Shown: piece by piece, positions 1-64,000 of the stretch
Layout of the letters: each line of letters begins with the position of its first letter
How positions within the stretch are numbered: the stretch's first letter is position 1
Assembly: GCF_000240225.1 (NCBI RefSeq)
Contig: NZ_AGUD01000011.1
Span: 1-64,000, forward strand
DNA length: 64,000 bases
Direction of reading: 5' to 3'
DNA from: Patulibacter medicamentivorans
Lineage (GTDB): Bacteria > Actinomycetota > Thermoleophilia > Solirubrobacterales > Solirubrobacteraceae
Notes under the pieces: model-generated
The model's database searches: none
What the model saw: the letters and a program-made list of their open reading frames with translations, nothing else
Told to the model about the DNA's origin: nothing
Position numbers and translations under genes: made by a program

Positions 1-1
1 C

Positions 2-274
2 CGCGCCGAGGGCGGCGCCGGCGTCCGCGGGGTGCAGGTGGCGCTCGCCCGGCGCGTGGCGGGCGGCCGCTGTCGCTTCGTCGCGCGCTCGGGCCGCGTC
101 ACCCGCCCGCGCTCCTGCCGGCGGCGGACCTACCTCCGCGCCCGGGGAACGGCTCGCTGGACGCTGCGGATCCGCCACCGCCTGCCGCGTGGGCGCTACG
201 TCGTCGCGGCGCGCTCCTACGACGCGCACCACCAGCGCAGCCGGGTCCGGACCCGCAGCGCGCGCGTCCGCTGA
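2..274 (+). CDS. C-terminal end of a secreted-type protein (5' truncated by window edge)
   Basis: The open frame runs in from the left edge with no start codon and stops with TGA at 272-274, so only about 90 C-terminal residues are present. They are very rich in Arg and Val and read as short beta strands ending in RTRSARVR. The tail resembles the C-terminal domain of the exported esterase at 31.3-32.9 kb, which has the same LPxGRYxVxxRxR pattern and also ends in an Arg-rich strand. This suggests an Ig-like appendage on an exported protein. The main domain lies outside the window, so no function can be given. Confidence 0.6.
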   Translation, partial: RAEGGAGVRGVQVALARRVAGGRCRFVARSGRVTRPRSCRRRTYLRARGTARWTLRIRHRLPRGRYVVAARSYDAHHQRSRVRTRSARVR

Positions 275-289
275 CGCACGCGATCGGCG

Positions 290-949
290 TCAGCCCGCCG
301 ACGAGGTCCCCTGCTCCACCGCCGAGTCGACGAAGCCGCTGAGCCCATCCCAGACGACGGTCATGAGCCGCTCGACGACGTCGTCGAGCGGCACGCCGGG
401 ATTGCGCCGCCACCAGCGCGCGAGCTGCTCGCCGCCGCCGGAGACGATGTGCGCGTACGCGCGGACCTCGTCGGGGTCGAGGTCGGGGACGACCTTCTCG
501 GCGAGCGCCGCGATCTGGTCGGCGGCGCGGAAGCGCAGCTCGGCGGCCAGCTCGCCGGCGGGGCCGGCCGGCAGCGATCCGGTGCCGGAGAGCACGTCCC
601 AGCTGGGGCCGTGCTCCTGGACGAAGCGGAAGTAGGCCTCGATGCCGGCCCGCAGCTGATCGCGCGGATGCCCCTGGTTGAAGATGCTGGCGTCGACGAA
701 GCGCGAGTGGAGCTCGGCGCGCGCGGCGTGGACGCAGGCGACGTAGAGGTCGTCCAGCGAGGAGAAGTGCTCGTACAGCAGCGACCGCGTGACGCCGCTG
801 CGGACGGCGACCAGCTCCATGGTCGCGCCGTGGTAGCCGACCTCGCCGAAGACGGCCTCGGCCGCCTTCAGGATCAGCGCGCGTCGCGCCTGCTTCGTCA
901 GCCGCCGCCGCGGTCCGGCCTGGGGCGCGCTCGCCATCTTCGGCGGCAT
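290..949 (-). CDS. TetR/AcrR-family transcriptional regulator
   Basis: A protein of about 219 residues with the TetR layout: an N-terminal helix-turn-helix (ARRALILKAAEAVFGEVGYHGATM, then VAVRSGVTRSLLYEHFSS) and a helical ligand-binding domain. I chose the ATG at 949 (MPPKMAS). A TTG at 970 would also fit, but it abuts the operator-like palindrome at 971-988. The gene is divergent from the MaoC-like gene at 1090, its likely target. TetR proteins are usually ligand-released repressors. The effector is unknown, although the neighbour suggests an acyl-CoA or related small molecule. Confidence 0.85.
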   Translation of the reverse strand: MPPKMASAPQAGPRRRLTKQARRALILKAAEAVFGEVGYHGATMELVAVRSGVTRSLLYEHFSSLDDLYVACVHAARAELHSRFVDASIFNQGHPRDQLRAGIEAYFRFVQEHGPSWDVLSGTGSLPAGPAGELAAELRFRAADQIAALAEKVVPDLDPDEVRAYAHIVSGGGEQLARWWRRNPGVPLDDVVERLMTVVWDGLSGFVDSAVEQGTSSAG

Positions 950-970
950 CCTATCGCACGCCGTTTGCAA

Positions 971-988
971 ACTGACACGAACGTCAGT
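971..988. promoter_or_regulatory. Putative TetR operator
   Basis: Perfect 6-bp inverted repeat ACTGAC-ACGAAC-GTCAGT lying between the divergent TetR gene (start 949) and the MaoC-like gene (start 1090). Its size and position fit a TetR-family operator acting on both genes. Binding is inferred. Confidence 0.55.
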
Positions 989-1089
989 AGCGTCGCGAGC
1001 GGCATGTCGACGAAGGTGATCTGCGGCGGTGCGCGCCGTCGCTCCGGCTCGGCCGGGGCCGCGGCGCGCCGACGACGAGGGGCCGCGGC

Positions 1090-1965
1090 ATGAGCCTCGC
1101 CACCGACGCGGTCGGGCTCCGGCTGCGCCCGTGGTCGGGGCTGCTCGACGCGCGCTGGCTGATGGCCTACGCCGCCAGCCTGGGCCACGACGAGGACCTG
1201 TACTTCGACACCACGCGCGCGACCGGCGTGTCGGCTCATCCGGTCTTCCCGATCGCGCCCGAGTGGGCGTTGCTGACCGATCCCGAGAGCGGGCTCGACG
1301 TTGGCCTGACCATCGGCGAGGCGCTGCGCGGGGTGCACGCGTCGCACGACCTGCACCTCCACCAGCCGATCTTCCAGGACCTTCCCGTGACGGTCGGCGC
1401 CGAGGTCGTCGGCGCGCAGCGGACCCCGGCCGGCGCGCTGATGACGGTGCGCTTCGACGGCGCGACGCACGACGGCGACGGGCTCTGGACGTCGTGGATG
1501 CGGACGGTCTACCGGGGCGTGGGCGTCGACGGCCCGGACCGGCCGCCGGCGGACGCCGTGCCGGCGCCCCGGGCGGCGTCCGAGGAAGCGGCCGACCGGA
1601 CCCGGAGCGTCGCGATCGCGGTCGCCGCGCCGCACGTCTACGGCGAGGGCGCGCGGATCTGGAACCCGATCCACAGCGACCGGTCGATCGCGCTGGCGGC
1701 GGGGCTCGACGGGACCGTGCTGCACGGCAGCGCGACCCTGGCCCACGCCGTCGACTGGGCGCTCGAGGCGCTGGGCGCCACCCCCGACCGGGTGCGGCGG
1801 ATCGGAGCGACCTTCCGCGCGACGGTGCCCGTCCCGTCCGAGATCGCGGTCGTCCTGACCGCGACCGGGCGGCTGGCGGACGGGGGCCGCCTGGCCCGCT
1901 TCGAGGTCGGGAACGCCGCCGGCGCGGTCGCCCTCAGGGAGGGCTTCCTCGTCGTCGCGCCGTGA
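1090..1965 (+). CDS. MaoC-like double hot-dog hydratase/dehydratase
   Basis: A 291-residue protein with two hot-dog halves. The C-terminal half carries the R-specific enoyl-CoA hydratase signature around residue 196 (IWNPIHSD), where Asp and His activate water. The N-terminal half (FDTTRATGVSAHPVFPIAPEW) matches the non-catalytic N-terminal MaoC domain. Such proteins hydrate 2-enoyl-CoA esters in fatty-acid or sterol side-chain degradation. The ATG at 1090 follows a GAGGGG-like ribosome site. The gene stands alone on this strand, divergent from a TetR gene that probably controls it. The substrate cannot be read from the sequence. Confidence 0.8.
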   Translation: MSLATDAVGLRLRPWSGLLDARWLMAYAASLGHDEDLYFDTTRATGVSAHPVFPIAPEWALLTDPESGLDVGLTIGEALRGVHASHDLHLHQPIFQDLPVTVGAEVVGAQRTPAGALMTVRFDGATHDGDGLWTSWMRTVYRGVGVDGPDRPPADAVPAPRAASEEAADRTRSVAIAVAAPHVYGEGARIWNPIHSDRSIALAAGLDGTVLHGSATLAHAVDWALEALGATPDRVRRIGATFRATVPVPSEIAVVLTATGRLADGGRLARFEVGNAAGAVALREGFLVVAP

Positions 1966-2016
1966 CGGTCCGATCCGGCTCGCGACGGCCCTCCTCGCGC
2001 GGTTCGGTATTAAGAC

Positions 2017-2045
2017 TTGACCAAATTGTAACGCTTCAATACAGT
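2017..2045 (+). promoter_or_regulatory. Promoter with LacI-type operator upstream of serine hydrolase
   Basis: TTGACC (2017-2022), 17 bp, TACAGT (2040-2045) forms a good -35/-10 pair. The spacer holds the palindrome ATTGTAACGCTTCAAT (2025-2040; six of eight half-site positions are symmetric about a central CG, the LacI-family hallmark). The first 15 bases from GACTTGACC are nearly identical to those of the promoter at 3537. The LacI gene at 21.9-23.0 kb is the likely binder. Confidence 0.7.
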
Positions 2046-2091
2046 CGCGACGTCCAGAGACAACGTCGTTGACGTTCAACGGAGGAGAATC

Positions 2092-3393
2092 ATGCTGAAG
2101 CCGATCGCCCGTTCGCTCGGGCGCCAGCGGATCGCCGGTGCCCCGCCCGCGCTCGACCAGGATCGTCGCGCTGGTCGTTCGCCAATGCCGGGGGCCACGG
2201 CCCCCGGTCCCCGCGCCCGCAGCTCCCTGCTCGCCGTAGCCGGAGCGTCCCTCACGGCGGTCCTGGCTGCGGTCACCCTGGCGGTGCCGGCGCAGGCCGC
2301 GCCGCTGTCGGCGGCCGACCAGGCGTTCGTCGACGCCACCGTCCAGCAGGCGGTGACCGAGAACAACGTCGGCGGGATGTCGATCAAGATCAGCGGTCCG
2401 GCCGGCGACTACGAGAAGGCCTACGGCGACCGCTCGTCGGCGCCGAAGGTGCCGCTGACGCTCGCCGACCACTTCCGGATCGGCAGCATCACCAAGACCT
2501 TCACCGCGACCGCGATCCTCAAGCAGGTCGAGCTGGGCAACCTGTCGCTCGACGACAAGCTCGACCAGTTCGTGACCGGGATCCCGAACGGGAGCCAGAT
2601 CACGGTCAAGCAGCTGCTCGGGATGCGGTCGGGCGTCTACGACTACCAGCAGGACGCGGCGCTGAAGCTGCAGGTCGGCCTGACCCCGTGGGTGGACTTC
2701 GATCCGCAGCGAGTCCTCACGATCCTCCGCGACCCGTCCCACCCGCCGCGCTTCGCGCCCGGCGCGAAGACCGAGTACAGCGAGACGAACTACGTCCTGC
2801 TCGGCTTCATCCTCCAGGCGGTGACCGGCCAGGACGCCGCGACGGTGATCACCAACGACGTGATCACCCCGCTCGGCCTGACGAACACGAAGTTCCCGAC
2901 CGCGGCGAACACCAGCCCGATCTACGCGATGCCGTCGCCGTACGCCACGGGGTACGTCACCGGGTACCTGTTCCCCGGCGTCACCCAGGACCTGACCGCT
3001 TGGAACCCGAACCTGGTCTGGACCGCCGGGGCGATCATCTCGACGGTCGGCGACATGGAGAAGTACGTCAAGGCGCTGGGCCAGGGCCAGCTGCTCAACG
3101 CCAGCACCAACGCGCTGCGCAAGCAGTGGTGCCCGATGCCGTACACCTACGAGGGTCCCACCCAGTGGGGCTACGGGCTCGGCCTCTCGAGCCTCGGCAG
3201 CTGGATCGGCCACGGCGGCTCGATCGCCGGCTACGAGGGCTCGGCGTTCTACGAGCCGACCAGCGGCGCCGCGATCGCCGTCCTGGGGAACTTCCAGTCC
3301 TCCACGGTGAAGGTCTGGACGCAGGTCTTCGAGCGGATCGCCGCCCACCTGTACCCGGGGACGATGGCCACCCCGAGCTACCCCACCTGCTGA
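2092..3393 (+). CDS. Secreted serine hydrolase (class C beta-lactamase / DD-peptidase fold)
   Basis: 433 residues. After a long N-terminus, a signal-like hydrophobic segment (about residues 45-64) ends in VPAQAA, so export is likely. The serine beta-lactamase-fold motifs are present: SITK with nucleophile Ser and Lys, YSETNY as the tyrosine motif, and HGGS in place of KTG. The family includes DD-carboxypeptidases, esterases and beta-lactamases, and motifs alone do not fix the substrate. The start at 2092 has a strong ribosome site (GGAGGAGAAT, 2081-2090). The promoter carries the same LacI-type operator as the P450 operon, so it may hydrolyse an ester or amide of the compound that operon consumes. 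Two strong hairpins follow the stop. Confidence 0.85.
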   Translation: MLKPIARSLGRQRIAGAPPALDQDRRAGRSPMPGATAPGPRARSSLLAVAGASLTAVLAAVTLAVPAQAAPLSAADQAFVDATVQQAVTENNVGGMSIKISGPAGDYEKAYGDRSSAPKVPLTLADHFRIGSITKTFTATAILKQVELGNLSLDDKLDQFVTGIPNGSQITVKQLLGMRSGVYDYQQDAALKLQVGLTPWVDFDPQRVLTILRDPSHPPRFAPGAKTEYSETNYVLLGFILQAVTGQDAATVITNDVITPLGLTNTKFPTAANTSPIYAMPSPYATGYVTGYLFPGVTQDLTAWNPNLVWTAGAIISTVGDMEKYVKALGQGQLLNASTNALRKQWCPMPYTYEGPTQWGYGLGLSSLGSWIGHGGSIAGYEGSAFYEPTSGAAIAVLGNFQSSTVKVWTQVFERIAAHLYPGTMATPSYPTC

Positions 3394-3398
3394 CGCAG

Positions 3399-3490
3399 CG
3401 ACTCGCCGGGCGTCGCGCGACGCCCGGCGAGTCGTCGACCCCATCGCGCGGCAGACCGGCCTCCCCGCGGCATCACGCCGCGGGGAGGCC
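3399..3490 (+). terminator. Tandem strong hairpins (transcription terminator)
   Basis: Two perfect inverted repeats follow the serine hydrolase. The first has a 17-bp stem (3399-3415 with 3418-3434). The second has a 14-bp stem (3458-3471 with 3477-3490) and a 5-nt loop, followed by a T-rich stretch (TTCGTCGTTC). They separate this gene from the P450 operon, whose own promoter starts 47 bp later. Confidence 0.8.
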
Positions 3491-3536
3491 TTCGTCGTTC
3501 CCGGCGGACGCCTGGAAGCCAGTTTGGCTCGCAGAC

Positions 3537-3565
3537 TTGACCAAATTGAAACGTTGCAATATGGT
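3537..3565 (+). promoter_or_regulatory. Promoter of the P450 operon with LacI-type operator; probably leaderless
   Basis: TTGACC (3537-3542), 17 bp, TATGGT (3560-3565). The spacer contains ATTGAAACGTTGCAAT (3545-3560), a CG-centred palindrome. The predicted transcription start, 6-8 bases after the -10, falls at 3571-3573, while the P450 ATG is at 3574, so the mRNA would have essentially no 5' leader. No Shine-Dalgarno is visible. Confidence 0.75.
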
Positions 3566-3573
3566 CGCTCACG

Positions 3574-4815
3574 ATGACGGGAACCGCACGAGAGGCCGCT
3601 GCCTCGACGCCCGATGCGATCACCCTCTCGATGGTGCGAGAGCGGATCTTCGACCCGCCCGCGGAGCTCGAGAAGCTGCTGCGCAGCGGCGAGACGCTCC
3701 ACCGGCTGCGGTTCAAGGGGGGCGAGGTCGGCTGGCTGGTCACCGGCTACGACGCGGCCCGCTCGGTCCTCAACGACCCGCGCTTCTCGCTGCGCGAGAT
3801 CCCGCCGCTGCACACGGTCGAGCCCGCCAAGCACGACGCGATCATCGCGATGATGCGCGAGGAGGGCCTGCTGCGCGGCGACATGCTGACCATGGATCCC
3901 CCGGAGCACGCCCGCTTCCGCCAGGCCATCACCCCGCGGTTCGCGCTGCGCAGCGTCGAGCGGTTCGAGGCCGAGGTCGAGGAGATCGTCGCTCGCTGCC
4001 TGGACGACCTCGCGGCCTCCGCGCAGCCCGCGGATCTGGTGCGGACGTTCGCCGCCCCGATCTCGTTCCGCAGCCAGTGCGCGCTGCTCGGCGTCCCGGA
4101 GCAGGACATCCCGATGCTGGAGCTGATCGGCGAAACCAACCGCAACCCCGCGCTGACGGCCGACGAGGTGATCGCGGCCACGCGCGAGTTCCGGGCCTAC
4201 CTGGACGAGGTCGTGGCCCGCAAGCGCCGCGAGCCGGGGGACGACCTGATCTCCGACATCGTCGAGGGCGGCGTCCTGGACGACGAGGAGATCGTCGGCC
4301 TGCTGGTGCTGCTGTTCGTCGCCGGGGTCGAGACGACCGAGTCGATGCTCGCGACCGGCGTCTTCGCCCTGCTCACCCACGAGGATCAGCTCGACCTGCT
4401 GCGCGGCGACCTGACGTTGATGAAGCCGGCGGTGGAGGAGCTGATGCGCTACCTGACCGTCTTCAACGTCGGCACGCTCACGCGCACCGCGACCGACGAC
4501 GTCGAGCTCGACGGCGTCGTGATCGAGCAGGGTGCGTGGGTCTCGGTCTCGCTGCTCGGCGCCAACCGCGACGGCCGGCGCTTCCGCCATCCCGACCTGC
4601 TCGACATCGAGCGCGGCGGCAAGGGCCAGGTCGGCTTCGGGCACGGCGTGCACGTGTGCAGCGGCCAGCACCTGGCCCGGCTCGAGCTGCGGGTCGGCAT
4701 CGCCAGGCTGCTCGAGCGCTTCCCGCGCCTGGCGATCGCGCGCGACGAGGACGTGGTCCTCTCGGGCGACGACGAGGTCACCTTCGGCGTCAAGCGACTG
4801 CCGGTGACCTGGTGA
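3574..4815 (+). CDS. Cytochrome P450 (first of three)
   Basis: A 413-residue soluble bacterial P450. The I-helix oxygen-activation motif is AGVETT at residues 250-255 (Val replaces the usual His), the ExxR motif is EELMR, and the haem loop FGHGVHVCSG has its ligand Cys at about 362. It inserts one oxygen atom into C-H bonds and, on O- or N-methyl groups, can release formaldehyde. It needs electrons from a ferredoxin/reductase pair not encoded alongside. It is the first gene of a tightly packed 11-gene operon that includes a formaldehyde dehydrogenase and sugar-handling genes, suggesting a catabolic rather than biosynthetic role. Its ATG lies at the predicted transcription start. Confidence 0.93.
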   Translation: MTGTAREAAASTPDAITLSMVRERIFDPPAELEKLLRSGETLHRLRFKGGEVGWLVTGYDAARSVLNDPRFSLREIPPLHTVEPAKHDAIIAMMREEGLLRGDMLTMDPPEHARFRQAITPRFALRSVERFEAEVEEIVARCLDDLAASAQPADLVRTFAAPISFRSQCALLGVPEQDIPMLELIGETNRNPALTADEVIAATREFRAYLDEVVARKRREPGDDLISDIVEGGVLDDEEIVGLLVLLFVAGVETTESMLATGVFALLTHEDQLDLLRGDLTLMKPAVEELMRYLTVFNVGTLTRTATDDVELDGVVIEQGAWVSVSLLGANRDGRRFRHPDLLDIERGGKGQVGFGHGVHVCSGQHLARLELRVGIARLLERFPRLAIARDEDVVLSGDDEVTFGVKRLPVTW

Positions 4816-4844
4816 TCTCGGCCCACGACGGAGGAAGGACTGCG

Positions 4845-6074
4845 ATGGAGTGCAAGCGGGGAACGACCGTGACGGAGCCCGTCGACCACCCGATCGAGCG
4901 CGCCGGCGTGCTCGATCCGCCGCCGGCGCTGCGCGCGCTGGCCGAGCGGGCGCCGATCTCGCGGCTGCGCTTCTCCGACGGACGCGCCGGGTGGCTGGTG
5001 ACCAGCTACGCGCTGGGCCGCGCGCTGCTGGTCGACAACCGCTTCCGCGTCGATCCGGTCACCCTGCCGCACGGGGACCCGGAGATGCTCGAGGAGATCG
5101 AGCGGATCGACACCAGCATGCCGGAGAGCGAGGGCGTCCTGATCCGGCTGCACCCGCCGCAGCACACGAGGATCCGCAAGGCCGCCGCCAGGTACTTCAC
5201 GGTCCGCGCCGTCCGCGAGCAGCAGCAGGCGATCGAGCGGATCGTCGGCGACCGGCTCGACGCGATGGCGGCGGCCGGCGGGCCGATCGACCTGGTCACC
5301 GCGTTCGCGCTGCCGGTCTCGTCGTTCAGCATCTGCCAGCAGCTCGGCGTCTCGCCGGAGGACCGGGAGCGGTTCGAGCGCCCGAGCGCGGTGCTGGCCG
5401 ATCCGCACCTCGACGCCGGGCAGAAGCGCGACGCGCTCGTCGCCTTCTACGACTACTGCCGCCAGGTCGTCGCGGAGAAGCGCGCGTCGCCGCGTCCGGA
5501 CATCCTCAGCGACCTCGTCGAGCAGGGCGAGCTGTCCGAGGACGAGATCGTCGGGCTCGCCCGCCAGCTGTTCGAGGCCGGGCACGAGACGACCGCCGCC
5601 CAGCTCTCGCTCGGCGTGCTCGCCCTGCTCGGCGACCGTGCCCGCTGGGAGCGCCTGCGCGCGGACCCCTCGCAGGTCGGGAACGCCGTCGAGGAACTGC
5701 TCCGCTACCTCTCGATCCTGCAGCTGGGCAGCTTCGCGCGGACCGCGTCGGAGGACGTGGAGCTGGGCGACGTCGTCATCAGGGCGGGAGAGACGGTCGT
5801 CGTCTCGATCCCCGCGGCCAACCGCGATCCCGGGAAGTTCCCCGACCCCGACGAGCTCGACCTCGGCCGCAACGCCGCCGGCCACCTCGCGTTCGGCCAC
5901 GGCCGCCACATGTGCATCGGGCAGCACCTCGCCCGGCTCGAGCTGGAGGTCGCGCTCCGCGGCCTGATCGAGCGGTTCCCGAACCTCGACCTGGCGGTGC
6001 CGCTGGCCGAGATCCGCTTCCTCGGCGGCGAGCACCAGATGTACGGCGTCGAAGCCCTGCCGGTCGCCTGGTAG
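4845..6074 (+). CDS. Cytochrome P450 (second of three)
   Basis: 409 residues with canonical AGHETT (245-250), EELLR and a haem loop FGHGRHMCIG with Cys at about 357. The ATG at 4845 has GGAGGAAGG seven bases upstream; a GTG at 4869 is a weaker alternative. It lies 29 bp after the first P450 and 36 bp before the GH106-like gene. The N-terminal layout (DPPPALRALAERAPISRLRF, then GWLVTSY) is shared with the other two P450s in the operon, so the three look like diverged paralogues acting on related substrates or positions. Confidence 0.93.
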   Translation: MECKRGTTVTEPVDHPIERAGVLDPPPALRALAERAPISRLRFSDGRAGWLVTSYALGRALLVDNRFRVDPVTLPHGDPEMLEEIERIDTSMPESEGVLIRLHPPQHTRIRKAAARYFTVRAVREQQQAIERIVGDRLDAMAAAGGPIDLVTAFALPVSSFSICQQLGVSPEDRERFERPSAVLADPHLDAGQKRDALVAFYDYCRQVVAEKRASPRPDILSDLVEQGELSEDEIVGLARQLFEAGHETTAAQLSLGVLALLGDRARWERLRADPSQVGNAVEELLRYLSILQLGSFARTASEDVELGDVVIRAGETVVVSIPAANRDPGKFPDPDELDLGRNAAGHLAFGHGRHMCIGQHLARLELEVALRGLIERFPNLDLAVPLAEIRFLGGEHQMYGVEALPVAW

Positions 6075-6110
6075 GACGATGAGGCTCGTCGCCGATCGAG
6101 GAGGAGCGGC

Positions 6111-9100
6111 ATGACGCCGCTGCTCGAGCGCTTCCGGGACCCCGGCCGCAGCTTCTTCCCGACGCCGATCTGGTGGTGGAGCGGCGAGCGGCTGGATCCG
6201 GCCCGCCTGCGCTGGCAGATGGAGCGGCTGGTCGCCGGCGGCGCGCCGAACCTGGTCGTGATGAACCTGCTGCCAACCGTGTCGGAGATGGGCAAGAGCC
6301 GGGACGACCCGGCGCTCTTCTCGGAGCGGTGGTGGACGATCTTCGAGGGCGTCTGCCGCGACGCCGAGGAGCTTGGCGTCTCGCTCTGGCTCTACGACCA
6401 GATCGGGCACGGCGGCGCCAACCTGCTCGGCGAGGTGATCGCCGAGGACCCGAGCGCGACCGGCCTGGTGCTGGAGCGGGCGGTCGTCGACGTCGACGGG
6501 CGCGGCGCGGTCGAGTGCCCGCCGGCCGGCACCGTCGTCGCCGCGGCCCTCGTCGAGCGCGACGGGACGATCCGCCCGGTCGCGCCGGCCGGGGGCGTCG
6601 CGTCGGCCGAGGGCAGCGGCCGCCTGATGCTCTTCTACACCGTCCCGCGCGGACTGGACTTCCTCTCCCGCGGGGCCTGCGACCAGCTGATCCGGGTCGC
6701 GTTCGAGGGCTACGAGCAGCGCGTGCCGCAGTACCTGGGGAACGTCATCGTCGGCTCGTTCCAGGACGAGCTGCCGCCGATCCAGAACTGGTCGCCGGGC
6801 TTCCCCGAGCGCTTCCGCCAGATCGCCGGCTACGACCTGCTTCCGCGACTGGCCGAGCTCTGGGACGACCTCACGCCCGAGAGCGGGCGCGTGCGCCGGG
6901 ACTTCCACCACGTGCGCGGGAAGCTCGCCGAGGACGCGTTCTTCGTGCCGCTCCACGACTGGCACGAGCGCCACGGGATGCTGTCCGCGTTCGACCAGGA
7001 CTACGGTGCCCGCGACGGCGATCCGGCGGGGTCGAGCCGGCTCTACGGCGACTACCTGCGGACCCACCGCTGGTTCAGCGCCCCCGGATCCGACCACCAC
7101 GGCGACGCCAAGATCCACTCGTCGCTGGCCCATGCCTACGGCCGCGAGCGCGTCTGGATCGAGTCCTTCCACTCGAGCGGCTGGGGCGGCACGCTGGAGG
7201 AGACCTTCGACTGGCTGCTGCCGTGGATCGGGGCCGGGGCGAACCTCTACGACCCGCACGCCACCTACTACTCGACGCACCACGGCTGGTGGGAGTGGGC
7301 CCCGCCGGCGACCGACTGGCGCCAGCCCTACTGGCGCCACCACCTGGAGTTCGCGCGGGCGGTCGCCCGCCTCTGCAGCGTCCTCTCCTGGGGGACCCAC
7401 GCGTGCGACGTCGCGGTGCTGTTCCCGTCGGCGACGGCGCAGGCGGCGCTGACCCCGGACGGCCAGGTCGCTGCGGCGGGCCGCGAGGCCTGCGAGGCCT
7501 ACCACCGGATCACGGGGCGGATGACCTGGTTCGACACCGCGCCCGGCGTCCTCAACGAGCTCTGCCGCGACTTCGACGTGCTCGACGACGACACCGTCGC
7601 GGCCGCCGAGGCCGGCGACGGGACGCTCGCGCACCGCGGCGAGCGCTACCGGACCGTGATCCTGCCGGCCTGCGTCGCGATCGAGGCCGCCACCGCCCGC
7701 CGCCTCGTCGAGTTCGTCGACGCCGGCGGGGACCTCGTCGCCGTCGGGCCGCTGCCCGCGTCGGCCGCGGGCGTCGCCGAGGACGACGCGCCGGTCGAGG
7801 CCCTGCGCCAGCGCTTCGCGCGCGGCGTCGCGCGGCAGGTCGACCGCCCCGAGGACCTGGTCGACGCGCTCGCCGCCGCGCCCGCCAGCGTGCGCGCCGA
7901 CGTCCCGACCCTCTGCCGCCGCGACGGCGAGCAGGTCGTGCTGTTCGTCCCGGCCGTGTTCCCGCGCGCGAGCCGGGTCGGGAAGGCCGCGAAGGACGCC
8001 GATCCGGCCTTCGACTGGCTCGTCGTCGACATCGACTTCGAGCCGTCCCGCTGGGCCCGCGAGCGCGAGATCGTCGTCTCCGGGGTCGAGGGCGCGCCGC
8101 AGCTGTGGGAGCCCTTCTCGGGGCGCCGCCGGCAGCTGGAGGCCGAGCCGACGAAGGACGGGGTCAAGGTCCGGGTTCCGTTCGACGACGGGCCGGCCGC
8201 GCTGCTGGTCTGGGGCCGCTCGGAGGAGCTTCCCGCGGCCGAGCCCCGCTTCGCCGAGCCCGTCGCCCTCGACGGCCGCTGGGAGGTCCAGATCGAGTCG
8301 ACGCTGGAGGATCGGTGGGGCGACCTGGACGCGCCGCCGGCCGAGCTGCCGGTCGAGGCGTGGACGCTCGAGCACGAGGACGACGGCCGCTCGCTCCCGG
8401 CCCACGCGACCTTCGGCGCGCGCGCCCGCTGGACCGGTCCGGCGGCGCCGGACGTGCTGCCGGCGCCCGGCGAGGAGCCGCGGGACGGCGGCTGGAGGGA
8501 CGCCGTCTGGTCGCCCTCGCGCGGGATCCGCAAGGACCCGCTCCACCGTCACGCGCTCGGGCCGAGCGGCCGGGTGCCGGAGGAGTTCCTGCGCTTCGGG
8601 CAGGTCGAGCGCGGCCAGGCGGTGCACGTCCGCACCGTGCTGCACGCCGCGGCGGCGGCCGAGGCCCACCTGGTGATCGGCGGCGCGGCGACCACGTCGG
8701 CGTGGCTCGACGGCCGGCCGGTGGAGCTGGTCGACGCGGGCTACCTGGCGCACGCCCGGGTCGCCCTGCCCGCGGGCCCGACGGTGCTCGACCTGCGGCT
8801 GGTCGCCGACGAGTCGCTCGACCTGCGGGCCAGCTTCACCTTCGTCGCCGACCTCGAGGGCTCGCTGATCCCCGACTGGATCCGGACCGCCGGCCCCGCC
8901 CGGGCGCGCTCCGTCGTCGCGTTCACCGGCGCGATCGAGCTCGACGCCGACCCGATCGGCGGGCAGGCGCTCGTCGGCGCCAGCGGTCCCTGCCGGGTGC
9001 TGCTCGACGGCCACGAGCTGGGCCGCCACGCCGGGTACAAGGCCGAGATCGAGGGGCCGCGCGACGAGCTCGCGTACTACGACCTCGGCGACCGCCTCGC

Positions 9101-10073
9101 CGCGGGCCGGCACGAGCTGCGGGTCGAGGTCGACGACGTCGGTCACGCCAGCCCGGCCGCGCAGGTCGACGTGGTCGTCGAGACCGTGGCGGGGCAGGTG
9201 CGCCTGCACTCGGGGCGCGACTGGAGCGGCGAGCGTGACGGCGTCGCCGTCCCGGTCGAGATCCGGCGGGCGCCGGCCGGCCTGATCAACGCCCGCGACG
9301 GCCAGTACATCCAGTCGGGCGACCTGGTCCACACCCACCTCTGGAAGCGGCCGCACCCGCTGCCGGACGCGGTCTGGCTGGAGCCGGAGCGCGCGGGGGC
9401 GGACGCCGGAACCTCGATCGACGCCCGGATCGCGGCCGAGAGCCCGACGCAGCGCTTCCGCGTGACGGCGCCACCCGGCGCGCGGCGGCTGCAGGTCGCG
9501 CTGGCGGGCGGCTGCCGCCTGCTCGGGCTGCGGGTCGCCGGCGACCCGGTCGCGCTCGGCCCGTCGGCCCCCGGGGCGCCGTGCCTGGTCGAGCTGCCGG
9601 ACGGCGATCGCGGCCCGCGGAGCGTCGAGCTGGCGATCGAGCCGGCGCCCGGGTTGCGCGGAGGCGGCGTGCTCGCCGGTCCCCTCCGCTTCGCGACCGG
9701 CGTCGGGATGGTCGAGCTCGGCGATTGGCAGGCCCAGGGGCTCGCCAGCCACAGCGGCGGCGTGCGCTACCGGCGCACGCTCGGCGACGACGTCCCGGCC
9801 GGTCGGCTGCGGCTCGACCTGGGGGTCGTGCGCGGCACCGCCGAGCTGCTCGTCGACGGCGAGCGCGTCGGGGTCCGCGTCTGCTCGCCCTACCGGTTCG
9901 AGCTCTCGGCCGGTCCCGGATCGGTCCTGGAGGTCCTCGTGCTGAACACGTTGGGGCCGCATCTCGATGCGGTCAGTCCCACCCACTACGTCTTCGACGG
10001 CCAGACGCGATCGGGGCTGTTCGGCCCGGTGACGCTGGCGGCCGGCCGAGCGGACCGCGAGGAGGCGGCATGA
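6111..10073 (+). CDS. Large GH106-like glycoside hydrolase (putative alpha-L-rhamnosidase)
   Basis: 1320 residues without an obvious signal peptide, so probably cytoplasmic. The N-terminus (TPIWWWSGERLDPARLRWQM) matches the start of GH106-type alpha-L-rhamnosidases, where a W-rich strand precedes an 'L..ql..l...G' helix of the TIM barrel. The C-terminal third contains beta-sandwich, galactose-binding-like modules (TSAWLDGRPVELVDAGY and ELLVDGERVGVRVCSPYRF). Rhamnosidase activity is supported by the GH78 gene and rhamnose isomerase in the same regulon. A GAGGAGGAG ribosome site precedes the ATG, and its stop overlaps the next start (ATGA, 10070-10073). The catalytic residues were not aligned, so specificity is inferred. 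Confidence 0.78.
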   Translation: MTPLLERFRDPGRSFFPTPIWWWSGERLDPARLRWQMERLVAGGAPNLVVMNLLPTVSEMGKSRDDPALFSERWWTIFEGVCRDAEELGVSLWLYDQIGHGGANLLGEVIAEDPSATGLVLERAVVDVDGRGAVECPPAGTVVAAALVERDGTIRPVAPAGGVASAEGSGRLMLFYTVPRGLDFLSRGACDQLIRVAFEGYEQRVPQYLGNVIVGSFQDELPPIQNWSPGFPERFRQIAGYDLLPRLAELWDDLTPESGRVRRDFHHVRGKLAEDAFFVPLHDWHERHGMLSAFDQDYGARDGDPAGSSRLYGDYLRTHRWFSAPGSDHHGDAKIHSSLAHAYGRERVWIESFHSSGWGGTLEETFDWLLPWIGAGANLYDPHATYYSTHHGWWEWAPPATDWRQPYWRHHLEFARAVARLCSVLSWGTHACDVAVLFPSATAQAALTPDGQVAAAGREACEAYHRITGRMTWFDTAPGVLNELCRDFDVLDDDTVAAAEAGDGTLAHRGERYRTVILPACVAIEAATARRLVEFVDAGGDLVAVGPLPASAAGVAEDDAPVEALRQRFARGVARQVDRPEDLVDALAAAPASVRADVPTLCRRDGEQVVLFVPAVFPRASRVGKAAKDADPAFDWLVVDIDFEPSRWAREREIVVSGVEGAPQLWEPFSGRRRQLEAEPTKDGVKVRVPFDDGPAALLVWGRSEELPAAEPRFAEPVALDGRWEVQIESTLEDRWGDLDAPPAELPVEAWTLEHEDDGRSLPAHATFGARARWTGPAAPDVLPAPGEEPRDGGWRDAVWSPSRGIRKDPLHRHALGPSGRVPEEFLRFGQVERGQAVHVRTVLHAAAAAEAHLVIGGAATTSAWLDGRPVELVDAGYLAHARVALPAGPTVLDLRLVADESLDLRASFTFVADLEGSLIPDWIRTAGPARARSVVAFTGAIELDADPIGGQALVGASGPCRVLLDGHELGRHAGYKAEIEGPRDELAYYDLGDRLAAGRHELRVEVDDVGHASPAAQVDVVVETVAGQVRLHSGRDWSGERDGVAVPVEIRRAPAGLINARDGQYIQSGDLVHTHLWKRPHPLPDAVWLEPERAGADAGTSIDARIAAESPTQRFRVTAPPGARRLQVALAGGCRLLGLRVAGDPVALGPSAPGAPCLVELPDGDRGPRSVELAIEPAPGLRGGGVLAGPLRFATGVGMVELGDWQAQGLASHSGGVRYRRTLGDDVPAGRLRLDLGVVRGTAELLVDGERVGVRVCSPYRFELSAGPGSVLEVLVLNTLGPHLDAVSPTHYVFDGQTRSGLFGPVTLAAGRADREEAA

Positions 10074-11506
10074 AGGTGACGTCGGAGCCGGCGAAGGTCG
10101 GCGTCTTCGGCATCGGCCTGGCCGCGTACTGGCCCCAGTTCGAGGGCCTGCGCGAGCGCTGCGAGGGCTATCAGCGGCGGGTCGAGGAGCGCGTCCGCGA
10201 GCTCGGCGCCGAGGTCGTCTCGGCCGGCCTCGTCGACGACGCCGAGGGCGCCCGCGCGGCCGGCGACGCCTTCGCCGCGGCCGGGGTCGACCTGGTCGTC
10301 TGCCATGCCGTCACCTACGCGACCTCGTCGCAGGTGATCCCGACGCTGCAGCGGGCCGGGGTGCCGGTCCTGCTCGCCGCGCTGCAGCCGACGCCGAGCC
10401 TGGACTACGAGGACACCGACACGGCCGAGTGGCTGGCCAACTGCGCCGCCTGCTGCGTGCCGGAGATCGCCGGCGCCTGCGTGCGCTGCCGGATCCCCTA
10501 CGACACGGTCGCCGGCACGATCGAGGGCGACGCGCGCGCCTGGGGCCGGATCGGCTCGTGGGTGCGGGCCGCCGGCGTGGTGCGGTCGCTGCGCCGCTCG
10601 CGGCTCGGGTTCCTGGGCCACGTCTACGCGGGCATGCTCGACATGTACTCGGACTTCACGGCCTTCCACGCCGACCTCGGCGCCCACGTCGAGGTGCTCG
10701 AGATCGACGACCTCGCGACCCGGGTCGACGCTGCCGAGCCGGCCGCGGTCGCCGCCAAGCTCGAGCAGATCCGCGCGGAGTTCGACTGGGCCGATCCCTC
10801 GACCGACCCGATCGCCGCGCCGATCGACGACGCCGCGCTCGACTGGAGCGCGCGGGTCGCGGTCGGCCTCGACCGGCTCGTCGCGGACTTCGAGCTGGAC
10901 GCCCTGACCTACTACTACCGCGGCCTCGACGGCAACGAGTCCGAGCGCCTCGGCGCCGGCGTGATCGTCGGCAACTCGCTGCTGACCGCGCGCGGGATCC
11001 CGACCGCCGGCGAAGGCGACCTGAAGACCAACGTCGCCCAGCTGATCCTCGACCGGCTCGGCGCCGGCGGCTCGTACACCGAGTTCTACGCGCTGGACTT
11101 CGACGAGCAGTTCACGCTGATGGGCCACGACGGCCCGGCGCACGTCGCGATCGCCGAGGGCCGGCCGACGCTGCGCAATCTCAAGCTCTACCACGGCAAG
11201 CGGGGCAACGGGCTCTCGGTCGAGTGCCGCGTGCGCTACGGCCCGATCACGATCGTCGGCTGCACGCAGACGGCCGACGGCCGCCTGAAGCTGCTGGTCG
11301 CCGAGGGCGAGTCGGTCCCCGGCGCGACGTTCCGGATCGGCAACACCAACTCGCGCCTGCGGTTCTCGAAGCCGCCGGCCGAGTTCTTCGAGGCGTGGTG
11401 CGCCGAAGGGCCGACGCATCACGTCGCGCTCGGCGTCGGCCACCGCGCCGAGGACGTCCGCCGGATCGCCCAGCTGCTCGACCTGCCGTGCACCGAAGTC
11501 GGATGA
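10070..11506 (+). CDS. L-arabinose/L-fucose isomerase-family protein
   Basis: 478 residues resembling the AraA-type ketose/aldose isomerases. There is a Rossmann-like N-terminal half (VGVFGIGLAAYWPQFEGLRE, VDLVVCHAVTYATSSQVIP) and a C-terminal half with GEGDLKTNV, a TEFY segment and HHVALGVGH, where metal-binding Glu and His residues occur in this family. It would interconvert an aldose and ketose in the cytoplasm. The window also has a separate L-rhamnose isomerase, so this enzyme may handle a second sugar or a derivative such as a deoxy or methylated sugar. It is translationally coupled to the glycosidase upstream. Confidence 0.78.
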   Translation: MKVTSEPAKVGVFGIGLAAYWPQFEGLRERCEGYQRRVEERVRELGAEVVSAGLVDDAEGARAAGDAFAAAGVDLVVCHAVTYATSSQVIPTLQRAGVPVLLAALQPTPSLDYEDTDTAEWLANCAACCVPEIAGACVRCRIPYDTVAGTIEGDARAWGRIGSWVRAAGVVRSLRRSRLGFLGHVYAGMLDMYSDFTAFHADLGAHVEVLEIDDLATRVDAAEPAAVAAKLEQIRAEFDWADPSTDPIAAPIDDAALDWSARVAVGLDRLVADFELDALTYYYRGLDGNESERLGAGVIVGNSLLTARGIPTAGEGDLKTNVAQLILDRLGAGGSYTEFYALDFDEQFTLMGHDGPAHVAIAEGRPTLRNLKLYHGKRGNGLSVECRVRYGPITIVGCTQTADGRLKLLVAEGESVPGATFRIGNTNSRLRFSKPPAEFFEAWCAEGPTHHVALGVGHRAEDVRRIAQLLDLPCTEVG

Positions 11507-11531
11507 GGGTCACTCGAATGGAGGAGAGGAC

Positions 11532-12854
11532 ATGAGGAACTGGCTCAAGCTGGTCTGTACGTTGGCGCTCGTCGGCGCGCTGGGAGCGTTCGCCAGCGGC
11601 TGCGGAGGGTCCGACGGGGACCAGGGCGGTGGCGGTGGCTCGGCCGGTCCGCCGAACCCGGCGACGGTCAAGGGCAAGATCGTCGTCTGGGACGTCTTCT
11701 ACAAGTCGTTCCCGAGCTACACGAAGGCGGTCCCGAAGCTCGACGAGGCGTTCAAGCGGAAGTACCCGAACGTCGAGGTCGAGCACGTGGCGCAGCCGTT
11801 CGGCGAGTACGCGGCGCTGCAGCAGGCGGCGTTCACCGGACGCCAGGGGCCGGACGTGATGATGATGCCGAACGCCGGCAGCCTCCGACAGTTCCAGAAG
11901 GGGCTGGAGGAGCTGAACGACCGGATCACGCCGGAGCAGCAGGAGCAGCTGACCGGCTGGGAGACCGTGACGCCGGGCTACCAGGTCGAGGGCCCGCACT
12001 ACGGCGTGCCGATCGCCCAGACCGACTTCATGTTCTATTTCAACAAGAAGCTCTTCCGGAAGGCCGGCCTGCCGACCGACTTCCAGCCGAAGAGCTGGGA
12101 GGACCTCCGGGACGCGGGCCTGAAGCTGAAGGCGGCCGGCATCCAGCCGTTCACCGGCGGCAACAAGGAGGGCTACGAGTCGCAGTGGTGGTGGCACATG
12201 GCGTGGCCGACGGTCAACACCAAGGAGCAGGCGATCGCGCTCGCCGAGGGCAAGCTGCCCTTCACCGATCCGGCCGTCGCCAGGACCTTCGAGCCCGAGC
12301 TGATGATGCAGAAGGCCGGGCTGTTCGAGAAGGACCGCTTCACCACGCCGTTCTTCAACGACGGCTACCTGCGCTTCGCCGACGGCAAGGGCGCGATGGT
12401 CCTCGGCGGCTCGACGAACACCGCCTACTGGGGCGACTTCAACAAGGCGCTCGGCCAGGAGAACGTCGGGATGTTCCTTCCGCCGGGCAGCAAGTACGTG
12501 TCGATGCAGCCCGAGTGGAGCTGGTCGATCCCGAAGTTCGCCAAGAACAAGGACGCCGCCTGGGCGTACATCGACTTCATGGCGGGCAAGGAGGCGACCC
12601 GGATGCTCTTCGACCTGACCGGCGAGCTGCCCAGCCGCAAGGACGTGCCGCTGCCGGCCGACGCGCCGCCCCAGGCCCGTCAGATCCGCGACTGGTACCG
12701 CGACAAGCCGACGTTCATCGCGACCGACGTGCTGGTCCCCAGCCAGGTCACGCAGACGATGAACACGGAGGCGAAGGAGGTGCTCCAGGGCCGCCGGTCG
12801 CTGGAGGACATGCTGAAGGCGGTCCAGGCGACGTTCGACAAGGTCAACCGGTAG
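11532..12854 (+). CDS. Carbohydrate ABC transporter substrate-binding lipoprotein
   Basis: 440 residues. The N-terminal signal ends in the lipobox FASGC, placing the lipidated Cys at residue 24, followed by a Gly/Ser-rich linker. The mature part is a family-1 extracellular solute-binding protein (KIVVWDVFY, GVPIAQTDFMFYFNKKLFRKAG, MVLGGSTN), typical of importers for oligosaccharides and glycosides. A GGAGAGGA ribosome site lies just upstream. Two permeases and an ATPase follow in order, a complete CUT1-type importer. A strong hairpin directly after it probably allows higher expression of the binding protein than of the permeases. Confidence 0.93.
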   Translation: MRNWLKLVCTLALVGALGAFASGCGGSDGDQGGGGGSAGPPNPATVKGKIVVWDVFYKSFPSYTKAVPKLDEAFKRKYPNVEVEHVAQPFGEYAALQQAAFTGRQGPDVMMMPNAGSLRQFQKGLEELNDRITPEQQEQLTGWETVTPGYQVEGPHYGVPIAQTDFMFYFNKKLFRKAGLPTDFQPKSWEDLRDAGLKLKAAGIQPFTGGNKEGYESQWWWHMAWPTVNTKEQAIALAEGKLPFTDPAVARTFEPELMMQKAGLFEKDRFTTPFFNDGYLRFADGKGAMVLGGSTNTAYWGDFNKALGQENVGMFLPPGSKYVSMQPEWSWSIPKFAKNKDAAWAYIDFMAGKEATRMLFDLTGELPSRKDVPLPADAPPQARQIRDWYRDKPTFIATDVLVPSQVTQTMNTEAKEVLQGRRSLEDMLKAVQATFDKVNR

Positions 12855-12876
12855 CCGGGCCCGGTCCACGAACCCG

Positions 12877-13827
12877 ATGACCGCTTCCCCGGATACCCCG
12901 TCCGTCGGCGGGCCCGCGCAGGTGCGCGGGCCCGCCCGGGGCACCCGCCTGCGCCGCGCCGCGGCACGGGCCACGCCGCTGTTCCTGCTGGCGCCGGCGC
13001 TGGCGCTGCTCGCGTGGCTGATGGTGTTCCCGGCCGCCGACGCGGTGCGCCTGGCGTTCACCGACTGGGACGGCTTCTCCGACCCGAAGTGGATCGGGCT
13101 CGACAACTTCAAGGACCTGCTGAGCGACGACCGCTTCACGCAGGCGCTGACCCACAACCTGATCATCATCGCGGTCCTGCCGATCTGGATCGCGGTCCCC
13201 TACAGCCTGGCCTGGGGCCTGCACCGCAAGATCCCGGGCTGGCGCTTCTTCCGCTTCGCCTTCTTCCTGCCGGTGGTCCTGTCGCCGGTCGTGATCGGCG
13301 TGTACTACGGGATGTTCCTCGATCCCAACGGGCCCTTCAACGGGCTGCTGCGGGCGATCGGGCTCGGCGGGCTGGCGCGCGAGTGGACCAACGAGCCGGG
13401 GATCGCGCTGCCGGTCGTGATCGTGATCGTGATCTGGTGGACGCTCGGGATCGGGGTCCTGATCTTCCTCAGCGCGCTCTCGAACCTCGACGGCGAGCTG
13501 GAGGACGCCGCCCGCGTCGACGGCGCATCGCGCTGGCAGATCCAGCGTCACGTGATCTTCTGGCAGATGCGCCCGGTGATCCAGTTCTGGGCGATCATCA
13601 TCGTGATCCTCTCGTTCACGTCGTTCTTCCCCCTGATCTACACCCTGACCGAGGGTGGACCGGGATTCGCGACGGCGACCGTCGACTTCTACCTGTACCA
13701 AGAGGCGTTCGACAACGGGAACCTCGGCTACGCCAGCGCCGTCGCGGTCGCGCTCGTGGTGGTGATCGGCTCGGTGTCCGGTCTGGCCGTGGCGCTCCTG
13801 CGCGGACGCAGGAAGGCGATCCGATGA
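12877..13827 (+). CDS. Sugar ABC transporter permease (MalF/UgpA type)
   Basis: 316 residues with about six membrane segments, the first at about residues 33-52 (PLFLLAPALALLAWLMVF). The ATPase-docking EAA loop reads EDAARVDGAS and is followed about ten residues later by a Pro. There is no clear ribosome site at 12877, and the first 20 codons form a 14-bp hairpin; an in-frame GTG at 12922 is a possible shorter start. The stop overlaps the next gene by 4 bp (ATGA). Confidence 0.9.
   Translation: MTASPDTPSVGGPAQVRGPARGTRLRRAAARATPLFLLAPALALLAWLMVFPAADAVRLAFTDWDGFSDPKWIGLDNFKDLLSDDRFTQALTHNLIIIAVLPIWIAVPYSLAWGLHRKIPGWRFFRFAFFLPVVLSPVVIGVYYGMFLDPNGPFNGLLRAIGLGGLAREWTNEPGIALPVVIVIVIWWTLGIGVLIFLSALSNLDGELEDAARVDGASRWQIQRHVIFWQMRPVIQFWAIIIVILSFTSFFPLIYTLTEGGPGFATATVDFYLYQEAFDNGNLGYASAVAVALVVVIGSVSGLAVALLRGRRKAIR
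12907..12936 (+). other. Perfect 14-bp hairpin at the 5' end of the permease gene
   Basis: 12907-12920 and 12923-12936 are perfectly complementary (GGCGGGCCCGCGCA with its reverse complement). It begins 53 bp after the binding-protein stop. It could stabilise the upstream mRNA end, partly terminate transcription, or limit permease translation. It lacks a T tract. Confidence 0.6.
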
Positions 13828-14702
13828 GCACGCAGACGGTGGCGGGACGGGCGCGCTGGGCGCCGGGGAGCGCCGCCCGGATCGGGCGCCGCGGCAGGCG
13901 GGTGGCGGTCTGGCTGATCTTCGCGACGCTCGCGGCCTCGACGATCTACCCGCTCTTCTTCCTGCTCTCGACGGCGCTGCGCACGTCCGAGGACTACCGC
14001 CGCGCGCCCGGCGGGCTGCCGCACGAGCTGACGTTCGACAACGTCCAGCGGGCGTTCTCCGAGATGGACATCGGCCGGCTGGCGCTGAACTCGCTGCTGG
14101 TCGTGGTGCCGGCGGTGCTGCTGCTGACGGTGCTCTCCTGCCTCGCGGCCTATGCGCTGGTCCACTTCGAGTTCCCGCTGCGGCGCACGACGCTGGCGAT
14201 CGTGGCGGCGCTGATGGCGCTGCCGCCGGCGGCGATCGTGATCCCGATCTTCAAGGCGATCCTCGACGTCAACCTGCTGAACAACCGGCTCGGGCTGATC
14301 CTGGCCTACGCCGCGCTCCAGCTGCCGTTCAGCATCTTCCTGCTGGCGTCGTTCATGCGCGCGGTCCCCGGCGAGCTGCTGAAGGCGGCGATGCTCGACG
14401 GCGCCGGTCCGCTGCGCACGCTCTGGTCGGTGGTGCTGCCGCTCGTCCGGCCGGGGCTGCTGACGTTGATGACGCTCAACTTCCTGTTCCTGTGGAACGA
14501 GTTCCTCTACTCGCTGGTGCTGCTCCAGCGCGAGCCGGAGCGCACGATGATGGTCGGGATCGGCCAGTTCCAGGGCCACTTCGACCAAAGCCTGGGGATC
14601 GTCTCCGCGGGCCTGATGATGTCGATGATCCCGCCGCTGCTGATCTTCTTCTTCTTCCAGCGCGACCTGGCCCGGGGCCTGACCACCGGAGCGCTGAAGT
14701 GA
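13824..14702 (+). CDS. Sugar ABC transporter permease (MalG type)
   Basis: 292 residues with six predicted membrane segments after an Arg-rich N-terminus. The EAA motif is [15 protein letters not shown] followed by LPLVRPG. It forms the import channel with the preceding permease. The ATG overlaps that gene's TGA (13824-13827), implying coupled translation and 1:1 production. Confidence 0.93.
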
Positions 14703-14769
14703 GCCGCTCGCACCCGCTCTTCGACGCCCGCACGGGCGACACGACCACCGCTACCTCGAGGGAGACGCC

Positions 14770-15955
<1,186 letters not shown>

Positions 15956-15966
<11 letters not shown>

Positions 15967-17173
15967 CCGCGGCGTCGCCTACGTCGAGCCGGGCAAGGTC
16001 GAGGTCCGGAGCATCGACTTCCCCAGCTTCGAGCTGCGGGACGGTCCCGGGGTCCACCCGGCCAACGTCGGCCGCAAGCTGCCGCACGCGGCGATCGTCA
16101 AGTGCGTCACGACCAACATCTGCGGCTCCGACCAGCACATGGTCCGCGGTCGCACGACCGCCCCCGAGGGCCTGATCCTCGGCCACGAGATCACCGGCGA
16201 GGTGATCGAGGTCGGCCCGGACGTCGAGTTCGTCCAGGTCGGCGACCTCTGCTCGGTCCCGTTCAACATCGCCTGCGGCCGCTGTCGCCGCTGCAAGACC
16301 GGCGACACGGGCGTCTGCCTGAACGTCAACCCCGATCGTCCCGGATCCGCCTACGGCTACGTCGACATGGGCGGTTGGGTCGGCGGCCAGGCCGAGTACG
16401 CGGTGGTGCCCTACGCCGACTGGAACCTGCTCAGGTTCCCCGACCGGGAGCAGGCGCTGGAGAAGATCCTCGACCTGACGATGCTCTCCGACATCTTCCC
16501 CACCGGGTACCACGGGGCGGTGACGGCGGGCGTCACCTCGGGCTCGACCGTCTACGTCGCCGGCGCCGGGCCGGTCGGCCTCGCGGCCGCCCACTCGGCG
16601 CAGCTGCTCGGCGCGGCGGTGGTGATCGTCGGCGACCTGATCCCCGAGCGGCTGGCGCAGGCGCGCAGCTTCGGCTGCGAGACGATCGACGTCTCGGCGG
16701 GCGACCCGAAGGACCAGATCGAGCAGATCCTCGGCGTGCCCGAGGTCGACGCGGCGATCGACGCGGTCGGCTTCGAGGCGCGCGGGCACGGGGGCGACGC
16801 CGGCCACGAGGCGCCGGCCACCGTCCTCAACTCGATCATGGACGTGACCCGGGCGGCCGGCAAGCTCGGCATCCCGGGCCTCTACGTCACCGGAGATCCC
16901 GGCGCCGTCGACGACGCCGCGAAGGAGGGATCGCTGTCGATCCGGATCGGGCTCGGGTGGGCGAAGTCGCACAGCTTCGCCACCGGCCAGTGCCCGGTGA
17001 TGCGCTACCACCACGGCCTGATGCAGATGATCCTCAACGATCGCGCCCAGATCGCCAGCGCGGTCAACGCGACGGTGATCGGGCTCGACGACGCGTCGCG
17101 GGGCTACGGCGACTTCGACCGGGGCGCCGCCTGCAAGTACGTGATCGACCCGCACGGCATGGTCGGGCGATGA
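15956..17173 (+). CDS. fdhA: Glutathione-independent formaldehyde dehydrogenase (zinc, NAD-linked)
   Basis: 405 residues. From memory it follows the Pseudomonas putida FdhA sequence closely throughout: NRGVxYxxxGKVEV, [33 protein letters not shown]-like structural-zinc cysteines, and [13 protein letters not shown] for NAD binding. The catalytic zinc ligands (Cys in ICGSD, His in GHE) are present. The enzyme oxidises formaldehyde to formate with tightly bound NAD. Being inside an operon with three P450s, it most simply disposes of formaldehyde released by oxidative O- or N-demethylation. The chosen ATG (15956) overlaps the ATPase gene by 11 bp. Confidence 0.9.
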
Positions 17174-18141
17174 CCTGGCGAGAGGACTGGGTCGCGCCCG
17201 ACGCCGCGCTCTACGGCGACGACGCCTGGGCCCACCACGACCTCGCCGTCACCGCCGACCAGCGGCTCGTCGGCTTCCGCTCCGGCGGCGATCGCTTCTG
17301 GTCGCTCGACGCCGACGGCCGGTTCGCGGAGGAGTGGGCCAGCGACCTCCACGAGGGGCACGGGCTGACGCTCGCCGGTCCCGCCGGGGCGGAGGAGCTG
17401 TGGGTCGCCGACCCCGGCATCACGTTCGCCCGCGACGCCGAGGGCGTCCACGACGCCGTGCTGTCCCGCGTCCACGGCCGGGTCGTGGCCTTCGACCTGG
17501 CCGGCAACCGGATCGCCGAGCTGCCGACCCCGGGCTGGCCGGCCTACGACGCCGGCGAGACCTACCGGCCGACGACCGTCGTGGTCGACGACGCCGGCGA
17601 CGGCTCGGTCTGGGTCGCCGACGGCTACGGCGCCGAGCTGGTCCACCGCGTCACGCGCGAGGGCGAGCTGCTGCGCACGCTCAGCGGCGTCGAGGGCGCC
17701 GGCCGGTTCGATTGCCCCCACGGGCTGCTGATCGACCGCCGCCGGCCGGACGACCCGCAGCTCTACGTGACCGATCGCGGCAACGACCGGATCGTCGTCT
17801 ACGACCTCGACGGCAACTTCCTGCGAGCGATCGTCGAGGGCCTGCGCGCGCCGAGCGGGCTGGCGGTCCGCGGCGACGACCTGGTCGTCGCCGAGCTGGG
17901 CGCCCGGCTGACGATCCTCGACCGCGACGATCGCGTCGTCGAGCGGATCGGCGACGACCCGCGGGCCACCGCGCGCCCGGGGTGGCCGAACGCCCTCGAC
18001 GCCGACGGGCGCACCGTGCGCCCCGAGCTGCGGCCCGGGAGCTTCAACAGCCCCCACGGGCTGGCGGTCGACGCCGCCGGGCGGATCTACGTCGCCGAGT
18101 GGGTCCTGGGCGGGCGGATGGTCCGCGTCGAGCGAGGGTGA
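17170..18141 (+). CDS. NHL-repeat/SMP-30-like beta-propeller protein
   Basis: 323 residues made of repeated propeller blades: VWVADGYGAELVHRVT, LYVTDRGNDRIVVYDLDG, SPHGLAVDAAGRIYVAEWV. There is no signal peptide, so it is cytoplasmic. Similar six-bladed proteins act as lactonases or lyases, or bind ligands; the blade motifs do not settle which. A lactonase for a sugar or aglycone lactone would fit its place between a dehydrogenase and a P450. ATGA overlap with fdhA; only one base separates it from the third P450. Confidence 0.7.
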   Translation: MTWREDWVAPDAALYGDDAWAHHDLAVTADQRLVGFRSGGDRFWSLDADGRFAEEWASDLHEGHGLTLAGPAGAEELWVADPGITFARDAEGVHDAVLSRVHGRVVAFDLAGNRIAELPTPGWPAYDAGETYRPTTVVVDDAGDGSVWVADGYGAELVHRVTREGELLRTLSGVEGAGRFDCPHGLLIDRRRPDDPQLYVTDRGNDRIVVYDLDGNFLRAIVEGLRAPSGLAVRGDDLVVAELGARLTILDRDDRVVERIGDDPRATARPGWPNALDADGRTVRPELRPGSFNSPHGLAVDAAGRIYVAEWVLGGRMVRVERG

Positions 18142-18142
18142 G

Positions 18143-19363
18143 ATGGGGCGCCAGCAGCCCACGACCACCGCGACGGCGCCCGTCGTCCTGCCGCTCGGGC
18201 GGGAGGGCCTCTTCGATCCGCCGGCTGCGCTGGCCGCCCTGGCGGCCGCCGGCGCGGTGCGGCGCCTGCACTACGCCGACGGGCAGGTCGGCTGGCTCGT
18301 GACGTCCTACGACGCGGCGCGCCGCGTGGTCGCGGACCGCCGGCTCGCGGTGGTGATGGCGCAGCCGGTCGGCGACTCCGCCACCCAGGCGACCTTCGAC
18401 GAGGCGATCGGCGGGCTCGACGACGGCTTCGTCAGCCTCAAGGAACCACCCGACCACACCCGTCTGCGGCGCGCGGTCGCGGCGCGCTTCACCCCGGGGC
18501 GGGTCGCCGAGCGGCGGGCCCGGATCGAGGCGATCGTCGCCGACCTGCTGGATGCGATCGAGCGATCGGGCCCGCCGGCGGACCTGCGCCCCGCGTTCGC
18601 GCTGGCGATCCCGTCGCGGGTGATCTGCGAGCTGCTCGGGGTGCCGGCGAGCGACGAGCACCGGTTCCTGCACCCGACCGAGGTGATGCTCGATTCCGCC
18701 GCGACGCCCGAGCGGACGGCCGCGGCCTTCCGCGACTTCGCCGACTACGTGCGCGAGGTCGTCGCCCGCAAGCACGCCGATCCCCGGGACGACCTGCTGA
18801 CCGACCTGGCCCACGGGGACGACCTGGACGACCGCGAGCTGGCCGGGATGGCGATGGAGCTGTTCATCACCGGCCACGAGACGACGGCCAACGCGATCGC
18901 GCTCGGGACCCTGGCGCTGCTGCGCGACCGCGACGCCTGGCGGTCCCTCTGCGCCGACCCGGCGCTGATCGAGGAGTGGAGCGAGGAGCTGCTGCGCCAC
19001 CTGTCGATCGTCGAGCAGAGCTTCACCCGCGTCGCCAGCGAGGACGTCGAGCTGGACGGCGTGACGATCCGCGCCGGCGAGCGGGTCACGGTGTCGCTGC
19101 TGACGGCGAACCGCGATCCCGCCCGGTTCGCCGAGCCCGACGAGCTGCGGCCCGACCGCGGCGCACGCGGGCACCTCGCGTTCGGGCACGGCATCCACAA
19201 GTGCCTCGGCCAGCACCTGGCGCGGGTCGAGCTGCAGGTGGCGCTGGCCGGGCTCGCCCGCCGCTTCCCGACGTTGCGACTCGCCGAGCCGGTGGAGCGC
19301 CTGCCGCTCGAGAGCGCCGACGTCGGCGTCTACCGCGCGCTCGCGCTGCCCGTCAGCTGGTAG
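18143..19363 (+). CDS. Cytochrome P450 (third of three)
   Basis: 406 residues with TGHETT in the I-helix (243-248), EELLR, and haem loop FGHGIHKCLG with Cys at about 354. It is the last gene of the operon and shares the DPPAALAALAAAG/GWLVTSYDAA N-terminal layout of the other two. Its 3' end overlaps the convergent rhamnosidase gene by 11 bp, leaving no room for a conventional terminator between them. Confidence 0.93.
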   Translation: MGRQQPTTTATAPVVLPLGREGLFDPPAALAALAAAGAVRRLHYADGQVGWLVTSYDAARRVVADRRLAVVMAQPVGDSATQATFDEAIGGLDDGFVSLKEPPDHTRLRRAVAARFTPGRVAERRARIEAIVADLLDAIERSGPPADLRPAFALAIPSRVICELLGVPASDEHRFLHPTEVMLDSAATPERTAAAFRDFADYVREVVARKHADPRDDLLTDLAHGDDLDDRELAGMAMELFITGHETTANAIALGTLALLRDRDAWRSLCADPALIEEWSEELLRHLSIVEQSFTRVASEDVELDGVTIRAGERVTVSLLTANRDPARFAEPDELRPDRGARGHLAFGHGIHKCLGQHLARVELQVALAGLARRFPTLRLAEPVERLPLESADVGVYRALALPVSW

Positions 19364-21839
19364 CCGCCGACAGCTCGTGCCGGCCCGGCCCCAGCTGCCG
19401 TCGCGCGCCGCCCCACGCGACGTCGAGCGGGACCGGGCTGTCGATCGCGAGCCGTCCGCTGCCGGCGTCGGCCCGCACCCGCAGCGGACCGCGGGGCGTC
19501 GGCGCCGTGCCCTCGGCCCACGCCAGGTCGCCCAGCGCCGGGGCGACGCGGGCGCGGGCGAAGCCCGGCTCGGCCGGTTGCACGCCCAGGGTGTGGACGA
19601 TCAGGTCGCGGGTCGGGGTCGCGCTCCAGCCGTGGCAGTGCGAGCCGCCGACCCACGTCTCCGGCCAGCTGCGCTCGCCCGCCCGCACGAAGGCGCCCCA
19701 GTCGCGGCAGGCGTCGGCGACGAGGTCGGCGCGGCCGGCCTCCGCCAGCGCGTCGTGGACGACGTAGCGGAAGAACGGCTGCGCCTCGAGGATCCGTGTC
19801 TCCTGGTCCCAGGTCGGCTCCGGGTTGCCGTGGGCGACGAGGTCGGCCCCGGCTTCCAGGTGGCCGCTGCCCAGCCGCTCGAAGGCGGGGGCCGAGTGCG
19901 CCAGGTGGCGGCGGTCGGCCAGGATCGAGGCCAGCCCGGGCAGCCGCGCGGCGGGCACGATCCCGGCGCAGATCGCGGCCGCGTTGGCGTGACGGCTCGC
20001 CGCCGGGCGCACGCTGCCGGCCACGCGGTGGTCGCGGTAGAGCGCCCGTCTCGGGTCCCAGAAGACCTCGAACCCGGTGGCCACGTCGCGGCGCAGGCCG
20101 CGCGCCCACGACGCGCGGTGGCCGTCGCCGAGCCACTCCGCCAGCTCCTCGAAGTCGCGCAGCCCGCGCGCCCAGAGCGCGTTCAGCGCCGCGCTCGTGC
20201 CGGCCACCGGGACCGCGCTCCAGTCGATCAGCACCCATCCCGGGACCTCGGCGAGCAGCCCGTCCGGGCCGCGGTAGGGGAGGAACCAGCGCAGCACGCG
20301 CTCGCAGCTGGCCAGCAGCGACGCCACCAGGTCGCGGTCTCCGGCGTAGCGCATCAGGTTGTGGACGGCGCGGATCCAGTGCAGCGCCCAGTCGGGGATG
20401 TAGCTGCCCTCGAGCGGGCCGCCGCCCAGGTTCGAGCAGACCGCCATCGGCAGCATCCCGTCGCTGCGCGGCGCGTCGGCGAGGACCGGGTGCCAGCGCG
20501 CCAGCGACCAGTCCCCGGCCGTCGCCAGGTGCACCGACTGGTGGACGACGAAGTCCCCGGTCCAGGCGCGAGCCTCGCGGGTCGGGCAGTCGATGTAGGC
20601 GTCCTGCGAGCAGAGCTCGACCGTGCGCAGCCCGATCGCGAAGACCTCGTTCAGCAGCTCGTCGCTGCAGCGGAACGGCGTCGACGAGCCGCGGGCCCGC
20701 GGGAACAGCCGCTCGCGGACCGCGACCCGCAGGCGCACCGGCCCCTCGGCGCGGATCGCCGCGACCGCGTGACGGCCCCCCAGCGGGTCGAAGGACTCGT
20801 GGTCGTCGTCGTCGCCGCGGGCGACGTAGCGCAGGCCGGCGTGGGCGAACGCGGGCACGAGCAGCCCGGCGTCGTCGACCTCCTCGCCCAGCGCGATGTC
20901 GATCCGGGTCCCCGCCGGCGCCTCGACGCCGAGCCGCAGCATCCCGGCGACGGTCTCGCCGAAGTCGAGGGCGACCAGGTGCGTGCCGCCGGGGACCTCG
21001 ACGGACCCGTCGGCGGCCAGCGCGACGCGCCGCGAGGCCGCCGCGGTCCGCTGGTCGGCGATCACCTGTGCGACCGGGTCGTCGGCGGCCGTCGCCGGAA
21101 CGGTGGCGGCCGCTGACAGCGCCGCCGCGACCGGCCGGCGGACGTCGCCGGAGAGCTGGGGGATCGGTCGCGGCGGCAGCGGGCCGTACGGGTCGCTGGG
21201 CGGCTCGAGGATGCCGAGGTAGCCGTCGTTGCGCGGGTCGATCGGCGTGGCGCGCGGCCACGCGGCGTCGTCGAAGTCGGGCGCGGTCCAGCCTGCGGGG
21301 AGCTGTCGCGCGTCGACCATCTCGCGCGGGAACCCGGTGCCGTCCTCGAACGAGCGCGGCCCCGGCGTCCAGGCGTCCCCGGCCAGCGCCCGCCAGCGCT
21401 CGTCGGTCGCGATCACCCGATCGCCCGAGAGCCGCAGCTCGGCCGCCACCGCCGCTCCGCCGAGGCCGAGGGTCACCGGCGACGGCAGCCACCACGAGGT
21501 CGGGGTCCCGTAGTACCGGGCGAGGATCGCGATCGCGTTGCGGCCCGGGCGCAGGCGCCCGGCCGCGTCGACCAGCTCGCAGCGGGTGCTGCGAGCGTCG
21601 GCGCGGATCGGCCCGCGGGCCACCTCGTGGCCGTTCACCCAGACCACGAGCCGCGAGTTGGCGACCGCCCGCAGCGGCGCCGCGCCGGGCACCTCGGCCA
21701 GGTCGAAGGCCCGCCGCAGGAGGACGAAGCGGTCGTGGACGGCGAGGTCGACCGCGCCGGCCATGAGGCCGGGCCGGTGGCCGGTGTCGCCCAGCCACAC
21801 CCACCTCGCGTCCCACCGGTAGGGCAGCTCCAAGGTCAT
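19353..21839 (-). CDS. GH78 alpha-L-rhamnosidase
   Basis: 828 residues with GH78 architecture: N-terminal beta-sandwich domains (VVWVNGHEVARGP), an (alpha/alpha)6 barrel with the catalytic-region signature DCPTREARAWTGD, and near the end FHGWSATPT-like SHCHGWSATPT with a C-terminal beta domain. No signal peptide is seen, so it probably acts on imported glycosides, releasing L-rhamnose. I chose the ATG at 21839 (MTLELPYRW) because the upstream ATG at 21866 lies inside the LacI-type operator. The product feeds the rhamnose isomerase at 23.1 kb. Confidence 0.88.
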   Translation of the reverse strand: MTLELPYRWDARWVWLGDTGHRPGLMAGAVDLAVHDRFVLLRRAFDLAEVPGAAPLRAVANSRLVVWVNGHEVARGPIRADARSTRCELVDAAGRLRPGRNAIAILARYYGTPTSWWLPSPVTLGLGGAAVAAELRLSGDRVIATDERWRALAGDAWTPGPRSFEDGTGFPREMVDARQLPAGWTAPDFDDAAWPRATPIDPRNDGYLGILEPPSDPYGPLPPRPIPQLSGDVRRPVAAALSAAATVPATAADDPVAQVIADQRTAAASRRVALAADGSVEVPGGTHLVALDFGETVAGMLRLGVEAPAGTRIDIALGEEVDDAGLLVPAFAHAGLRYVARGDDDDHESFDPLGGRHAVAAIRAEGPVRLRVAVRERLFPRARGSSTPFRCSDELLNEVFAIGLRTVELCSQDAYIDCPTREARAWTGDFVVHQSVHLATAGDWSLARWHPVLADAPRSDGMLPMAVCSNLGGGPLEGSYIPDWALHWIRAVHNLMRYAGDRDLVASLLASCERVLRWFLPYRGPDGLLAEVPGWVLIDWSAVPVAGTSAALNALWARGLRDFEELAEWLGDGHRASWARGLRRDVATGFEVFWDPRRALYRDHRVAGSVRPAASRHANAAAICAGIVPAARLPGLASILADRRHLAHSAPAFERLGSGHLEAGADLVAHGNPEPTWDQETRILEAQPFFRYVVHDALAEAGRADLVADACRDWGAFVRAGERSWPETWVGGSHCHGWSATPTRDLIVHTLGVQPAEPGFARARVAPALGDLAWAEGTAPTPRGPLRVRADAGSGRLAIDSPVPLDVAWGGARRQLGPGRHELSAATS

Positions 21840-21852
21840 CCCGTGCCTGCGC

Positions 21853-21880
21853 AGGGTAGCAGGCATTGAAACGCTTCAGG
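21853..21880 (-). promoter_or_regulatory. LacI-type operator and weak promoter of the rhamnosidase gene
   Basis: ATTGAAACGCTTCAGG (21865-21880, plus-strand reading) matches the other LacI-type sites. On the minus strand CCTGAA (21880-21875), 16 bp, TACCCT (21858-21853) is a possible promoter. The predicted start would be about 7 bases from the ATG at 21839, another near-leaderless mRNA. Confidence 0.6.
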
Positions 21881-21923
21881 CGATGGCGCGACGGCGGCGC
21901 CGGAGCGTCGGATCCGAGCGCGG

Positions 21924-22970
21924 CTAGGCCCGGATCGGGGAGCGATCCGGCGCCGCGTCGATCGCCGCCCCGGTCGACGCGCGGACCACCAGCTCGGGCG
22001 CGAAGACCACCCGCTCGTGCTTGTGCTTCTCGTCGTCCGCCTCGTCCAGCAGCTGCTCCGCCGCCCGCCGGCCGAGCTCGTAGGCGGGCTGGCGCACCGA
22101 CGTCAGCGGCACGAACGCCATCGTGGCGAAGGCGACGTCGTCGTAGCCGACGATCGCGAAGTCCTCGGGGACTCGATGGCCCGCCGCGATCAGCGCGTGC
22201 TCGACGCCGAGCGCCAGCAGGTCGTTGGCGCAGAAGATGCCGGTCGGAAGCTGCTCGCCGGCGAGCAGCTTCCGGGCGGCCTCCTCGCCGGCGTCGATCG
22301 TCATCTGCTCGGCCTCGATGTCGGCGCCGGCGAGCAGCTGCGCTCCGGCGGCCTCGGCGGCGGCCAGGAAGCCCGTGCGCCGGTCGGCGCACTGGCTCCA
22401 GTCGCGCGGGCCGTTGACGAGCGCCAGGCGCCGGTGCCCCAGCTCGCACAGGTGCTCGCCGGCGAGCCGGCCGCCGGCGACGTCGTCCACGGAGACGCTG
22501 CACTGGTCCTTGCTGGCGCTGCGCTGGTCGAGCATGACCACCGGCGTGCCGGTCTTGCGCATCCGGCCGTAGACGCGCGAGTTGCCCTTGCCGACCCGCG
22601 TCGCGAGGATCCCGGCCACCCGCTGCTCCTCGAGCTGCCGCAGCTGGCGGCGCTCGTGCGCGGGGTCGCCGGCGAAGCTGCAGACCACGACGACGTACCC
22701 GGCCTCGCCGGCGACGTCCTCGACCCCCCGGTAGACCTCGGCGAAGAACGGGTTGCCGATGTCGAGGACGATCAGCCCGATCGCGGGGTTCCGGGCCCCG
22801 GTCATCTGGCGGGCCGCGGCGCTCGGCACGAAGTGCAGCTCGTCGATCGCCGCCTGGATCGACGCGAGCGTCTTCTCGGCGACGATCTCGGGTCGGTTGA
22901 GCGCGTTCGACACGGTGCCGACGGAGACGCCGGCGCGCTCGGCGACGTCGAGGATGGTCCGACGCCTCAT
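21924..22970 (-). CDS. LacI-family transcriptional repressor
   Basis: 348 residues from the ATG at 22970. It has a LacI helix-turn-helix (TILDVAERAGVSVGTVSNAL), a hinge region with PSAAARQM, and a periplasmic-binding-protein-like effector domain (IGLIVLDIGNPFFAE, VGYDDVAFATM). An upstream GTG at 23048 would add 26 residues and sits about 6 bases from a predicted transcription start, so the start is uncertain. It lies between the rhamnosidase and rhamnose isomerase genes, and CG-centred palindromes occur at both promoters and at two more near 2 and 3.5 kb. The effector is probably L-rhamnose or a rhamnoside. Confidence 0.9.
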   Translation of the reverse strand: MRRRTILDVAERAGVSVGTVSNALNRPEIVAEKTLASIQAAIDELHFVPSAAARQMTGARNPAIGLIVLDIGNPFFAEVYRGVEDVAGEAGYVVVVCSFAGDPAHERRQLRQLEEQRVAGILATRVGKGNSRVYGRMRKTGTPVVMLDQRSASKDQCSVSVDDVAGGRLAGEHLCELGHRRLALVNGPRDWSQCADRRTGFLAAAEAAGAQLLAGADIEAEQMTIDAGEEAARKLLAGEQLPTGIFCANDLLALGVEHALIAAGHRVPEDFAIVGYDDVAFATMAFVPLTSVRQPAYELGRRAAEQLLDEADDEKHKHERVVFAPELVVRASTGAAIDAAPDRSPIRA

Positions 22971-23060
22971 TTCGGCCAACGATACTTGCTGCCGGAGCGG
23001 CATCTGCCCCGAGCGCGGGCGGCCCGGGCGGCCCGGCTCGATCGCCACGCCGGCGGCGGC

Positions 23061-23091
23061 ACTATGAAGCGTTTCAAATTCTTGTTAGGCT
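23061..23091. promoter_or_regulatory. Divergent lacI / rhamnose isomerase promoter region with LacI-type operator
   Basis: TATGAAGCGTTTCAAA (23063-23078) is a CG-centred palindrome (six of eight positions). For the plus strand an extended -10 TGTTAGGCT (hexamer TAGGCT 23086-23091) lies 17 bp from a poor -35 (TATGAA). For the minus strand CTAACA, 17 bp, CATAGT (23066-23061) places the operator in the spacer, as at 2.0 and 3.5 kb. Confidence 0.65.
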
Positions 23092-23147
23092 GCGCCAGCA
23101 GCGGGACTCGTTCACGCCCGTCCCGATCGTTCGAAAGGACTTGAAAG

Positions 23148-24302
23148 TTGGCCAGGACCAGCGCTGAGGTCGAGCAGCAGCTCTCGCGACTCGAGATCGA
23201 GACTCCCTCGTGGGGGTACGGCGACTCGGGGACCCGCTTCGCCACGTTCTCGCAGCCGGGCTGCCCGCGCGACCCGTTCGAGCGGATCGACGACGCCGCC
23301 GAGGTCCACCGGCTGACGGCGGCGGCCCCGGCGGTCGCGCTGCACTTCCCGTGGGACCGGGTCGACGACGTCGCGGCGCTGCGCCGCCACGCCGAGTCGC
23401 ACGGCCTGCGGATCGGCGCGGTCAACCCGAACCTCTTCCAGGAGCCCGAGTACAAGCTGGGCTCGATCGCCAACCCGGATCGCGCGGTGCGCCAGCGCGC
23501 CGTCGCGCACCTGGTGGAGTGCGTGCGGATCGCCACCGAGCTCGGGTCGACCGCCCAGTCGCTGTGGCTCGCGGATGGCGTCAACTACGTCGGGCAGGAC
23601 GACCTCCGCGACCGTCGCGAGCGGATCCTCGAGTGCCTCCAGGAGGTCTACGCGGAGCTGCCCCCCGAGCAGCAGCTGCTGCTCGAGTACAAGCCGTTCG
23701 AGCCGGCCTTCTACGCGACGGACCTCGCCGACTGGGGCTCGGCGCTGCTCTTCTGCCAGCGGCTGGGGGAGCGGGCGGCGGTGCTGGTCGACATCGGCCA
23801 TCACCTCCACGGGGCCAACATCGAGCAGATCGTCGCGATCCTGGCCGCCGAGGGCCGCCTCGGCGGCTTCCACTTCAACGGCCGCCGCTACGCCGACGAC
23901 GACCTGATCGTCGGCTCGGTGAACCCGTTCGAGCTGTTCGCCATCTTCGTCGAGCTGGGCACCGAGCTGCCGCGCCTGACGATCGACCAGGCGCACAACG
24001 TCGAGGCCAAGGTCGAGGCGATGACGCTCTCGGTCGTCAACGTTCAGGAGGCCTACGCGAAGGCGCTGCTCGTCGACCGCGACGCGCTGGCGGCCGCGCA
24101 GGCCGACGGCGACGTGCTCGGGGCCCACGAGCTGCTCCTGGACGCCTTCCGCCGCGACGTCCGCGACCTCTGCGGCCGGGTGCGCGTGGCCGCCGGGGGC
24201 GTGGCCGACCCGGTGGCGGCGCTGCGCGAGTCCGGGTACGCCGAGCGGATCGCCCGCGAGCGGGGGAGCGTGGCCGCCGTCTCGGCCGGAGGCAACGGAT
24301 GA
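23148..24302 (+). CDS. rhaI: L-rhamnose isomerase, TIM-barrel RhaI type
   Basis: 384 residues starting with TTG (GAAAGGA ribosome site upstream). The N-terminus LEIETPSWGYGDSGTRF is characteristic of the RhaI group, distinct from the enteric RhaA. Metal-site residues of the xylose-isomerase-like barrel are visible in LLEYKPFEP, VDIGHHLHGANIEQ and GFHFNGRRYADDD. It converts L-rhamnose to L-rhamnulose in the cytoplasm. First gene of an operon under the LacI-type operator; its stop overlaps the next start (24299-24302). No rhamnulose kinase or aldolase follows, so the rest of the route must be elsewhere or differ. Confidence 0.88.
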   Translation: MARTSAEVEQQLSRLEIETPSWGYGDSGTRFATFSQPGCPRDPFERIDDAAEVHRLTAAAPAVALHFPWDRVDDVAALRRHAESHGLRIGAVNPNLFQEPEYKLGSIANPDRAVRQRAVAHLVECVRIATELGSTAQSLWLADGVNYVGQDDLRDRRERILECLQEVYAELPPEQQLLLEYKPFEPAFYATDLADWGSALLFCQRLGERAAVLVDIGHHLHGANIEQIVAILAAEGRLGGFHFNGRRYADDDLIVGSVNPFELFAIFVELGTELPRLTIDQAHNVEAKVEAMTLSVVNVQEAYAKALLVDRDALAAAQADGDVLGAHELLLDAFRRDVRDLCGRVRVAAGGVADPVAALRESGYAERIARERGSVAAVSAGGNG

Positions 24303-25666
24303 GCGGCGACGACCCGCGCGCGCACGCGCTCCCGGGTCGTCTCGCGCCGGACCAGCTCCGCTCGCTGGTCGCCTCGGGCGAGGTCGACCAGGTCCTGCTC
24401 GCCTTCGTCGACATGCAGGGCCGGCTCCAGGGCAAGCAGCTCGGCGCCCCCTACTTCGTCTCCGACGTCCTCGACCACGGCGCCGGCGCCTGCAGCTACC
24501 TGCTCAGCGTCGACGTCGAGATGGCGCCCCAGGAGGGGCTCTCGACGAGCAGCTGGGAGACCGGCCACGGCGACTTCTCGCTGATCCCCGACCTCGCCTC
24601 CCTGCGGCTGGCCGCCTGGCGGCCGCGGACCGCGATCTGCGTCGCCGACGCGGTCTGGCCCGGCGGCGATCCGGTGCTCCCGTCGCCCCGGCAGATCCTG
24701 CGACGGCAGGTCGAGCGCCTGGCGGAGCGCGGCTGGACCGCCAGCACCGCGACCGAGCTGGAGTTCATCGTCCATCGCGAGAGCTACGCCGAGGCTCGCC
24801 GGCGCCACTACCACGACCTGACGCCGGTCAGCGACCACAACGTCGACTACTCGCTGCTGGGGCTGCGCGCCGGCGCCCCGCTGCTCGACCGGCTGGCCGC
24901 CGAGATGCCGCGCTCCGGCCTGGCGCTGGAGTCCGTCAAGGGCGAGGCGAATCTCGGCCAGTTCGAGATCAACTTCCGCCACTCGGCGCCGCTCGACGCC
25001 GCCGACGGCCACTCGATCTTCAAGCACGCGGTCAAGGAGATCGCCGCGCAGGAGGGCGTCTCGGCGACCTTCATGGCCAAGTGGGACGAGCGCGAGGGCA
25101 ACTCGTGCCACCTGCACCTGTCGCTCGCCGACGCCGAGGGCCCGCTGTTCGCCCGCGACCGGCGGACCTTCGACGGGTTCCTCGCCGGCCAGCTGGCGTA
25201 CACGCGCGAGCTGACGCTGCTCCTGGCCCCCAACGTCAACTCGTACAAGCGCTTCGCGGGCCACTCCTTCGCCCCGACCGCGATCGCCTGGGGGCGCGAC
25301 AACCGCACCTGCGCGCTGCGGGTCGTCGGCGACGGCGGCTCGCTGCGGATCGAGCATCGCGCCCCCGGCGGCGACGTCAACCCCTACCTGGCGCTGGCCG
25401 CGATGATCGCCGCCGGCCTCCGCGGGATCGACGAGGGACTGGTGCCGGAGCCGGCCACCGAGGGCAACGCCTACGCGTCGAGCGCCCCGCGGCTGCCGGC
25501 CACGCTCGACGACGCGGTGGCCGCGTTCCGTGCCAGCGAGGTTGCGGCGCAGGCCTTCGGCCCCGAGATCGTCGCCCACTACGCGCGCGCCGGGGAGATC
25601 GAGATCGAGGCCGCCCGAGCGGCCGTCACCGACTGGGAGAGGGTCCGCGGCTATGAGCGGCTCTGA
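24299..25666 (+). CDS. Glutamine-synthetase-like gamma-glutamyl-amine ligase (GlnA4/PuuA type)
   Basis: 455 residues with the GS fold: N-terminal beta-grasp (VDQVLLAFVDMQGRLQGK), catalytic TELEFIVHRESY, GQFEINFRH, GNSCHLHLSL, NVNSYKRF and RIEHRAPGGDVNPYLALAAM. The YxxxxRRxHYHDLTPVSDHNVDY insert is typical of the gamma-glutamylamine ligases used to consume putrescine, ethanolamine or other amines, rather than true glutamine synthetase. It would join glutamate to an amine using ATP. A gamma-glutamyl hydrolase overlaps it by 14 bp, giving the two ends of a gamma-glutamylation pathway. Confidence 0.85.
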   Translation: MSGDDPRAHALPGRLAPDQLRSLVASGEVDQVLLAFVDMQGRLQGKQLGAPYFVSDVLDHGAGACSYLLSVDVEMAPQEGLSTSSWETGHGDFSLIPDLASLRLAAWRPRTAICVADAVWPGGDPVLPSPRQILRRQVERLAERGWTASTATELEFIVHRESYAEARRRHYHDLTPVSDHNVDYSLLGLRAGAPLLDRLAAEMPRSGLALESVKGEANLGQFEINFRHSAPLDAADGHSIFKHAVKEIAAQEGVSATFMAKWDEREGNSCHLHLSLADAEGPLFARDRRTFDGFLAGQLAYTRELTLLLAPNVNSYKRFAGHSFAPTAIAWGRDNRTCALRVVGDGGSLRIEHRAPGGDVNPYLALAAMIAAGLRGIDEGLVPEPATEGNAYASSAPRLPATLDDAVAAFRASEVAAQAFGPEIVAHYARAGEIEIEAARAAVTDWERVRGYERL

Positions 25667-26453
25667 CGCGCGGCGCCGGCCGCTGATCGGCATCTGCGCC
25701 GCATGGGAGCAGGCCGCCTGGAGCTTCTGGGACCAGCAGGCCGCCGTCGTCGCCGGCACCTACCTGAGCGCCGTGCGACGCGCCGGCGGCACGCCCGTCG
25801 TGCTCGTCCCGGAGCCGCTCGCCGAGGCCCAGATCGAGTCGCACGGCGCCTGGCTCGACGGCCTGCTGCTGATCGGCGGCGCCGACCTCGATCCCGCGTC
25901 CTACGGGCAGCCGGCGGCGACGCGGACCGAGGCCACGGTCCCGCTGCGCGACGCGTTCGAGATCGCGCTCGTCCGGGCCGCGTTCGCCTGGGACCTGCCG
26001 GTCCTGGGCATCTGCCGCGGCCTGCAGATCCTCAACGTCGCGACCGGAGGCACCTTGCACCAGCACATCACGGACGCCGGGTTCGCCGAGCACCGTCCGC
26101 TGCCCGGCAGCCTGGGGGAGTCGACCCGCCACGCGGTCGTGGTCGAGCCCGGATCGTCGCTGGCCGTCGACGGCCCGGGGCCGATCACGGTCAACTCGCA
26201 CCACCACCAGGGGATCGACCGGGTGGGCGAGGACGGCCGGGTCGCGGCGCGCGCCGAGGACGGGCTCGTCGAGGCCGTGGAGTGGCCGCGGATGCGCCAC
26301 GCGCTCGGCGTGCAGTGGCACCCCGAGGAGCTGGAGCTGGACACGACGATCGCCGACCTGGTCGCGGCCGCCGCCGACCGCGCCCGCTCGCGGGTCCTCG
26401 TCGAGCGCCCCGTCGTCGAGGCCGAGAACGTCTTCCACGCGACGGAGGCCTGA
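25653..26453 (+). CDS. Class I glutamine-amidotransferase-like gamma-glutamyl hydrolase (PuuD family)
   Basis: 266 residues of the peptidase C26 fold: nucleophile Cys in GICRGLQILNV, and the His/Glu pair in QWHPEELE. It hydrolyses gamma-glutamyl amides (in E. coli gamma-glutamyl-GABA), releasing glutamate. The 14-bp overlap with the ligase gene argues for a shared pathway. The amine is unknown. Confidence 0.87.
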   Translation: MSGSDARRRPLIGICAAWEQAAWSFWDQQAAVVAGTYLSAVRRAGGTPVVLVPEPLAEAQIESHGAWLDGLLLIGGADLDPASYGQPAATRTEATVPLRDAFEIALVRAAFAWDLPVLGICRGLQILNVATGGTLHQHITDAGFAEHRPLPGSLGESTRHAVVVEPGSSLAVDGPGPITVNSHHHQGIDRVGEDGRVAARAEDGLVEAVEWPRMRHALGVQWHPEELELDTTIADLVAAAADRARSRVLVERPVVEAENVFHATEA

Positions 26454-26456
26454 GCG

Positions 26457-27626
26457 ATGCCGCAGATCATCCCGCCGTTCGGCAACCACCTCCCGGTCCG
26501 GATCCGGTTCGGCGACGGCGTCGCGAACGAGCTGCCCGAGATCGTCCGCGAGATCGGCGCCGGCAGCGCGCTGATCGTGGTGGACGACGGCCTCGAGCAG
26601 GTCAACCCGGCGGTCCGCGACGCGCTGGACGCGCTCGCCGCCACCGGGATCGAGGTCTTCCGCAGCCCGAAGGGCGCCGGCGAGCCGCGCGGGGCGGACG
26701 TCGACCGCGCCGCCGCCGGGTTGCGCGCGAGCGGCGCCGGCGTCGTCGTGGCGATCGGCGGCGGCTCGGTGATCGACACCGCCAAGGCCGCCCGGCTGTG
26801 CGCGCAGCAGGGCCTGACGTTCGCCGGCTTCCTGGCCTCCGACCGTGCCGTCCCGCCCGCCGACGTGCCGCTGATCGCGATGCCGACGACCGCGGGCACG
26901 GGCTCGGAGGTCTCGGGCGGCGCCGTCGTCTTCGACGACCACTCGGGGACCAAGGCCGGGATCGCGAGCCCGAACCTGCGCGCCGAGCACGCGATCGTCG
27001 ATCCGCTCCTGACCCACTCGACGCCGCCGGCGACGACGGCGTTCAGCGGGATCGACGCGATCGCGCAGGCGATCGCCGGGATGGTCGCGCGGACGCGGAC
27101 GCCGATCGGCGACGCGATCGCGCTGGAGGCGATCCGGCTCGGAGGGCGCTCGCTCGTCGCGGCCTACCGCGACGGCTCCGACGCGGCGGCACGCTCGGAG
27201 ATGGCCTGCGCCAGCCTGCTCGCCGGGCTGACGATGAACATCTCGGACTGCGCCGCGGAGCACTCGCTGGCGCAGGCGATCGGGAGCCGGACCGGAGCTC
27301 CGCACGGCCTCACGGTGGGGCTGGTGCTGGTGGAGACGCTGGAGCGCGAGCGGCAGGTCGTCCCGGAGCAGCTGGAGCGGGTCGCCGATGCGCTCGGGGT
27401 CCCGCCGGACGGGAGCGCCGACGGCGGGCGCGCGGTCCGCGCCGTGCGCGAGCTGCTGCGCGAGCTGGACTTCCCGGTGCTCGGCTCGCTGGCCGTCCGC
27501 AGCGACCTCGACGATCTCACCAGGCACGCGATGGCGGACTTCTTCATCACCCAGTCGCCCCGGCCGTGGTCGGAGGCAGAGGTGCGGGCGGCCTTCGAAG
27601 GGGCACTCGCCCTGGTCGGACGCTGA
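26457..27626 (+). CDS. Iron-containing (group III) alcohol dehydrogenase
   Basis: 389 residues: NAD-binding GGGSVIDTAKA, AMPTTAGTGSE, and a C-terminal helical metal domain. The expected metal ligands Asp-His-His-His read Asp (GIDAIAQ), Gln instead of His, His (AEHSLAQ) and His (APHG). The His usually found four residues after the third ligand is also Gln. It would oxidise or reduce a short alcohol/aldehyde with NAD(P), for instance a gamma-glutamylated amino-alcohol or lactaldehyde/propanediol. It lies 3 bp after the hydrolase gene. Confidence 0.85.
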   Translation: MPQIIPPFGNHLPVRIRFGDGVANELPEIVREIGAGSALIVVDDGLEQVNPAVRDALDALAATGIEVFRSPKGAGEPRGADVDRAAAGLRASGAGVVVAIGGGSVIDTAKAARLCAQQGLTFAGFLASDRAVPPADVPLIAMPTTAGTGSEVSGGAVVFDDHSGTKAGIASPNLRAEHAIVDPLLTHSTPPATTAFSGIDAIAQAIAGMVARTRTPIGDAIALEAIRLGGRSLVAAYRDGSDAAARSEMACASLLAGLTMNISDCAAEHSLAQAIGSRTGAPHGLTVGLVLVETLERERQVVPEQLERVADALGVPPDGSADGGRAVRAVRELLRELDFPVLGSLAVRSDLDDLTRHAMADFFITQSPRPWSEAEVRAAFEGALALVGR

Positions 27627-27633
27627 GGCCGCG

Positions 27634-28365
27634 ATGTCGAACGCCGTCGATCGCGTGCGGATGCTCGGGCCGGTGTCGATCCCGAGCGCCGCCGAGGTGG
27701 TTGTCGCGCAGGTGACGAGGGCGATCGAGCTCGGCCGCTTCCTGCCGGGCGACCAGCTCCCGCCCGAGCGCGAGTTCGCGGTCCAGCTGGGGGTCTCGCG
27801 GATGACGCTGCGGGCCGCCCTGCGCGACCTCGAGGAGGCCGGGCTGCTGAATCGGGAGCGGCGGGGCTCGGGCGGCGGCACGCTGGTGATCGCCGCCGGG
27901 ACGATCGGCATCGGCGACGCCGAGCACCGCGCGCTGCGCAGCGAGCTGGAGGAGATCTTCGAGTTCCGCATCGCCTGCGAGTCGACGGCCGCCGAGCTCG
28001 CGGCCGGGCGGCGGACCGACGCGCACCTGGCGCAGCTCGAGCGGGCGATCGAGGACCTCGGGTCCGGGCTCACCGCGAGGCGCTTTCGCGCCGCCGACAA
28101 CGCCTTCCACCTGGCCGTCGCCGACGCCGCCGGCAACCGCTGGCTGCGGCAGGCGGTCGAGGACGCCCGGGCGGCGATGTTCACGCCGTTCGACACCGCG
28201 CGCTTCGAGCTGGTCGTCGCCAGCACCGTCGAGCACCACCGCCGGATCCTCGACGCGATCGCCGCCGGCGACCCCGAGCGCGCCCGGGCGAGCAGTATCG
28301 AGCACATCCACGAGGCGAAGCAGGAGATGCTCGTGGTGCTCGCGATCGCGGACCGTTCGGCCTGA
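27634..28365 (+). CDS. GntR-family regulator, FadR/FCD subfamily
   Basis: 243 residues: winged helix (LPPEREFAVQLGVSRMTLRAALRDLEEAG) plus an all-helical FCD domain with metal-binding candidates (FHLAVADAAGN, EHHRRILDAI). It follows the dehydrogenase by 7 bp in the same operon, so it probably tunes this sub-pathway in response to its own intermediate, layered on LacI control. Confidence 0.88.
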   Translation: MSNAVDRVRMLGPVSIPSAAEVVVAQVTRAIELGRFLPGDQLPPEREFAVQLGVSRMTLRAALRDLEEAGLLNRERRGSGGGTLVIAAGTIGIGDAEHRALRSELEEIFEFRIACESTAAELAAGRRTDAHLAQLERAIEDLGSGLTARRFRAADNAFHLAVADAAGNRWLRQAVEDARAAMFTPFDTARFELVVASTVEHHRRILDAIAAGDPERARASSIEHIHEAKQEMLVVLAIADRSA

Positions 28366-28466
28366 GCCCGATCCAGACACGCGCGTGGACGTGGCCGGTC
28401 GGCGGCGCTAGGGTGGGCGTCCGGCCGTGGTTGGCCGCCGTCCTACGAGGGGGAAGGGGCAGCAGC

Positions 28467-29399
28467 ATGAAGCTGTGGAAGCTGGTCAGCGGCGGAGTCG
28501 TCGCCGCCGTCGTGTCGTTCGGGGGCGCGCCCGCGGCGCAGGCGGCGTGCCCGCCGGACATGCCGTGTCCGCCGCCGGGCACGCTGCCGACGGTCGACAT
28601 GGCCGCGGTCGTCCGGGCGGCGACGCTCGACCCGGCGCGCAGCGACCGGGTCACGACGGACGGGGCGGCCGACGACGTCAAGATCGTCAAGCGGGCGCTG
28701 GTCGCGGAGGGGTTCCTGCCGGCCAGCACGACGATCGACGGCTACTTCGGCACCGCCATCGTCGCCGGCTGGGGGCGGTTCGAGCGCTCCCGCGGCGAGA
28801 ACGACATCTGGACGAACAACGGGCTGCCCGGCCTCCAGGAGCTGCAGGCGCTCGCTCCCGGCCGCTTCAGGCTCGTCAACGCCTACGACGTCGGCGGCCG
28901 CACCACGGTCGACGGCGAGACGGTCAACGCGCGGACGAAGGCGATGTTCCTCGAGGCCGACCGCCTGGCCCCCGGCGCGTCGATGACGGTCATCCAGGGC
29001 AGCTACTGCGGCAGCGGCTGCGCGTCCGCCTCGGCCGAGACGCACTCCGGCGGCGGCGCGATCGACATCCGCAGCCGGGACGTCAGCGACACGGTCAACA
29101 ACCAGCGGGTCGCGGCGCTGCGCAAGGTCGGCTTCGCGGCCTGGTTCCGGCACACCGGATCGTTCGCCGGCAACCAGCACATCCACGCGCTCGCGATCAA
29201 CGACTACCAGGCGTCGTGGGCGGCCTACGGCGTCGACACCGCGCCGGGATCGGTGACCGCGAACTACGGCGGCAACTGCCAGATCTTCGAGTTCAAGTTC
29301 CTCAAGGACGGGCTCGGGGGCTGCAACGACCGCCCGCGGTCGACGGCGGCCCAGATCACGCCGCTGGTGACGTGGGAGAAGTACCTCGCCAGTCACTAG
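28467..29399 (+). CDS. Secreted LAS-type (M15-like) peptidoglycan hydrolase with N-terminal binding domain
   Basis: 310 residues. The signal peptide ends near PAAQAA (about residue 28). An N-terminal peptidoglycan-binding-1-like repeat (VKIVKRALVAEGFLPAST, IDGYFGTAIVAGWGRFE) is followed by a LAS metallopeptidase core with ETHSGGGAIDI (His-x6-Asp zinc ligands) and QHIHA (second His). Such enzymes cut stem or cross-bridge peptides of cell wall. The start at 28467 has GGGGAAGGGG upstream. Four or more Cys residues suggest disulfides in the exported protein. Not linked to the operon before it. Confidence 0.75.
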   Translation: MKLWKLVSGGVVAAVVSFGGAPAAQAACPPDMPCPPPGTLPTVDMAAVVRAATLDPARSDRVTTDGAADDVKIVKRALVAEGFLPASTTIDGYFGTAIVAGWGRFERSRGENDIWTNNGLPGLQELQALAPGRFRLVNAYDVGGRTTVDGETVNARTKAMFLEADRLAPGASMTVIQGSYCGSGCASASAETHSGGGAIDIRSRDVSDTVNNQRVAALRKVGFAAWFRHTGSFAGNQHIHALAINDYQASWAAYGVDTAPGSVTANYGGNCQIFEFKFLKDGLGGCNDRPRSTAAQITPLVTWEKYLASH

Positions 29400-29522
29400 C
29401 CGCTCGGCCTGAGGCCCGCCGGCCGGTCGCGGATCGGGGCGGGGTGGTGGTTCACGTGGGCTTCATGGGCCCGTCGCGAGGATGGCCGCATCGTCCTTCC
29501 CGATTGCCCTTGGAGGCCCCTG

Positions 29523-30503
29523 ATGTCCATCACCTCGTCCCGCTCGAAGCTCGCCGTCCTCGCCGTCGCCATCGCGTCGGCGGGCGCCGCCCTCCCAACG
29601 ATCGCCTCGGCCGACTCCGACGCGATCCGTCCCACCCGCGTGGCCAACTGGACCCTCACCGAGGGCCAGGCCGCCACGCTCCGGGTCAAGCTCACCTGCG
29701 AGCGCGGGTACACCCCCTGCACCTTCCTGGTCGACGGGATCGGGCTGACCGCGAAGCGCTCGGACGACTTCACCGCCCGGACGAAGCCCGCTCGGTCGAA
29801 GCTGAAGATCCGCCGTGGCGGTCGCTCGATGATCGCGACGGTCTCGTTCACGGCCGTCGACGACGCGGTCTGCGAGGGCACCGAGACCGCGCGGGTGCGG
29901 GTCATCAAGCGCACCCGCGGCGCCGGGTCGCGCCGGGACTACGGCAACGTCACGATCGCGGACGACGACTGCGACACGCCGCCCACGCCGGGCCCGCGGC
30001 CGGACCCCACCGATCCCAAGCCCGATCCCAAGCCCGATCCGTCGCAGCCCTTCCCGGCCGACTCCGGCTCGCCGACGGTCACGACGACCGCCCTGACCAA
30101 CGGCACCCTCGGCGAGTGCACGACCCCGCAGTGGATCGGGGCCCGGGCGACCGACGGGGTGGACGGCTGGTTCAACCGTGGCTGCGCGGTCAAGGTCACG
30201 TGCCCGACGACGGCGCGGGTCTGCAGCGCCCGGGCCGAGTCCCGCCACTCGCTCGAGCGGGCGATCGACGGGGAGCGCGTGTCGCTCAACTCCCGGATCA
30301 CGGCGTTCAGCGCCAGCGGCGTGGCCTTCTGGTTCCGCGACCAGTCCTCCGCCGGCGCGGGCTTCACGCGCAACGAGGATCCGGGCGTGATGATCCGCGG
30401 CGGGGAGTCGGCCCGGGTCGAGTGCAACGGCGTTCGCATCGCCCCGACGGCGCCCAACCGCTCGCAGATCGGCTGCTCCCTGAGCGTCGAGCGCGTCTCC
30501 TGA
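29523..30503 (+). CDS. Exported protein with Calx-beta-like domain, Pro/Asp linker and unknown C-terminal domain
   Basis: 326 residues. A signal peptide (to about residue 30, TIASADSD) is followed by a beta-domain ending in VTIADDDCDT, the classic end of a Calx-beta repeat (EGTETARVRV). A low-complexity linker of P-D-P-K repeats (about residues 158-178) leads to a Cys-containing C-terminal domain with no recognised relatives. It is probably surface or secreted. Transcription seems to end at the hairpin shared with the convergent TetR gene. Confidence 0.7.
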   Translation: MSITSSRSKLAVLAVAIASAGAALPTIASADSDAIRPTRVANWTLTEGQAATLRVKLTCERGYTPCTFLVDGIGLTAKRSDDFTARTKPARSKLKIRRGGRSMIATVSFTAVDDAVCEGTETARVRVIKRTRGAGSRRDYGNVTIADDDCDTPPTPGPRPDPTDPKPDPKPDPSQPFPADSGSPTVTTTALTNGTLGECTTPQWIGARATDGVDGWFNRGCAVKVTCPTTARVCSARAESRHSLERAIDGERVSLNSRITAFSASGVAFWFRDQSSAGAGFTRNEDPGVMIRGGESARVECNGVRIAPTAPNRSQIGCSLSVERVS

Positions 30504-30532
30504 CCAGCGACCTCGGTCGCCACCGGACGGCG

Positions 30533-30560
30533 GGCCTCGCTGGCGAGCGTCAGCGAGGCC
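30533..30560. terminator. Bidirectional hairpin between convergent genes
   Basis: GGCCTCGCTG (30533-30542) and CAGCGAGGCC (30551-30560) are a perfect 10-bp inverted repeat with an 8-nt loop. The right arm lies in the last codons of the TetR gene, so it can serve both convergent transcripts. Confidence 0.65.
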
Positions 30561-31167
30561 GCAGGCCGTCCAGCAGCAGGTCGACGATCCCGCTGAGCGC
30601 GTCGGCGGTGGTGACGCGGCTGGTGCGGGTGAAGTCCGGGTCGGTGAAGCGCAGGACCGACGCGAACATCACCTCGGCGACGACGCGGCCGTTGACCGGG
30701 CGGATCTCGCGCTCGGCGATCGCGTCGTCGATCAGGTCCTCGAGGGTGTCGCGGCAGACGGCGATCCAGTGGTCGAGGAGCATCCGCGCCGGCGCGTAGC
30801 TGCGGACGCCGTCGAGGAACCGCGGGCCGAGGTCGGCGAAGTCCAGCGCGCCGCTGGCGAGCATCGCGCGTATGCGGTCCATGTTGGTGTCAGCTTGGTC
30901 GATCGCCGTGGCGCCACGGAGCGAGATCCGGCGCATCATCCGGTCGAGCACCAGGAGGAGTAGCTGCTCCTTGCCGGGGGCGATCTCGTAGAGCGTGCTG
31001 CGCGAGCAGTTGGCCTCGGTCGCCAGGTCGCCCATCCGGACCCCGCGAAGGCCCTCGCGGCGGAAGACGGCCTCGACGGTGTCGAGCACCTCCTCCTGCC
31101 GATGGGAGAACCGCTGCCGACCGGGGGCGAGGCCGCCGGAGTCGGCGATCCGCGCCGGGTAGCTCAT
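30550..31167 (-). CDS. TetR-family transcriptional regulator
   Basis: 205 residues with a TetR helix-turn-helix (VFRREGLRGVRMGDLATEANCSRSTLYEIAPGKEQLL). YEI-APGKEQ replaces the usual Y-HF-xxKEEL turn. It is divergent from the exported esterase at 31349, the likely target. The effector is unknown. Confidence 0.87.
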   Translation of the reverse strand: MSYPARIADSGGLAPGRQRFSHRQEEVLDTVEAVFRREGLRGVRMGDLATEANCSRSTLYEIAPGKEQLLLLVLDRMMRRISLRGATAIDQADTNMDRIRAMLASGALDFADLGPRFLDGVRSYAPARMLLDHWIAVCRDTLEDLIDDAIAEREIRPVNGRVVAEVMFASVLRFTDPDFTRTSRVTTADALSGIVDLLLDGLRPR

Positions 31168-31348
31168 CGGTCGAGGCTAGCAGCGGTCCGGTCGCTCGCC
31201 GCAGCTCCGCCCCGGCCTCGGCGCGCACAAGAACTGTAATGTCGTCTGCGGGAGAGTACAGCGACTGGTCGACTGGTCGGCCGGTTGGGAGAGGCGAGAT
31301 ATGTGCAGATCGGCAGTTATGTTCGATCGTGACTGTTACGGTGGCCCG

Positions 31349-32875
31349 ATGGGGAGTGGGGCGCGGCGTGCACGTCGACGGTGGGGGACGGCTGCGCTCT
31401 TGGCCTGCGGCCTGGCTCTCGCGGGCGCGGGCTCGGCGTCCGCGAGCCAGCTGGTGGAGATCACGATCCCGGCGCGGGGCGGCGAGGTGACCGATCGCTG
31501 GCTCGGCTACTCCGGGGCGCCGCGGGCGAAGGTGCTGCTGCCCGACGGCTACGACCCGAACCGCGCCTATCCGCTGCTCCTGCTGCTGTCGGGGCTGAAC
31601 AGCAACTACCGCGCCTGGTCGAGCCCCAACGGCGGCGACATTGCGCGCACGGCCGCCGGCCTGAACGCGATCATCGTGATGCCGGAGGGGGCCGGCGGCT
31701 GGTACACCGACTGGTGGAACGGGGGGCGCCGGGAAGGCCCCGCCTGGGAGAGCTACCTGCTCGACCAGGTGATCCCGCAGGTCCTCCAGCGCTACCGGAT
31801 CCGGCCCGAGCGGCGGTACCACGCGATCGGCGGGGTCTCGATGGGCGGGCTCGGCGCCGCCTACCTGGGCGGCCGGCTGCCGGGGTACTTCGGCTCGGTC
31901 GTGGTGCTCTCGGGCTTCGTCGACCTGGCCGTCTATCCGTCGCTGATCGTCGGCTCGGCACAGTCCGCCATGACCCAGCTGAACGCCGGAGAGCCGCTCG
32001 ATCTGCAGGCCGTCGAGGGGCCGCCGGGCGGCTTCTACGAGCGGGGCCACGACCCGGTCCGGCTGGCCTCGAACCTGCGCGAGACGCGGGTCTACATGGC
32101 CAGCGGCGACGGAACGCTCGGGCCCGAGGCGCTGCGGCCGGACATGCTGGCGTACTGGGCCGCCGAGAGCCTGGTGATCGCGCCCCAGTCGGTCAACTAC
32201 GCCGCGGCGCTGCGGGCGGCCGGTGTCGACGTCCGCTACGACCGCGCGACCGGCTACCACGACTCCGCGACCCCGCGCCGCGAGCTGCGCAACGCGATCC
32301 GCTGGGGCCTGTTCGAGCCGGTCGACGAGCACCCGACGAGCTGGGTCAACGACACCGTCGCGACCCATGGCCGGCTCTGGGAGTTCGGGTACCGCTTCGA
32401 CGCGCCGCCCGATCGCGTGGTGCGCTTCCGGCGGTCGGGCAGCCGGCTGTCGGTCGGCTACGCCGGGTCGCCGGTGCGGATCGTCACCGACGGCGGCTGC
32501 CGCTATCGGATCGCCACCCCCGGCAGCATCCGGATCCCGGACGCGCCCTGCACCACGGCCGCGCCCGCCGCCCCGGCCCCGCGGGCGAGCCGGGCGCGAC
32601 CGCGCGTCACCCGCATCAGCCTGTCGGCGCGGCGGCTCGGCCTGCGCGTCTCCTCGCCGGCCACCGTCCGCGTCGCGATCGCGCGGCGGACGGCCGCCGG
32701 CCGCTGGAGAACGGCCCGCCGGCTCTCGCTGTCGACGGCGCGTCCGCGGACCACGCTCGGTCGCCGTCTGCGGCGCCTGCCCGGGGGCCGCTACCGGGTG
32801 GTCGTCCGCGTCCGAAGCCGGGCGAGCGGGCGCTCGCGGACCGTTCGCGCGCAGCGCAGCGTCCGCTCTTCCTGA
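31349..32875 (+). CDS. Secreted esterase-D / antigen-85-like hydrolase with C-terminal Ig-like domain
   Basis: About 508 residues from the ATG at 31349, which directly precedes a twin-Arg-rich signal peptide (RRARRRWGTAALLACGLALA) ending near SASAS. The alpha/beta-hydrolase core has nucleophile Ser in GGVSMGG and a downstream RATGYHDSATPR with the likely catalytic His. The last 100 residues are an Arg-rich beta domain (LRRLPGGRYRVVVRVRSRASGR), similar to the protein tail at the left edge of the window. The family includes esterases and mycolyltransferases. An ATG 48 bp upstream (31301) would spoil the signal peptide. Confidence 0.82.
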   Translation: MGSGARRARRRWGTAALLACGLALAGAGSASASQLVEITIPARGGEVTDRWLGYSGAPRAKVLLPDGYDPNRAYPLLLLLSGLNSNYRAWSSPNGGDIARTAAGLNAIIVMPEGAGGWYTDWWNGGRREGPAWESYLLDQVIPQVLQRYRIRPERRYHAIGGVSMGGLGAAYLGGRLPGYFGSVVVLSGFVDLAVYPSLIVGSAQSAMTQLNAGEPLDLQAVEGPPGGFYERGHDPVRLASNLRETRVYMASGDGTLGPEALRPDMLAYWAAESLVIAPQSVNYAAALRAAGVDVRYDRATGYHDSATPRRELRNAIRWGLFEPVDEHPTSWVNDTVATHGRLWEFGYRFDAPPDRVVRFRRSGSRLSVGYAGSPVRIVTDGGCRYRIATPGSIRIPDAPCTTAAPAAPAPRASRARPRVTRISLSARRLGLRVSSPATVRVAIARRTAAGRWRTARRLSLSTARPRTTLGRRLRRLPGGRYRVVVRVRSRASGRSRTVRAQRSVRSS

Positions 32876-32924
32876 TGCACCGGGACCGACCTCGTCGCCG
32901 CCTGCGCGTCAGCCGCCGGCCTCG

Positions 32925-33059
32925 TCAGCGGGCGGCGTCGGCGACCGCGCGCGCCCAGTCCGCGAACGGGGTCCAGGCGACCTCGGGTAGCGGGCGCGGA
33001 CGGCGGCGACGTCGATGCCGTAGCCCGGTGGCGCCGAGGACGAGGATCGGTTCGGGCAT
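32925..33059 (-). pseudogene. Relic of an NmrA/SDR-type NAD(P)-binding protein gene
   Basis: A 44-codon frame begins MPEPILVLGATG, the first strand and Gly-rich loop of a Rossmann domain, and then jumps to a stretch resembling the end of NmrA-type oxidoreductases (LPEVAWTPFADWARAV). An overlapping frame at the junction reads GYGIDVAAVRARY, which would continue the C-terminal part. The simplest reading is a large internal deletion that fused the two ends. No ribosome site is visible. Confidence 0.55.
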
Positions 33060-33083
33060 GTGGTGGGTCGTGCGGGCGGGTGG

Positions 33084-33341
33084 CTAGGCGTAGTACCCGG
33101 CATTCTTCCCGACGTAGGACTGCAGCTCGCTGGGGACCTGGTCCTCGCTGAAGATCGCGTCGACCGGACAGGACTCCGTGCAGGCGTCGCAGTCGATGCA
33201 CTCCTCCGGGTCGATGAAGAGCTGCTCGGCGGCGTCGTAGCCGTCCTCGTCCGGGGTCGGGTGGATGCAGTCCACCGGGCAGACGGCGGCGCAGCTGGCG
33301 TCCTTGCGCCCGATGCACGACTCGGTGATGACGTAGGCCAT
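33084..33341 (-). CDS. fdxA: 7Fe ferredoxin (3Fe-4S + 4Fe-4S)
   Basis: 85 residues, highly acidic. An N-terminal CIGRKDASCAAVCPVDC cluster and a second CIDCDACTESCP cluster match the seven-iron ferredoxins of actinobacteria and thermophiles. It carries low-potential electrons in the cytoplasm. Last gene of an operon with a flavoprotein and a nitrilase-fold protein, so it may serve that flavoenzyme; it is also the only ferredoxin in the window that could supply the three P450s, though 14 kb away from the nearest one. It starts at ATG 33341. Confidence 0.92.
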   Translation of the reverse strand: MAYVITESCIGRKDASCAAVCPVDCIHPTPDEDGYDAAEQLFIDPEECIDCDACTESCPVDAIFSEDQVPSELQSYVGKNAGYYA

Positions 33342-33349
33342 GTCGGACC

Positions 33350-34396
33350 TCAGCCGCGGAACGTGGTCGCGACCGGTCCGGTGGCGGGCTCGCCGGCGGG
33401 GATCTCGTCGGGCAGGTCGCCGGTCGGCAGCGACTGCCATCCGAAGCCCCTTCGGGCGTGGCGCCAGCGGTACCAGATCGAGCCGTGGGCGTTCATCCCG
33501 TGCCAGGCGATCCCGGTGGTGGCGACCCTCGTCATGTCCGGGATCCAGAGCCGGTCGCGCAGCGGGGCGCTCGGCCGGGGCGGAGTCGACAGGTCGACGT
33601 CGGCGGCCACGTGGCCCTCGCCGTCCTCCTGGGCCAGGCGCGCCAGGACCGTGCCATCGCGATCGCAGATCTGCGACTCCCCGAGCATCGTCGTGGGCCA
33701 GGGCAGGCCGGGAACCATCGGCGTGTCGCTGACGATCGGCCCGACGTGCGCGGCCATCGCGACCGGCACTCCGGTGATCCGGGCGACCTGGCCGGGCAGC
33801 TCCCGCTGCTGTCGCGACCAGCGCTGGTGCTCGCTCGTCATCCACGTCCCGAGCGGGCCGGGCCAGTTGGACGGCATCGACGGCCAGCACATCCCGCCGA
33901 GCACCACGCGGGCCTCGCGCTCGCGGACCCGCTTGGCGGTCCGGTAGCGCGCGAGCTCCCAGCCCGAGGCCAGCCCGACCGTGACGCCGAGCGTCGAGCT
34001 GCGGACGACGCCGTCGTCGTCGCCTCCGCGGTAGAAGTTGCTCTCCCACGCGGACGGCTGGTCCTTGTCGTGCAGGTGCGCGGATCCGTCCGGCTCCGCC
34101 AGCACGTAGGTCCCGTAGGCGTGCTTGCCGCGGACGGCCAGGAAGCCGCCGCCGACCACGCAGTCCAGCTCCCTCGCCAGGCGCGTCAGGAGCTGGAAGG
34201 CCTGTCCGTCGACGGGCAGCGCGGTGTCCCGCAGCACGCGCGCGAACACGTTCGGCGACGTGCAGGCCTCCGGCGCCAGGATGACGTCCGGAGCGTGCTC
34301 GCGGTGCGCGTCGCGGATCAGGTCCTCGACGCGCGCCAGGTTCTCGCTGACCGCCCCGAGCGTCAGGGCGGGCTGGATGACGGCGATCCGGGTCAT
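33350..34396 (-). CDS. Nitrilase-superfamily protein lacking the catalytic Cys
   Basis: 348 residues of the carbon-nitrogen hydrolase fold. Glu43 (LAPEA) and Lys111 (HDKDQPS) of the catalytic triad are present, but where nitrilases have Cys-Trp-Glu this protein has Gly145-Trp-Glu (GLASGWELA), preceded by Ser144. A later Cys in GGMCWPS is not at the nucleophile position. It therefore should not form the usual thioimidate/acyl-enzyme; it may be inactive, structural, or use another chemistry. Its ATG overlaps the flavoprotein stop (ATGA), and it lies 8 bp before the ferredoxin. Confidence 0.82.
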   Translation of the reverse strand: MTRIAVIQPALTLGAVSENLARVEDLIRDAHREHAPDVILAPEACTSPNVFARVLRDTALPVDGQAFQLLTRLARELDCVVGGGFLAVRGKHAYGTYVLAEPDGSAHLHDKDQPSAWESNFYRGGDDDGVVRSSTLGVTVGLASGWELARYRTAKRVREREARVVLGGMCWPSMPSNWPGPLGTWMTSEHQRWSRQQRELPGQVARITGVPVAMAAHVGPIVSDTPMVPGLPWPTTMLGESQICDRDGTVLARLAQEDGEGHVAADVDLSTPPRPSAPLRDRLWIPDMTRVATTGIAWHGMNAHGSIWYRWRHARRGFGWQSLPTGDLPDEIPAGEPATGPVATTFRG

Positions 34397-35874
34397 GCCG
34401 CCACTCCCACCGGCGCGGCCGCCGTCGATCCGGCATGCGCGTCGCGATCGTCGATCGCCAGCACCGCCGGCGGCGTCGGCATCTCGGGATCCGGGTGGTC
34501 GGAGCCGAAGACGAGCTGCGTCTCGCGGAACCGCCCGCGCCAGCGCTCCCGCCGGATCTCGAGCTCGGTCCGCAGCTCGGGCACCGCCCGCGCGATGGTC
34601 TCCCTGCGGGGGCGCTCGCCGCTCACCATCGCCTTGGCGACCATCTTGATCAGGCGGGGCAGCGGGGCGATCTGCTGCGGCGTGCGCGCGCGGCTGAAGA
34701 CGTCGGTCAGGTCGGGGCCCGTCGTCCGGCCGGCGTCGCGCACGAGCTCGCAGAGCGCCGGGGACTGCCGCTCGACGCGCGTGTCGAGGTTCGCGAAGTG
34801 GTAGGCGGGCAGGCAGTGCTCGTCGCGGTGGCGCTCCCACGCCCGGGTCACCCGGTCGGTGGCCAGCGGATCGTCGAGGTGGGGGAGCACGCGCTCGGCG
34901 AGCGTCCGGCCCATCCACATCGCGTCCCTCATGCCCTGGCCGGTCACCGGGTCCTTGAAGTGCGCGGCGTCGCCGACCAGCGACCATCCGGGACCGGACG
35001 ACGCCCGGAAGAACGCGGTGCAGTCGGCGGTCGAGCGGATCTTCGAGGCCGCGGTCCAGTCGGTGCCCGCGACCCGCGCGCGCAGGCCGGCGTGCTGCGC
35101 GAGCTTGCGCTGCCAGTAGGCCTCGCCATCCGCGCGGGCCTCCGAGACCTCCTCGCGCGGCCCCATGAAGAGCACCAGCATCCGGCCCTTGGGGGCGATC
35201 GGGAACACCAGGCCGAACGACTCGCCCTCGCGCCACTGGTAGAAGGTGTCGGTCTCGATGCCGCCCTCGCCCGCCCGTGGGTCGGTCGCGTAGCGGAAGA
35301 CGAGCCCGCGACCGTTGCGGGACATCCGGTACGGCCGCGAGGCGCCAGCGGCGGCGGCGACGGTCGAGCGGCGGCCGTCGGCGCCGATCACCAGCCGGCA
35401 GGAGATGTCCCGGAGCTGGCCCTCGGGATCGCGGTAGCGCACGCCGCTGACCCGTCCGGCGCGCCAGTGCAGCGCCTGGAAGGCGGACTTCTCGCGGACG
35501 TCGACGCCCTGCTCCCTGGCCGTCGCGACGAGGCACACGTCCAGCTGGTCCCGCGGGATGCAGACGCCGAAGTCGACGCCGGTGTCGCCGGGCCGCATGC
35601 GCTCCAGCGCCTCGATCCCCTCGGCCGCCACGTTGATGTGGTGCACCCGGGTCGGGTCGCACTCGTCGAGGATCCGCCGCAGCGCGCCCATCTTCGCGAA
35701 CTCGGTCACGCCGGTCGGCGTGAGGAAGTGGGTCGAGAGCTGATCCGACGGAAAGCTCATCTTGTCCAGCGCGATCACGCGCCTGCCCGCCCGGGCCAGC
35801 GGGATCGCCGCCGCGCAACCGCCGACCCTCGAGCCGATCACCACCACGTCTGCCGTCTCCTGCGGAACTGCCAT
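34393..35874 (-). CDS. FAD-dependent oxidoreductase/monooxygenase (geranylgeranyl-reductase / PHBH-like)
   Basis: 493 residues. An N-terminal FAD loop VVIGSRVGGCAAA (GxxxGG variant) is followed by RLVIGADGRRSTVA (DG motif) and GDAAHFKDPVTGQGMRDA (FAD ribityl binding). These place it among single-component flavin oxidoreductases. The C-terminal about 100 residues are extra and of unknown function. The start at ATG 35874 has GAGGAGGAG upstream. It is the first gene of the flavoprotein/nitrilase-like/ferredoxin operon and is divergent from a TetR gene, with an AT-rich palindrome between. Confidence 0.83.
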   Translation of the reverse strand: MAVPQETADVVVIGSRVGGCAAAIPLARAGRRVIALDKMSFPSDQLSTHFLTPTGVTEFAKMGALRRILDECDPTRVHHINVAAEGIEALERMRPGDTGVDFGVCIPRDQLDVCLVATAREQGVDVREKSAFQALHWRAGRVSGVRYRDPEGQLRDISCRLVIGADGRRSTVAAAAGASRPYRMSRNGRGLVFRYATDPRAGEGGIETDTFYQWREGESFGLVFPIAPKGRMLVLFMGPREEVSEARADGEAYWQRKLAQHAGLRARVAGTDWTAASKIRSTADCTAFFRASSGPGWSLVGDAAHFKDPVTGQGMRDAMWMGRTLAERVLPHLDDPLATDRVTRAWERHRDEHCLPAYHFANLDTRVERQSPALCELVRDAGRTTGPDLTDVFSRARTPQQIAPLPRLIKMVAKAMVSGERPRRETIARAVPELRTELEIRRERWRGRFRETQLVFGSDHPDPEMPTPPAVLAIDDRDAHAGSTAAAPVGVAA

Positions 35875-35928
35875 CGGTGCTCCTCCTCCTCGTCTTGACC
35901 GGGCACCAGGCTGGCAGATCCCGTTCCT

Positions 35929-35966
35929 ATTTACAAGCTCATTCATTTATGAGGAACATTGCAAAT
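35929..35966. promoter_or_regulatory. AT-rich imperfect palindrome, putative TetR operator
   Basis: A 38-bp imperfect palindrome (ATTTACAA at one end, TTGCAAAT at the other; about 12 of 19 positions symmetric) with an inner CTCAT-N6-ATGAG. It stands out as AT-rich in the divergent gap between the flavoprotein (35874) and TetR (36002) starts. Confidence 0.5.
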
Positions 35967-36001
35967 AGCGGGCTCGGCGATCGATCTGGGACGATTGCGA
36001 C

Positions 36002-36712
36002 GTGAAGACGCCTGCATCGAGCGGCCGGGTGGCCACGAGGCGAACCCGCACGCGCGCGGCGCTGATCGAGGCCGCCGAGCGGGCGTTCATGCTCCACGGG
36101 TTCAACGGCGTCACGGTCGAGCGCCTCGCCGAGGAGGCCGACGTGTCGGTCGGCTCGATCTACGGGCACTTCGCCAACAAGGACGGCCTCTACGTGGCCG
36201 TGGCCGCCCGCGCGGTCGACCTCTTCGCCGACTACCTCGCCCGCGCGTACCGCTCCAGCTCCTCGCCGCTCGAGCAGGTGATGGCGGCGGGCGACGCCTA
36301 CCTGCGCTTCCACCTCGAGCACCCGGGGCTGTTCCGGTTCATCGCCTTCGCCGGCGTCGAGTCCCGCCCCTCCTTCACGACGGAGGCCGAGGACCGCGAG
36401 ATCACCGAGCGGCTGACCGCGGTCATCGACGGCTTCCGCGACCGGATCGCCGCCGCCGTCGAGCTCGGCGAGGCGGGCCCGCACGTCGATCCTCATCTCG
36501 CGTCGCGCTTCCTCTTCGGCGCGTGGAACGGCGTCGTCGCCCTGACGCTGCGCGACGACGGCCTGGCGCTCGACGACGAGGCGATCAGCGCGTGCATCCT
36601 CCAGGCCCGCCGGATCGTCGCGGAAGGGCTCACCGACCCGGGGCACCGCTCGCCGACGGGCTACTCGCGGGCCCGGCTGCTCGAGATCGAGCCGGCGGAG
36701 CGCGACGGGTGA
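36002..36712 (+). CDS. TetR-family transcriptional regulator
   Basis: 236 residues from a GTG start. The helix-turn-helix is VERLAEEADVSVGSIYGHFANKDGLY. It has a TetR C-terminal domain with an EHPGLFRFIAFAG helix, seen in regulators with a WHG-like effector domain. It is divergent from the flavoprotein operon and probably represses it through the palindrome at 35929-35966. Confidence 0.88.
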   Translation: MKTPASSGRVATRRTRTRAALIEAAERAFMLHGFNGVTVERLAEEADVSVGSIYGHFANKDGLYVAVAARAVDLFADYLARAYRSSSSPLEQVMAAGDAYLRFHLEHPGLFRFIAFAGVESRPSFTTEAEDREITERLTAVIDGFRDRIAAAVELGEAGPHVDPHLASRFLFGAWNGVVALTLRDDGLALDDEAISACILQARRIVAEGLTDPGHRSPTGYSRARLLEIEPAERDG

Positions 36713-36749
36713 CGGCCATCGGCGGTCGATGACCTGATCCGGTCGGCGA

Positions 36750-37961
36750 TCAGGTCATCGTGGCCTCGGCGCGGTCGGCGATTAGGTCGGCGATCGCCAG
36801 CGACGAGGTCGCGGCCGGCGAGGGCGCGTTGCGGACGTGGACCGCGCCCGGCCGCTCGTCGAACACGAAGTCGTCGACGAGCCGCCCGTCGCGGGCGAGG
36901 GCCTGGGCCCGGACGCCGGCCCAGCCGGGCTGCACGTCCGCCACCCGCAGCTCCGGGACGTAGCGCGCGAAGCCGCGGACGAACGCGCGACGGCTGGCCG
37001 CGGTCGCCAGCTCGGTCAGCGCCGGCCGCCAGAACCGCCGGGCGACCCGCCAGGTCCCGGGCCAGCGGAGCGTCGCCCCGAGGTCGCGCCGGCGGACGCG
37101 GTGCAGCGCGTAGGCGTCGCGCGCGCCGACGAGCAGCGCCGTCGGCCCCAACAGCACGTCGCCCGAGACGTGGCGGGTCAGGTGCACGCCGAGGAACGGC
37201 AGGTCGGGGTTCGGCACCGGGTAGATCAGGCCCCGGACGAGGTGCCGGGCCTCGGGCCGCAGCCGCAGGTAGGCGCCGCGGAACGGGACGATCCGCGGGT
37301 CCTGCGGACCACCGTCGGCGACGGCCAGGCGGTCGGACCAGCCGCCGGCGCAGCCGATCAGCGCGACGGTCTCGATCGCCTCGCCGTGCTGGTCGACGAG
37401 CGTCCGGCCGCGGGCGCGCCGGACGATCGAGCGGATCTCGCGGCCCAGCAGCAGCTCGCCGCCGGCCCCCCGGACGTCCTCGGCCAGCGCGCGCGCGACG
37501 ACGGCGAAGTCGACGATCCCCGTGTCGGGCGAGTGCAGCGCGGCGACGCCGGTGCAGTGCGGCTCGATCTCGCGCAGGCCGTCGCCGTCGACGCGGCGGA
37601 TCCGCACGCCGTTGACGGCGGCCCGCCGCTCCAGCTCGGCCAGGCCGGGCAGGTCGCCGTCGTCGAGGGCCACCACCAGCTTGCCGACCCGCTCGGTGGC
37701 GATCCCGCGGCGCTCGCAGTAGGCGTACATCCGCCGCGCGCCGTCGACGCACAGGCGCGCCTTCAGCGAGCCCGGCGCGTAGTAGATCCCCGCGTGGATG
37801 ACGCCGCTGTTGCGGCTGGTCTGGTGGGCGGCGACCTGCGCGGCCCGATCGACGACGGCCAGCCGCAGGCCCGGCCGCCGGGCCAGCAGCTCGCGAGCGG
37901 TCGCCAGGCCGACGATCCCGGCCCCGACCACGACCACGTCGTAGGGTCCCGCCGCGCTCAC
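36750..37961 (-). CDS. lhgO: L-2-hydroxyglutarate dehydrogenase/oxidase-like flavoprotein
   Basis: 403 residues of the DAO superfamily: FAD loop VVVGAGIVGLATA and the LhgO signature HQTSRNSGVIHAGIYY followed by PGSLKARLC. It oxidises L-2-hydroxyglutarate to 2-oxoglutarate, passing electrons to quinone or oxygen. It starts with GTG at 37961, overlapping by 4 bp the stop of a small upstream frame. It ends 38 bp from the convergent TetR gene. The neighbours give no strong functional link; it may be housekeeping repair. Confidence 0.9.
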   Translation of the reverse strand: MSAAGPYDVVVVGAGIVGLATARELLARRPGLRLAVVDRAAQVAAHQTSRNSGVIHAGIYYAPGSLKARLCVDGARRMYAYCERRGIATERVGKLVVALDDGDLPGLAELERRAAVNGVRIRRVDGDGLREIEPHCTGVAALHSPDTGIVDFAVVARALAEDVRGAGGELLLGREIRSIVRRARGRTLVDQHGEAIETVALIGCAGGWSDRLAVADGGPQDPRIVPFRGAYLRLRPEARHLVRGLIYPVPNPDLPFLGVHLTRHVSGDVLLGPTALLVGARDAYALHRVRRRDLGATLRWPGTWRVARRFWRPALTELATAASRRAFVRGFARYVPELRVADVQPGWAGVRAQALARDGRLVDDFVFDERPGAVHVRNAPSPAATSSLAIADLIADRAEATMT

Positions 37962-38083
37962 GCGCTGACCCCCGGCCGGGCGCGCCGGTCGCCGAGCGGC
38001 CAGCGGACGCGCGCCGGCCAGGCCAGCTCGCGTCCCCCGGTCACGGCGCGTCCGGGGGTGAAGTCGGCGGGCACGCCGATCAT
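37958..38083 (-). CDS. Possible small ORF upstream of lhgO
   Basis: 41 codons (MIGVPADFTPGR..., ending RARPGVSA) whose TGA overlaps the lhgO GTG (GTGA). The 4-bp overlap is the usual coupling in this genome, which is the main reason to list it. There is no ribosome site and no recognised family. The 100 bp before it encode, in another frame, an Ala/Val/Leu-rich stretch ending in LLNLDR, which looks like part of a membrane helix without a start. Confidence 0.25.
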   Translation of the reverse strand: MIGVPADFTPGRAVTGGRELAWPARVRWPLGDRRARPGVSA

Positions 38084-38184
38084 GGTGCTCGATCCGCGGG
38101 TCACCGGTCCAAGTTCAGCAGCACCGCGCAGGCGGTGACCAGCACCGCCAGCGTCGCGATCCCCGCCTGAACCGGATCGGCTGC

Positions 38185-38574
38185 CTAGAGGCCCCGGTCG
38201 CGCAGCGCACCGTGGTCGTGATCGTCGTCGTGCTCGTGGGCCTGCTGGTGGGCGATCCGGGCCTGCACGGCGTCGAGCTCGGCGGGGTCGATCAGCCCGT
38301 GCTCGCAGAGCGCCGCCTCGAGCGCCGCCGTCCAGCGCGCGTAGTAGCTCCAGGTGCCGTCGTCCGGCGCGGCGCCGGCGGCGTCGCGCTCGCGCTCCCA
38401 GGCCCCGATCTCGGCGATCAGCCGGTCGCGGAAGGCGTCCCACTCCCAGCGGCCGGCCTCGGTCATCGCGACGGCGACCGAGAACGCGCGGGCCTGCCAC
38501 GGCTCCTCGAAGACGAGCTCGCCGTTGGAGCGCGGCAGCGTGGCCTCGGCCCGGATCGCGTCGGCGGCGCTCAT
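38185..38574 (-). CDS. Nitrile hydratase accessory/activator protein
   Basis: 129 residues with the P14K/NhlE-type pattern: FEEPWQARAFSVAVAMTEAGRWEWDAFRDRLIAEI and SYYARWTAALEAAL, similar to the N-terminal part of the beta subunit. A His/Asp-rich tail (HEHDDDHDHG) may hold metal. Such proteins deliver cobalt and help oxidise the active-site cysteines of nitrile hydratase. The start overlaps the alpha-subunit stop (ATGA, 38571-38574). Confidence 0.88.
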   Translation of the reverse strand: MSAADAIRAEATLPRSNGELVFEEPWQARAFSVAVAMTEAGRWEWDAFRDRLIAEIGAWERERDAAGAAPDDGTWSYYARWTAALEAALCEHGLIDPAELDAVQARIAHQQAHEHDDDHDHGALRDRGL

Positions 38575-39158
38575 GCGACCGGCTCCGCGGCCAGGCCGGT
38601 GCCGATCATCGAGTCGCGCGTCACCAGCCCGACGAGGTCCTCCTCGGCGAGCCCGTCGGTCCCGGCCGGGCGCATCGGCAGCACCAGGTAGCGGACCTCG
38701 GCGCTGGAGTCCCAGACGCGGATCCGCGTCTCGGCCGGCAGCTCGGTCCCGAGCTCGCGGATGACGGCCCGCGGCTCGCGGATCGCGCGGGCGCGGTACT
38801 CGGGGCTCTTGTACCAGGCGGGGGGAAGCCCGAGGACGCCCCACGGGTAGCACGAGCAGAGCGTGCAGGTGACGAGGTTGTGCGTGTCGGGCGTGTTCTC
38901 GACGACGATCACGTGCTCGGCCACGAACCCGCCGACGCCGAGCTCGGCCATCGCCGCCGTGCCGTCCTCCAGCAGGCGCGCGCGGAACGCCTCGTCGGTC
39001 CAGGCGCGGGCGACCACCCGGGCGCCGCGCAGGGGTCCGACATCGTGCTCGTAGGTCGAGGCGACGCGATCGACGACCTCGCTGGTCAGGATCCCCTTCT
39101 CGATCAGCAGGGCCTCGATCGCCCGCATCCGCAGCGCGACCTCGTCGTTGTCGCTCAT
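38571..39158 (-). CDS. nthA: Nitrile hydratase alpha subunit, cobalt type
   Basis: 195 residues. The metal-binding claw is CTLCSC at about residue 102; Thr in the second position indicates the non-corrin cobalt class (iron enzymes have Ser). It hydrates nitriles to amides together with the beta subunit, in the cytoplasm. The order beta-alpha-activator is that of high-molecular-weight cobalt enzymes. Overlaps of 4 bp on both sides keep subunit production balanced. Confidence 0.95.
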   Translation of the reverse strand: MSDNDEVALRMRAIEALLIEKGILTSEVVDRVASTYEHDVGPLRGARVVARAWTDEAFRARLLEDGTAAMAELGVGGFVAEHVIVVENTPDTHNLVTCTLCSCYPWGVLGLPPAWYKSPEYRARAIREPRAVIRELGTELPAETRIRVWDSSAEVRYLVLPMRPAGTDGLAEEDLVGLVTRDSMIGTGLAAEPVA

Positions 39159-39886
39159 GGTCGCTCCTCCACCGGTTGCAGGTAGCTCTCGAACAGGTCC
39201 GCCGACACGGTCAGGCCCGGCTCGGCGTCGGCCCAGATCTCGCCGGCGTCGAAGCGGACGGCGTAGAGGTGCTCGACCCGGTCGGTGCCGACGACGGCGG
39301 CGTCCGGCAGCGCCATCGGCGGGTGCACCCGGTCGACGACGCCGTCGCGCTCCTGGGCGTATCCCGGCAGGCGGGTGTGCGAGCGGCCCAGCGCGTCGAC
39401 GGCGATCCGCCGGGTGCGCACGACGTCCCCGACGGCGAAGCGCGGCGGGTCGGGGAGCTCGCGCAGGAGCGGTCCGCCGTCGCGCAGCAGGCCCTCGACG
39501 CGTTGCAGCAGCTCGGGATCGCGACGGTCCTCGTCGGGTTCGTGGCCCTCGGTGATGGCCGTCGCCCTGCGCTGGATCTCCGCCGCGGTGAGGACGCCGT
39601 GGGCCTCCAAGCAGGCCTCGAGGCTGTACGCCCATCGGCGGTAGTACCCCATCGAGAACTGGGCGGCCGCGGGCAGCCCCTCCATCCGCATGCGCCACTC
39701 GTCGACGCCGTAGAGCGCGGCGGCCATGGTTCCGATCGTCAGCCCGAGGCAGCGTCCCTCCCAGCCCTCGGGGTACGCGGCTGCGTCCGGGGTCGCGTCG
39801 ACCGGCCCCAGCCCGCGCGCGCCACCGAGGTCGTGCGGACCGTTGCGGACGGTCGCTCCGGGCGCCCGCCGATCGTGGCGCGTCAT
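39155..39886 (-). CDS. nthB: Nitrile hydratase beta subunit
   Basis: About 243 residues from ATG 39886 (a GTG at 39898 would add four). Features are NGPHDLGGARGLGPV near the N-terminus, YYRRWAYSLEACLEAHGVLT, and a C-terminal SH3-like domain (FAVGDVVRTRR, HTRLPGYAQERDGVV, YAVRFDAGEIW). It forms the substrate channel with the alpha subunit. First gene of the operon; its promoter carries the CTGCAT-N7-CGCTGGTAT element shared with four other units here. Confidence 0.94.
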   Translation of the reverse strand: MTRHDRRAPGATVRNGPHDLGGARGLGPVDATPDAAAYPEGWEGRCLGLTIGTMAAALYGVDEWRMRMEGLPAAAQFSMGYYRRWAYSLEACLEAHGVLTAAEIQRRATAITEGHEPDEDRRDPELLQRVEGLLRDGGPLLRELPDPPRFAVGDVVRTRRIAVDALGRSHTRLPGYAQERDGVVDRVHPPMALPDAAVVGTDRVEHLYAVRFDAGEIWADAEPGLTVSADLFESYLQPVEERP

Positions 39887-39926
39887 GTCGGGACCCACCC
39901 TCGAGACACCGCCCCACTATAGCGGG

Positions 39927-39951
39927 TATACCAGCGCGGTCATATGCAGAA
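39927..39951 (-). promoter_or_regulatory. Shared regulatory element, nitrile hydratase promoter
   Basis: On the minus strand: TTCTGCAT-ATGACCG-CGCTGGTATA. It has the same CTGCAT-N7-CGCTG spacing as the sites near 42.2, 44.8, 57.2 and 58.4 kb. A TATAGT (39920-39915) just downstream, 17 bp from TATGAC, is a possible -10; it sits in a near-perfect palindrome CCCACTATAGCGGG. Confidence 0.6.
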
Positions 39952-40040
39952 TGTCGACGCGGTGCCCCTCTGCGGCGGGAGAGCGGGCGGCTCTCCCGGG
40001 CGCTCGGCCGGCACCGCGCCGGCCCCGGCGATCGCGCCGG

Positions 40041-40199
40041 TCAGCGTCGCGTCCGTCGGCGCCGCGGGATCCGCCAGCGACCGGCGGCGCCGCGCGCGGT
40101 CGCCAGCGCCGCGCCGCCGACGGCCGCCAGCGCCGGCGCGAACGCCAGCAGCAGCTCCTCGAACGGGACCCCCGCGACGTGGCCGACGGGCGGCGTCAT
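40041..40199 (-). CDS. Small single-pass membrane protein coupled to the amine oxidase
   Basis: 52 residues with one hydrophobic helix (ELLLAFAPALAAVGGAALAT, about residues 15-34) and a strongly basic tail (RIPRRRRTRR), predicted inside-facing. Its ATG overlaps the amine oxidase TGA (40196-40199), so translation is probably coupled. No family recognised. It might anchor the oxidase at the membrane. Confidence 0.5.
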   Translation of the reverse strand: MTPPVGHVAGVPFEELLLAFAPALAAVGGAALATARGAAGRWRIPRRRRTRR

Positions 40200-42121
40200 G
40201 CCGCGTCGCAGCAGCCGTGGTCGGCCCGGCTGCTGCCCTCGCCGGGGGACGTCGGCGGGACGTCGAGCGCCGGGCTGCGGTCGAAGAACCCCCACGGCTT
40301 GAGCATGAACCCGAGCCGCGCGACCGGCATCACCGGCCAGTCCTCGGGCCGGGGCACGTGGTGGTGGTTCATCGTGTACCAGACGACGAGGTCCTCGCGC
40401 TCGAGCGGCCGGTCGGCCTGGACCCAGCGGGGCAGGCCGTCGCCGCCCGGGTGCTGGTAGGGGTACTCGCCGGCCGGGTAGCGCTCGGCGGGATCGTGGC
40501 GGGTGACCCACAGGTGGTGGTCCATGAACGCGGCGCGTCGGCGCGCCGACGACCCGGGCGCCGAGAACGGGACGGTGTTCTCGCCGGTCACCAGCCGGTA
40601 GCCCACCGGCTGCCCGACGGCGTTGCGGACGTCGGGGTTGACGACCGTCCAGCCGCGAGCGGTGGTGATGTCGATGTCGCGACGGGCCTCGAGCTCGCTC
40701 CGCAACGGCCGCGAGACGGTCGTCCACGCGTTGCCGTGCGGGTTGTCGGGGCCCACCGGCGCCGGCACGGTCTCGGTCTCGAGCACCGAGCTGCGGCCGC
40801 CGTCGAGCGCGAAGTCCAGGCGCACGCAGAAGACGTGCTGGTGGTGGATCCCGCTCAGGTTCGGGGCCACGAGCTTGCCGTAGGTCGGCGTGACGCCGTC
40901 GGCGACGGCCTGGGTGGCGACGATCCCGGTCGCCTTGACCTCGGACGAGATCGCACCGTCCTGGTGGAAGTACCAGAAGAAGCCGTACTCGTAGTTCCCG
41001 ACGGTGACGATCGACGACACGACGAGCCGGCGGCCGCGGCGGACCTCGACCTGGCCGGTGCGGAAGTCGGTGTGCTTCCACAGCAGCCCGTCGTCCTCCT
41101 CGTGCAGGCAGATCGCGTTCGGCACCACGACGGGCTCGCCGTGGGAGTCGCTGTAGGCGGCGTCGAAGTAGTGGATGACGCCCAGGCAGTCGCATCCCAG
41201 CGTCAGGGCGTTCGTCATCGTCCCGATGTTGAACTCGCCGATGTCGAGGGGCGTCTGGTAGAAGCGGTCGGGGTCCGCGTAGGGCACGACCATCTCGGCG
41301 TAGGACGCGCGGTGCAGGATCGGCCGCAGCCGCCCGCCGTCCTCGTAGCCGATCCGGTGCAGGACCAGCCCCTCGCGGGTGCTGAACCCGACGCGCAGGC
41401 GCCACTTCTGCCACCGCACCTCGTGGCCGTGGACGGTGAAGCTCGGGCCCTCGGGCTGGCTGATGTGGATCGGGCGGACGTCGGTCCGCAGGGCGGTGCG
41501 GTCGGCGCGGTACTCGCCGCGCTCGGCCGGCAGCGGCACCGGGTCGCGATCCTCGAAGTGGACGAGCTCGCCGTGGTCGACGTCGACCAGCCCGAAGACG
41601 CCCTCCAGCGGCCGGGCGTAGGCGTTGCCGCCCGGCTCGGGGCGGACGTAGGCCAGGACGCGCGCCAGCCGGCGGCCGCCCTCCTCCTCGGGCCGGCCGT
41701 AGGCGCCCGCGGAGACGGGGTCGACGTCGACCAGCGTCGGGTCGTCGATCCCGCGTCGCGCGAGCGCGCGGCGGAAGGCGGGGGCGGCGCGAACGGCCTG
41801 CTCGACGGCGAGGAACTCCTCGGTGGTCATCTGCGGCTGGACGCCGGGCACCTCGACGGCGTGCAGGACCGCGTCGGCCTGCAGGTCGACGCGGATCTCG
41901 TGGGTGACGGCCGCGTCGCGGTCGTGGAGGACGACCTCGGCGAAGCGGCGATCGTCCTCGTGGCCGTCGCGGGCCGGTTCCCCGACCGAGACGGAGACGA
42001 CGCGGACGGCGTCGCCGGCGCCGTCGGGGACGGTCGCGGCGACCGCCGCCGCGCGCCGGATCTCGTCGGGCGTCAGGGGATCGAGGGCGGACACCAACCG
42101 GGGGTCGTGCGACGTGGCCAT
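40196..42121 (-). CDS. Copper-containing primary amine oxidase
   Basis: 641 residues of the TPQ copper amine oxidase family. The cofactor Tyr is at 377 in VGNYEYGFFW. Copper ligands lie in GIHHQHVF and the distal MNHHHVPRPEDWP. The two N-terminal alpha/beta domains and the large beta-sandwich catalytic domain match the Arthrobacter enzymes in length. It converts primary amines such as phenethylamine or tyramine to aldehydes with release of ammonia and peroxide. No signal peptide is seen, so it is cytoplasmic. It is divergent from the amidase gene; GGAG lies upstream of ATG 42121. Confidence 0.93.
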   Translation of the reverse strand: MATSHDPRLVSALDPLTPDEIRRAAAVAATVPDGAGDAVRVVSVSVGEPARDGHEDDRRFAEVVLHDRDAAVTHEIRVDLQADAVLHAVEVPGVQPQMTTEEFLAVEQAVRAAPAFRRALARRGIDDPTLVDVDPVSAGAYGRPEEEGGRRLARVLAYVRPEPGGNAYARPLEGVFGLVDVDHGELVHFEDRDPVPLPAERGEYRADRTALRTDVRPIHISQPEGPSFTVHGHEVRWQKWRLRVGFSTREGLVLHRIGYEDGGRLRPILHRASYAEMVVPYADPDRFYQTPLDIGEFNIGTMTNALTLGCDCLGVIHYFDAAYSDSHGEPVVVPNAICLHEEDDGLLWKHTDFRTGQVEVRRGRRLVVSSIVTVGNYEYGFFWYFHQDGAISSEVKATGIVATQAVADGVTPTYGKLVAPNLSGIHHQHVFCVRLDFALDGGRSSVLETETVPAPVGPDNPHGNAWTTVSRPLRSELEARRDIDITTARGWTVVNPDVRNAVGQPVGYRLVTGENTVPFSAPGSSARRRAAFMDHHLWVTRHDPAERYPAGEYPYQHPGGDGLPRWVQADRPLEREDLVVWYTMNHHHVPRPEDWPVMPVARLGFMLKPWGFFDRSPALDVPPTSPGEGSSRADHGCCDAA

Positions 42122-42151
42122 GGGGGCACTCCATCGCAGAACTATCCATAC

Positions 42152-42174
42152 GTCAAGTTTTCTTGCGGCTTGAC
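42152..42174. promoter_or_regulatory. FadR-like inverted repeat overlapping a -35 box
   Basis: GTCAAG-N11-CTTGAC, related to GTCAAC-N10-GTTGAC at 61565 and the site at 63255. TTGACG (42170-42175) can act as a -35 for the plus strand, with TAAGGT (42192-42197) as -10 and a start near 42204, just before the leader ORF. Confidence 0.5.
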
Positions 42175-42200
42175 GCCGACGGGTCGGGCGATAAGGTCGG

Positions 42201-42225
42201 CATATATGCGCGCTGATATGCAGTT
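42201..42225 (-). promoter_or_regulatory. Shared regulatory element, amine oxidase / amidase intergenic region
   Basis: Minus-strand reading: AACTGCAT-ATCAGCG-CGCATATATG, matching the CTGCAT-N7-CGC pattern. It lies between the divergent amine oxidase (42121) and amidase (42265) genes and overlaps the start of the leader ORF at 42206. Confidence 0.5.
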
Positions 42226-42271
42226 GATTGGCGAGGCCGTCGACCCCGCCCTCGCGGGCGCGGGATGGTGA
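42206..42271 (+). CDS. Putative 21-residue leader peptide before the amidase
   Basis: ATG at 42206 opens a 21-codon frame (MRADMQLIGEAV...GAGW) whose TGA (42269-42271) overlaps the amidase ATG at 42265. The predicted transcription start is at about 42204, so this ORF would be the leaderless first cistron, and amidase translation would depend on ribosomes finishing it. The 3-HIBDH-like gene at 61.7 kb has the same design. Confidence 0.45.
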   Translation: MRADMQLIGEAVDPALAGAGW

Positions 42272-43728
42272 GCGGCGTGGACGGGGGCGCCGGGCGTCCG
42301 TCGGCCCGCACCTGGCTCGACCGCATGGCTCGCGGGACCTGCAGCGCCCGCGAGCTGGTCGCCGACGTGCTGGCCCGTGTCGACGCGGCGGACGCCCGAG
42401 TCCACGCGGTGGTCCACCGCGACGACGCGGCCGTCCTGGCCGCGGCGGAGCGCGCGGACGCGGCTCGCCGGTCCGGCGACCGCCGGCCGCTGCTCGGGCT
42501 GCCGGTGTCGATCAAGGACGTGCTCGACGTCGACGGCTGGCCGACGACCGCCGGGTCGCTGGCGCGCCGCGGCCACGTCGCCGACCGCGACGCGACCGTG
42601 GTCGCCCGGCTGCGCGCCGCCGGGGCGATCCCGCTGCTGAAGACGAACGTCCCCGAGCTGTCGTCCTCGTTCGAGACCGACAACCTGCTCCACGGCCGCA
42701 GCGACCATCCGCTCGACCGCTCGCGGACGCCCGGCGGATCGAGCGGGGGCGAGGGCGCGCTGCTGGGGGCGGACGCCACGATCGTCGGGATCGGCACCGA
42801 CGGCGGCGGGTCGATCCGCGTTCCCTCGCACTACTGCGGCACCGTCGGCCTCCGTCCCACGACCGGTCGCACGCCGGAGACGGGGCTCTGGCCCCCGACC
42901 CGGGCGGCCGGCACGATGGACTTCACCTGCGTCGGGCCGATGGCGCGGCACGTCGAGGACCTGACCCTGCTGCTGCCGGTGATCGCCGGCGCCGACGGCG
43001 TCGACCCCTACGCCGTCGACGCGCCGCTCGCCGAGCCGCCGGCGCTGGGCGGCCGGGCGCTGCGGGTGGCCTGGTACGCCGGGCACCCCGACGCGCCCGC
43101 GCCGACGCCGGGGACGGTGGTGGCGGTCCACGCGGCGGTCGCGGCGCTGGCCGACGCCGGCCACGAGGTCGAGGAGATCGCGCCCCCGCGGGTCGGCGGG
43201 GAGCACACGGCGACCACGCTCTTCTTCGCCGCCGCGGGAGCCGACGGCGGTGCGGGGATGCGCGAGGCCGTGGCGGCGGCCGGCGGGCGGCATCACCCGC
43301 AGTTCCAGGCGCTGCTCGACGGGGCGGCGGGAGCGCCGACGGTCACGGCGGGGGCCTACCTGGCGCTGCAGGAGCAGGTGTTCGCGTTCCGCGCCCGGAT
43401 GCGCGCGCTGGCCGCCGAGCACGACGTGCTGCTCAGCCCGGTCGCCTCCGGCCCCGCGCCCCGCCACGGCGAGGCCCCGGCCGGCGTCCCCGCCGACGCC
43501 TACCTGCGCTACGAGGCGTTCGAGTTCTGCCACCTCAACGCCGTCGCCGGCCTGCCCGCGGCGTCGGTCCCGGCGGTGACCGAGGAGGGCCTGCCCGTCG
43601 GCGTCCAGATCGCCGCCGCCGCCTTCCGCGAGGACCTCGTGCTGGCCGTCGCCGCGCTGCTCGAGCGCGAGCTGGGCGGCTTCCGCCTCAACCGCCGGCT
43701 GGCCACGGCGGGAGATGCGCCGTTGTGA
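42265..43728 (+). CDS. Amidase (amidase-signature family)
   Basis: 487 residues with the Ser-Ser-Lys triad: Lys in PVSIKDVLD, the cis-Ser in PGGSSGGEGA, and the nucleophile Ser in GTDGGGSIRVPS. It hydrolyses amides to carboxylic acid and ammonia. Next to nitrile hydratase it provides the second step of the nitrile-to-acid route. No strong ribosome site precedes ATG 42265; an overlapping 21-codon leader and a short GC hairpin suggest coupled initiation. Confidence 0.92.
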   Translation: MVSGVDGGAGRPSARTWLDRMARGTCSARELVADVLARVDAADARVHAVVHRDDAAVLAAAERADAARRSGDRRPLLGLPVSIKDVLDVDGWPTTAGSLARRGHVADRDATVVARLRAAGAIPLLKTNVPELSSSFETDNLLHGRSDHPLDRSRTPGGSSGGEGALLGADATIVGIGTDGGGSIRVPSHYCGTVGLRPTTGRTPETGLWPPTRAAGTMDFTCVGPMARHVEDLTLLLPVIAGADGVDPYAVDAPLAEPPALGGRALRVAWYAGHPDAPAPTPGTVVAVHAAVAALADAGHEVEEIAPPRVGGEHTATTLFFAAAGADGGAGMREAVAAAGGRHHPQFQALLDGAAGAPTVTAGAYLALQEQVFAFRARMRALAAEHDVLLSPVASGPAPRHGEAPAGVPADAYLRYEAFEFCHLNAVAGLPAASVPAVTEEGLPVGVQIAAAAFREDLVLAVAALLERELGGFRLNRRLATAGDAPL

Positions 43729-43753
43729 CGTTCCGGTCGTCAGGCGACCGAGA

Positions 43754-43776
43754 CGGCACGACGACGGCGCGTGCCG
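43754..43776. terminator. Short hairpin between convergent amidase and PaaX-like genes
   Basis: CGGCACG (43754-43760) pairs with CGTGCCG (43770-43776), a 7-bp stem with a 9-nt loop. It sits in the 49-bp gap between the amidase stop and the PaaX-like stop. A weak candidate without a T tract. Confidence 0.4.
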
Positions 43777-43777
43777 C

Positions 43778-44617
43778 CTAGCCCCGCTGCGCCAGGCCGT
43801 GGAAGTGGTCGTCCGCGGCCGCGGCCAGGCCCTCGTGCAGGTCGTCGAAGACGGCGACCGCCTCGTCGCGCAGCTCGCGCACCGGATCGACCTCGCGCGG
43901 GAGCTCGGGGTCGGTCGCCGGGAACTCGCGGAAGCGATGGAACATCACCGTCCGGATCGCGAACGCCTGCTGCGGCGACAGGCGCGCGCGTTCGCGGGCG
44001 ACGCGGAACCGGCGGTAGTCGGCGATGAACGCCTCGTACTGGGCGCGGACCGCGTCGGTGTCCCATCCCTGGCCGATGAGGGTGGCCGGGGAGAGGTCGC
44101 GCGACAGCCGCCCGACGAAGACCGACGCGAACTCCTCGACCTCGAGGTCGCGCAGCACGGCGCGCGCCTCGGGCTCGCGGTCGCGGGCGGCCACCCACGT
44201 CCCGTCCTGGACGGAGCCGAAGCCGAGGAACCGCAGGCGCGAGGCCAGCCGCGAGCGGGCGACCCGCCGCGACTCCGGCATCGCGTGCCAGACCACGGTC
44301 CAGACGTCGCTCGTCGGGGCGGTGCGGCCGAAGCTGTAGATCCGGCGGTCGCCGTCGCTGAGCAGCTCCTCGGCGCGGGTCGTCAACGCGTAGAAGACCA
44401 GCCGTCCGTCCTTGTGGCGCTCCAGCAGCCCGCGCGTCGCCAGCCGGGCGAGCGCGGCGCGCGCGGCCTCGGTCGAGAAGCCGAGCTCGCCCAGCAGCGC
44501 CACCGCGCCCCCGGACCAGATGGTCGCCCGTGGCTCTCGCAGGTGGATGCCGAGGATCGTCAGGACCAGGTCCTGCGGCTGCAGCGCAGAGCGGCCCGCG
44601 ACCGTCGACGTGCTCAT
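43778..44617 (-). CDS. PaaX-family transcriptional regulator
   Basis: 279 residues: an N-terminal winged helix (LVLTILGIHLREPRATIWSGG, FSTEAARAALARLATRGLLER) and the PaaX central and C-terminal domains (VWTVVWHAMPESRRVARSRLASRLRFLGFG, QAFAIRTVMFHRFREFPATDPELP). Known PaaX proteins repress phenylacetate catabolism and are released by phenylacetyl-CoA. It sits at the middle of the nitrile/amine block and is the best candidate for reading the shared promoter element; the ligand may be an arylacetyl-CoA made by the ligase at 53.7 kb. Confidence 0.9.
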   Translation of the reverse strand: MSTSTVAGRSALQPQDLVLTILGIHLREPRATIWSGGAVALLGELGFSTEAARAALARLATRGLLERHKDGRLVFYALTTRAEELLSDGDRRIYSFGRTAPTSDVWTVVWHAMPESRRVARSRLASRLRFLGFGSVQDGTWVAARDREPEARAVLRDLEVEEFASVFVGRLSRDLSPATLIGQGWDTDAVRAQYEAFIADYRRFRVARERARLSPQQAFAIRTVMFHRFREFPATDPELPREVDPVRELRDEAVAVFDDLHEGLAAAADDHFHGLAQRG

Positions 44618-44800
44618 TCGCGGCCGCTCCCGGCTGCGGGGCGGAAAGCGGATGAGTGGTGGCTCAAGAACTGCATAGCATCTGATTCGACAGCCAACAA
44701 TAGACAGCTGGGCCTACCGCCGCCATCGCGGTCTGGCCGGTTGACGTCCCTAGGGCAGGGGGATTTTGCCCATGTCCTGCGGAGCGGGCGACTCCCTAAG

Positions 44801-44825
44801 ATCTACATTGCAACTCGCTGTAGTG
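44801..44825 (+). promoter_or_regulatory. Shared regulatory element, transporter operon promoter
   Basis: ATCTACAT-TGCAACT-CGCTGTAGTG, with the same spacing as the other copies. It also contains CTACA-N11-TGTAG. It lies 69 bp upstream of the ABC ATPase start. The rest of the 276-bp gap (44618-44893) shows only one extra CTGCAT half-site at 44671 and no gene. Confidence 0.55.
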
Positions 44826-44893
44826 CAGAGTATGCTCGCGGCGATGGAAGCGAGCACGCAGTGTCCATGTCGCTGACGTCGGAGGAGGAGCGG

Positions 44894-46420
44894 GTGACCG
44901 AGCAGCCGAATGCGGGCTCGACGCCGCTGGTGCGCGCCCACGGGATCACGAAGCGCTTCCCGGGCGTCGTCGCCCTCGACGGGGTCGGCATCGCCATCCA
45001 CGCCGGCACGGTGCACGCCCTGACCGGCGAGAACGGGTCGGGCAAGTCGACCCTGGCCAACGTCATCGGCGGGGCGCTCCAGCCGGACGGCGGGCACCTG
45101 GAGGTCGACGGCCAGCGGCGCACGATCGCCACGCCCGCCGAGGCGCTCGGGCTCGGGATCGTCACGATCAGCCAGGAGCTGACGCTGGCCCCGACGCTGA
45201 GCGTCGCCGAGAACGTCTTCCTCGGCCGCCTGCCGCGGCGGCGCGGGCGGATCGACTGGAACGAGCTCCACGAACGGGCCCGCGAGGTGCTCGACGGGCT
45301 CGGGGTCCACGTCGACGTGCGGCGCCGGGTCGGCGAGCTCAGCGTCGAGCTGCAGCAGGAGGTCGAGATCGCGCGCGCCGTCTCGTCGCAGGCCCGGCTG
45401 CTGATCCTCGACGAGGCGACCAGCTCGCTCTCGGAGGCGGCCACCGAGCGGCTGCTCGCGGTCGTCGAGCGGGAGCGGGCGCGCGGCGCCGCGATCCTGA
45501 TGATCTCCCACCGGATGCCGGAGCTCTACGCCGCCGCCTCGCAGGCGACGGTGCTCCGCGACGGACGACACGTCGCCGACGTCCCGCTGCCCGACACCGC
45601 CGAGCCCGCGCTGGTGCGGCTGATGGTCGGCCGCGAGCTGGGCGACTACTACCGCAAGCGCCGCGTCGAGCCGGGCGAGACGGTGCTCGAGGTCGACGGC
45701 CTGACGACGCCGGGGGGCGAGCTGCGGCCGACCTCGCTGACCGTTCGCCGGGGCGAGATCGTCGGCGTCGCGGGGCTGGTCGGCTCGGGCAAGGCCGAGT
45801 TCGGCATGGCCCTCGGCGGGGCGATCCCCAGCTCGGGCGCGGTCCGCGTGCTCGGGCGCGAGGTGCGGCTCGACGGCCCGCGCTCGGCGCTCGGCGGCGG
45901 GATCGGATTCGTCCCCGACGACCGCAAGCGGGCGGCGCTGCTGCCGACCCGGAGCGTGGCCGAGAACTTCGCCGTGGCCTGGACCGACCAGCTGACGCGC
46001 CGGGGGATCCTCGACGCGCGCGGCGAGCGCAAGCGCGTCGCCGAGGCGATCGACCGCTACGGCGTCGTGACCGCGTCGCCCCAGAGCCGCATCACCACGC
46101 TCTCGGGCGGCAACCAGCAGAAGGTCGTCCTCGGGCGGGTCTTCGCCCGGGGCCTCGACGTGCTCGTGCTGAGCGAGCCGACCCGCGGCGTCGACGTCGG
46201 CGCCAAGAGCCAGATCTACCAGCTGATGCAGGACCACGCGGCCGAGGGCGCGGGGATCGTGATCATCTCGTCGGAGCTGCCCGAGCTGCTGGGCATCGCC
46301 GATCGCATCCTCGTCTTCTTCCGTGGCGCGATCCACGGGGAGTTCGACGCCGCTGGCCTGGAGGAGGAGGAGGTCGCCCACGTGGCGGTCTCCGGGACGC
46401 CGCGCGGGGCCGCGGCATGA
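44894..46420 (+). CDS. Sugar-type ABC transporter ATPase, two nucleotide-binding domains (RbsA/XylG type)
   Basis: 508 residues from GTG 44894, which has GGAGGAGGAG at 44881-44890; an ATG at 44867 is the alternative. NBD1 has Walker A GENGSGKST and a degenerate signature (LSVELQQEVEIAR). NBD2 has a degenerate Walker A (GLVGSGKAE) but a good signature (LSGGNQQKVVLGR), the normal RbsA asymmetry. It energises the permease encoded next. Although sugar-type, the context suggests it may import a non-sugar such as an aromatic alcohol, amine or nitrile. Confidence 0.92.
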   Translation: MTEQPNAGSTPLVRAHGITKRFPGVVALDGVGIAIHAGTVHALTGENGSGKSTLANVIGGALQPDGGHLEVDGQRRTIATPAEALGLGIVTISQELTLAPTLSVAENVFLGRLPRRRGRIDWNELHERAREVLDGLGVHVDVRRRVGELSVELQQEVEIARAVSSQARLLILDEATSSLSEAATERLLAVVERERARGAAILMISHRMPELYAAASQATVLRDGRHVADVPLPDTAEPALVRLMVGRELGDYYRKRRVEPGETVLEVDGLTTPGGELRPTSLTVRRGEIVGVAGLVGSGKAEFGMALGGAIPSSGAVRVLGREVRLDGPRSALGGGIGFVPDDRKRAALLPTRSVAENFAVAWTDQLTRRGILDARGERKRVAEAIDRYGVVTASPQSRITTLSGGNQQKVVLGRVFARGLDVLVLSEPTRGVDVGAKSQIYQLMQDHAAEGAGIVIISSELPELLGIADRILVFFRGAIHGEFDAAGLEEEEVAHVAVSGTPRGAAA

Positions 46421-47529
46421 CGCGAACGACGGAGGACCAAGTGACCCAGAACGATCCCGCCCCCGCCTCGCCGAGCGAGACGGGCGCGGTCCGAGCGCGC
46501 AGCGCGCGCGACCTGCTGGGTCGCCTGTCGCTCGGCCGCTACACCGGCGTGCTGGTCGCGCTGGCGGTGGTCTGCGTGTACCTGTCGATCACCCAGGAGG
46601 TGTTCCTGACCTGGGACAACCTCATGAACATCGTCAAGGCCAACACGGTGATCTTCGTGCTGGCCGTGGGGGCCACGTTCGTGATCATCGCGGCGGGCAT
46701 CGACCTGTCGACCGCGTCGGCCACCGCGGCCTCGGCGATGATCCTCGGCCTGACGCTGCAGGCGGGATGGGGGATCGCCCTCGTCCTGATCGTGACGATC
46801 CTCTTCGGCGTCGCGCTCGGCCTGCTCAACGGCTTCATGATCACGAAGCTGAAGATCTCGTTCCTGGTGGTGACGCTGGGGACGCTGTCGATCTACCAGA
46901 GCTTCGCGCTGGTCGTGAACGGCGGGGCGACGATCAGCCTCTTCGGCAAGCCCGGCTTCGGCGTGATCGCCGACTTCGTCAACACGAAGGTCGGGCCGTT
47001 CCCGCTGCTGCTGGTGTTCAACGTCCTGCTGCTGCTGGCCGCCGGCGGCGTGCTCCGCTACACCGGCTACGGCCGGGCGCTCTTCGCCGTCGGGTCGAAC
47101 CCGGAGGCCGCGCGCCTGAACGGCATCAACGTCGGGCGCGTCGTCCTGATCGCCTACACGATCGCCGGCCTCTGCGCGGGCATCGCCAGCATCGTCCAGG
47201 TCGGTCGCCTGACCGGCGCCTCGGCCCAGTCCGATCCGACGCTGCTGCTGACCGTGATCGCCGCCGTCCTGATCGGCGGCACCGCCTACACCGGTGGCGA
47301 GGGCGGCGTCCTCGGCACGGTGATCGGGGTGATCTTCCTCGGCGTGGTCCAGAACGGGCTGACGCTGAGCGACGTGTCGGCCTTCTGGCAGGGCACGGTC
47401 AGCGGCGCGATCCTGATCAGCGCCGTCGGCCTCGGCGTCCTGCGCGAGCGGGGCGGCAGCCTGCGACTGCGGCGGGCTGCGAGATCGCCCGCGGCGGGCC
47501 CCGCGACGGCACCCGGGTCGACGGCGTGA
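46417..47529 (+). CDS. ABC transporter permease (RbsC/XylH type)
   Basis: 370 residues with eight to ten membrane helices; typical family segments are VGATFVIIAAGIDLSTASA, LLNGFMITKLKISFLVVTLG and VGSNPEAARLNGINVGRV. ATGA overlap with the ATPase and GTGA overlap with the aldehyde dehydrogenase. The binding protein for the system is five genes along, at 52.6 kb. Confidence 0.92.
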   Translation: MTRTTEDQVTQNDPAPASPSETGAVRARSARDLLGRLSLGRYTGVLVALAVVCVYLSITQEVFLTWDNLMNIVKANTVIFVLAVGATFVIIAAGIDLSTASATAASAMILGLTLQAGWGIALVLIVTILFGVALGLLNGFMITKLKISFLVVTLGTLSIYQSFALVVNGGATISLFGKPGFGVIADFVNTKVGPFPLLLVFNVLLLLAAGGVLRYTGYGRALFAVGSNPEAARLNGINVGRVVLIAYTIAGLCAGIASIVQVGRLTGASAQSDPTLLLTVIAAVLIGGTAYTGGEGGVLGTVIGVIFLGVVQNGLTLSDVSAFWQGTVSGAILISAVGLGVLRERGGSLRLRRAARSPAAGPATAPGSTA

Positions 47530-49034
47530 CCGCGGTGACCCCGAGCCGGCCGGCGTTCGCGCCCGCCGAGCCCTACCGGATGCGGATCGGCGAGGCGTGG
47601 CGCGAGGCGCGGGCGACCTTCGCCGCCGTCGACCCGAGCACCGGCGAGACCTGGGCGCGGATCCCGCAGGGGACGGCCGCCGACGTCGACGACGCGGTCG
47701 CCGCGGCCCGCGCCGCGTTCCCGGCCTGGCGGCGGACCACGCCGGCGACCCGGCAGGAGCTGCTGTGGCGGATCGCCGACCGGGTCGAGGCCGATCCCGA
47801 TCGCTGGGCGCGGCTGCTGGCGACCGAGAACGGCCGGCCGATTCGCGAGGCGCACGTCGCGGACGTGCCGACCTGCGCCGGGATCTTCCGCTTCTTCTCG
47901 GGCGTCGTGCGCGACCTGCGCGGCGACCAGATCCCGGTCGAGGCGCCGGAGCGGCTGGTCTACACGACCCGCGAGCCGCTCGGCGTGATCGCGGCGCTGA
48001 TCCCGTGGAACTCGCCGATCATCACGCTCGCGAACAAGCTGGCGCCGGCGCTCGCCGCGGGCAACACCGTGGTCGTCAAGCCGTCCGAGCTGGCGTCGGC
48101 CTCGGTGCTCGAGTTCGCGCGGCTGGTCGAGGACCTGCTGCCGCCGGGGGTGCTGAACGTCGTCACCGGCGGCGGGCCGGAGGCGGGCGCGGCGCTGGTC
48201 GCGCATCCGGACGTGGCGAAGATCAGCTTCACCGGCGGGCCCGAGACGGCGCGGCGGATCATGGCCGCGGCGGGCACCGTCCTGACGCCGTCGATCATGG
48301 AGCTCGGCGGCAAGGGCGCGATGATCGTCTGCGCCGACGCCGACGTGCCGCGGGCGGTCTCCGACGCGCTGACCGGGATCTACCTGGCCAACGGCGAGGC
48401 GTGCATCGCCGCGTCGCGGCTGCTGGTCCACGACGCGGTTCATGACGAGTTCCTCGCCGAGTTCGAGCGCCGCGCGCGGACGATCGTCGTGGGCGACGCG
48501 CTCGACCCGCGCTCGCAGTTCGGCCCGATGGTCTCGCGCGGGCAGCGCGACCGGGTCGAGGCCTGCGTCGCCGCCGCGATCGCCGAGGGCGCGACGCTGC
48601 GGGTCGGCGGGACGCGCCCCGCGCTGGGCGCGCCGTTCGACGACGGCTTCTTCCTCGAGCCGACGCTGCTGGAGGAGCCTGCCGGCACGACCAGCGCGTC
48701 GCGGAGCGAGATCTTCGGCCCGGTCACGGTGCTGGAGCGGGTCGGCGACGACGAGGAGGCGATCGCCCGCGCGAACGGCACGCCCTACGGCCTGGCCGCC
48801 GGCGTCTGGACGACCGACCTCGCCCGGGCCCACCGGATCGCCCAGCGGCTCGACGTCGGGGTCGCGTGGGTGAACACGTGGTTCGACCTGCCGATCGGCG
48901 CCCCCATGGGCGGCGTCAAGGAGAGCGGCTTCGGCCGCGAGACGTGCGCGGAGACGCTGCTGGAGTACAGCGCGCCGCGCGTGGTGAACATCGACCTGGG
49001 GCCGACCCGGCCCCACCTGTGGGGTGACGCATGA
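47526..49034 (+). CDS. NAD(P)-dependent aldehyde dehydrogenase (first of a pair)
   Basis: 502 residues from GTG 47526 (overlapping the permease stop). ALDH features are IPWNSPI, KPSELASASV, the catalytic Glu in ELGGKGA, the nucleophile Cys in NGEACIAASR and the EIFGPV motif. It oxidises an aldehyde to the acid. It is a clear paralogue of the ALDH at 50998, with the GMC oxidase between them, suggesting alcohol to aldehyde to acid conversion by neighbouring enzymes. Confidence 0.93.
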   Translation: MTAVTPSRPAFAPAEPYRMRIGEAWREARATFAAVDPSTGETWARIPQGTAADVDDAVAAARAAFPAWRRTTPATRQELLWRIADRVEADPDRWARLLATENGRPIREAHVADVPTCAGIFRFFSGVVRDLRGDQIPVEAPERLVYTTREPLGVIAALIPWNSPIITLANKLAPALAAGNTVVVKPSELASASVLEFARLVEDLLPPGVLNVVTGGGPEAGAALVAHPDVAKISFTGGPETARRIMAAAGTVLTPSIMELGGKGAMIVCADADVPRAVSDALTGIYLANGEACIAASRLLVHDAVHDEFLAEFERRARTIVVGDALDPRSQFGPMVSRGQRDRVEACVAAAIAEGATLRVGGTRPALGAPFDDGFFLEPTLLEEPAGTTSASRSEIFGPVTVLERVGDDEEAIARANGTPYGLAAGVWTTDLARAHRIAQRLDVGVAWVNTWFDLPIGAPMGGVKESGFGRETCAETLLEYSAPRVVNIDLGPTRPHLWGDA

Positions 49035-51001
49035 CCTCGTCCCTGCTCACGAGTCCCTCCGCGCCGCTCGACGCGGTGCGGCGGTCGGCGCTGGAGGCGA
49101 CCTGCGACACGCTGCTGCCGTCGCTGGCGACCGACGCGACCGGCGAGGTGGCGCGCTTCTTCACGGACGGCGCGATCGAGCGCGGCATCGCCGCCGCGGT
49201 CGCCGAGGCGGTCCCGGCGCTGCCGGTCGATGCGCGCGAGGCCCTGCTCGGCCTGCTCGACCGACTCGCCGACGAGGGCTTCCCCGACGCGCCGCTCGAG
49301 CGGCGCGTGGCCCGGCTGCGCGAGGCCGGCGAGCAGGAGGGCGCCGACCGGTTCGCGGTCCGCCAGCTGAAGACGATGACCTTCGGGATGCTGTTCGGGC
49401 AGCTGGACGACGACGGCCGCAACCCGGCCTGGGGCGCGATCGGCTTCCCCGGCCCGCGCTCGGAGCCACCGTCGCCCGAGGAGGCGCCCAAGACGCTGCC
49501 GCTGCAGACGCTGCCCGCGGGCGAGGCGACGCTGACCGCCGACGTCTGCGTGATCGGCTCCGGGGCCGGCGGCTCCGTGATCGCGGCGCGGCTGGCCGCA
49601 GCCGGCCGCTCGGTGCTCGTGCTCGAGGCCGGCGCCTACCGCAACGAGGCGGACTTCCGCCAGATCGAGTCGGTCGGCGCCGAGATGTACCTCGGCAACG
49701 GGATCGTCTGGTCCGACGGCGGGCAGCTGGGGCTGCTGGCCGGGTCGGCCCTGGGCGGCGGCACGGTCATCAACTCGATGGTCTGCCTGCCGACGCCGGA
49801 CGACATCCGCCGCGACTGGACGGCGCGCGGGCTCGACGGCCTCGACGGCGACGAGTACGACACGTGCATCGACCGGGTCTGGCAGCGCCTGAACGTCAAC
49901 ACCGAGGCGACCCGCTACAACCGCAACACCGAGTTGATGGTCGCGGGGCTGACCGGGCTGGGGATGCGGCACCAGCCGCTGCCGCGCAACGTCTCGTCCG
50001 ACGACGACCCGACGTACTGCGGGTACTGCAACGCCGGCTGCCAGCAGGGCTGCAAGCAGTCGACGACCAAGACCTACCTGGAGGACGCGGCGCGCGACGG
50101 TGCGCGGTTCGTGGTCCACGCGACCGTCGAGCGGGTGACGACCGAGGGGGGACGCGCGACCGGCGTCGAGGCGACGGTCCAGGGTCCCGACGGCGTCACG
50201 CGCCTGCGCGTCGACGCCCCGACGGTCGTCGTCGCCGCCGGCGGGATCGAGTCGCCGGCCGTGCTGCTGCGCTCCGGGATCGGCGGCGACGCCGTCGGGC
50301 GCTACCTGCGGGTCCACCCGGCGTGGATGGTCTACGGGGTCTATCCCGAGCCGGTCGAGGCCTGGAACGGCCAGATCCAGTCGGCGGTCTCGATGGACCT
50401 GACCCACTGCGAGTCGGACACCGGCTTCCTGGTCGAGAGCCTGACCCTGAGCCCGTCGACGACCGCCGGCCAGACGGCGTTCGTCGATCCCCGGCGGACC
50501 CGCGAGGAGCTGCTCGGGCTGCGGCGGGTCGCCTCGTGGCACGGCGTCTCGCACGACCACGGCCACGGTCGCGTCGTGCTCGACCGCGACGGGCAGGCGC
50601 TCGTCCGCTGGCGGCTGGAGGACGAGATCGACCGTCGCGTCGCGGTCCGGGCCCACGTCGAGCTGGCGCGGATCCACCGCGAGGCCGGGGCAGAGGAGGT
50701 CTTCGGCTTCCACTGGAGCGACCGCCGCTGGCGCGCGGGCGAGGACTTCGACGCCTACGTGGCGCAGCTGGAGCGGACGCCGGCCGACGAGTTCACCGCC
50801 TACTCCGCCCATCAGATGGGCTCCTGCCGGCTCGGGGCGGACCCGGCGACGTCGGTCGCCGACGGCCGCGGCCAGCTGCACGACGTCGAGGGCGTCTGGA
50901 TCGGCGACGCCGCCGCGCTGCCCACGGCTCCGGGAGTCAATCCGATGATCACGATCATGGCGCTGGCCGAGCGGACCGCGAGCCGGATGCTCGGCGCATG
51001 A
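49031..51001 (+). CDS. GMC-family alcohol oxidase/dehydrogenase (long-chain alcohol oxidase-like)
   Basis: 656 residues. An extra N-terminal helical domain (about 1-150) precedes the FAD loop CVIGSGAGGSVIAARLAAAG. The GMC core includes GGGTVINSMVCLP and the C-terminal HQMGSCRLG and DAAALPTAPGVNPM with active-site His/Asn region. A Cys-rich segment CGYCNAGCQQGC (CxxCxxxCxxxC) recalls the long-chain alcohol oxidase branch. It would oxidise a primary alcohol to an aldehyde, feeding the flanking ALDHs. Confidence 0.88.
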   Translation: MTSSLLTSPSAPLDAVRRSALEATCDTLLPSLATDATGEVARFFTDGAIERGIAAAVAEAVPALPVDAREALLGLLDRLADEGFPDAPLERRVARLREAGEQEGADRFAVRQLKTMTFGMLFGQLDDDGRNPAWGAIGFPGPRSEPPSPEEAPKTLPLQTLPAGEATLTADVCVIGSGAGGSVIAARLAAAGRSVLVLEAGAYRNEADFRQIESVGAEMYLGNGIVWSDGGQLGLLAGSALGGGTVINSMVCLPTPDDIRRDWTARGLDGLDGDEYDTCIDRVWQRLNVNTEATRYNRNTELMVAGLTGLGMRHQPLPRNVSSDDDPTYCGYCNAGCQQGCKQSTTKTYLEDAARDGARFVVHATVERVTTEGGRATGVEATVQGPDGVTRLRVDAPTVVVAAGGIESPAVLLRSGIGGDAVGRYLRVHPAWMVYGVYPEPVEAWNGQIQSAVSMDLTHCESDTGFLVESLTLSPSTTAGQTAFVDPRRTREELLGLRRVASWHGVSHDHGHGRVVLDRDGQALVRWRLEDEIDRRVAVRAHVELARIHREAGAEEVFGFHWSDRRWRAGEDFDAYVAQLERTPADEFTAYSAHQMGSCRLGADPATSVADGRGQLHDVEGVWIGDAAALPTAPGVNPMITIMALAERTASRMLGA

Positions 51002-52497
51002 GCGCCGTCGCCGAGCCGTACGTCCCGTCCGGCCCCTACGGGCTGATCGTCGGGGGCGAGGAGCAGCCCGGGGAGGGGACCTTCGACGCGGTCAATCCCA
51101 GCACGGGCAATCCGTGGGCGTCGGTCGCGCAGGCGTCCGCCGCGCAGGTCGACGCTGCGGTCGCCGCGGCACGCGGGGCGTTCACCGGCTGGCGGCGCTC
51201 CTCGCTGGAGACCCGCCAGATGGCGCTGCTGCGGATGGCCGACATCATCGAGCAGACCGACTGGCCGCGGCTGCTGGCGACCGAGAACGGCCGCCCGATC
51301 CGCGAGGCCGCGGCCGCCGACGTGCCGACCGCCGCCGGCGTGCTGCGCTACTACGCCGGCCTGGTGCGGGGGCTGCACGGCGAGCACCTGACCGTCGACG
51401 ATCCCGCCGCGCGGGTCTTCACCGTCCGCGAGCCGCTCGGCGTGATCGCGGCGCTGATCCCCTGGAACTCGCCGATCATCTCGGCGGCGCTGAAGATCGG
51501 CCCGGCGGTCGCCGCCGGCAACACGGTGGTCCTGAAGCCGTCGGAGTTCGCGGCGCCGAGCGTCGTCGAGTTGGCACGGCGGACGGCCGGCGTGCTGCCG
51601 CCGGGCGTGGTCAACGTCGTCACCGGCGAGGGCCCGCTGGCCGGGGCCGCGCTGGTCGCCCACGGCGACATCGCGAAGATCTCGTTCACCGGCGGCACCG
51701 CCACGGCGCGCGCGATCGCCACCGCGGCCGCCGCCCACCTGACGCCGGCGCTCTTCGAGCTGGGCGGCAAGAGCGCGATGGTGATCTGCCCCGACGCCGA
51801 CCTCGACGCCGCGGTCCACGACGCGCTGACCGGGATCCTGTCCCAGAACGGCGAGGTCTGCTTCGCCGCGTCGCGGCTGTTCCTGCACCGCGACGTCCAC
51901 GACGAGTTCCTGGAGCGGATGGCGGCGACGGTCGCCGGCGTGCGGATCGGGAACGCGCTCGACCCGGCGACGCAGGTCGGGCCGCTGGTCTCGGCCGCGC
52001 ACCGGGAGCGGGTCTCCGGCTACGTCGGCGAGGCGCGCTCGGCGGGTGCCCGCGTGCTGCTCGGGGGCGACGCCCCTGCCGCGCTCCCAGGCGAGCTAGG
52101 CGGCGGGTTCTACCTGGAGCCGGCGATCGTCGCCGACCCGGAGGGCCGCTCGCTGGCCGCCCGCGAGGAGATCTTCGGACCGGTCGTCGTCGCCCAGACG
52201 TGGTCGGACGAGGACGACGTCGTGGCGCGCGCCAACGACAGCGAGTACGGGTTGGCCGCGGGCGTCTGGACCACCGACCTCGGGCGGGCGCATCGGATGG
52301 CGGACCGGCTCGAGGCGGGGACCGTGTGGGTCAACACCTGGTTCCAGGTGCCGCCCGGCCAGCCGCTCGGCGGCGTGAAGCTGAGCGGCCACGGCCGCGA
52401 GCTGTGCGCCGAGACGCTGCACGAGTACAGCGCGTCCAAGGCGGTCAGCATGCGCCTCGACCGCGAGCGCCCGTCGCTGTGGGGACGGGATGCCTGA
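50998..52497 (+). CDS. NAD(P)-dependent aldehyde dehydrogenase (second of a pair)
   Basis: 499 residues with IPWNSPI, FELGGKSAM (catalytic Glu), NGEVCFAASR (nucleophile Cys) and EIFGPV. It is strongly similar along its length to the ALDH at 47526, pointing to duplication within the operon. ATGA overlap with the GMC gene. Two versions may split aromatic and aliphatic, or amine- and alcohol-derived, aldehydes. Confidence 0.93.
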   Translation: MSAVAEPYVPSGPYGLIVGGEEQPGEGTFDAVNPSTGNPWASVAQASAAQVDAAVAAARGAFTGWRRSSLETRQMALLRMADIIEQTDWPRLLATENGRPIREAAAADVPTAAGVLRYYAGLVRGLHGEHLTVDDPAARVFTVREPLGVIAALIPWNSPIISAALKIGPAVAAGNTVVLKPSEFAAPSVVELARRTAGVLPPGVVNVVTGEGPLAGAALVAHGDIAKISFTGGTATARAIATAAAAHLTPALFELGGKSAMVICPDADLDAAVHDALTGILSQNGEVCFAASRLFLHRDVHDEFLERMAATVAGVRIGNALDPATQVGPLVSAAHRERVSGYVGEARSAGARVLLGGDAPAALPGELGGGFYLEPAIVADPEGRSLAAREEIFGPVVVAQTWSDEDDVVARANDSEYGLAAGVWTTDLGRAHRMADRLEAGTVWVNTWFQVPPGQPLGGVKLSGHGRELCAETLHEYSASKAVSMRLDRERPSLWGRDA

Positions 52498-52588
52498 CGA
52501 GGGACTGGGGCTCGATCCGGCGACGGATCGGGCGAAGGAGGCGGCGGACCCGGACGTCCGCCGCCCAATCACGAACAGGAGCGAGCAG

Positions 52589-53629
52589 ATGATGCGGTCA
52601 TTCACAGGTGCGGCGGCGATCCTCGCCGCACTGACCCTCGCCGCGTGCGGGGGCAGCGACGGAAAGAGCGGCGACGGCGGCGGCTCCTCGGGTGGCGGGG
52701 AGAAGAAGGTCGCCTACTCGAACCCGGTGGCGGGTCAGCCGGGGCAGGAGGAGCTGGTGCTCGGCTTCGAGGGCGGGGCCAAGGAGCTCGGCTGGAAGGC
52801 GTCCCAGATCAACGCCAACCTGTCGCCCGACAAGCAGGTGGCGGACATCGCGACGATGATCGCCCAGAAGCAGGACGGCATCGCCAGCTGGACGCTCGAC
52901 CCGGGGGCCGCCGCCGGCGCCTACGGGCAGGCGCGCAGCGCGGGCATCCCGGTGATCGGGGTCAACTCCGAGGGCGAGGGCATCAGCACCAGCGTCTGGT
53001 GGGAGCTGAACACCTGCAAGAGCGATCCGCCGATCGGCAGGACTGCTCAGATGATCGCCGACGCCCGTCCCAAGGCGAAGGTGATCATGATCGGCGGGCC
53101 GCCCGTGCCGTCGATCAAGGCCTACGAGGACTGCTTCGCCAGCCAGGCGAAGGCCAAGGGCCTGCAGGTCGTGGCGAAGGTGCAGAACACCAAGGACACG
53201 GCGGCGGCCGCGCAGCCGCTGGCGGCCGACGTGCTGACGAAGCACGGCGACGCCGACGCGATCTGGGCCTACAACGACCAGTCGGCGCTGGGGGCGTCGG
53301 CCGCGGTCACGGCGGCCAACAAGAAGGTCTCCGACGGCAAGTCCGCCGGGGTCATGATCTTCGGCCAGAACGGCGATCAGGACGCGATCACCGCGATCAA
53401 GGACGGCCGGTTGACCGCGACCTGGGACACCGACGCGATCGGCACCGGCTGGGCCGTGATCAAGGCGCTCGACTACTACATCGGTGACGCCAAGACCGAC
53501 AACCCGCCGAAGGAGCTGGTGGTCAAGTCGACGATGTGGACGAAGGCGAACGTCGCCGACTACGTGCCCCCGCGCGAGCGCAAGTACACGGTCGAGACGG
53601 CGCCGCTGCTCGACCAGGCGGCCAAGTGA
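52589..53629 (+). CDS. ABC transporter substrate-binding lipoprotein (RbsB-like)
   Basis: 346 residues from ATG 52589 (AGGAG at 52577-52581). Lipobox LAAC with Cys20, then a Gly/Ser linker. The mature domain is a type-1 periplasmic binding fold (DIATMIAQKQDGIASWTLDP, IPVIGVNSEG, DAIWAYNDQSALGASAAV). It delivers ligand to the permease at 46417. A strong hairpin follows its stop. Confidence 0.92.
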   Translation: MMRSFTGAAAILAALTLAACGGSDGKSGDGGGSSGGGEKKVAYSNPVAGQPGQEELVLGFEGGAKELGWKASQINANLSPDKQVADIATMIAQKQDGIASWTLDPGAAAGAYGQARSAGIPVIGVNSEGEGISTSVWWELNTCKSDPPIGRTAQMIADARPKAKVIMIGGPPVPSIKAYEDCFASQAKAKGLQVVAKVQNTKDTAAAAQPLAADVLTKHGDADAIWAYNDQSALGASAAVTAANKKVSDGKSAGVMIFGQNGDQDAITAIKDGRLTATWDTDAIGTGWAVIKALDYYIGDAKTDNPPKELVVKSTMWTKANVADYVPPRERKYTVETAPLLDQAAK

Positions 53630-53658
53630 GCGGGACCTCGCCGTCGTCGCAGGGCGGC

Positions 53659-53684
53659 GCGGACCGGGCCTCGGCCCGGTCCGC
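53659..53684 (+). other. Perfect 12-bp hairpin after the binding-protein gene
   Basis: 53659-53670 pairs perfectly with 53673-53684 (core GGACCGGGCC / GGCCCGGTCC). It lies between the binding-protein stop (53629) and the ligase ATG (53710). Without a T tract it may act as an mRNA 3' stabiliser or partial terminator, as does the hairpin at 12907 after the other binding protein. Confidence 0.65.
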
Positions 53685-53709
53685 CGCGGCGGGGGCGGCG
53701 GAGGCCGGC

Positions 53710-55332
53710 ATGGTCCCGTCGCCCCTCCGGGGGCTCCCGGTCGTCGAGCAGACGCTGCCCGCGCTGCTCGAGCGCCAGGCCGCGAGCTACGGCGACAAGC
53801 CGCTGCTGCGCTTCGGCGACCTGACCCGCAGCTACGCCGAGGTCCGCGACGCGGCCGCGGCGACCGCCGGCGCCCTGCGCGAGGCCGGCCTGCGGCGCGG
53901 TGACCGGCTGGCGCTGATGTGCGAGAACCGGGTCGAGCTGCTCGACCAGATCCTCGCCTGCGCCTGGCTGGGTGCCGTCGCGGTCCCGCTGAACACGGCC
54001 CTGCGCGGCGAGCAGCTGGCCCACCAGCTGGAGAACTCCGGCGCGCGGATCCTGTCGATCGACACCGCGCTGGTCGACGTGCTCGGCTACCTGGATCCGC
54101 CCTCCGCGCTCGAGGTCGTGTGGGCGCTGGACGGCGTTCCCGAGCGGCCGCCGGCCGGCTACCGCGTGACCGCTCCGCCGCCGCCGGCCGCGCCGGTCGA
54201 CGCCGAGCCGGTCCGCCCCGGCGAGACCGCCGCGATCCTCTACACCTCGGGCACGACCGGCGTCTCGAAGGGCGTCTGCTGCCCCCAGACCCAGTTCTAC
54301 TGGTGGGGGGTGCTGGTCGGCGAGATGCTGGAGCTGGAGGAGGACGACGTCCTCTACACCTGCCTGCCGCTCTTCCACACCAACGCCCTGAACGCCTTCG
54401 TCCAGGCGCTGGTGGCGGGGGCGACCTACCACCTGGGACCGCGCTTCTCGGCCTCCCGCTTCTGGTCGCGCGCGGCCGAGGCGGGAGCGACCGTCACCTA
54501 CCTGCTGGGCGCGATGGTGAGCATCCTGCTGACTCGCCCGGAGGAGGCGGCCGACGCCGCCCACGGCGTGCGGCGCGCGCTGGCGCCCGGCTCGGCGCCG
54601 GACGACTTCGCCCGCTTCCGCGAGCGATTCGGCGTCCAGCTGGTCGAGGGCTACGGCTCGACGGAGACGAACTGCGCGATCGGCGCCTCGTGGCGCCATC
54701 AGCGGCCCGGTCTGATGGGGCCGGCGCGGGCGGGCTTCCACGCCCGGGTGGTCGACGCCGACGGCGTGCCGGTGCCGGACGGGACCGGCGGCGAGCTGGT
54801 GCTGCGCCACGACCCGTCGTTCGCCTTCGCGACCGGCTACTTCGCGATGCCGGAGAAGACGGTCGAGGCGTGGTCGGACCTGTGGTTCCACACCGGCGAC
54901 CGGGTCGTGCGCGACGCGGACGGCTGGTACCGCTTCACCGACCGGATCAAGGACGCGATCCGCCGTCGCGGCGAGAACATCTCGTCGTTCGAGGTCGAGC
55001 AGGCGCTGCGCGGCCACGCGGCCGTCGAGGCGGTCGCGGCGTTCCCCGTCGCCTCCGAGGTCGGGGAGGACGAGGTCGCGGTGGCGGTCGTCCCGCGCGC
55101 GGACGCGGCGGTCGACCCGGTCGACCTGATCCGCTGGTGCGAGCCGCGGCTGGCCTACTTCGCGATCCCGCGCTTCGTCCGGATCGTCGACGCCCTGCCC
55201 CTGACGCCGAACGGCAAGGTCCGCAAGGCCGAGCTGCGCGATCAGGGCGTGGTGCCCGGGACCTGGGACCGCGAGGCGGAGGGCGTGACGCTGAACCGCG
55301 GCGTCGTCGCGCGGGCCGACGCCGCCGGCTAG
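53710..55332 (+). CDS. Acyl-CoA ligase, AMP-binding family
   Basis: About 540 residues from ATG 53710 (GGAGG upstream); a GTG at 53626 overlapping the previous stop is the alternative, but would make the hairpin region coding. Adenylation motifs: YTSGTTGVSKGV (P-loop), EGYGSTETN, TGDRVVRDADGWYRFTDRIKDAIRRRGENIS and the C-terminal Lys in LTPNGKVRKAEL. It activates a carboxylic acid to its CoA ester via an acyl-adenylate, and would act on the acid made by the amidase and ALDHs. Confidence 0.92.
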   Translation: MVPSPLRGLPVVEQTLPALLERQAASYGDKPLLRFGDLTRSYAEVRDAAAATAGALREAGLRRGDRLALMCENRVELLDQILACAWLGAVAVPLNTALRGEQLAHQLENSGARILSIDTALVDVLGYLDPPSALEVVWALDGVPERPPAGYRVTAPPPPAAPVDAEPVRPGETAAILYTSGTTGVSKGVCCPQTQFYWWGVLVGEMLELEEDDVLYTCLPLFHTNALNAFVQALVAGATYHLGPRFSASRFWSRAAEAGATVTYLLGAMVSILLTRPEEAADAAHGVRRALAPGSAPDDFARFRERFGVQLVEGYGSTETNCAIGASWRHQRPGLMGPARAGFHARVVDADGVPVPDGTGGELVLRHDPSFAFATGYFAMPEKTVEAWSDLWFHTGDRVVRDADGWYRFTDRIKDAIRRRGENISSFEVEQALRGHAAVEAVAAFPVASEVGEDEVAVAVVPRADAAVDPVDLIRWCEPRLAYFAIPRFVRIVDALPLTPNGKVRKAELRDQGVVPGTWDREAEGVTLNRGVVARADAAG

Positions 55333-55937
55333 CTGCGACCGGGGCCGTCGCCGTGCTCGTTCGACGGGCCCGGCGACGCGCCCTGCAGCAGCCGGCGCAG
55401 CGCGCCGAGGGCGGCCTGGGTCTCCTCCTCGTCCTCGAACACCAGCTGCTGCAGCATCAGGCCGTCGAGGGCGGCGAAGACCAGCCGGGCCAGCGCCGGG
55501 TCGGCCGGCACGTCGGCCGTGGCGAGCGCCTGCGCGATCGCGTCGACGTAGCCGTCGTAGAGCGCTCGGACCTCGGGGCGCAGCGCCGGGCGGCGGCGGG
55601 CCTCGAGCGTCAGCTCGAACTGCGCGGCCTGGGCGTCCGGCGCCTCGCGGGCGACGGTCACCAGGTCGCGGGCGAGGTCCTCCAGCCGGCCGCTGTCGGG
55701 GACCAGCGAGGCGCCGTCGATCGAGGCCCGTGCGAGGGCGGCGAGCGTCTCGTGGACGAGCGCGTCGCGGGAGCCGAAGTGGTACGAGACGAGCCCGTGG
55801 GTGACGCCCGCCTCCTGGGCGACGGCGCGGTAGGTCAGCCCGCGGAACCCGTCGCGGGCGATCACCCGGGTCGCGGCCTCGAGCAGGGCGTCGCGCCCCT
55901 CGCTGTAGGCCGGGCGGTCGCGGGGGCGCGGCGGCAT
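55329..55937 (-). CDS. TetR-family transcriptional regulator
   Basis: 202 residues; the helix-turn-helix TYRAVAQEAGVTHGLVSYHFGSRDALV resembles BetI/UidR-like regulators. Its stop overlaps the convergent ligase stop by 4 bp. The target may be the M20 gene transcribed in the same direction upstream (55975). Confidence 0.88.
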   Translation of the reverse strand: MPPRPRDRPAYSEGRDALLEAATRVIARDGFRGLTYRAVAQEAGVTHGLVSYHFGSRDALVHETLAALARASIDGASLVPDSGRLEDLARDLVTVAREAPDAQAAQFELTLEARRRPALRPEVRALYDGYVDAIAQALATADVPADPALARLVFAALDGLMLQQLVFEDEEETQAALGALRRLLQGASPGPSNEHGDGPGRS

Positions 55938-55974
55938 CGCCCGAGGGTACGCGACGGGCGGTCGGGTCGGCCGC

Positions 55975-57201
55975 TCAGGCAGCGAGCGCCACCGCGTCGC
56001 GCTCCAGCAGCGTCAGGACCGAGCGGACGAACAGCCGGACGCCCATCGGCAGCGCGTCCTCGTCGATGTCGAAGCGCGAGTCGTGGTGGTCGGCGGTGAT
56101 CCCCTTGGCGACGTTGCCGGCGCCCAGCAGGACGAAGCAGGCGGGCGCCTCGCGCGCGAACGCGGAGAAGTCCTCGCCCGGCATCACCGGCGGCCGCTCG
56201 ACGACCGCGTCGGGGCCGAACAGCGCGCCGGCGGCCTCGGCGACGACGCCGGCGGTCGCCGGGTCGTTGACGACCGCGTCGTACCCCCGCACGTACTCGT
56301 AGTCGCAGGTGGCGCCGTGGGCGGCGCAGAGACCGGCGGCGACCTCGCCGATCCGCCGCTCCAGCAGGTCGCGGACCGCGGGGTCGAACATGTTCGTGCC
56401 GCCGCCGATCGTCGCCGTCGCCGGAATCACCCCGACCGAGCGGCCGGCGTGCAGCTCGGTGACGCCGACCACGGCCGGCTCCAGCGGATCGACCTCGCGC
56501 GCGACCAGGTGCTGCAGGTTGGTCACGATCTGGGCGGCGATCGCGATCGGGTCGATCGCGGCGTGGGGGGCGCCGATGTGGCCGGGGCGGCCGCGGACCT
56601 CGATCGTGAAGACGTCGCAGGCCGCCATCACGCGGCCGGGGTTGACCATCACGGTGCCGATCGGCAGCGGCGCCCACAGGTGCAGGCCGAGGACCCGGTC
56701 GACGCCGCGCATCACGCCGGCGGCGACCATCTGCGAGGCCCCGCCGGGCAGCGCCTCCTCGCCGGGCTCGAAGAGGAAGCGGACCTCGCCGGCCAGCTGC
56801 TCGCGGAGCCCGGAGAGGACGGTCGCGGCAGCGAGCAGGATCGCGGTGTGGCCGTCGTGGCCGCACGCGTGCATCACGCCGGGGGTCCGCGAGGCGAACG
56901 GCAGGCCGGTCTGCTCCTCGATCGGCAGCGCGTCGATGTCGGCGCGGACGGCGATCGTCGGACCGGGGCGGGCGCCGGCCAGGCGGCCGACCACCGCGGT
57001 CCCGACGGGACGCTCGACGGTGACGCCGGGCAGCGCCTCCAGCCGCTCCTGGATCCAGGCGGCGGTCCGCTGCTCCTCGAACGACAGCTCGGGGTGCTGG
57101 TGCAGGTGACGGCGCCAAAGGACCGCGGAGGGCGCGACCTGATCCACCAGCCGCTCGGTCTCGGTGAGCATCAGGCGCCAGGCTGCCAGTGATCTATCCA
57201 T
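55975..57201 (-). CDS. M20-family amidohydrolase (IAA-conjugate / hippurate hydrolase type)
   Basis: 408 residues: metal-binding HACGHDGH at about 104, HPELSFEEQRTAAW near the N-terminus, GxEDFSAFAREAP near the C-terminus and a central lid domain. The M20D group cleaves N-acyl amino acids, including hippurate and plant indole-acetyl conjugates. Within this block it could release an arylacetic acid from an amino-acid conjugate. The start is uncertain: ATG 57201 or ATG 57171, neither with a good ribosome site. Confidence 0.88.
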   Translation of the reverse strand: MDRSLAAWRLMLTETERLVDQVAPSAVLWRRHLHQHPELSFEEQRTAAWIQERLEALPGVTVERPVGTAVVGRLAGARPGPTIAVRADIDALPIEEQTGLPFASRTPGVMHACGHDGHTAILLAAATVLSGLREQLAGEVRFLFEPGEEALPGGASQMVAAGVMRGVDRVLGLHLWAPLPIGTVMVNPGRVMAACDVFTIEVRGRPGHIGAPHAAIDPIAIAAQIVTNLQHLVAREVDPLEPAVVGVTELHAGRSVGVIPATATIGGGTNMFDPAVRDLLERRIGEVAAGLCAAHGATCDYEYVRGYDAVVNDPATAGVVAEAAGALFGPDAVVERPPVMPGEDFSAFAREAPACFVLLGAGNVAKGITADHHDSRFDIDEDALPMGVRLFVRSVLTLLERDAVALAA

Positions 57202-57215
57202 CTGTCAAGCTGATG

Positions 57216-57240
57216 ATCTGCTTGTGACAACGCTGCTATG
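57216..57240 (+). promoter_or_regulatory. Shared regulatory element, aldoxime dehydratase promoter
   Basis: ATCTGCTT-GTGACAA-CGCTGCTATG. The terminal TATGAC (57237-57242) can serve as -10, placing transcription start about 10 bases before the ATG at 57259. The same layout occurs at 58.4 kb. Confidence 0.6.
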
Positions 57241-57258
57241 ACGAGTTATGGTGCGACG

Positions 57259-58293
57259 ATGTCCGAGCGATCAGCCGCGCCGGCCGTCGACCCGCTGGAG
57301 CCCCGCCCCCGGCGGGCGCCTCCGGGCCACTGGCCTGACTTCACGACCTACTTCCTGCGCTACCCGCCGGGTCTCCAGGAGGTCGTCCGGGTGACCTTCG
57401 CCGCCTCGGGTCCCGGCGCCTGCGCCTTCGTCGACCGGGCGATCGAGCTGCTGCACGGTCCCGACGGGGCGCGGACGGTCGAGCGGGGGCGGGTGCTGGT
57501 ACCGGCGGATCCCGAGACCCAGCTCGTCATCGCCTACTGGGACGATCCGGTCGCCCACCGTCGCTGGGCGGGGAGCGCGGCGGTCGAGGGGCTGCTCGAC
57601 GGGCCGGCGCCGCCGGCCCACTGGTGCGAGACGGCGGTCCTGCCGCTGACCCACAGCGAGGCCCACTTCGGCCAGCGGACCCGCCAGACCGGCCTCGGCC
57701 GGCTGGAGGGCACTCGCCACGAGTTCTGCCCGATGGTCGGCTACTGGGGCGCGGCCCGCGACCGGATCCCCGCGTCCGCAGACGACGAGCTGGAGCCGGG
57801 CGCGATGGTGCCCGGCCCGATCGCCGGCGGGTCGGGCGACCAGTGGATCGTCGCCCCGGCGAACCTCTGCACCATCCGCACCTCGCAGGACTGGCACGGC
57901 GCGCCCGCCGACCACCTGGCCTGGTACCGCGAGCAGGTCGAGCCGGTCCTGCGGGCGGGCGTCGAGCACCTGCACGGCGCGCCCCACGAGTCCGGCTGCG
58001 TGGCGGTCCGCTACGTCCAGGAGACCGATCTGGAGGGTGCCGACGTCGACCGCACCTGCGTCCTGGCCCACTTCCGCTCGCTCGGCCACCTGGAGGCGTG
58101 GGCCCGCGACCACCCGACCCACCACGCGATCTTCGCCTCGGCGATGGAGATGGTCCGCCGCTTCGGCGACGACCTGGGGATCCGGCTCTTCCACGAGGTC
58201 AGCGTGCTGCCCCTCGGCCGCTGCCACGGGCGCTACGTCGGCTGCGCCGACGACGCCGGCCTGCTGCGGCGGGTCGACGACGAGGCGGCGTGA
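57259..58293 (+). CDS. oxd: Haem-containing aldoxime dehydratase
   Basis: 344 residues from ATG 57259; an ATG at 57238 lies inside the promoter element. The protein has the ferredoxin-like pairs of the dehydratase-haem family: GYWGAARDRIPASADDE, ANLCTIRTSQDW, LGHLEAWARDHPTHHAIF with the likely proximal haem His, and LFHEVSVLP with the likely distal catalytic His. It dehydrates aldoximes to nitriles using ferrous haem. With nitrile hydratase, amidase and CoA ligase in the same window it completes the aldoxime-nitrile pathway. Confidence 0.9.
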   Translation: MSERSAAPAVDPLEPRPRRAPPGHWPDFTTYFLRYPPGLQEVVRVTFAASGPGACAFVDRAIELLHGPDGARTVERGRVLVPADPETQLVIAYWDDPVAHRRWAGSAAVEGLLDGPAPPAHWCETAVLPLTHSEAHFGQRTRQTGLGRLEGTRHEFCPMVGYWGAARDRIPASADDELEPGAMVPGPIAGGSGDQWIVAPANLCTIRTSQDWHGAPADHLAWYREQVEPVLRAGVEHLHGAPHESGCVAVRYVQETDLEGADVDRTCVLAHFRSLGHLEAWARDHPTHHAIFASAMEMVRRFGDDLGIRLFHEVSVLPLGRCHGRYVGCADDAGLLRRVDDEAA

Positions 58294-58329
58294 TCCCACG
58301 GGCCCGGCCGACGGGCATTACGATCGTCA

Positions 58330-58353
58330 TATCTGCGGAGTCCTATGCAGATA
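58330..58353. promoter_or_regulatory. Perfect inverted repeat TATCTGC-N10-GCAGATA
   Basis: Perfect 7-bp arms (58330-58336, 58347-58353) in the gap before the thiolase-like gene, 65 bp upstream of the shared element. The half-site TCTGC/GCAGA is the same as in that element, so it may be a second site for the same regulator. Confidence 0.5.
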
Positions 58354-58414
58354 GTTGGCGATCCCTGTCGGCGGCCGACCTTCGGGGCCCGCGGCGAAGG
58401 CGGCTTCGTGGCTA

Positions 58415-58444
58415 TTGATCTGCATGGAACGACGCTGGTATGGT
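58415..58444 (+). promoter_or_regulatory. Promoter of the thiolase-like operon with shared element
   Basis: TTGATC (58415-58420), 18 bp, TATGGT (58439-58444). The element ATCTGCAT-GGAACGA-CGCTGGTATG (58418-58442) fills the core promoter. The predicted start is near 58451, 15 bases before ATG 58466. Confidence 0.65.
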
Positions 58445-58465
58445 GACTTTCGTGGGAGACGCCTG

Positions 58466-59632
58466 ATGAGGACCACGGCGGGAGGCGCTGACGGCGAGGC
58501 CGTGATCGCGGCCGCGTACGAGGCGCGCTACGAGCGCCATCCGGCCGCCGGGCGCGACACCACGGCGCTGCTCGCCGAGGCGTTCGCGGGCGCGCTGGAG
58601 GAGGCCGGCCTGACCGCCGCCGACGTCGACGGCCTGGGCGTCGCCTCGTTCTCGCTCCAGCCCGACCACGCGATCGACCTCTGCTGGCGGCTCGGGATCA
58701 CCGTTCGCTGGCTGATGGAGGACCCGCACGGCGGCGCCAGCGCGGTCAACCTGCTGCAGCACGCGGTGCGGGCGGTCGAGGCCGGCGACGCCGAGACGAT
58801 CGTGCTGCTGGCCGGCGACCACCTCGACCGGGCGGCGTTCGCGCGGCTGGTCCGCCAGTACAACCGGGCGACCGCCGAGCAGCTGGTGCCGCTCGGCTAC
58901 CCGGGGCCGAACGCGCTCTTCGCGATGCTGACGACCCGCTACGGCGAGGCCCACGGGCTCGACCGCGAGGACCTCGGCTGCGTGCCGGTCGCCCAGCGGG
59001 CCTGGGCCGGGCGCAACCCCGGCGCCGTCTACCGCGCGCCGCTGAGCTTCGAGGAGTACCTGGCCGCGCCACCGGTGGCGACGCCGCTGACCCGCTACGA
59101 CTGCGTGCCGGTCGTCGCCGGGGCCGACGCGATCGTCGTCACCCGCCGCGAGCGGGCCGCCGGCCCGACGGTGCGGGTGCGGGCGATCGCCCAGCTCCAC
59201 AACGACGACCAGCAGCAGGACGACCGGCTGCGGTCCGGCTTCGCGACGCTCGCGCCCGACCTCTGGCGGACGGCCGGCGTGGGGCCGGAGGACGTCGACG
59301 CGGCCTACGTCTACGACGACTACCCGGTGATGGCGGTCGTCCAGGCGGCCGACCTGGGCCTGGTCCCCGGCGGCGACCTGCGCCGCTGGCTGCGCCGGAC
59401 CCTGGTCGAGGAGGCGTGGCCGCTGAACACCTCCGGCGGGCAGCTCTCGGCCGGGCAGGCAGGCGCGGCTGCCGGGTTGCACGGGGTCGTCGAGGCGGTC
59501 CAGCAGCTGCGCGGCCGCGCTGGCGAGCGCCAGGTCCCGGCCTGCGAGCTGGCCGTCGTGACCGGCTACGGCATGGTCCTCTACCGCCACGGCGCCTGCC
59601 ACGGCGCCGCCGTCCTGGAGCGGCTGTCGTGA
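58466..59632 (+). CDS. Thiolase-fold protein of the lipid-transfer/Ltp2 aldolase group, no nucleophilic Cys
   Basis: 388 residues of thiolase fold, but the nucleophile loop reads DPHGGASAVNLL with no Cys, and the C-terminal His loop reads GGQLSAGQAGAAAG (Gln for His). Such proteins pair with a DUF35 partner; from memory, Ltp2-ChsH2 uses this arrangement for retro-aldol cleavage of beta-hydroxyacyl-CoA side chains. The next gene is exactly such a DUF35 protein, translationally coupled (GTGA). It could shorten a CoA-activated intermediate from the nitrile/acid route. Confidence 0.8.
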   Translation: MRTTAGGADGEAVIAAAYEARYERHPAAGRDTTALLAEAFAGALEEAGLTAADVDGLGVASFSLQPDHAIDLCWRLGITVRWLMEDPHGGASAVNLLQHAVRAVEAGDAETIVLLAGDHLDRAAFARLVRQYNRATAEQLVPLGYPGPNALFAMLTTRYGEAHGLDREDLGCVPVAQRAWAGRNPGAVYRAPLSFEEYLAAPPVATPLTRYDCVPVVAGADAIVVTRRERAAGPTVRVRAIAQLHNDDQQQDDRLRSGFATLAPDLWRTAGVGPEDVDAAYVYDDYPVMAVVQAADLGLVPGGDLRRWLRRTLVEEAWPLNTSGGQLSAGQAGAAAGLHGVVEAVQQLRGRAGERQVPACELAVVTGYGMVLYRHGACHGAAVLERLS

Positions 59633-59934
59633 GCACCCCGCTGCGGATCCCGATCTGCGATCGCTGCGCGCTGGCGCTCTGGCCGCCGCGCACGCTCTGC
59701 CCCCGCTGCGGCGGCGGGGCGTGGCGCGAGGGCGACGGCTCCCGGGGGCGCGCCGAGCAGACGACCGACCTGACCGGCGACGGCGCGCCGCGGCTGGCGA
59801 CCGTCCGGCTCGACGCCGGGCCGGTGGTGATCGCCCGCGCGCCGGGCGTCGCCGCGGGCGACCGCGTGACGCTCTCGCTCGACGCCGGCGCCCTCCAGGC
59901 CGACCCCGACCCCGGGAGCCACGATCGCGGATGA
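59629..59934 (+). CDS. DUF35/OB-fold zinc-ribbon partner protein
   Basis: 101 residues from GTG 59629. The N-terminal zinc ribbon is CDRC-N10-CPRC; the OB-fold part is unusually short and ends in a disordered DPDPGSHDRG. DUF35 proteins bind CoA-ester tails and complex with Ltp-type thiolase-fold enzymes. It overlaps the genes on both sides by 4 bp. Confidence 0.8.
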   Translation: MSTPLRIPICDRCALALWPPRTLCPRCGGGAWREGDGSRGRAEQTTDLTGDGAPRLATVRLDAGPVVIARAPGVAAGDRVTLSLDAGALQADPDPGSHDRG

Positions 59935-60746
59935 GCTTCCTGACCACCCCCGACGGCACTCGGCTGCGGATCAGCGACCGCGGCGACGGGCCCCCGATCC
60001 TGCTCGTCCACGGCTGGAAGGGCTCGCATCGGCTGTGGGACCGGACCGCCGAGCGGCTGCTGGGCCGCCACCGCGTGGTCCGCTTCGATCTACGGGGGAT
60101 GGGGGAGTCCGACAAGCCGCGCGGGCCCTACGACTTCGACCGGATGGCCGACGACGTCGGTGCGGTGATCCGCCAGCTGGAGCTGGAGGACGTGACGCTG
60201 GTCGGCTGGTCGATGGGCTGCACCGTCTCGCTCAGCTACCTGGAGCGGGACGGCCACGGCGTCGGCCGGGTGGTGTTGACCAACGGGCCGCTGCGGCTGA
60301 CCCGGGCCGACGACTTCCCCCACGCGATGCCGGCCGAGCAGTTCGACGGCTACCTGGCCGAGCTGGCCGGCGGCTGGCCGGCCAGCGAGCGCGAGTTCCA
60401 GCGCGAGTCGCTGCTGCCCGACGCCGACCCGGCGATCCTCGACTGGCTCTACGCGGTGGCGCTGCAGACGCCGCTCGACGTCGCGCTGGAGATCGTCCGC
60501 GCCCAGGCCCGGCTCGACATGCGGGCCGCGGTCGCGCGGCTGCGGGTGCCGGTGCTGGCCGCCTACGCCGACGGCGACCCGTACTACCCGACCAGCCTGG
60601 CCGACCACATCGCGGCCTGCGCGCCCGACGGCCGGGCCGTCATCTTCCGGGCGAGCGCCCACTGCACGCCGATCGAGGAGGCGCCCGCCTACGCGGACGT
60701 CCTCTCGCGCTTCGCCACCGACCCCGACTCGCTTCCGACCTCGTAG
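59931..60746 (+). CDS. Alpha/beta hydrolase
   Basis: 271 residues: oxyanion HGW motif (LLVHGWKGS), nucleophile Ser in GWSMGC, acid Asp in YADGDPYY and catalytic His in SAHCTPIEE. The fold covers esterases, C-C hydrolases, thioesterases and haloperoxidase-like enzymes; the substrate is not determined. ATGA overlap with the DUF35 gene. Confidence 0.88.
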   Translation: MSFLTTPDGTRLRISDRGDGPPILLVHGWKGSHRLWDRTAERLLGRHRVVRFDLRGMGESDKPRGPYDFDRMADDVGAVIRQLELEDVTLVGWSMGCTVSLSYLERDGHGVGRVVLTNGPLRLTRADDFPHAMPAEQFDGYLAELAGGWPASEREFQRESLLPDADPAILDWLYAVALQTPLDVALEIVRAQARLDMRAAVARLRVPVLAAYADGDPYYPTSLADHIAACAPDGRAVIFRASAHCTPIEEAPAYADVLSRFATDPDSLPTS

Positions 60747-60761
60747 ACCCGAAGGAGCACC

Positions 60762-61541
60762 ATGTCCGATCCCCGCCTGAAGAACCTGCTCGACGGCCTG
60801 GCCGACGGATCGGTCCAGGTCGTCGACCTGACCCAGCCGCTGAGCGAGACGACGCCGGTGCTGGTCCTGCCCGACCCGTTCGCCAACACGCCGCACCTCT
60901 CGCGCAAGCGGCTCTCGCGCTACGACGCCGACGGCCCGGCGTGGGCCTGGGACGTGCTCGAGCTGGGCGAGCACACCGGCACCCACCTGGACGCGCCGAT
61001 CCACTGGATCACCGGCAAGGAGGGCGAGGACGTCGCCTCGATCCCGCCGGCGCGCCTGGTCGGGCCCGCCGTGGTGATCGACCGCACGGCGGCGGTCGCG
61101 GAGGACCCCGGCTACCTGCTGACGGTCGCCGACCTGGAGGCGCACGAGGTCGAGCACGGGCCGATCCAGCCCGGCTCGTGGGTGCTCTTCCGGACCGGCT
61201 GGTCGGCCCGCGCCAACGACGAGGCGGCGTTCCTCAACGCCGGCGCCGAGGGTCCCGTGACCCCGGGCCCGGACGTCGAGGCGTCGCGGTGGCTGGCCGA
61301 GCACCCGAACGTCGTCGGCTTCGGGGTCGAGACGGTCGGGATCGACGCCGGCGCGGCCGGCGGCTTCGACCCGGGCTTCCCCGTCCACAACTTCCTGCTC
61401 GGCGCCGGCCGCTACGGCCTCACGCAGCTGGCCAACCTCGATGCGCTGCCGGCCTCCGGCGCGCTGATCGTGGTCGCCCCGCTGAAGCTGGTCGACGGCA
61501 CCGGCAGCCCGTCGCGGGTGCTCGCCTTCGTCGAGCGCTGA
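60762..61541 (+). CDS. Cyclase-family (kynurenine formamidase-like) metal hydrolase
   Basis: 259 residues with the HxGTHxDxPxH metal motif (GEHTGTHLDAPIHW) and ETVGIDAGAAGGFDPGFPVHNFLL. The family hydrolyses N-formyl amines, lactones and isatin-like amides. It follows the hydrolase gene by 15 bp with GAAGGAG before its ATG. Confidence 0.87.
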   Translation: MSDPRLKNLLDGLADGSVQVVDLTQPLSETTPVLVLPDPFANTPHLSRKRLSRYDADGPAWAWDVLELGEHTGTHLDAPIHWITGKEGEDVASIPPARLVGPAVVIDRTAAVAEDPGYLLTVADLEAHEVEHGPIQPGSWVLFRTGWSARANDEAAFLNAGAEGPVTPGPDVEASRWLAEHPNVVGFGVETVGIDAGAAGGFDPGFPVHNFLLGAGRYGLTQLANLDALPASGALIVVAPLKLVDGTGSPSRVLAFVER

Positions 61542-61564
61542 GCCGCCGCGTGGCCCATTAATAC

Positions 61565-61610
61565 GTCAACTATTTTACGGGTTGACATCACTGGTCGAGC
61601 GTCCGAGCAT
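61565..61610 (+). promoter_or_regulatory. FadR-like operator and promoter
   Basis: GTCAAC-TATTTTACGG-GTTGAC (61565-61586) is a perfect 6-bp inverted repeat, 18 of 22 bases identical to the site at 63255. TTGACA (61582-61587), 17 bp, GAGCAT (61605-61610) forms the promoter. The predicted start is close to the leader ATG at 61618. Confidence 0.65.
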
Positions 61611-61617
61611 GGCGTCC

Positions 61618-61689
61618 ATGACGCTGCTCTCGCCCGACCGCGCTCCGCGCCCGACCCGAGTCCGACCCACGAGCGGGGGTCGGGCGTGA
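61618..61689 (+). CDS. Putative 23-residue leader peptide before the dehydrogenase gene
   Basis: ATG at 61618 begins a 23-codon Arg/Pro-rich frame (MTLLSPDRAPRP...SGGRA) that ends with TGA overlapping the GTG start of the next gene (61686-61689). It would be read from an essentially leaderless mRNA. Two arms in it can pair with the region around the downstream GTG. Confidence 0.5.
   Translation: MTLLSPDRAPRPTRVRPTSGGRA
61631..61686 (+). promoter_or_regulatory. Competing hairpins covering the dehydrogenase start
   Basis: CGCCCGACC (61631-61639) and CGCCCGACCC (61648-61657) are both complementary to GGGTCGGGCG (61677-61686), which holds the purine-rich start region and reaches the GTG. Ribosomes translating the leader peptide would open these helices. 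Confidence 0.5.
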
Positions 61690-62549
61690 GCGCCCCGGTC
61701 GTCGGCTGGATCGGGGTCGGCGAGATGGGCCGCCCGATGGCGGCCAACCTCGTTCGGGCCGGCTGGCGGGTCGTCGCCTTCGACCGCGACGACGAGCGCC
61801 TGGCCGCGGCCGCGGAGGCTGGGATCGAGGCCGCCGCCGACGCCGCGGCGGTGGTCGCGCAGGCCGACCGGGTCGTGACGATGCTGCGGACCGGCGCCCA
61901 GACCGAGCAGCTGCTGCTGGGCCCGGACGGGCTGGTGGCGGCCGCTGGCCGGCCGCTCGACGTGGTCGTGATGAGCACGATGGATCCGGAGTCGATGCAG
62001 CGGCTGGCGGTGGCGGCGGCCGCCGGCGGGGCGACGGTGCTCGACGTGCCGGTCAGCGGCGGCGTCCGCGGCGCCGAGGACGCGAGCCTCTCGGTGATGG
62101 CCTCGGGCCCCGCCGACGCGCTCGAGCGAGCGGCGCCGATGCTCGACCTGCTGGGGTCGCGGACCTACCGGCTCGGCGATCGCGCGGGGGCCAGCCAGGC
62201 GGCGAAGCTGGCCAACCAGGTGATGATGGCGGTGTCGATCGCCGGCACCTACGAGGGGCTGGCGCTGGCCCGCGACTACGGGCTGCGGGACGGGCCGGTG
62301 ATCGACGCGGTCTGCGCCGGCACCGGCGCCAGCTGGCCGCTCGCGCACTGGGACTGGATGCGCAGCCTGTGGGAGCAGTACGTGCCCGACAACGCGCTCG
62401 ACATCCTCGACAAGGACCTGAAGGCGGTGGTCGCCGCGATCGCCGAGCGCGGGGTCGAGATGCCGGTCACCGACGCGACCTTCCGGCGGCTCTCGACGCT
62501 CTGGTCGGCGGCCCGCGAGCAGGCCGCCGGTCAAGCCAGCTCGAAGTAG
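61686..62549 (+). CDS. 3-hydroxyisobutyrate-dehydrogenase-family NAD(P) oxidoreductase
   Basis: 287 residues from GTG 61686: Rossmann loop GWIGVGEMGRPMAANL, substrate-binding DVPVSGGVRGAEDASLSVM and catalytic Lys in AAKLANQVMM. The family oxidises beta-hydroxyacids. Transcription seems separate from the operon before it, with its own FadR-like operator. Its 3' end overlaps the convergent FadR-type gene by 19 bp. Confidence 0.9.
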   Translation: MSAPVVGWIGVGEMGRPMAANLVRAGWRVVAFDRDDERLAAAAEAGIEAAADAAAVVAQADRVVTMLRTGAQTEQLLLGPDGLVAAAGRPLDVVVMSTMDPESMQRLAVAAAAGGATVLDVPVSGGVRGAEDASLSVMASGPADALERAAPMLDLLGSRTYRLGDRAGASQAAKLANQVMMAVSIAGTYEGLALARDYGLRDGPVIDAVCAGTGASWPLAHWDWMRSLWEQYVPDNALDILDKDLKAVVAAIAERGVEMPVTDATFRRLSTLWSAAREQAAGQASSK

Positions 62550-63244
62550 CGGGCGAAGTACTCCAGATGTCGCCGCATCGCCGCCTCGGCCGCGGGCCCG
62601 TCCTGGGCCTCGACCGCCTCGACGACCGCTTCGAGGTGGCCGAAGAGCAGCTGCGGGTCGATCCCGCGGGCCTCGTCGCTGAAGCGGCGGAAGGCGGTCG
62701 ACGTCGCGTCGACGAATCCGATGATCAGCGGGTTGTGGGTGCAGTCGGCGAGCGCGGCGTGGAAGGCCAGGTCGGCGGCCAGCGCCGCGTCCGGGTCGAG
62801 CGGGGCGCCGGCGGGCCGTGGCAGCGCCGCCTCCAGCCGCAGCAGGTCCTCGGCGGTCCGGTGCTCGGCGGCCGAGGCGGCGCTCAGCAGCTCCAGCGCG
62901 TGGCGGACCTCGAACAGCTGGGCGTAGGTCAGCGTCCGCATGCTGAGCGAGAGCGAGATCACCTCGGCGACGCTGCTGCCGAGCGCGCGCAGCGACATCT
63001 CCGCCACCCGATAGCCGCCGGTGCGCCCGCGCGAGGAGACGAGCACGTGGTCGGCGCGCAGCGTCCGCAGCGCCTCGCGGGCGGTCGGCCGGCTGACGCC
63101 GAACATCGCGGCCAGCCGCTCCTCGCTCGGCAGCCGGTCGCCCGGCTTCAGCTGCCCGTCGAGGATCGACTGCTTGATGCTCGACGCGATCTGCTGGGGC
63201 GCGGACTGGACGGGCTGCGGGGCGCTGAACGGCGTGTCGGCCAT
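62531..63244 (-). CDS. GntR-family regulator, FadR/FCD subfamily
   Basis: 237 residues from ATG 63244. The winged helix is LPSEERLAAMFGVSRPTAREALRTLRAD; the FCD domain has an FEVRHALELLSAASAAEH and LAFHAALADCTHNPL pattern. It is divergent from the hydantoinase gene; the gap contains ATTGTAAACAATTTTAC, a good FadR/GntR-type site, and related sites precede the genes at 61.7 and 42.2 kb. Confidence 0.9.
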   Translation of the reverse strand: MADTPFSAPQPVQSAPQQIASSIKQSILDGQLKPGDRLPSEERLAAMFGVSRPTAREALRTLRADHVLVSSRGRTGGYRVAEMSLRALGSSVAEVISLSLSMRTLTYAQLFEVRHALELLSAASAAEHRTAEDLLRLEAALPRPAGAPLDPDAALAADLAFHAALADCTHNPLIIGFVDATSTAFRRFSDEARGIDPQLLFGHLEAVVEAVEAQDGPAAEAAMRRHLEYFARYFELA

Positions 63245-63254
63245 GGTCAAAATT

Positions 63255-63300
63255 GTAAACAATTTTACAGGTTGACAGGCAAATTCCTCCTGCCGATGAT
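63255..63300 (+). promoter_or_regulatory. FadR-like operator and promoter of the hydantoinase gene; leaderless
   Basis: GTAAAC-AATTTTACAG-GTTGAC (63255-63276), TTGACA (63272-63277), 17 bp, GATGAT (63295-63300). The predicted start at 63306-63307 coincides with the ATG at 63307, so the mRNA would be leaderless. Confidence 0.68.
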
Positions 63301-63306
63301 GGCCCG

Positions 63307-64000
63307 ATGAGCTACGCGATCGGGATCGACGTCGGCGGGACCTTCACCGACTTCGTGGTCGTCGACGAGCGCGACCGCTCCTACTGGGCGCACAAGTCGC
63401 CGAGCACGCCGGCCGACCCCTCCGAGGGCCTGCTGCGGGGCCTCGGCGAGATCGCCGCGGGGCTCGGGCTGGCGCCGCGGGAGTTCCTGGCCCGGATCTC
63501 GCTGATCGTCCACGGCACGACGGTCACCACCAACGCCGTCCTGACCGGCCGCGGCGCCCGCACCGGGCTGCTGACCACCGAGGGCTTCCGCGACGTGCTG
63601 CAGATGCGGCGCGGCGTCCGCAGCCGCGAGCACCTCTACGACAACACCTACGTCGCCCCGCCGCCGCTGGTCCCGCGCGAGCGGCGGCTGCCGGTGCCGG
63701 AGCGGATCGACGCCGCCGGCGCGGTCCGCGTCCCGCTCGACCGCGAGGCGCTGGCCGCCGCCGTCCGCCAGCTGGTCGCCGACGACGTCGAGGCGCTGGC
63801 CGTCTGCTTCATGCACGCCTACGCCGACGATCGCCACGAGCGCGAGGCGCGGGCGGTGGTCGAGGAGCTGGCGCCGGACCTGTTCCTGTCGGTGTCCTCC
63901 GAGGTGCTGCCCCAGATCCGGCTCAACGACCGGGTCAGCACGACGGTGATGAACGCCTACGTCGGACCGGTCCTGCGCCGCTACGTCGAGCGGCTTGTCG
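63307..64000 (+). CDS. hyuA: Hydantoinase/oxoprolinase subunit A (3' truncated by window edge)
   Basis: The frame stays open from ATG 63307 to the right edge (231 residues visible; complete proteins are about 700). The N-terminal ATPase-like phosphate loop GIDVGGTFTDFVV and HGTTVTTNAVLTGRGARTGLLTTEGFRDVLQMRR are diagnostic of HyuA. With a HyuB partner it hydrolyses cyclic amides such as N-methylhydantoin or oxoproline using ATP, or carboxylates ketones in the acetone/acetophenone carboxylase branch. HyuB is presumably just outside. Confidence 0.92.
   Translation, partial: MSYAIGIDVGGTFTDFVVVDERDRSYWAHKSPSTPADPSEGLLRGLGEIAAGLGLAPREFLARISLIVHGTTVTTNAVLTGRGARTGLLTTEGFRDVLQMRRGVRSREHLYDNTYVAPPPLVPRERRLPVPERIDAAGAVRVPLDREALAAAVRQLVADDVEALAVCFMHAYADDRHEREARAVVEELAPDLFLSVSSEVLPQIRLNDRVSTTVMNAYVGPVLRRYVERLV

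What the first reader, a model, noticed from the sequence alone, without database searches (positions are those of the whole stretch)
23148..28365. Rhamnose isomerase fused by operon to a gamma-glutamyl-amine pathway
rhaI is followed, with 4- and 14-bp overlaps, by a GS-like gamma-glutamyl ligase and a PuuD-type hydrolase, then an Fe-ADH and GntR. In Streptomyces a GS-like ligase, an Fe-ADH and a gamma-glutamyl hydrolase process ethanolamine. Linking this to rhamnose isomerisation, with no rhamnulose kinase or aldolase, suggests that the regulon's natural substrate contains both rhamnose and an amine, for example an aminosugar glycoside or a rhamnosyloxy-benzylamine.
Basis: inference. Interest (0 to 1): 0.7.

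Follow-up and report, generated by a model that had tools for sequence, protein, structure and literature searches.

The report
Rhamnoside regulon carrying an amine-glutamylation cassette
Five actinobacterial genomes hold a shared, switch-controlled gene set that imports and breaks down rhamnose-bearing molecules, and the same switch drives enzymes that tag and oxidise an amino alcohol, which suggests that the natural food molecule carries both a rhamnose and an amino-alcohol part.

Summary
rhaI, a GS-like ligase, a PuuD-type hydrolase, an Fe-ADH and a GntR gene lie head to tail with the stated overlaps. The link is more than a local accident. In 399 genomes of the class, close orthologues of this ligase occur in five only; all five carry PuuD and Fe-ADH beside it, four also ALDH. 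The promoter-proximal LacI operator (ATGAARCGTTTCAA) is conserved in all five, and in one single-contig genome (G032) that promoter drives the amine cassette directly, without rhaI. Where flanks are held (four genomes), the regulon also covers three P450s, a GH106 (in three also GH78) rhamnosidase, an ABC importer and a formaldehyde dehydrogenase. Best reading: the amine is an alkanolamine released from an imported rhamnoside; the ligase is sister to GlnA4, not inside it. The compound is unknown. A speculative fit is mycobacterial glycopeptidolipid (O-methyl-rhamnosyl-alaninol on a D-peptide).

The parts
23148..24302 (+). rhaI, L-rhamnose isomerase (only RhaI found in the genome)
   Evidence: TIGR02635 522.9 bits vs cut-off 531.35; RhaI structures E 5e-95; single match in own genome
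24299..25666 (+). GS-like gamma-glutamyl-amine ligase, clade sister to GlnA4-type
   Evidence: PF00120 296 bits; tree; alignment: metal, glutamate and ATP residues kept, E327 replaced, F in flap as GlnA4
25653..26453 (+). C26/PuuD-type gamma-glutamyl hydrolase, C-H-E motifs present
   Evidence: PF07722 212 bits; alignment
26457..27626 (+). Fe-ADH, predicted gamma-glutamyl-amino-alcohol dehydrogenase (metal-motif His replaced by Gln, conserved in its relatives)
   Evidence: PF00465
27634..28365 (+). GntR-FCD regulator, part of the cassette in G032 and G431 (80%, 73%)
23064..23077 (+). LacI-type operator before rhaI; same site before rhaB in G146, G147, G431 and before the GS-like gene in G032
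21924..23048 (-). LacI-family regulator, presumed regulator of the regulon
   Evidence: PF00356/PF13377; 78-85% in G146, G147, G032
19353..21866 (-). GH78 alpha-L-rhamnosidase, no signal peptide seen; start probably 21839
   Evidence: PF17389; N-terminus; conserved in G147, G032
21866..21879 (+). operator before GH78
   Evidence: same in G147 and G032
18143..19363 (+). cytochrome P450 (P450b)
   Evidence: PF00067
17170..18141 (+). NHL beta-propeller protein
   Evidence: PF01436; 72-82% in relatives
15956..17173 (+). FdhA, glutathione-independent formaldehyde dehydrogenase
   Evidence: TIGR02819 728 bits, over cut-off 637; 91-95% in three relatives
11532..15966 (+). ABC importer: lipoprotein SBP (11532-12854), permeases (12877-13827, 13827-14702), MalK-type ATPase (14770-15966)
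10070..11506 (+). AraA/FucI-like isomerase
   Evidence: PF11762/PF02952; 85-89% in G146 and G147
6111..10073 (+). GH106 alpha-L-rhamnosidase, no signal peptide seen
   Evidence: PF17132 37 bits vs 29; 70-81% in three relatives
4845..6074 (+). cytochrome P450 (P450c); the ORF 4850-6082 is a shadow frame
3574..4815 (+). cytochrome P450 (P450a), operator at 3546-3559
2092..3393 (+). S12 serine hydrolase with a secretion-like N-terminus, related to D-peptidases; operator at 2026-2039
   Evidence: 49-56% in G146 and G032, each with an operator

Best explanation
The cassette is one arm of a LacI-controlled catabolic regulon for an imported rhamnoside whose other part yields a primary amino alcohol. 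The ABC importer brings the rhamnoside in. Cytosolic GH106 and GH78 release L-rhamnose. P450s oxidise the molecule, probably removing methyl groups, and FdhA deals with the formaldehyde. Rhamnose is consumed by RhaI (this operon) and RhaB/RhaE (another contig here, the same operon in relatives). The released amine is joined to glutamate by the GS-like ligase. The Fe-ADH oxidises the hydroxyl to an aldehyde, an ALDH oxidises that to an acid, and the PuuD-type hydrolase splits the gamma-glutamyl amino acid into glutamate and an amino acid. This genome lacks the ALDH in the operon; the 61% relative on contig C331 may stand in. Shown: gene content, conserved order, operator sequences, families, key residues, absence of visible signal peptides on the rhamnosidases. 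Inferred: the reactions, LacI binding, the amine, and the P450 role.
For: Gene order in G146, G147, G431, G032 and the window. The same LacI operator-promoter stands before rhaI here, rhaB in three relatives, and the ligase itself in G032, whose own rhaI is about 430 kb away. Four operators in the window against 0.63 expected, 0 of 100 shuffles reaching 4, and matching sites in the relatives. Co-occurrence in 399 class genomes: the GH106 orthologue in 4, all within the 5 that have the ligase. No other rhaI locus of the family survey carries a GS-like gene beside it, although several are cut by contig ends. Ligase residues. No amino-acid permease was found in the cassette, whereas the ordinary GlnA4-like cluster of the same genome has one. 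Both rhamnosidases lack a visible signal peptide and the SBP has a lipobox.
Against: No substrate or expression data. The ALDH is missing from the window's operon. Fe-ADH relatives at 55-60% stand in other contexts without a GS-like gene, so the Fe-ADH family itself does not prove an amino-alcohol role. A GS-Fe-ADH pair without rhamnose genes nearby exists in G147 (L009). Five genomes from two families may reflect few independent events. No ferredoxin partner for the P450s was recognised in the conserved block.
Confidence: 0.58

Rival explanations
1. The cassette is a second pathway for free ethanolamine, placed under the rhamnoside switch because rhamnose and ethanolamine occur together in decaying envelopes or plant matter, not in one molecule.
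For: The ligase is sister to the GlnA4-type clade and shares its flap Phe; a ligase/Fe-ADH/hydrolase set of the same clade can stand without rhamnose genes (L009).
Against: The same genome already has an ordinary GlnA4-like cluster with ALDH, SDR, permease and GntR on C331. The rhamnose-linked ligases differ at 18 positions from residues held by 85% or more of 78 GlnA4-type sequences. No permease was found in the cassette.
Confidence: 0.2
2. The Fe-ADH (and the relatives' ALDH) serve lactaldehyde from rhamnose, as FucO does; only the ligase and hydrolase concern an amine.
For: Fe-ADH gives a lactaldehyde reductase hit (165 bits); the RhaE aldolase step releases lactaldehyde.
Against: It is far below the equivalog cut-off (523). 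RhaEW-type enzymes oxidise lactaldehyde themselves (PMC3870299). Fe-ADH stays next to the ligase in L009 and in G032, where no rha gene is present at the locus.
Confidence: 0.12
3. The ligase caps a toxic amine formed from the aglycone as detoxification, without feeding catabolism.
For: Gamma-glutamylation of toxic amines is known for polyamines in actinobacteria (PMC8998196, PMC11841054 abstracts); the ALDH is missing in the window.
Against: A hydrolase is always present and four of five genomes hold a complete oxidation route.
Confidence: 0.07
4. Chance operon fusion: unrelated genes joined by deletion.
For: The window's operon looks like a reduced form: rhaB, rhaE and ALDH are absent although relatives have them.
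Against: Five genomes, same promoter, same cassette.
Confidence: 0.03

Closest known systems
GlnA4 ethanolamine cluster of Streptomyces coelicolor (SCO1610-SCO1615, PMC6529630)
   Same: GS-like ligase with the E327 position replaced by Phe and the ammonium-site residues lost, amidotransferase-type hydrolase, aldehyde dehydrogenase (here in relatives only), regulator gene beside it
   Different: Fe-ADH instead of SDR, no amino-acid permease found, under a LacI-type rhamnoside switch, ligase in a separate sister clade; ALDH absent in the window
Actinobacterial L-rhamnose regulon with RhaEW and L-lactate dehydrogenase genes (PMC3870299)
   Same: rhaI, rhaB, bifunctional aldolase/dehydrogenase and lut/lld genes together; rhamnosidases and uptake of rhamnose-containing oligosaccharides
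   Different: an amine cassette, three P450s and a formaldehyde dehydrogenase; the terms glutamine synthetase, glutamyl, amine and P450 do not occur in that survey's main text
P450 oxidative demethylation of 6-O-methyl-galactose in porphyran degraders (PMC10033563)
   Same: P450 genes beside glycoside hydrolases, esterase and a zinc ADH in a sugar-utilisation cluster; formaldehyde as product
   Different: rhamnose instead of galactose, no ferredoxin or reductase recognised in the block; the link is an analogy only, P450 kinship was not tested

Membership tests
GlnA4-type gamma-glutamylethanolamide synthetase | metal, glutamate and ATP residues of GS kept | tested here: met
   alignment with own GlnA and a Streptomyces GlnA4-like sequence against the residue list in PMC6529630
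GlnA4-type gamma-glutamylethanolamide synthetase | E327 position lost with Phe in the flap; D50 lost | tested here: met
   GHSFAP against GYEAP in own GlnA; FDGSS motif absent
GlnA4-type gamma-glutamylethanolamide synthetase | falls inside the GlnA4-type clade | tested here: not met
   window, L007, L008, L009 form a separate clade (99/96), sister to the 79-row GlnA4-type clade (96/81)
GlnA4-type gamma-glutamylethanolamide synthetase | neighbourhood with SDR, ALDH, permease, regulator | tested here: not met
   Fe-ADH in place of SDR, no permease; ALDH in relatives only. The C331 paralogue of the same genome has ALDH, SDR, permease and GntR
GlnA4-type gamma-glutamylethanolamide synthetase | activity on ethanolamine | not testable with these tools
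   needs enzyme assay
Glutamine synthetase (type I) | ammonium site (D50, E327) and equivalog score | tested here: not met
   GlnA equivalog 178 bits vs cut-off 429
PuuD gamma-glutamyl-GABA hydrolase | C26 fold with Cys-His-Glu | tested here: met
   PF07722 212 bits; GICRG and QWHPE motifs
PuuD gamma-glutamyl-GABA hydrolase | equivalog score | tested here: not met
   NF008471 110.5 vs cut-off 266
L-rhamnose isomerase RhaI | equivalog score | tested here: inconclusive
   522.9 vs cut-off 531.35, full length
Lactaldehyde reductase FucO | equivalog score | tested here: not met
   TIGR02638 164.6 vs 523; Asp-x3-His motif reads Asp-x3-Gln
Glutathione-independent formaldehyde dehydrogenase FdhA | equivalog score | tested here: met
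   TIGR02819 728.1 vs 636.95
Glycopeptidolipid utilisation (hypothesis) | growth on or breakdown of O-methyl-rhamnosyl-alaninol peptidolipid | not testable with these tools
   only a gene-by-moiety match

The most novel reading that the evidence does not exclude
The regulon degrades mycobacterial C-type glycopeptidolipids or a close analogue. [quoted passage not shown] Each unusual gene would have a moiety: the secreted D-peptidase-like S12 hydrolase for the D-peptide, P450s and FdhA for the O-methyl groups, rhamnosidases and rhaI for rhamnose, and the ligase, Fe-ADH, ALDH and hydrolase for alaninol, giving alanine and glutamate. A search of the held papers on glycopeptidolipid, degradation and alaninol returned one veterinary review and, by its title and abstract, nothing on breakdown.
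Probability: 0.12. Interest if true: 0.8.

Novelty: new variant of a known kind. Interest (0 to 1): 0.55.

Why it matters
It joins two known pathways, rhamnose catabolism and gamma-glutamyl amino-alcohol catabolism, in one switch-controlled unit shared by genomes of two bacterial families. That gives a concrete, testable prediction about an unknown natural substrate carrying rhamnose, an amino alcohol and probably methyl ethers. It also marks a ligase clade next to GlnA4 with a different predicted amine, which would help annotate the many GS-like proteins of actinobacteria.

Tried and rejected
The ORFs 4850-6082 and 10429-11535 were first taken as unknown genes; they are shadow frames of a P450 and an isomerase-like gene. 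L009 was first read as containing an ALDH between Fe-ADH and PuuD; Pfam shows a peptide-type solute-binding protein there. A DNA alignment of the promoters used wrong coordinates for two relatives and is not used; the sequences are. Fe-ADH relatives at 55-60% were fetched to see whether the family always stands with a GS-like gene; it does not. The clustering of specificity positions in residues 70-90 is suggestive only: 0.00075 for that fixed window but 0.064 for any window of that size. NHL and P450 structure hits did not narrow the substrate. No structure prediction was run: the ligase's amine site lies between subunits, so a monomer model would not settle it.
Full report
OBSERVATION. RhaI runs 23148-24302 from a TTG start; the GS-like gene 24299-25666 overlaps it by 4 bases (ATGA); the PuuD-type gene 25653-26453 overlaps the ligase by 14 bases; the Fe-ADH 26457-27626 follows after 3 bases and the GntR gene 27634-28365 after 7. 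Families: RhaI (TIGR02635, 522.9 bits, cut-off 531.35), GS catalytic domain, Peptidase C26, Fe-ADH, GntR-FCD.

WHAT STANDS AROUND IT. Upstream and on the same strand are P450a, P450c, a GH106 rhamnosidase, an AraA/FucI-like isomerase, an ABC importer, a glutathione-independent formaldehyde dehydrogenase (FdhA, over its curated cut-off), an NHL protein and P450b; on the other strand are GH78 and a LacI-family regulator. A palindrome TTGAARCGYTTCAA was sought with up to three mismatches; four sites were found, each with one mismatch, against 0.63 expected and no shuffle reaching four. The sites precede the S12 hydrolase, P450a, GH78 and rhaI.

COMPARATIVE EVIDENCE. A scan of genome contigs with the ligase gave two close relatives, the MAGs SZAS-10 (L007; G146, which by coordinates is also G378) and SZAS-9 (L008; G147, also G367), and further, more distant ones without rhaI nearby. 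In both close relatives the operon reads rhaB-rhaI-rhaE-ligase-PuuD-ALDH-FeADH-lutA-lutB-lutC. A survey of 399 genomes of the class added G032 and G431. G431 reads rhaB-rhaI-rhaE-lutABC-ligase-PuuD-ALDH-FeADH-GntR. G032, a single-contig genome, has the P450, GH106, ABC, FdhA, NHL, P450, GH78 and LacI block, and then ligase-PuuD-ALDH-FeADH-GntR directly, with its own rhaI about 430 kb away. The operator ATGAARCGTTTCAA, with much the same following bases, stands at the start of the operon in all five. So the constant partner of the cassette is the LacI rhamnoside switch rather than rhaI. Operators also recur before P450a, GH78 and the S12 hydrolase, and near the MalK gene, in relatives that have them.

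CO-OCCURRENCE. In the same 399 genomes the GH106 orthologue is in four (own, G032, G367, G378) and the close Fe-ADH orthologue in five; the ligase at 81% or more is in the same five. G431, the fifth, is 78% complete and its contig begins just before the operon, so the rest of the block could not be checked there. In 396 genomes of the phylum none but the own genome passed the ligase threshold. These genomes are related in part, so the count overstates independence. In the family survey 27 genomes (own included) have RhaI; none of the other loci fetched shows the ligase beside it, though some are cut by contig ends.

THE RHAMNOSE ARM. The window's genome has rhaE (72% to L008) with a rhamnulokinase-like FGGY kinase (409 bits, below the 528 cut-off) and a DeoR regulator on contig C303, and no second RhaI was found. 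RhaEW and lactate-oxidation genes in actinobacterial rhamnose regulons are known (PMC3870299).

THE AMINE ARM. The ligase keeps the GS metal, glutamate and ATP residues but has Phe in the flap where GS has E327, as reported for GlnA4, so a glutamine synthetase role is unlikely. In a tree of 89 rows the window, L007, L008 and L009 form a clade (99/96), sister to the GlnA4-type clade of 79 rows (the long outgroup branches were flagged by the program). Eighteen positions are fixed in the five rhamnose-linked ligases and differ from a residue held by about 85% or more of the 78 others, among them residues 70, 77, 78, 81, 90 and 217, which by alignment lie near the expected amine site. This points to a different amine but is not proof. 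The own genome also has an ordinary GlnA4-like cluster on C331 with ALDH, SDR, amino-acid permease and GntR. The Streptomyces precedent is SDR plus ALDH, of which only the GlnA4 step was shown (PMC6529630).

HOW IT MAY WORK. Both rhamnosidases lack a visible signal peptide and the SBP has a lipoprotein signal, so the rhamnoside is probably imported whole and cut inside. No amine permease is seen in the cassette, which fits an amine that arrives as part of the rhamnoside. FdhA is 91-95% identical among the four genomes with the full block, which suggests that formaldehyde is made there; P450 demethylation of a methoxy sugar is a known source (PMC10033563). The enzymes' actions are inferred.

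GLYCOPEPTIDOLIPID HYPOTHESIS. C-type glycopeptidolipids carry di- or tri-O-methyl rhamnose on L-alaninol at the end of a D-peptide (PMC5996870). The S12 hydrolase, with a secretion-like N-terminus, resembles the R61 DD-peptidase and alkaline D-peptidase and has an operator in the window, G146 and G032. The match is attractive gene by gene but wholly untested; probability 0.12.

LIMITS. No expression, binding or enzyme data. The close set is five genomes. The window lacks the ALDH.

Noticed in passing
33350-61538: Downstream of the operon lie a nitrilase-type hydrolase, a nitrile hydratase beta-like gene, an amidase, a haem aldoxime-dehydratase family gene, two ALDHs, a GMC oxidoreductase, an AMP-binding enzyme and a sugar-type ABC importer: possibly an aldoxime/nitrile pathway. 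Not conserved beside the regulon in the relatives' fetched stretches.
   Followed up: partly
26457-27626: The Fe-ADH metal motif Asp-x3-His reads Asp-x3-Gln; the Gln is conserved in its close relatives and in 55-60% relatives from other families.
   Followed up: partly
24299-24302 and 26453-26457: The window's operon looks reduced: rhaE and ALDH are missing at exactly the junctions where relatives have them, leaving a clean ATGA overlap and a 3-bp gap.
   Followed up: partly
L009:7983-14206: SZAS-9 has a second ligase of the same clade (70%) with Fe-ADH, a peptide-type solute-binding protein, PuuD and a second GS-like gene, and no rhamnose genes nearby.
   Followed up: partly
10070-11506: AraA/FucI-like isomerase in the regulon, 85-89% in G146 and G147, not seen in the G032 block; possible role on a second deoxysugar.
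   Followed up: no
17170-18141: Conserved NHL propeller between FdhA and P450b, role unknown.
   Followed up: no

What the first reader, a model, noticed from the sequence alone, without database searches (positions are those of the whole stretch)
61618..61689. Leader peptide plus competing hairpins controlling a dehydrogenase gene
The 23-codon leader carries two copies of CGCCCGACC, either of which can pair with GGGTCGGGCG covering the start of the next gene. Ribosome passage through the leader would free the GTG. This is a compact translational switch not assignable to a known riboswitch or attenuator family.
Basis: partly seen in the sequence, partly recalled or inferred. Interest (0 to 1): 0.65.

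Follow-up and report, generated by a model that had tools for sequence, protein, structure and literature searches.

The report
Displaced gene start posing as leader
The short 'leader peptide' in front of this enzyme gene is most likely the gene's own beginning, knocked out of frame by a small insertion that also made the hairpin, so it looks like a translation-coupled restart or a sequence error rather than a new regulatory switch.

Summary
The anatomy is real: a 23-codon ORF (61618-61689), two CGCCCGACC copies, a complementary arm over a GTG start, and a GTGA stop/start overlap. Only copy 2 pairs at equilibrium; copy 1 pairs only if copy 2 is blocked. Fold energy is ordinary for this GC-rich genome, although a 16-pair inverted repeat is uncommon (5 in 220.8 kb). 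Comparison changes the interpretation. The ATG lies 7 nt after TTGACA-17-GAGCAT, where transcription should begin, so initiation is probably leaderless. In three syntenic orthologues the same promoter and ATG open the dehydrogenase itself, in frame. In this genome, 8 of 8 other sites matching the strict promoter pattern open a long ORF; only this one opens a 23-codon ORF. Aligned to the nearest orthologue, the window carries about 40-47 extra bases, not a multiple of three, that contain the hairpin's 3' arm. So the 'leader' is best read as the displaced N-terminus. The enzyme is then made by termination-coupled restart at GTG, if the sequence is right; a one-base error in this metagenome assembly would instead leave one continuous leaderless gene. 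Leaderless small ORFs coupled through RTGA are known in mycobacteria. No conservation supports an evolved switch.

The parts
61565..61586 (+). GTCAAC-N10-GTTGAC inverted repeat overlapping the -35 box: probable operator; TTTTACNGGTTGACA shared with the promoter of the hydantoinase gene
   Evidence: sequence; two exact matches in the window, 61573-61587 and 63263-63277; shuffles mean 0.11 for up to 3 mismatches; operator role inferred from the FCD/GntR gene at 62531-63262
61582..61610 (+). promoter TTGACA-17-GAGCAT; predicted start of transcription at or next to the ATG
   Evidence: same layout in L031, L032, L033 with 6-9 nt between -10 box and ATG
61618..61689 (+). 'leader' ORF, 23 codons (MTLLSPDRAPRPTRVRPTSGGRA); read here as the out-of-frame ancestral N-terminus of the dehydrogenase, leaderless start
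61631..61639 (+). CGCCCGACC copy 1; not paired with the arm at equilibrium, pairs with it fully only if 61640-61667 is blocked
61640..61657 (+). 5' arm of the main hairpin, contains CGCCCGACC copy 2 (61648-61656)
61653..61692 (+). approximate segment absent from the nearest orthologue L031; contains the 3' arm of the hairpin and shifts the frame
   Evidence: alignment to L031; 24 of 2000 shuffles score as well for the part before it
61675..61679 (+). GGGGG, weak Shine-Dalgarno-like stretch 6 nt before the GTG
   Evidence: by eye
61677..61693 (+). 3' arm of the hairpin, covers the GTG
61686..62549 (+). dehydrogenase gene (6PGDH / 3-hydroxyisobutyrate dehydrogenase superfamily), GTG start, 287 aa
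   Evidence: PF03446 E 1.9e-41, PF14833 E 4e-18; no NCBIfam equivalog cut-off reached

Best explanation
The ATG at 61618 is the ancestral, leaderless start of the dehydrogenase gene. An insertion in the variable N-terminal segment, carrying an inverted copy of the sequence before it, made the hairpin and broke the frame together. What is left of the old N-terminus now reads as a 23-codon ORF ending in TGA, and the enzyme is made from GTG 61686. Because that GTG is buried in the hairpin, its translation should depend on ribosomes that start at the leaderless ATG, melt the hairpin, terminate at the overlapping TGA and restart (GTGA coupling). Shown: anatomy, orthologous in-frame start, promoter spacing, extra segment relative to L031. 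Inferred: transcription start, insertion history, coupling, and that the assembled sequence is correct.
For: Window plus L031, L032, L033 share TTGACA-17-(-10)-6..9-ATG, and in the three relatives the ATG runs in frame into the Rossmann motif; a 53% homologue, L037, also starts in frame from ATG. Of 9 strict promoter-ATG matches in the genome (control pattern 0), the other 8 of 8 open ORFs of 200 to more than 501 aa. The first 32 nt after the ATG align with L031 in the same frame (24 of 2000 shuffles as good) and the following gap covers the hairpin's 3' arm; ATG to GGCTGG is 86 nt here against 39, 39 and 57. The dehydrogenase is otherwise intact with strong codon bias (GC3 0.97) and 66-74% identity to the three. 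GTG is occluded and mostly freed when the leader up to 61676 cannot pair.
Against: N-termini of L032 and L033 do not align significantly with the window (1147 and 661 of 2000 shuffles as good), so the insertion is inferred from one orthologue. Codon scores do not favour either frame in 61618-61686 (-6.8 bits in the leader frame, -7.1 in the dehydrogenase frame). No transcription or translation data. The genome is a 353-contig assembly at 93% completeness, and a one-base error would explain the frame break.
Confidence: 0.5

Rival explanations
1. Assembly or sequencing error: the gene is one continuous leaderless ORF from ATG 61618 with a long variable N-terminal extension, and a one-base indel in a GC-rich hairpin region (for example the GGGGG run) splits it. 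There is then no leader peptide at all.
For: Orthologues are continuous from the same ATG. The dehydrogenase frame is open without a stop back to 61542, so a single-base change of frame between 61618 and 61686 would join it to the ATG. The region is GC-rich and hairpin-forming, where short-read errors are known to concentrate (recalled). Other strict promoter hits open long ORFs.
Against: No survey of errors elsewhere in the assembly was made; the extra 40-47 nt and hairpin need explaining anyway; short-read consensus errors are rare (recalled); sequencing platform unknown.
Confidence: 0.33
2. Evolved regulatory switch: leader translation, perhaps stalling, toggles two competing hairpins to control the dehydrogenase.
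For: With 61640-61667 covered as by a ribosome, copy 1 pairs fully with the arm and keeps the GTG region mostly closed. Least accessible of 34 positions.
Against: Absent in all three syntenic orthologues; copy 1 unused at equilibrium; no cognate-codon run; no terminator-like site or Rfam match.
Confidence: 0.12
3. The ATG ORF is not translated and the GTG is used independently through the GGGGG stretch; the leader is a chance ORF.
For: A start-proximal Shine-Dalgarno-like GGGGG exists at 61675-61679; coupling geometry occurs at 32 of 1000 random sites in M. tuberculosis (PMC4633059).
Against: GTG and its upstream region are 88% paired; promoter places the 5' end at the ATG, and an ATG at a 5' end was sufficient for initiation in mycobacteria (PMC4633059 abstract).
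Confidence: 0.05

Closest known systems
Leaderless 'coupled' small ORFs of mycobacteria (Shell et al. 2015, PMC4633059)
   Same: RTG at the expected transcript 5' end, ORF of 5-50 aa, TGA stop overlapping the next gene's RTG (RTGA)
   Different: Here orthologues show the same ATG as the start of the main gene, so this one looks like a displaced N-terminus; no transcript or ribosome data
Translational coupling by RNA unfolding / reinitiation (reviewed in PMC12548453; e.g. phage f1 genes VII-IX with -4 spacing)
   Same: -4 overlap, hairpin over the downstream start, upstream translation predicted to open it
   Different: Upstream ORF is not an independent gene; not shown experimentally
Ribosome-mediated attenuators with leader peptides
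   Same: Short ORF and alternative pairings
   Different: No cognate-codon run, no terminator-like site, not conserved
Template-switch mutations that create hairpins (PMC8794818)
   Same: A reverse-complement copy placed next to its source gives a near-perfect stem
   Different: Inferred here from one orthologue alignment, not from an ancestral reconstruction

Membership tests
Leaderless RTGA-coupled small ORF | RTG codon at the transcription start | not testable with these tools
   Only promoter spacing (7 nt after the -10 box) supports it
Leaderless RTGA-coupled small ORF | ORF of 5-50 codons | tested here: met
   23 codons
Leaderless RTGA-coupled small ORF | TGA stop forms an RTGA overlap with the next gene's start | tested here: met
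   GTGA 61686-61689 (overlap 4)
Leaderless RTGA-coupled small ORF | Coupled architecture kept in related species (reported for some cases, not required of all) | tested here: not met
   L031, L032, L033 have one continuous ORF from the same ATG
Ribosome-mediated attenuator | Run of regulatory codons in the leader | tested here: not met
   Arg 5 and Pro 4 of 23, scattered (counted by eye from the translation)
Ribosome-mediated attenuator | Terminator alternative | tested here: not met
   0 terminator-like sites in 61400-63400 by a simple consensus scan
Known riboswitch or RNA element (Rfam 15) | Covariance-model match | tested here: not met
   61400-61900: only one match at E up to 1, below its gathering score and on the other strand
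Conserved RNA switch | Pairing kept across relatives | tested here: not met
   Repeats and arm absent in the three orthologues

The most novel reading that the evidence does not exclude
A translation-coupled leader caught at birth: one template-switch-like inverted duplication inside a leaderless gene's N-terminus at once created the hairpin, broke the frame, and made expression of the enzyme depend on a new coupled small ORF, which suggests a route by which leaderless RTGA-coupled small ORFs arise.
Probability: 0.2. Interest if true: 0.5.

Novelty: new member of a known kind. Interest (0 to 1): 0.25.

Why it matters
If the sequence is right, it suggests how coupled leaderless small ORFs could originate: from the N-termini of genes that lost frame. 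It also warns that a leader peptide plus hairpin called from one GC-rich metagenome sequence can be a displaced or mis-assembled gene start, which a look at orthologous starts and promoter spacing reveals quickly.

Tried and rejected
Riboswitch/RNA family: rejected. Transcription attenuation: no terminator-like site. Coding-frame test by codon scores: uninformative. Unusual stability: rejected, about 13-15% of genome positions fold as well. A second leaderless ORF with ATGA overlap in the same genome (MFS transporter, L062) was followed as support for a genome-wide class; its leader ATG is not kept in L079 and L080, so it was not used. Programmed frameshifting was considered and set aside (no slippery site seen by eye). 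More orthologues: none beyond the same few loci in 8 genus, 146 family, 232 order, 399 class and 396 phylum genomes (sets overlap; cut-off 1e-60 except); L034/L038 lacks its 5' end and could not be used.

Corrections: one search read L037 on the wrong strand; redone. One search printed minus-strand loci L079, L083 and L088 unturned; L079 was redone, the other two were not reread. The 34 positions were picked by hand (mostly from the 41 ORFs, several doubtful ones dropped, 61618, 63307 and 59874 added), and one (59874) is not a start codon.

Full report
What is there. ATG 61618 opens a 23-codon ORF whose TGA overlaps GTG 61686 of a 287-aa dehydrogenase. The dehydrogenase matches PF03446 and PF14833 but reaches no NCBIfam equivalog cut-off, so its substrate is open. 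CGCCCGACC stands at 61631 and 61648, and a perfect 10-nt inverted repeat joins copy 2 to 61677-61686. With a bulge the stem extends to 16 Watson-Crick pairs, 61640-61657 with 61677-61693.

Is it more than chance. By energy, no: 383 of 2557 window positions and 839 of 6248 positions in other contigs of the genome fold as well over 83 nt. As an inverted repeat it is uncommon: 85 perfect 10-nt repeats with gap 3-40 in 220.8 kb, of which 5, this one included, extend to 16 pairs; none of 3000 base shuffles of the region did. The GTG region is the least open of 34 hand-picked positions (0.12), and 3.7% of 600 random positions are as closed. The two-hairpin competition is weak: at equilibrium only copy 2 pairs (1.0 against 0.0); copy 1 takes over if 61640-61667 is covered as by a ribosome, and the GTG is mostly unpaired only when the leader up to 61676, or the GTG region itself, is kept from pairing.

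What it is. The promoter gives the clue. TTGACA 61582-61587, 17 nt, GAGCAT 61605-61610, then 7 nt to the ATG. Three orthologues with the same neighbours downstream (FCD/GntR-like gene and hydantoinase-like gene, recognised by eye from the translations) have TTGACA-17-GACACT or GATAGT and 6-9 nt to an ATG which is the start of the dehydrogenase: MTPLNDPPRPPVVGWIG, MASMSEANHGPVVGWVG, MAAPSEQQATADALSGPGVGWIG. A more distant homologue, L037, also begins in frame. The L031 record is titled Conexibacter sp. and L032 Solirubrobacterales bacterium; L031 and G036:C23 agree in contig length and coordinates, so the window's family is probably that of Conexibacter.

The genome itself agrees. The strict pattern TTGACA-17/18-NANNNT-5..9-ATG occurs 9 times, the reversed control 0 times. 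The other 8 of 8 open ORFs of 200 to more than 501 aa; only 61618 opens a 23-aa ORF. In the pooled set of 27 distinct matches to three patterns, two of them looser, 20 open ORFs of 75 aa or more and 7 open short ones, 2 of these with an RTGA overlap to a long ORF (61618 and L062). The L062 case is not kept in two relatives.

How the frame was lost. Between the ATG and GGCTGG the window has 86 nt, the orthologues 39, 39 and 57; only the window's length is not a multiple of three. The first 32 nt after the ATG align with L031 in the same frame (24 of 2000 shuffles as good); the gap that follows holds the hairpin's 3' arm, an inverted copy of the sequence just before it. This fits an inverted duplication of the template-switch type, which is known to create hairpins (PMC8794818, outline with abstract and opening text read). 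L032 and L033 do not align significantly there, so this history rests on one orthologue.

How it probably works. If the sequence is right, ribosomes load at the leaderless ATG, whose first bases are mostly unpaired in the fold, open the hairpin, stop at TGA and restart at the overlapping GTG. That is ordinary translational coupling (PMC12548453, abstract and section 8 read). Leaderless small ORFs coupled through RTGA are described in M. tuberculosis: 23 of 220 against 32 of 1000 random sites (PMC4633059, abstract and two sections read). If one base is missing from the assembly, the gene is simply one leaderless ORF. I cannot separate these without reads; codon scores do not help (-6.8 against -7.1 bits).

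Verdict. It is not shown to be a dedicated switch, and its kind is known.

Noticed in passing
63240-63310: Hydantoinase gene has the same layout, TTGACA-17-GATGAT-6-ATG 63307, with the palindrome AAAATTGT-AA-ACAATTTT upstream; the shared TTTTACNGGTTGACA at both promoters suggests one operator for the FCD/GntR regulator at 62531-63262.
   Followed up: partly
L033:2649-2749: Four copies of the imperfect palindrome GGTTGACGAAAGACAACC, two on each strand, upstream of the orthologous dehydrogenase; 13 matches with up to 1 mismatch in that genome, control pattern 0, several in opposed pairs. Nature unknown.
   Followed up: partly
L062:1536-1568: MFS-transporter-like gene with a 10-codon, promoter-proximal ORF ending in an ATGA overlap; not kept in two relatives.
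   Followed up: partly
57169-57208 (-): Another probable leaderless start, 30 nt inside the longest ORF, so the start by longest ORF (57201) is probably too far upstream.
   Followed up: no
contig C343, 67318-67866 (L019, L040): A second, 35% identical dehydrogenase-like stretch lies just beyond the window at the contig's end.
   Followed up: no
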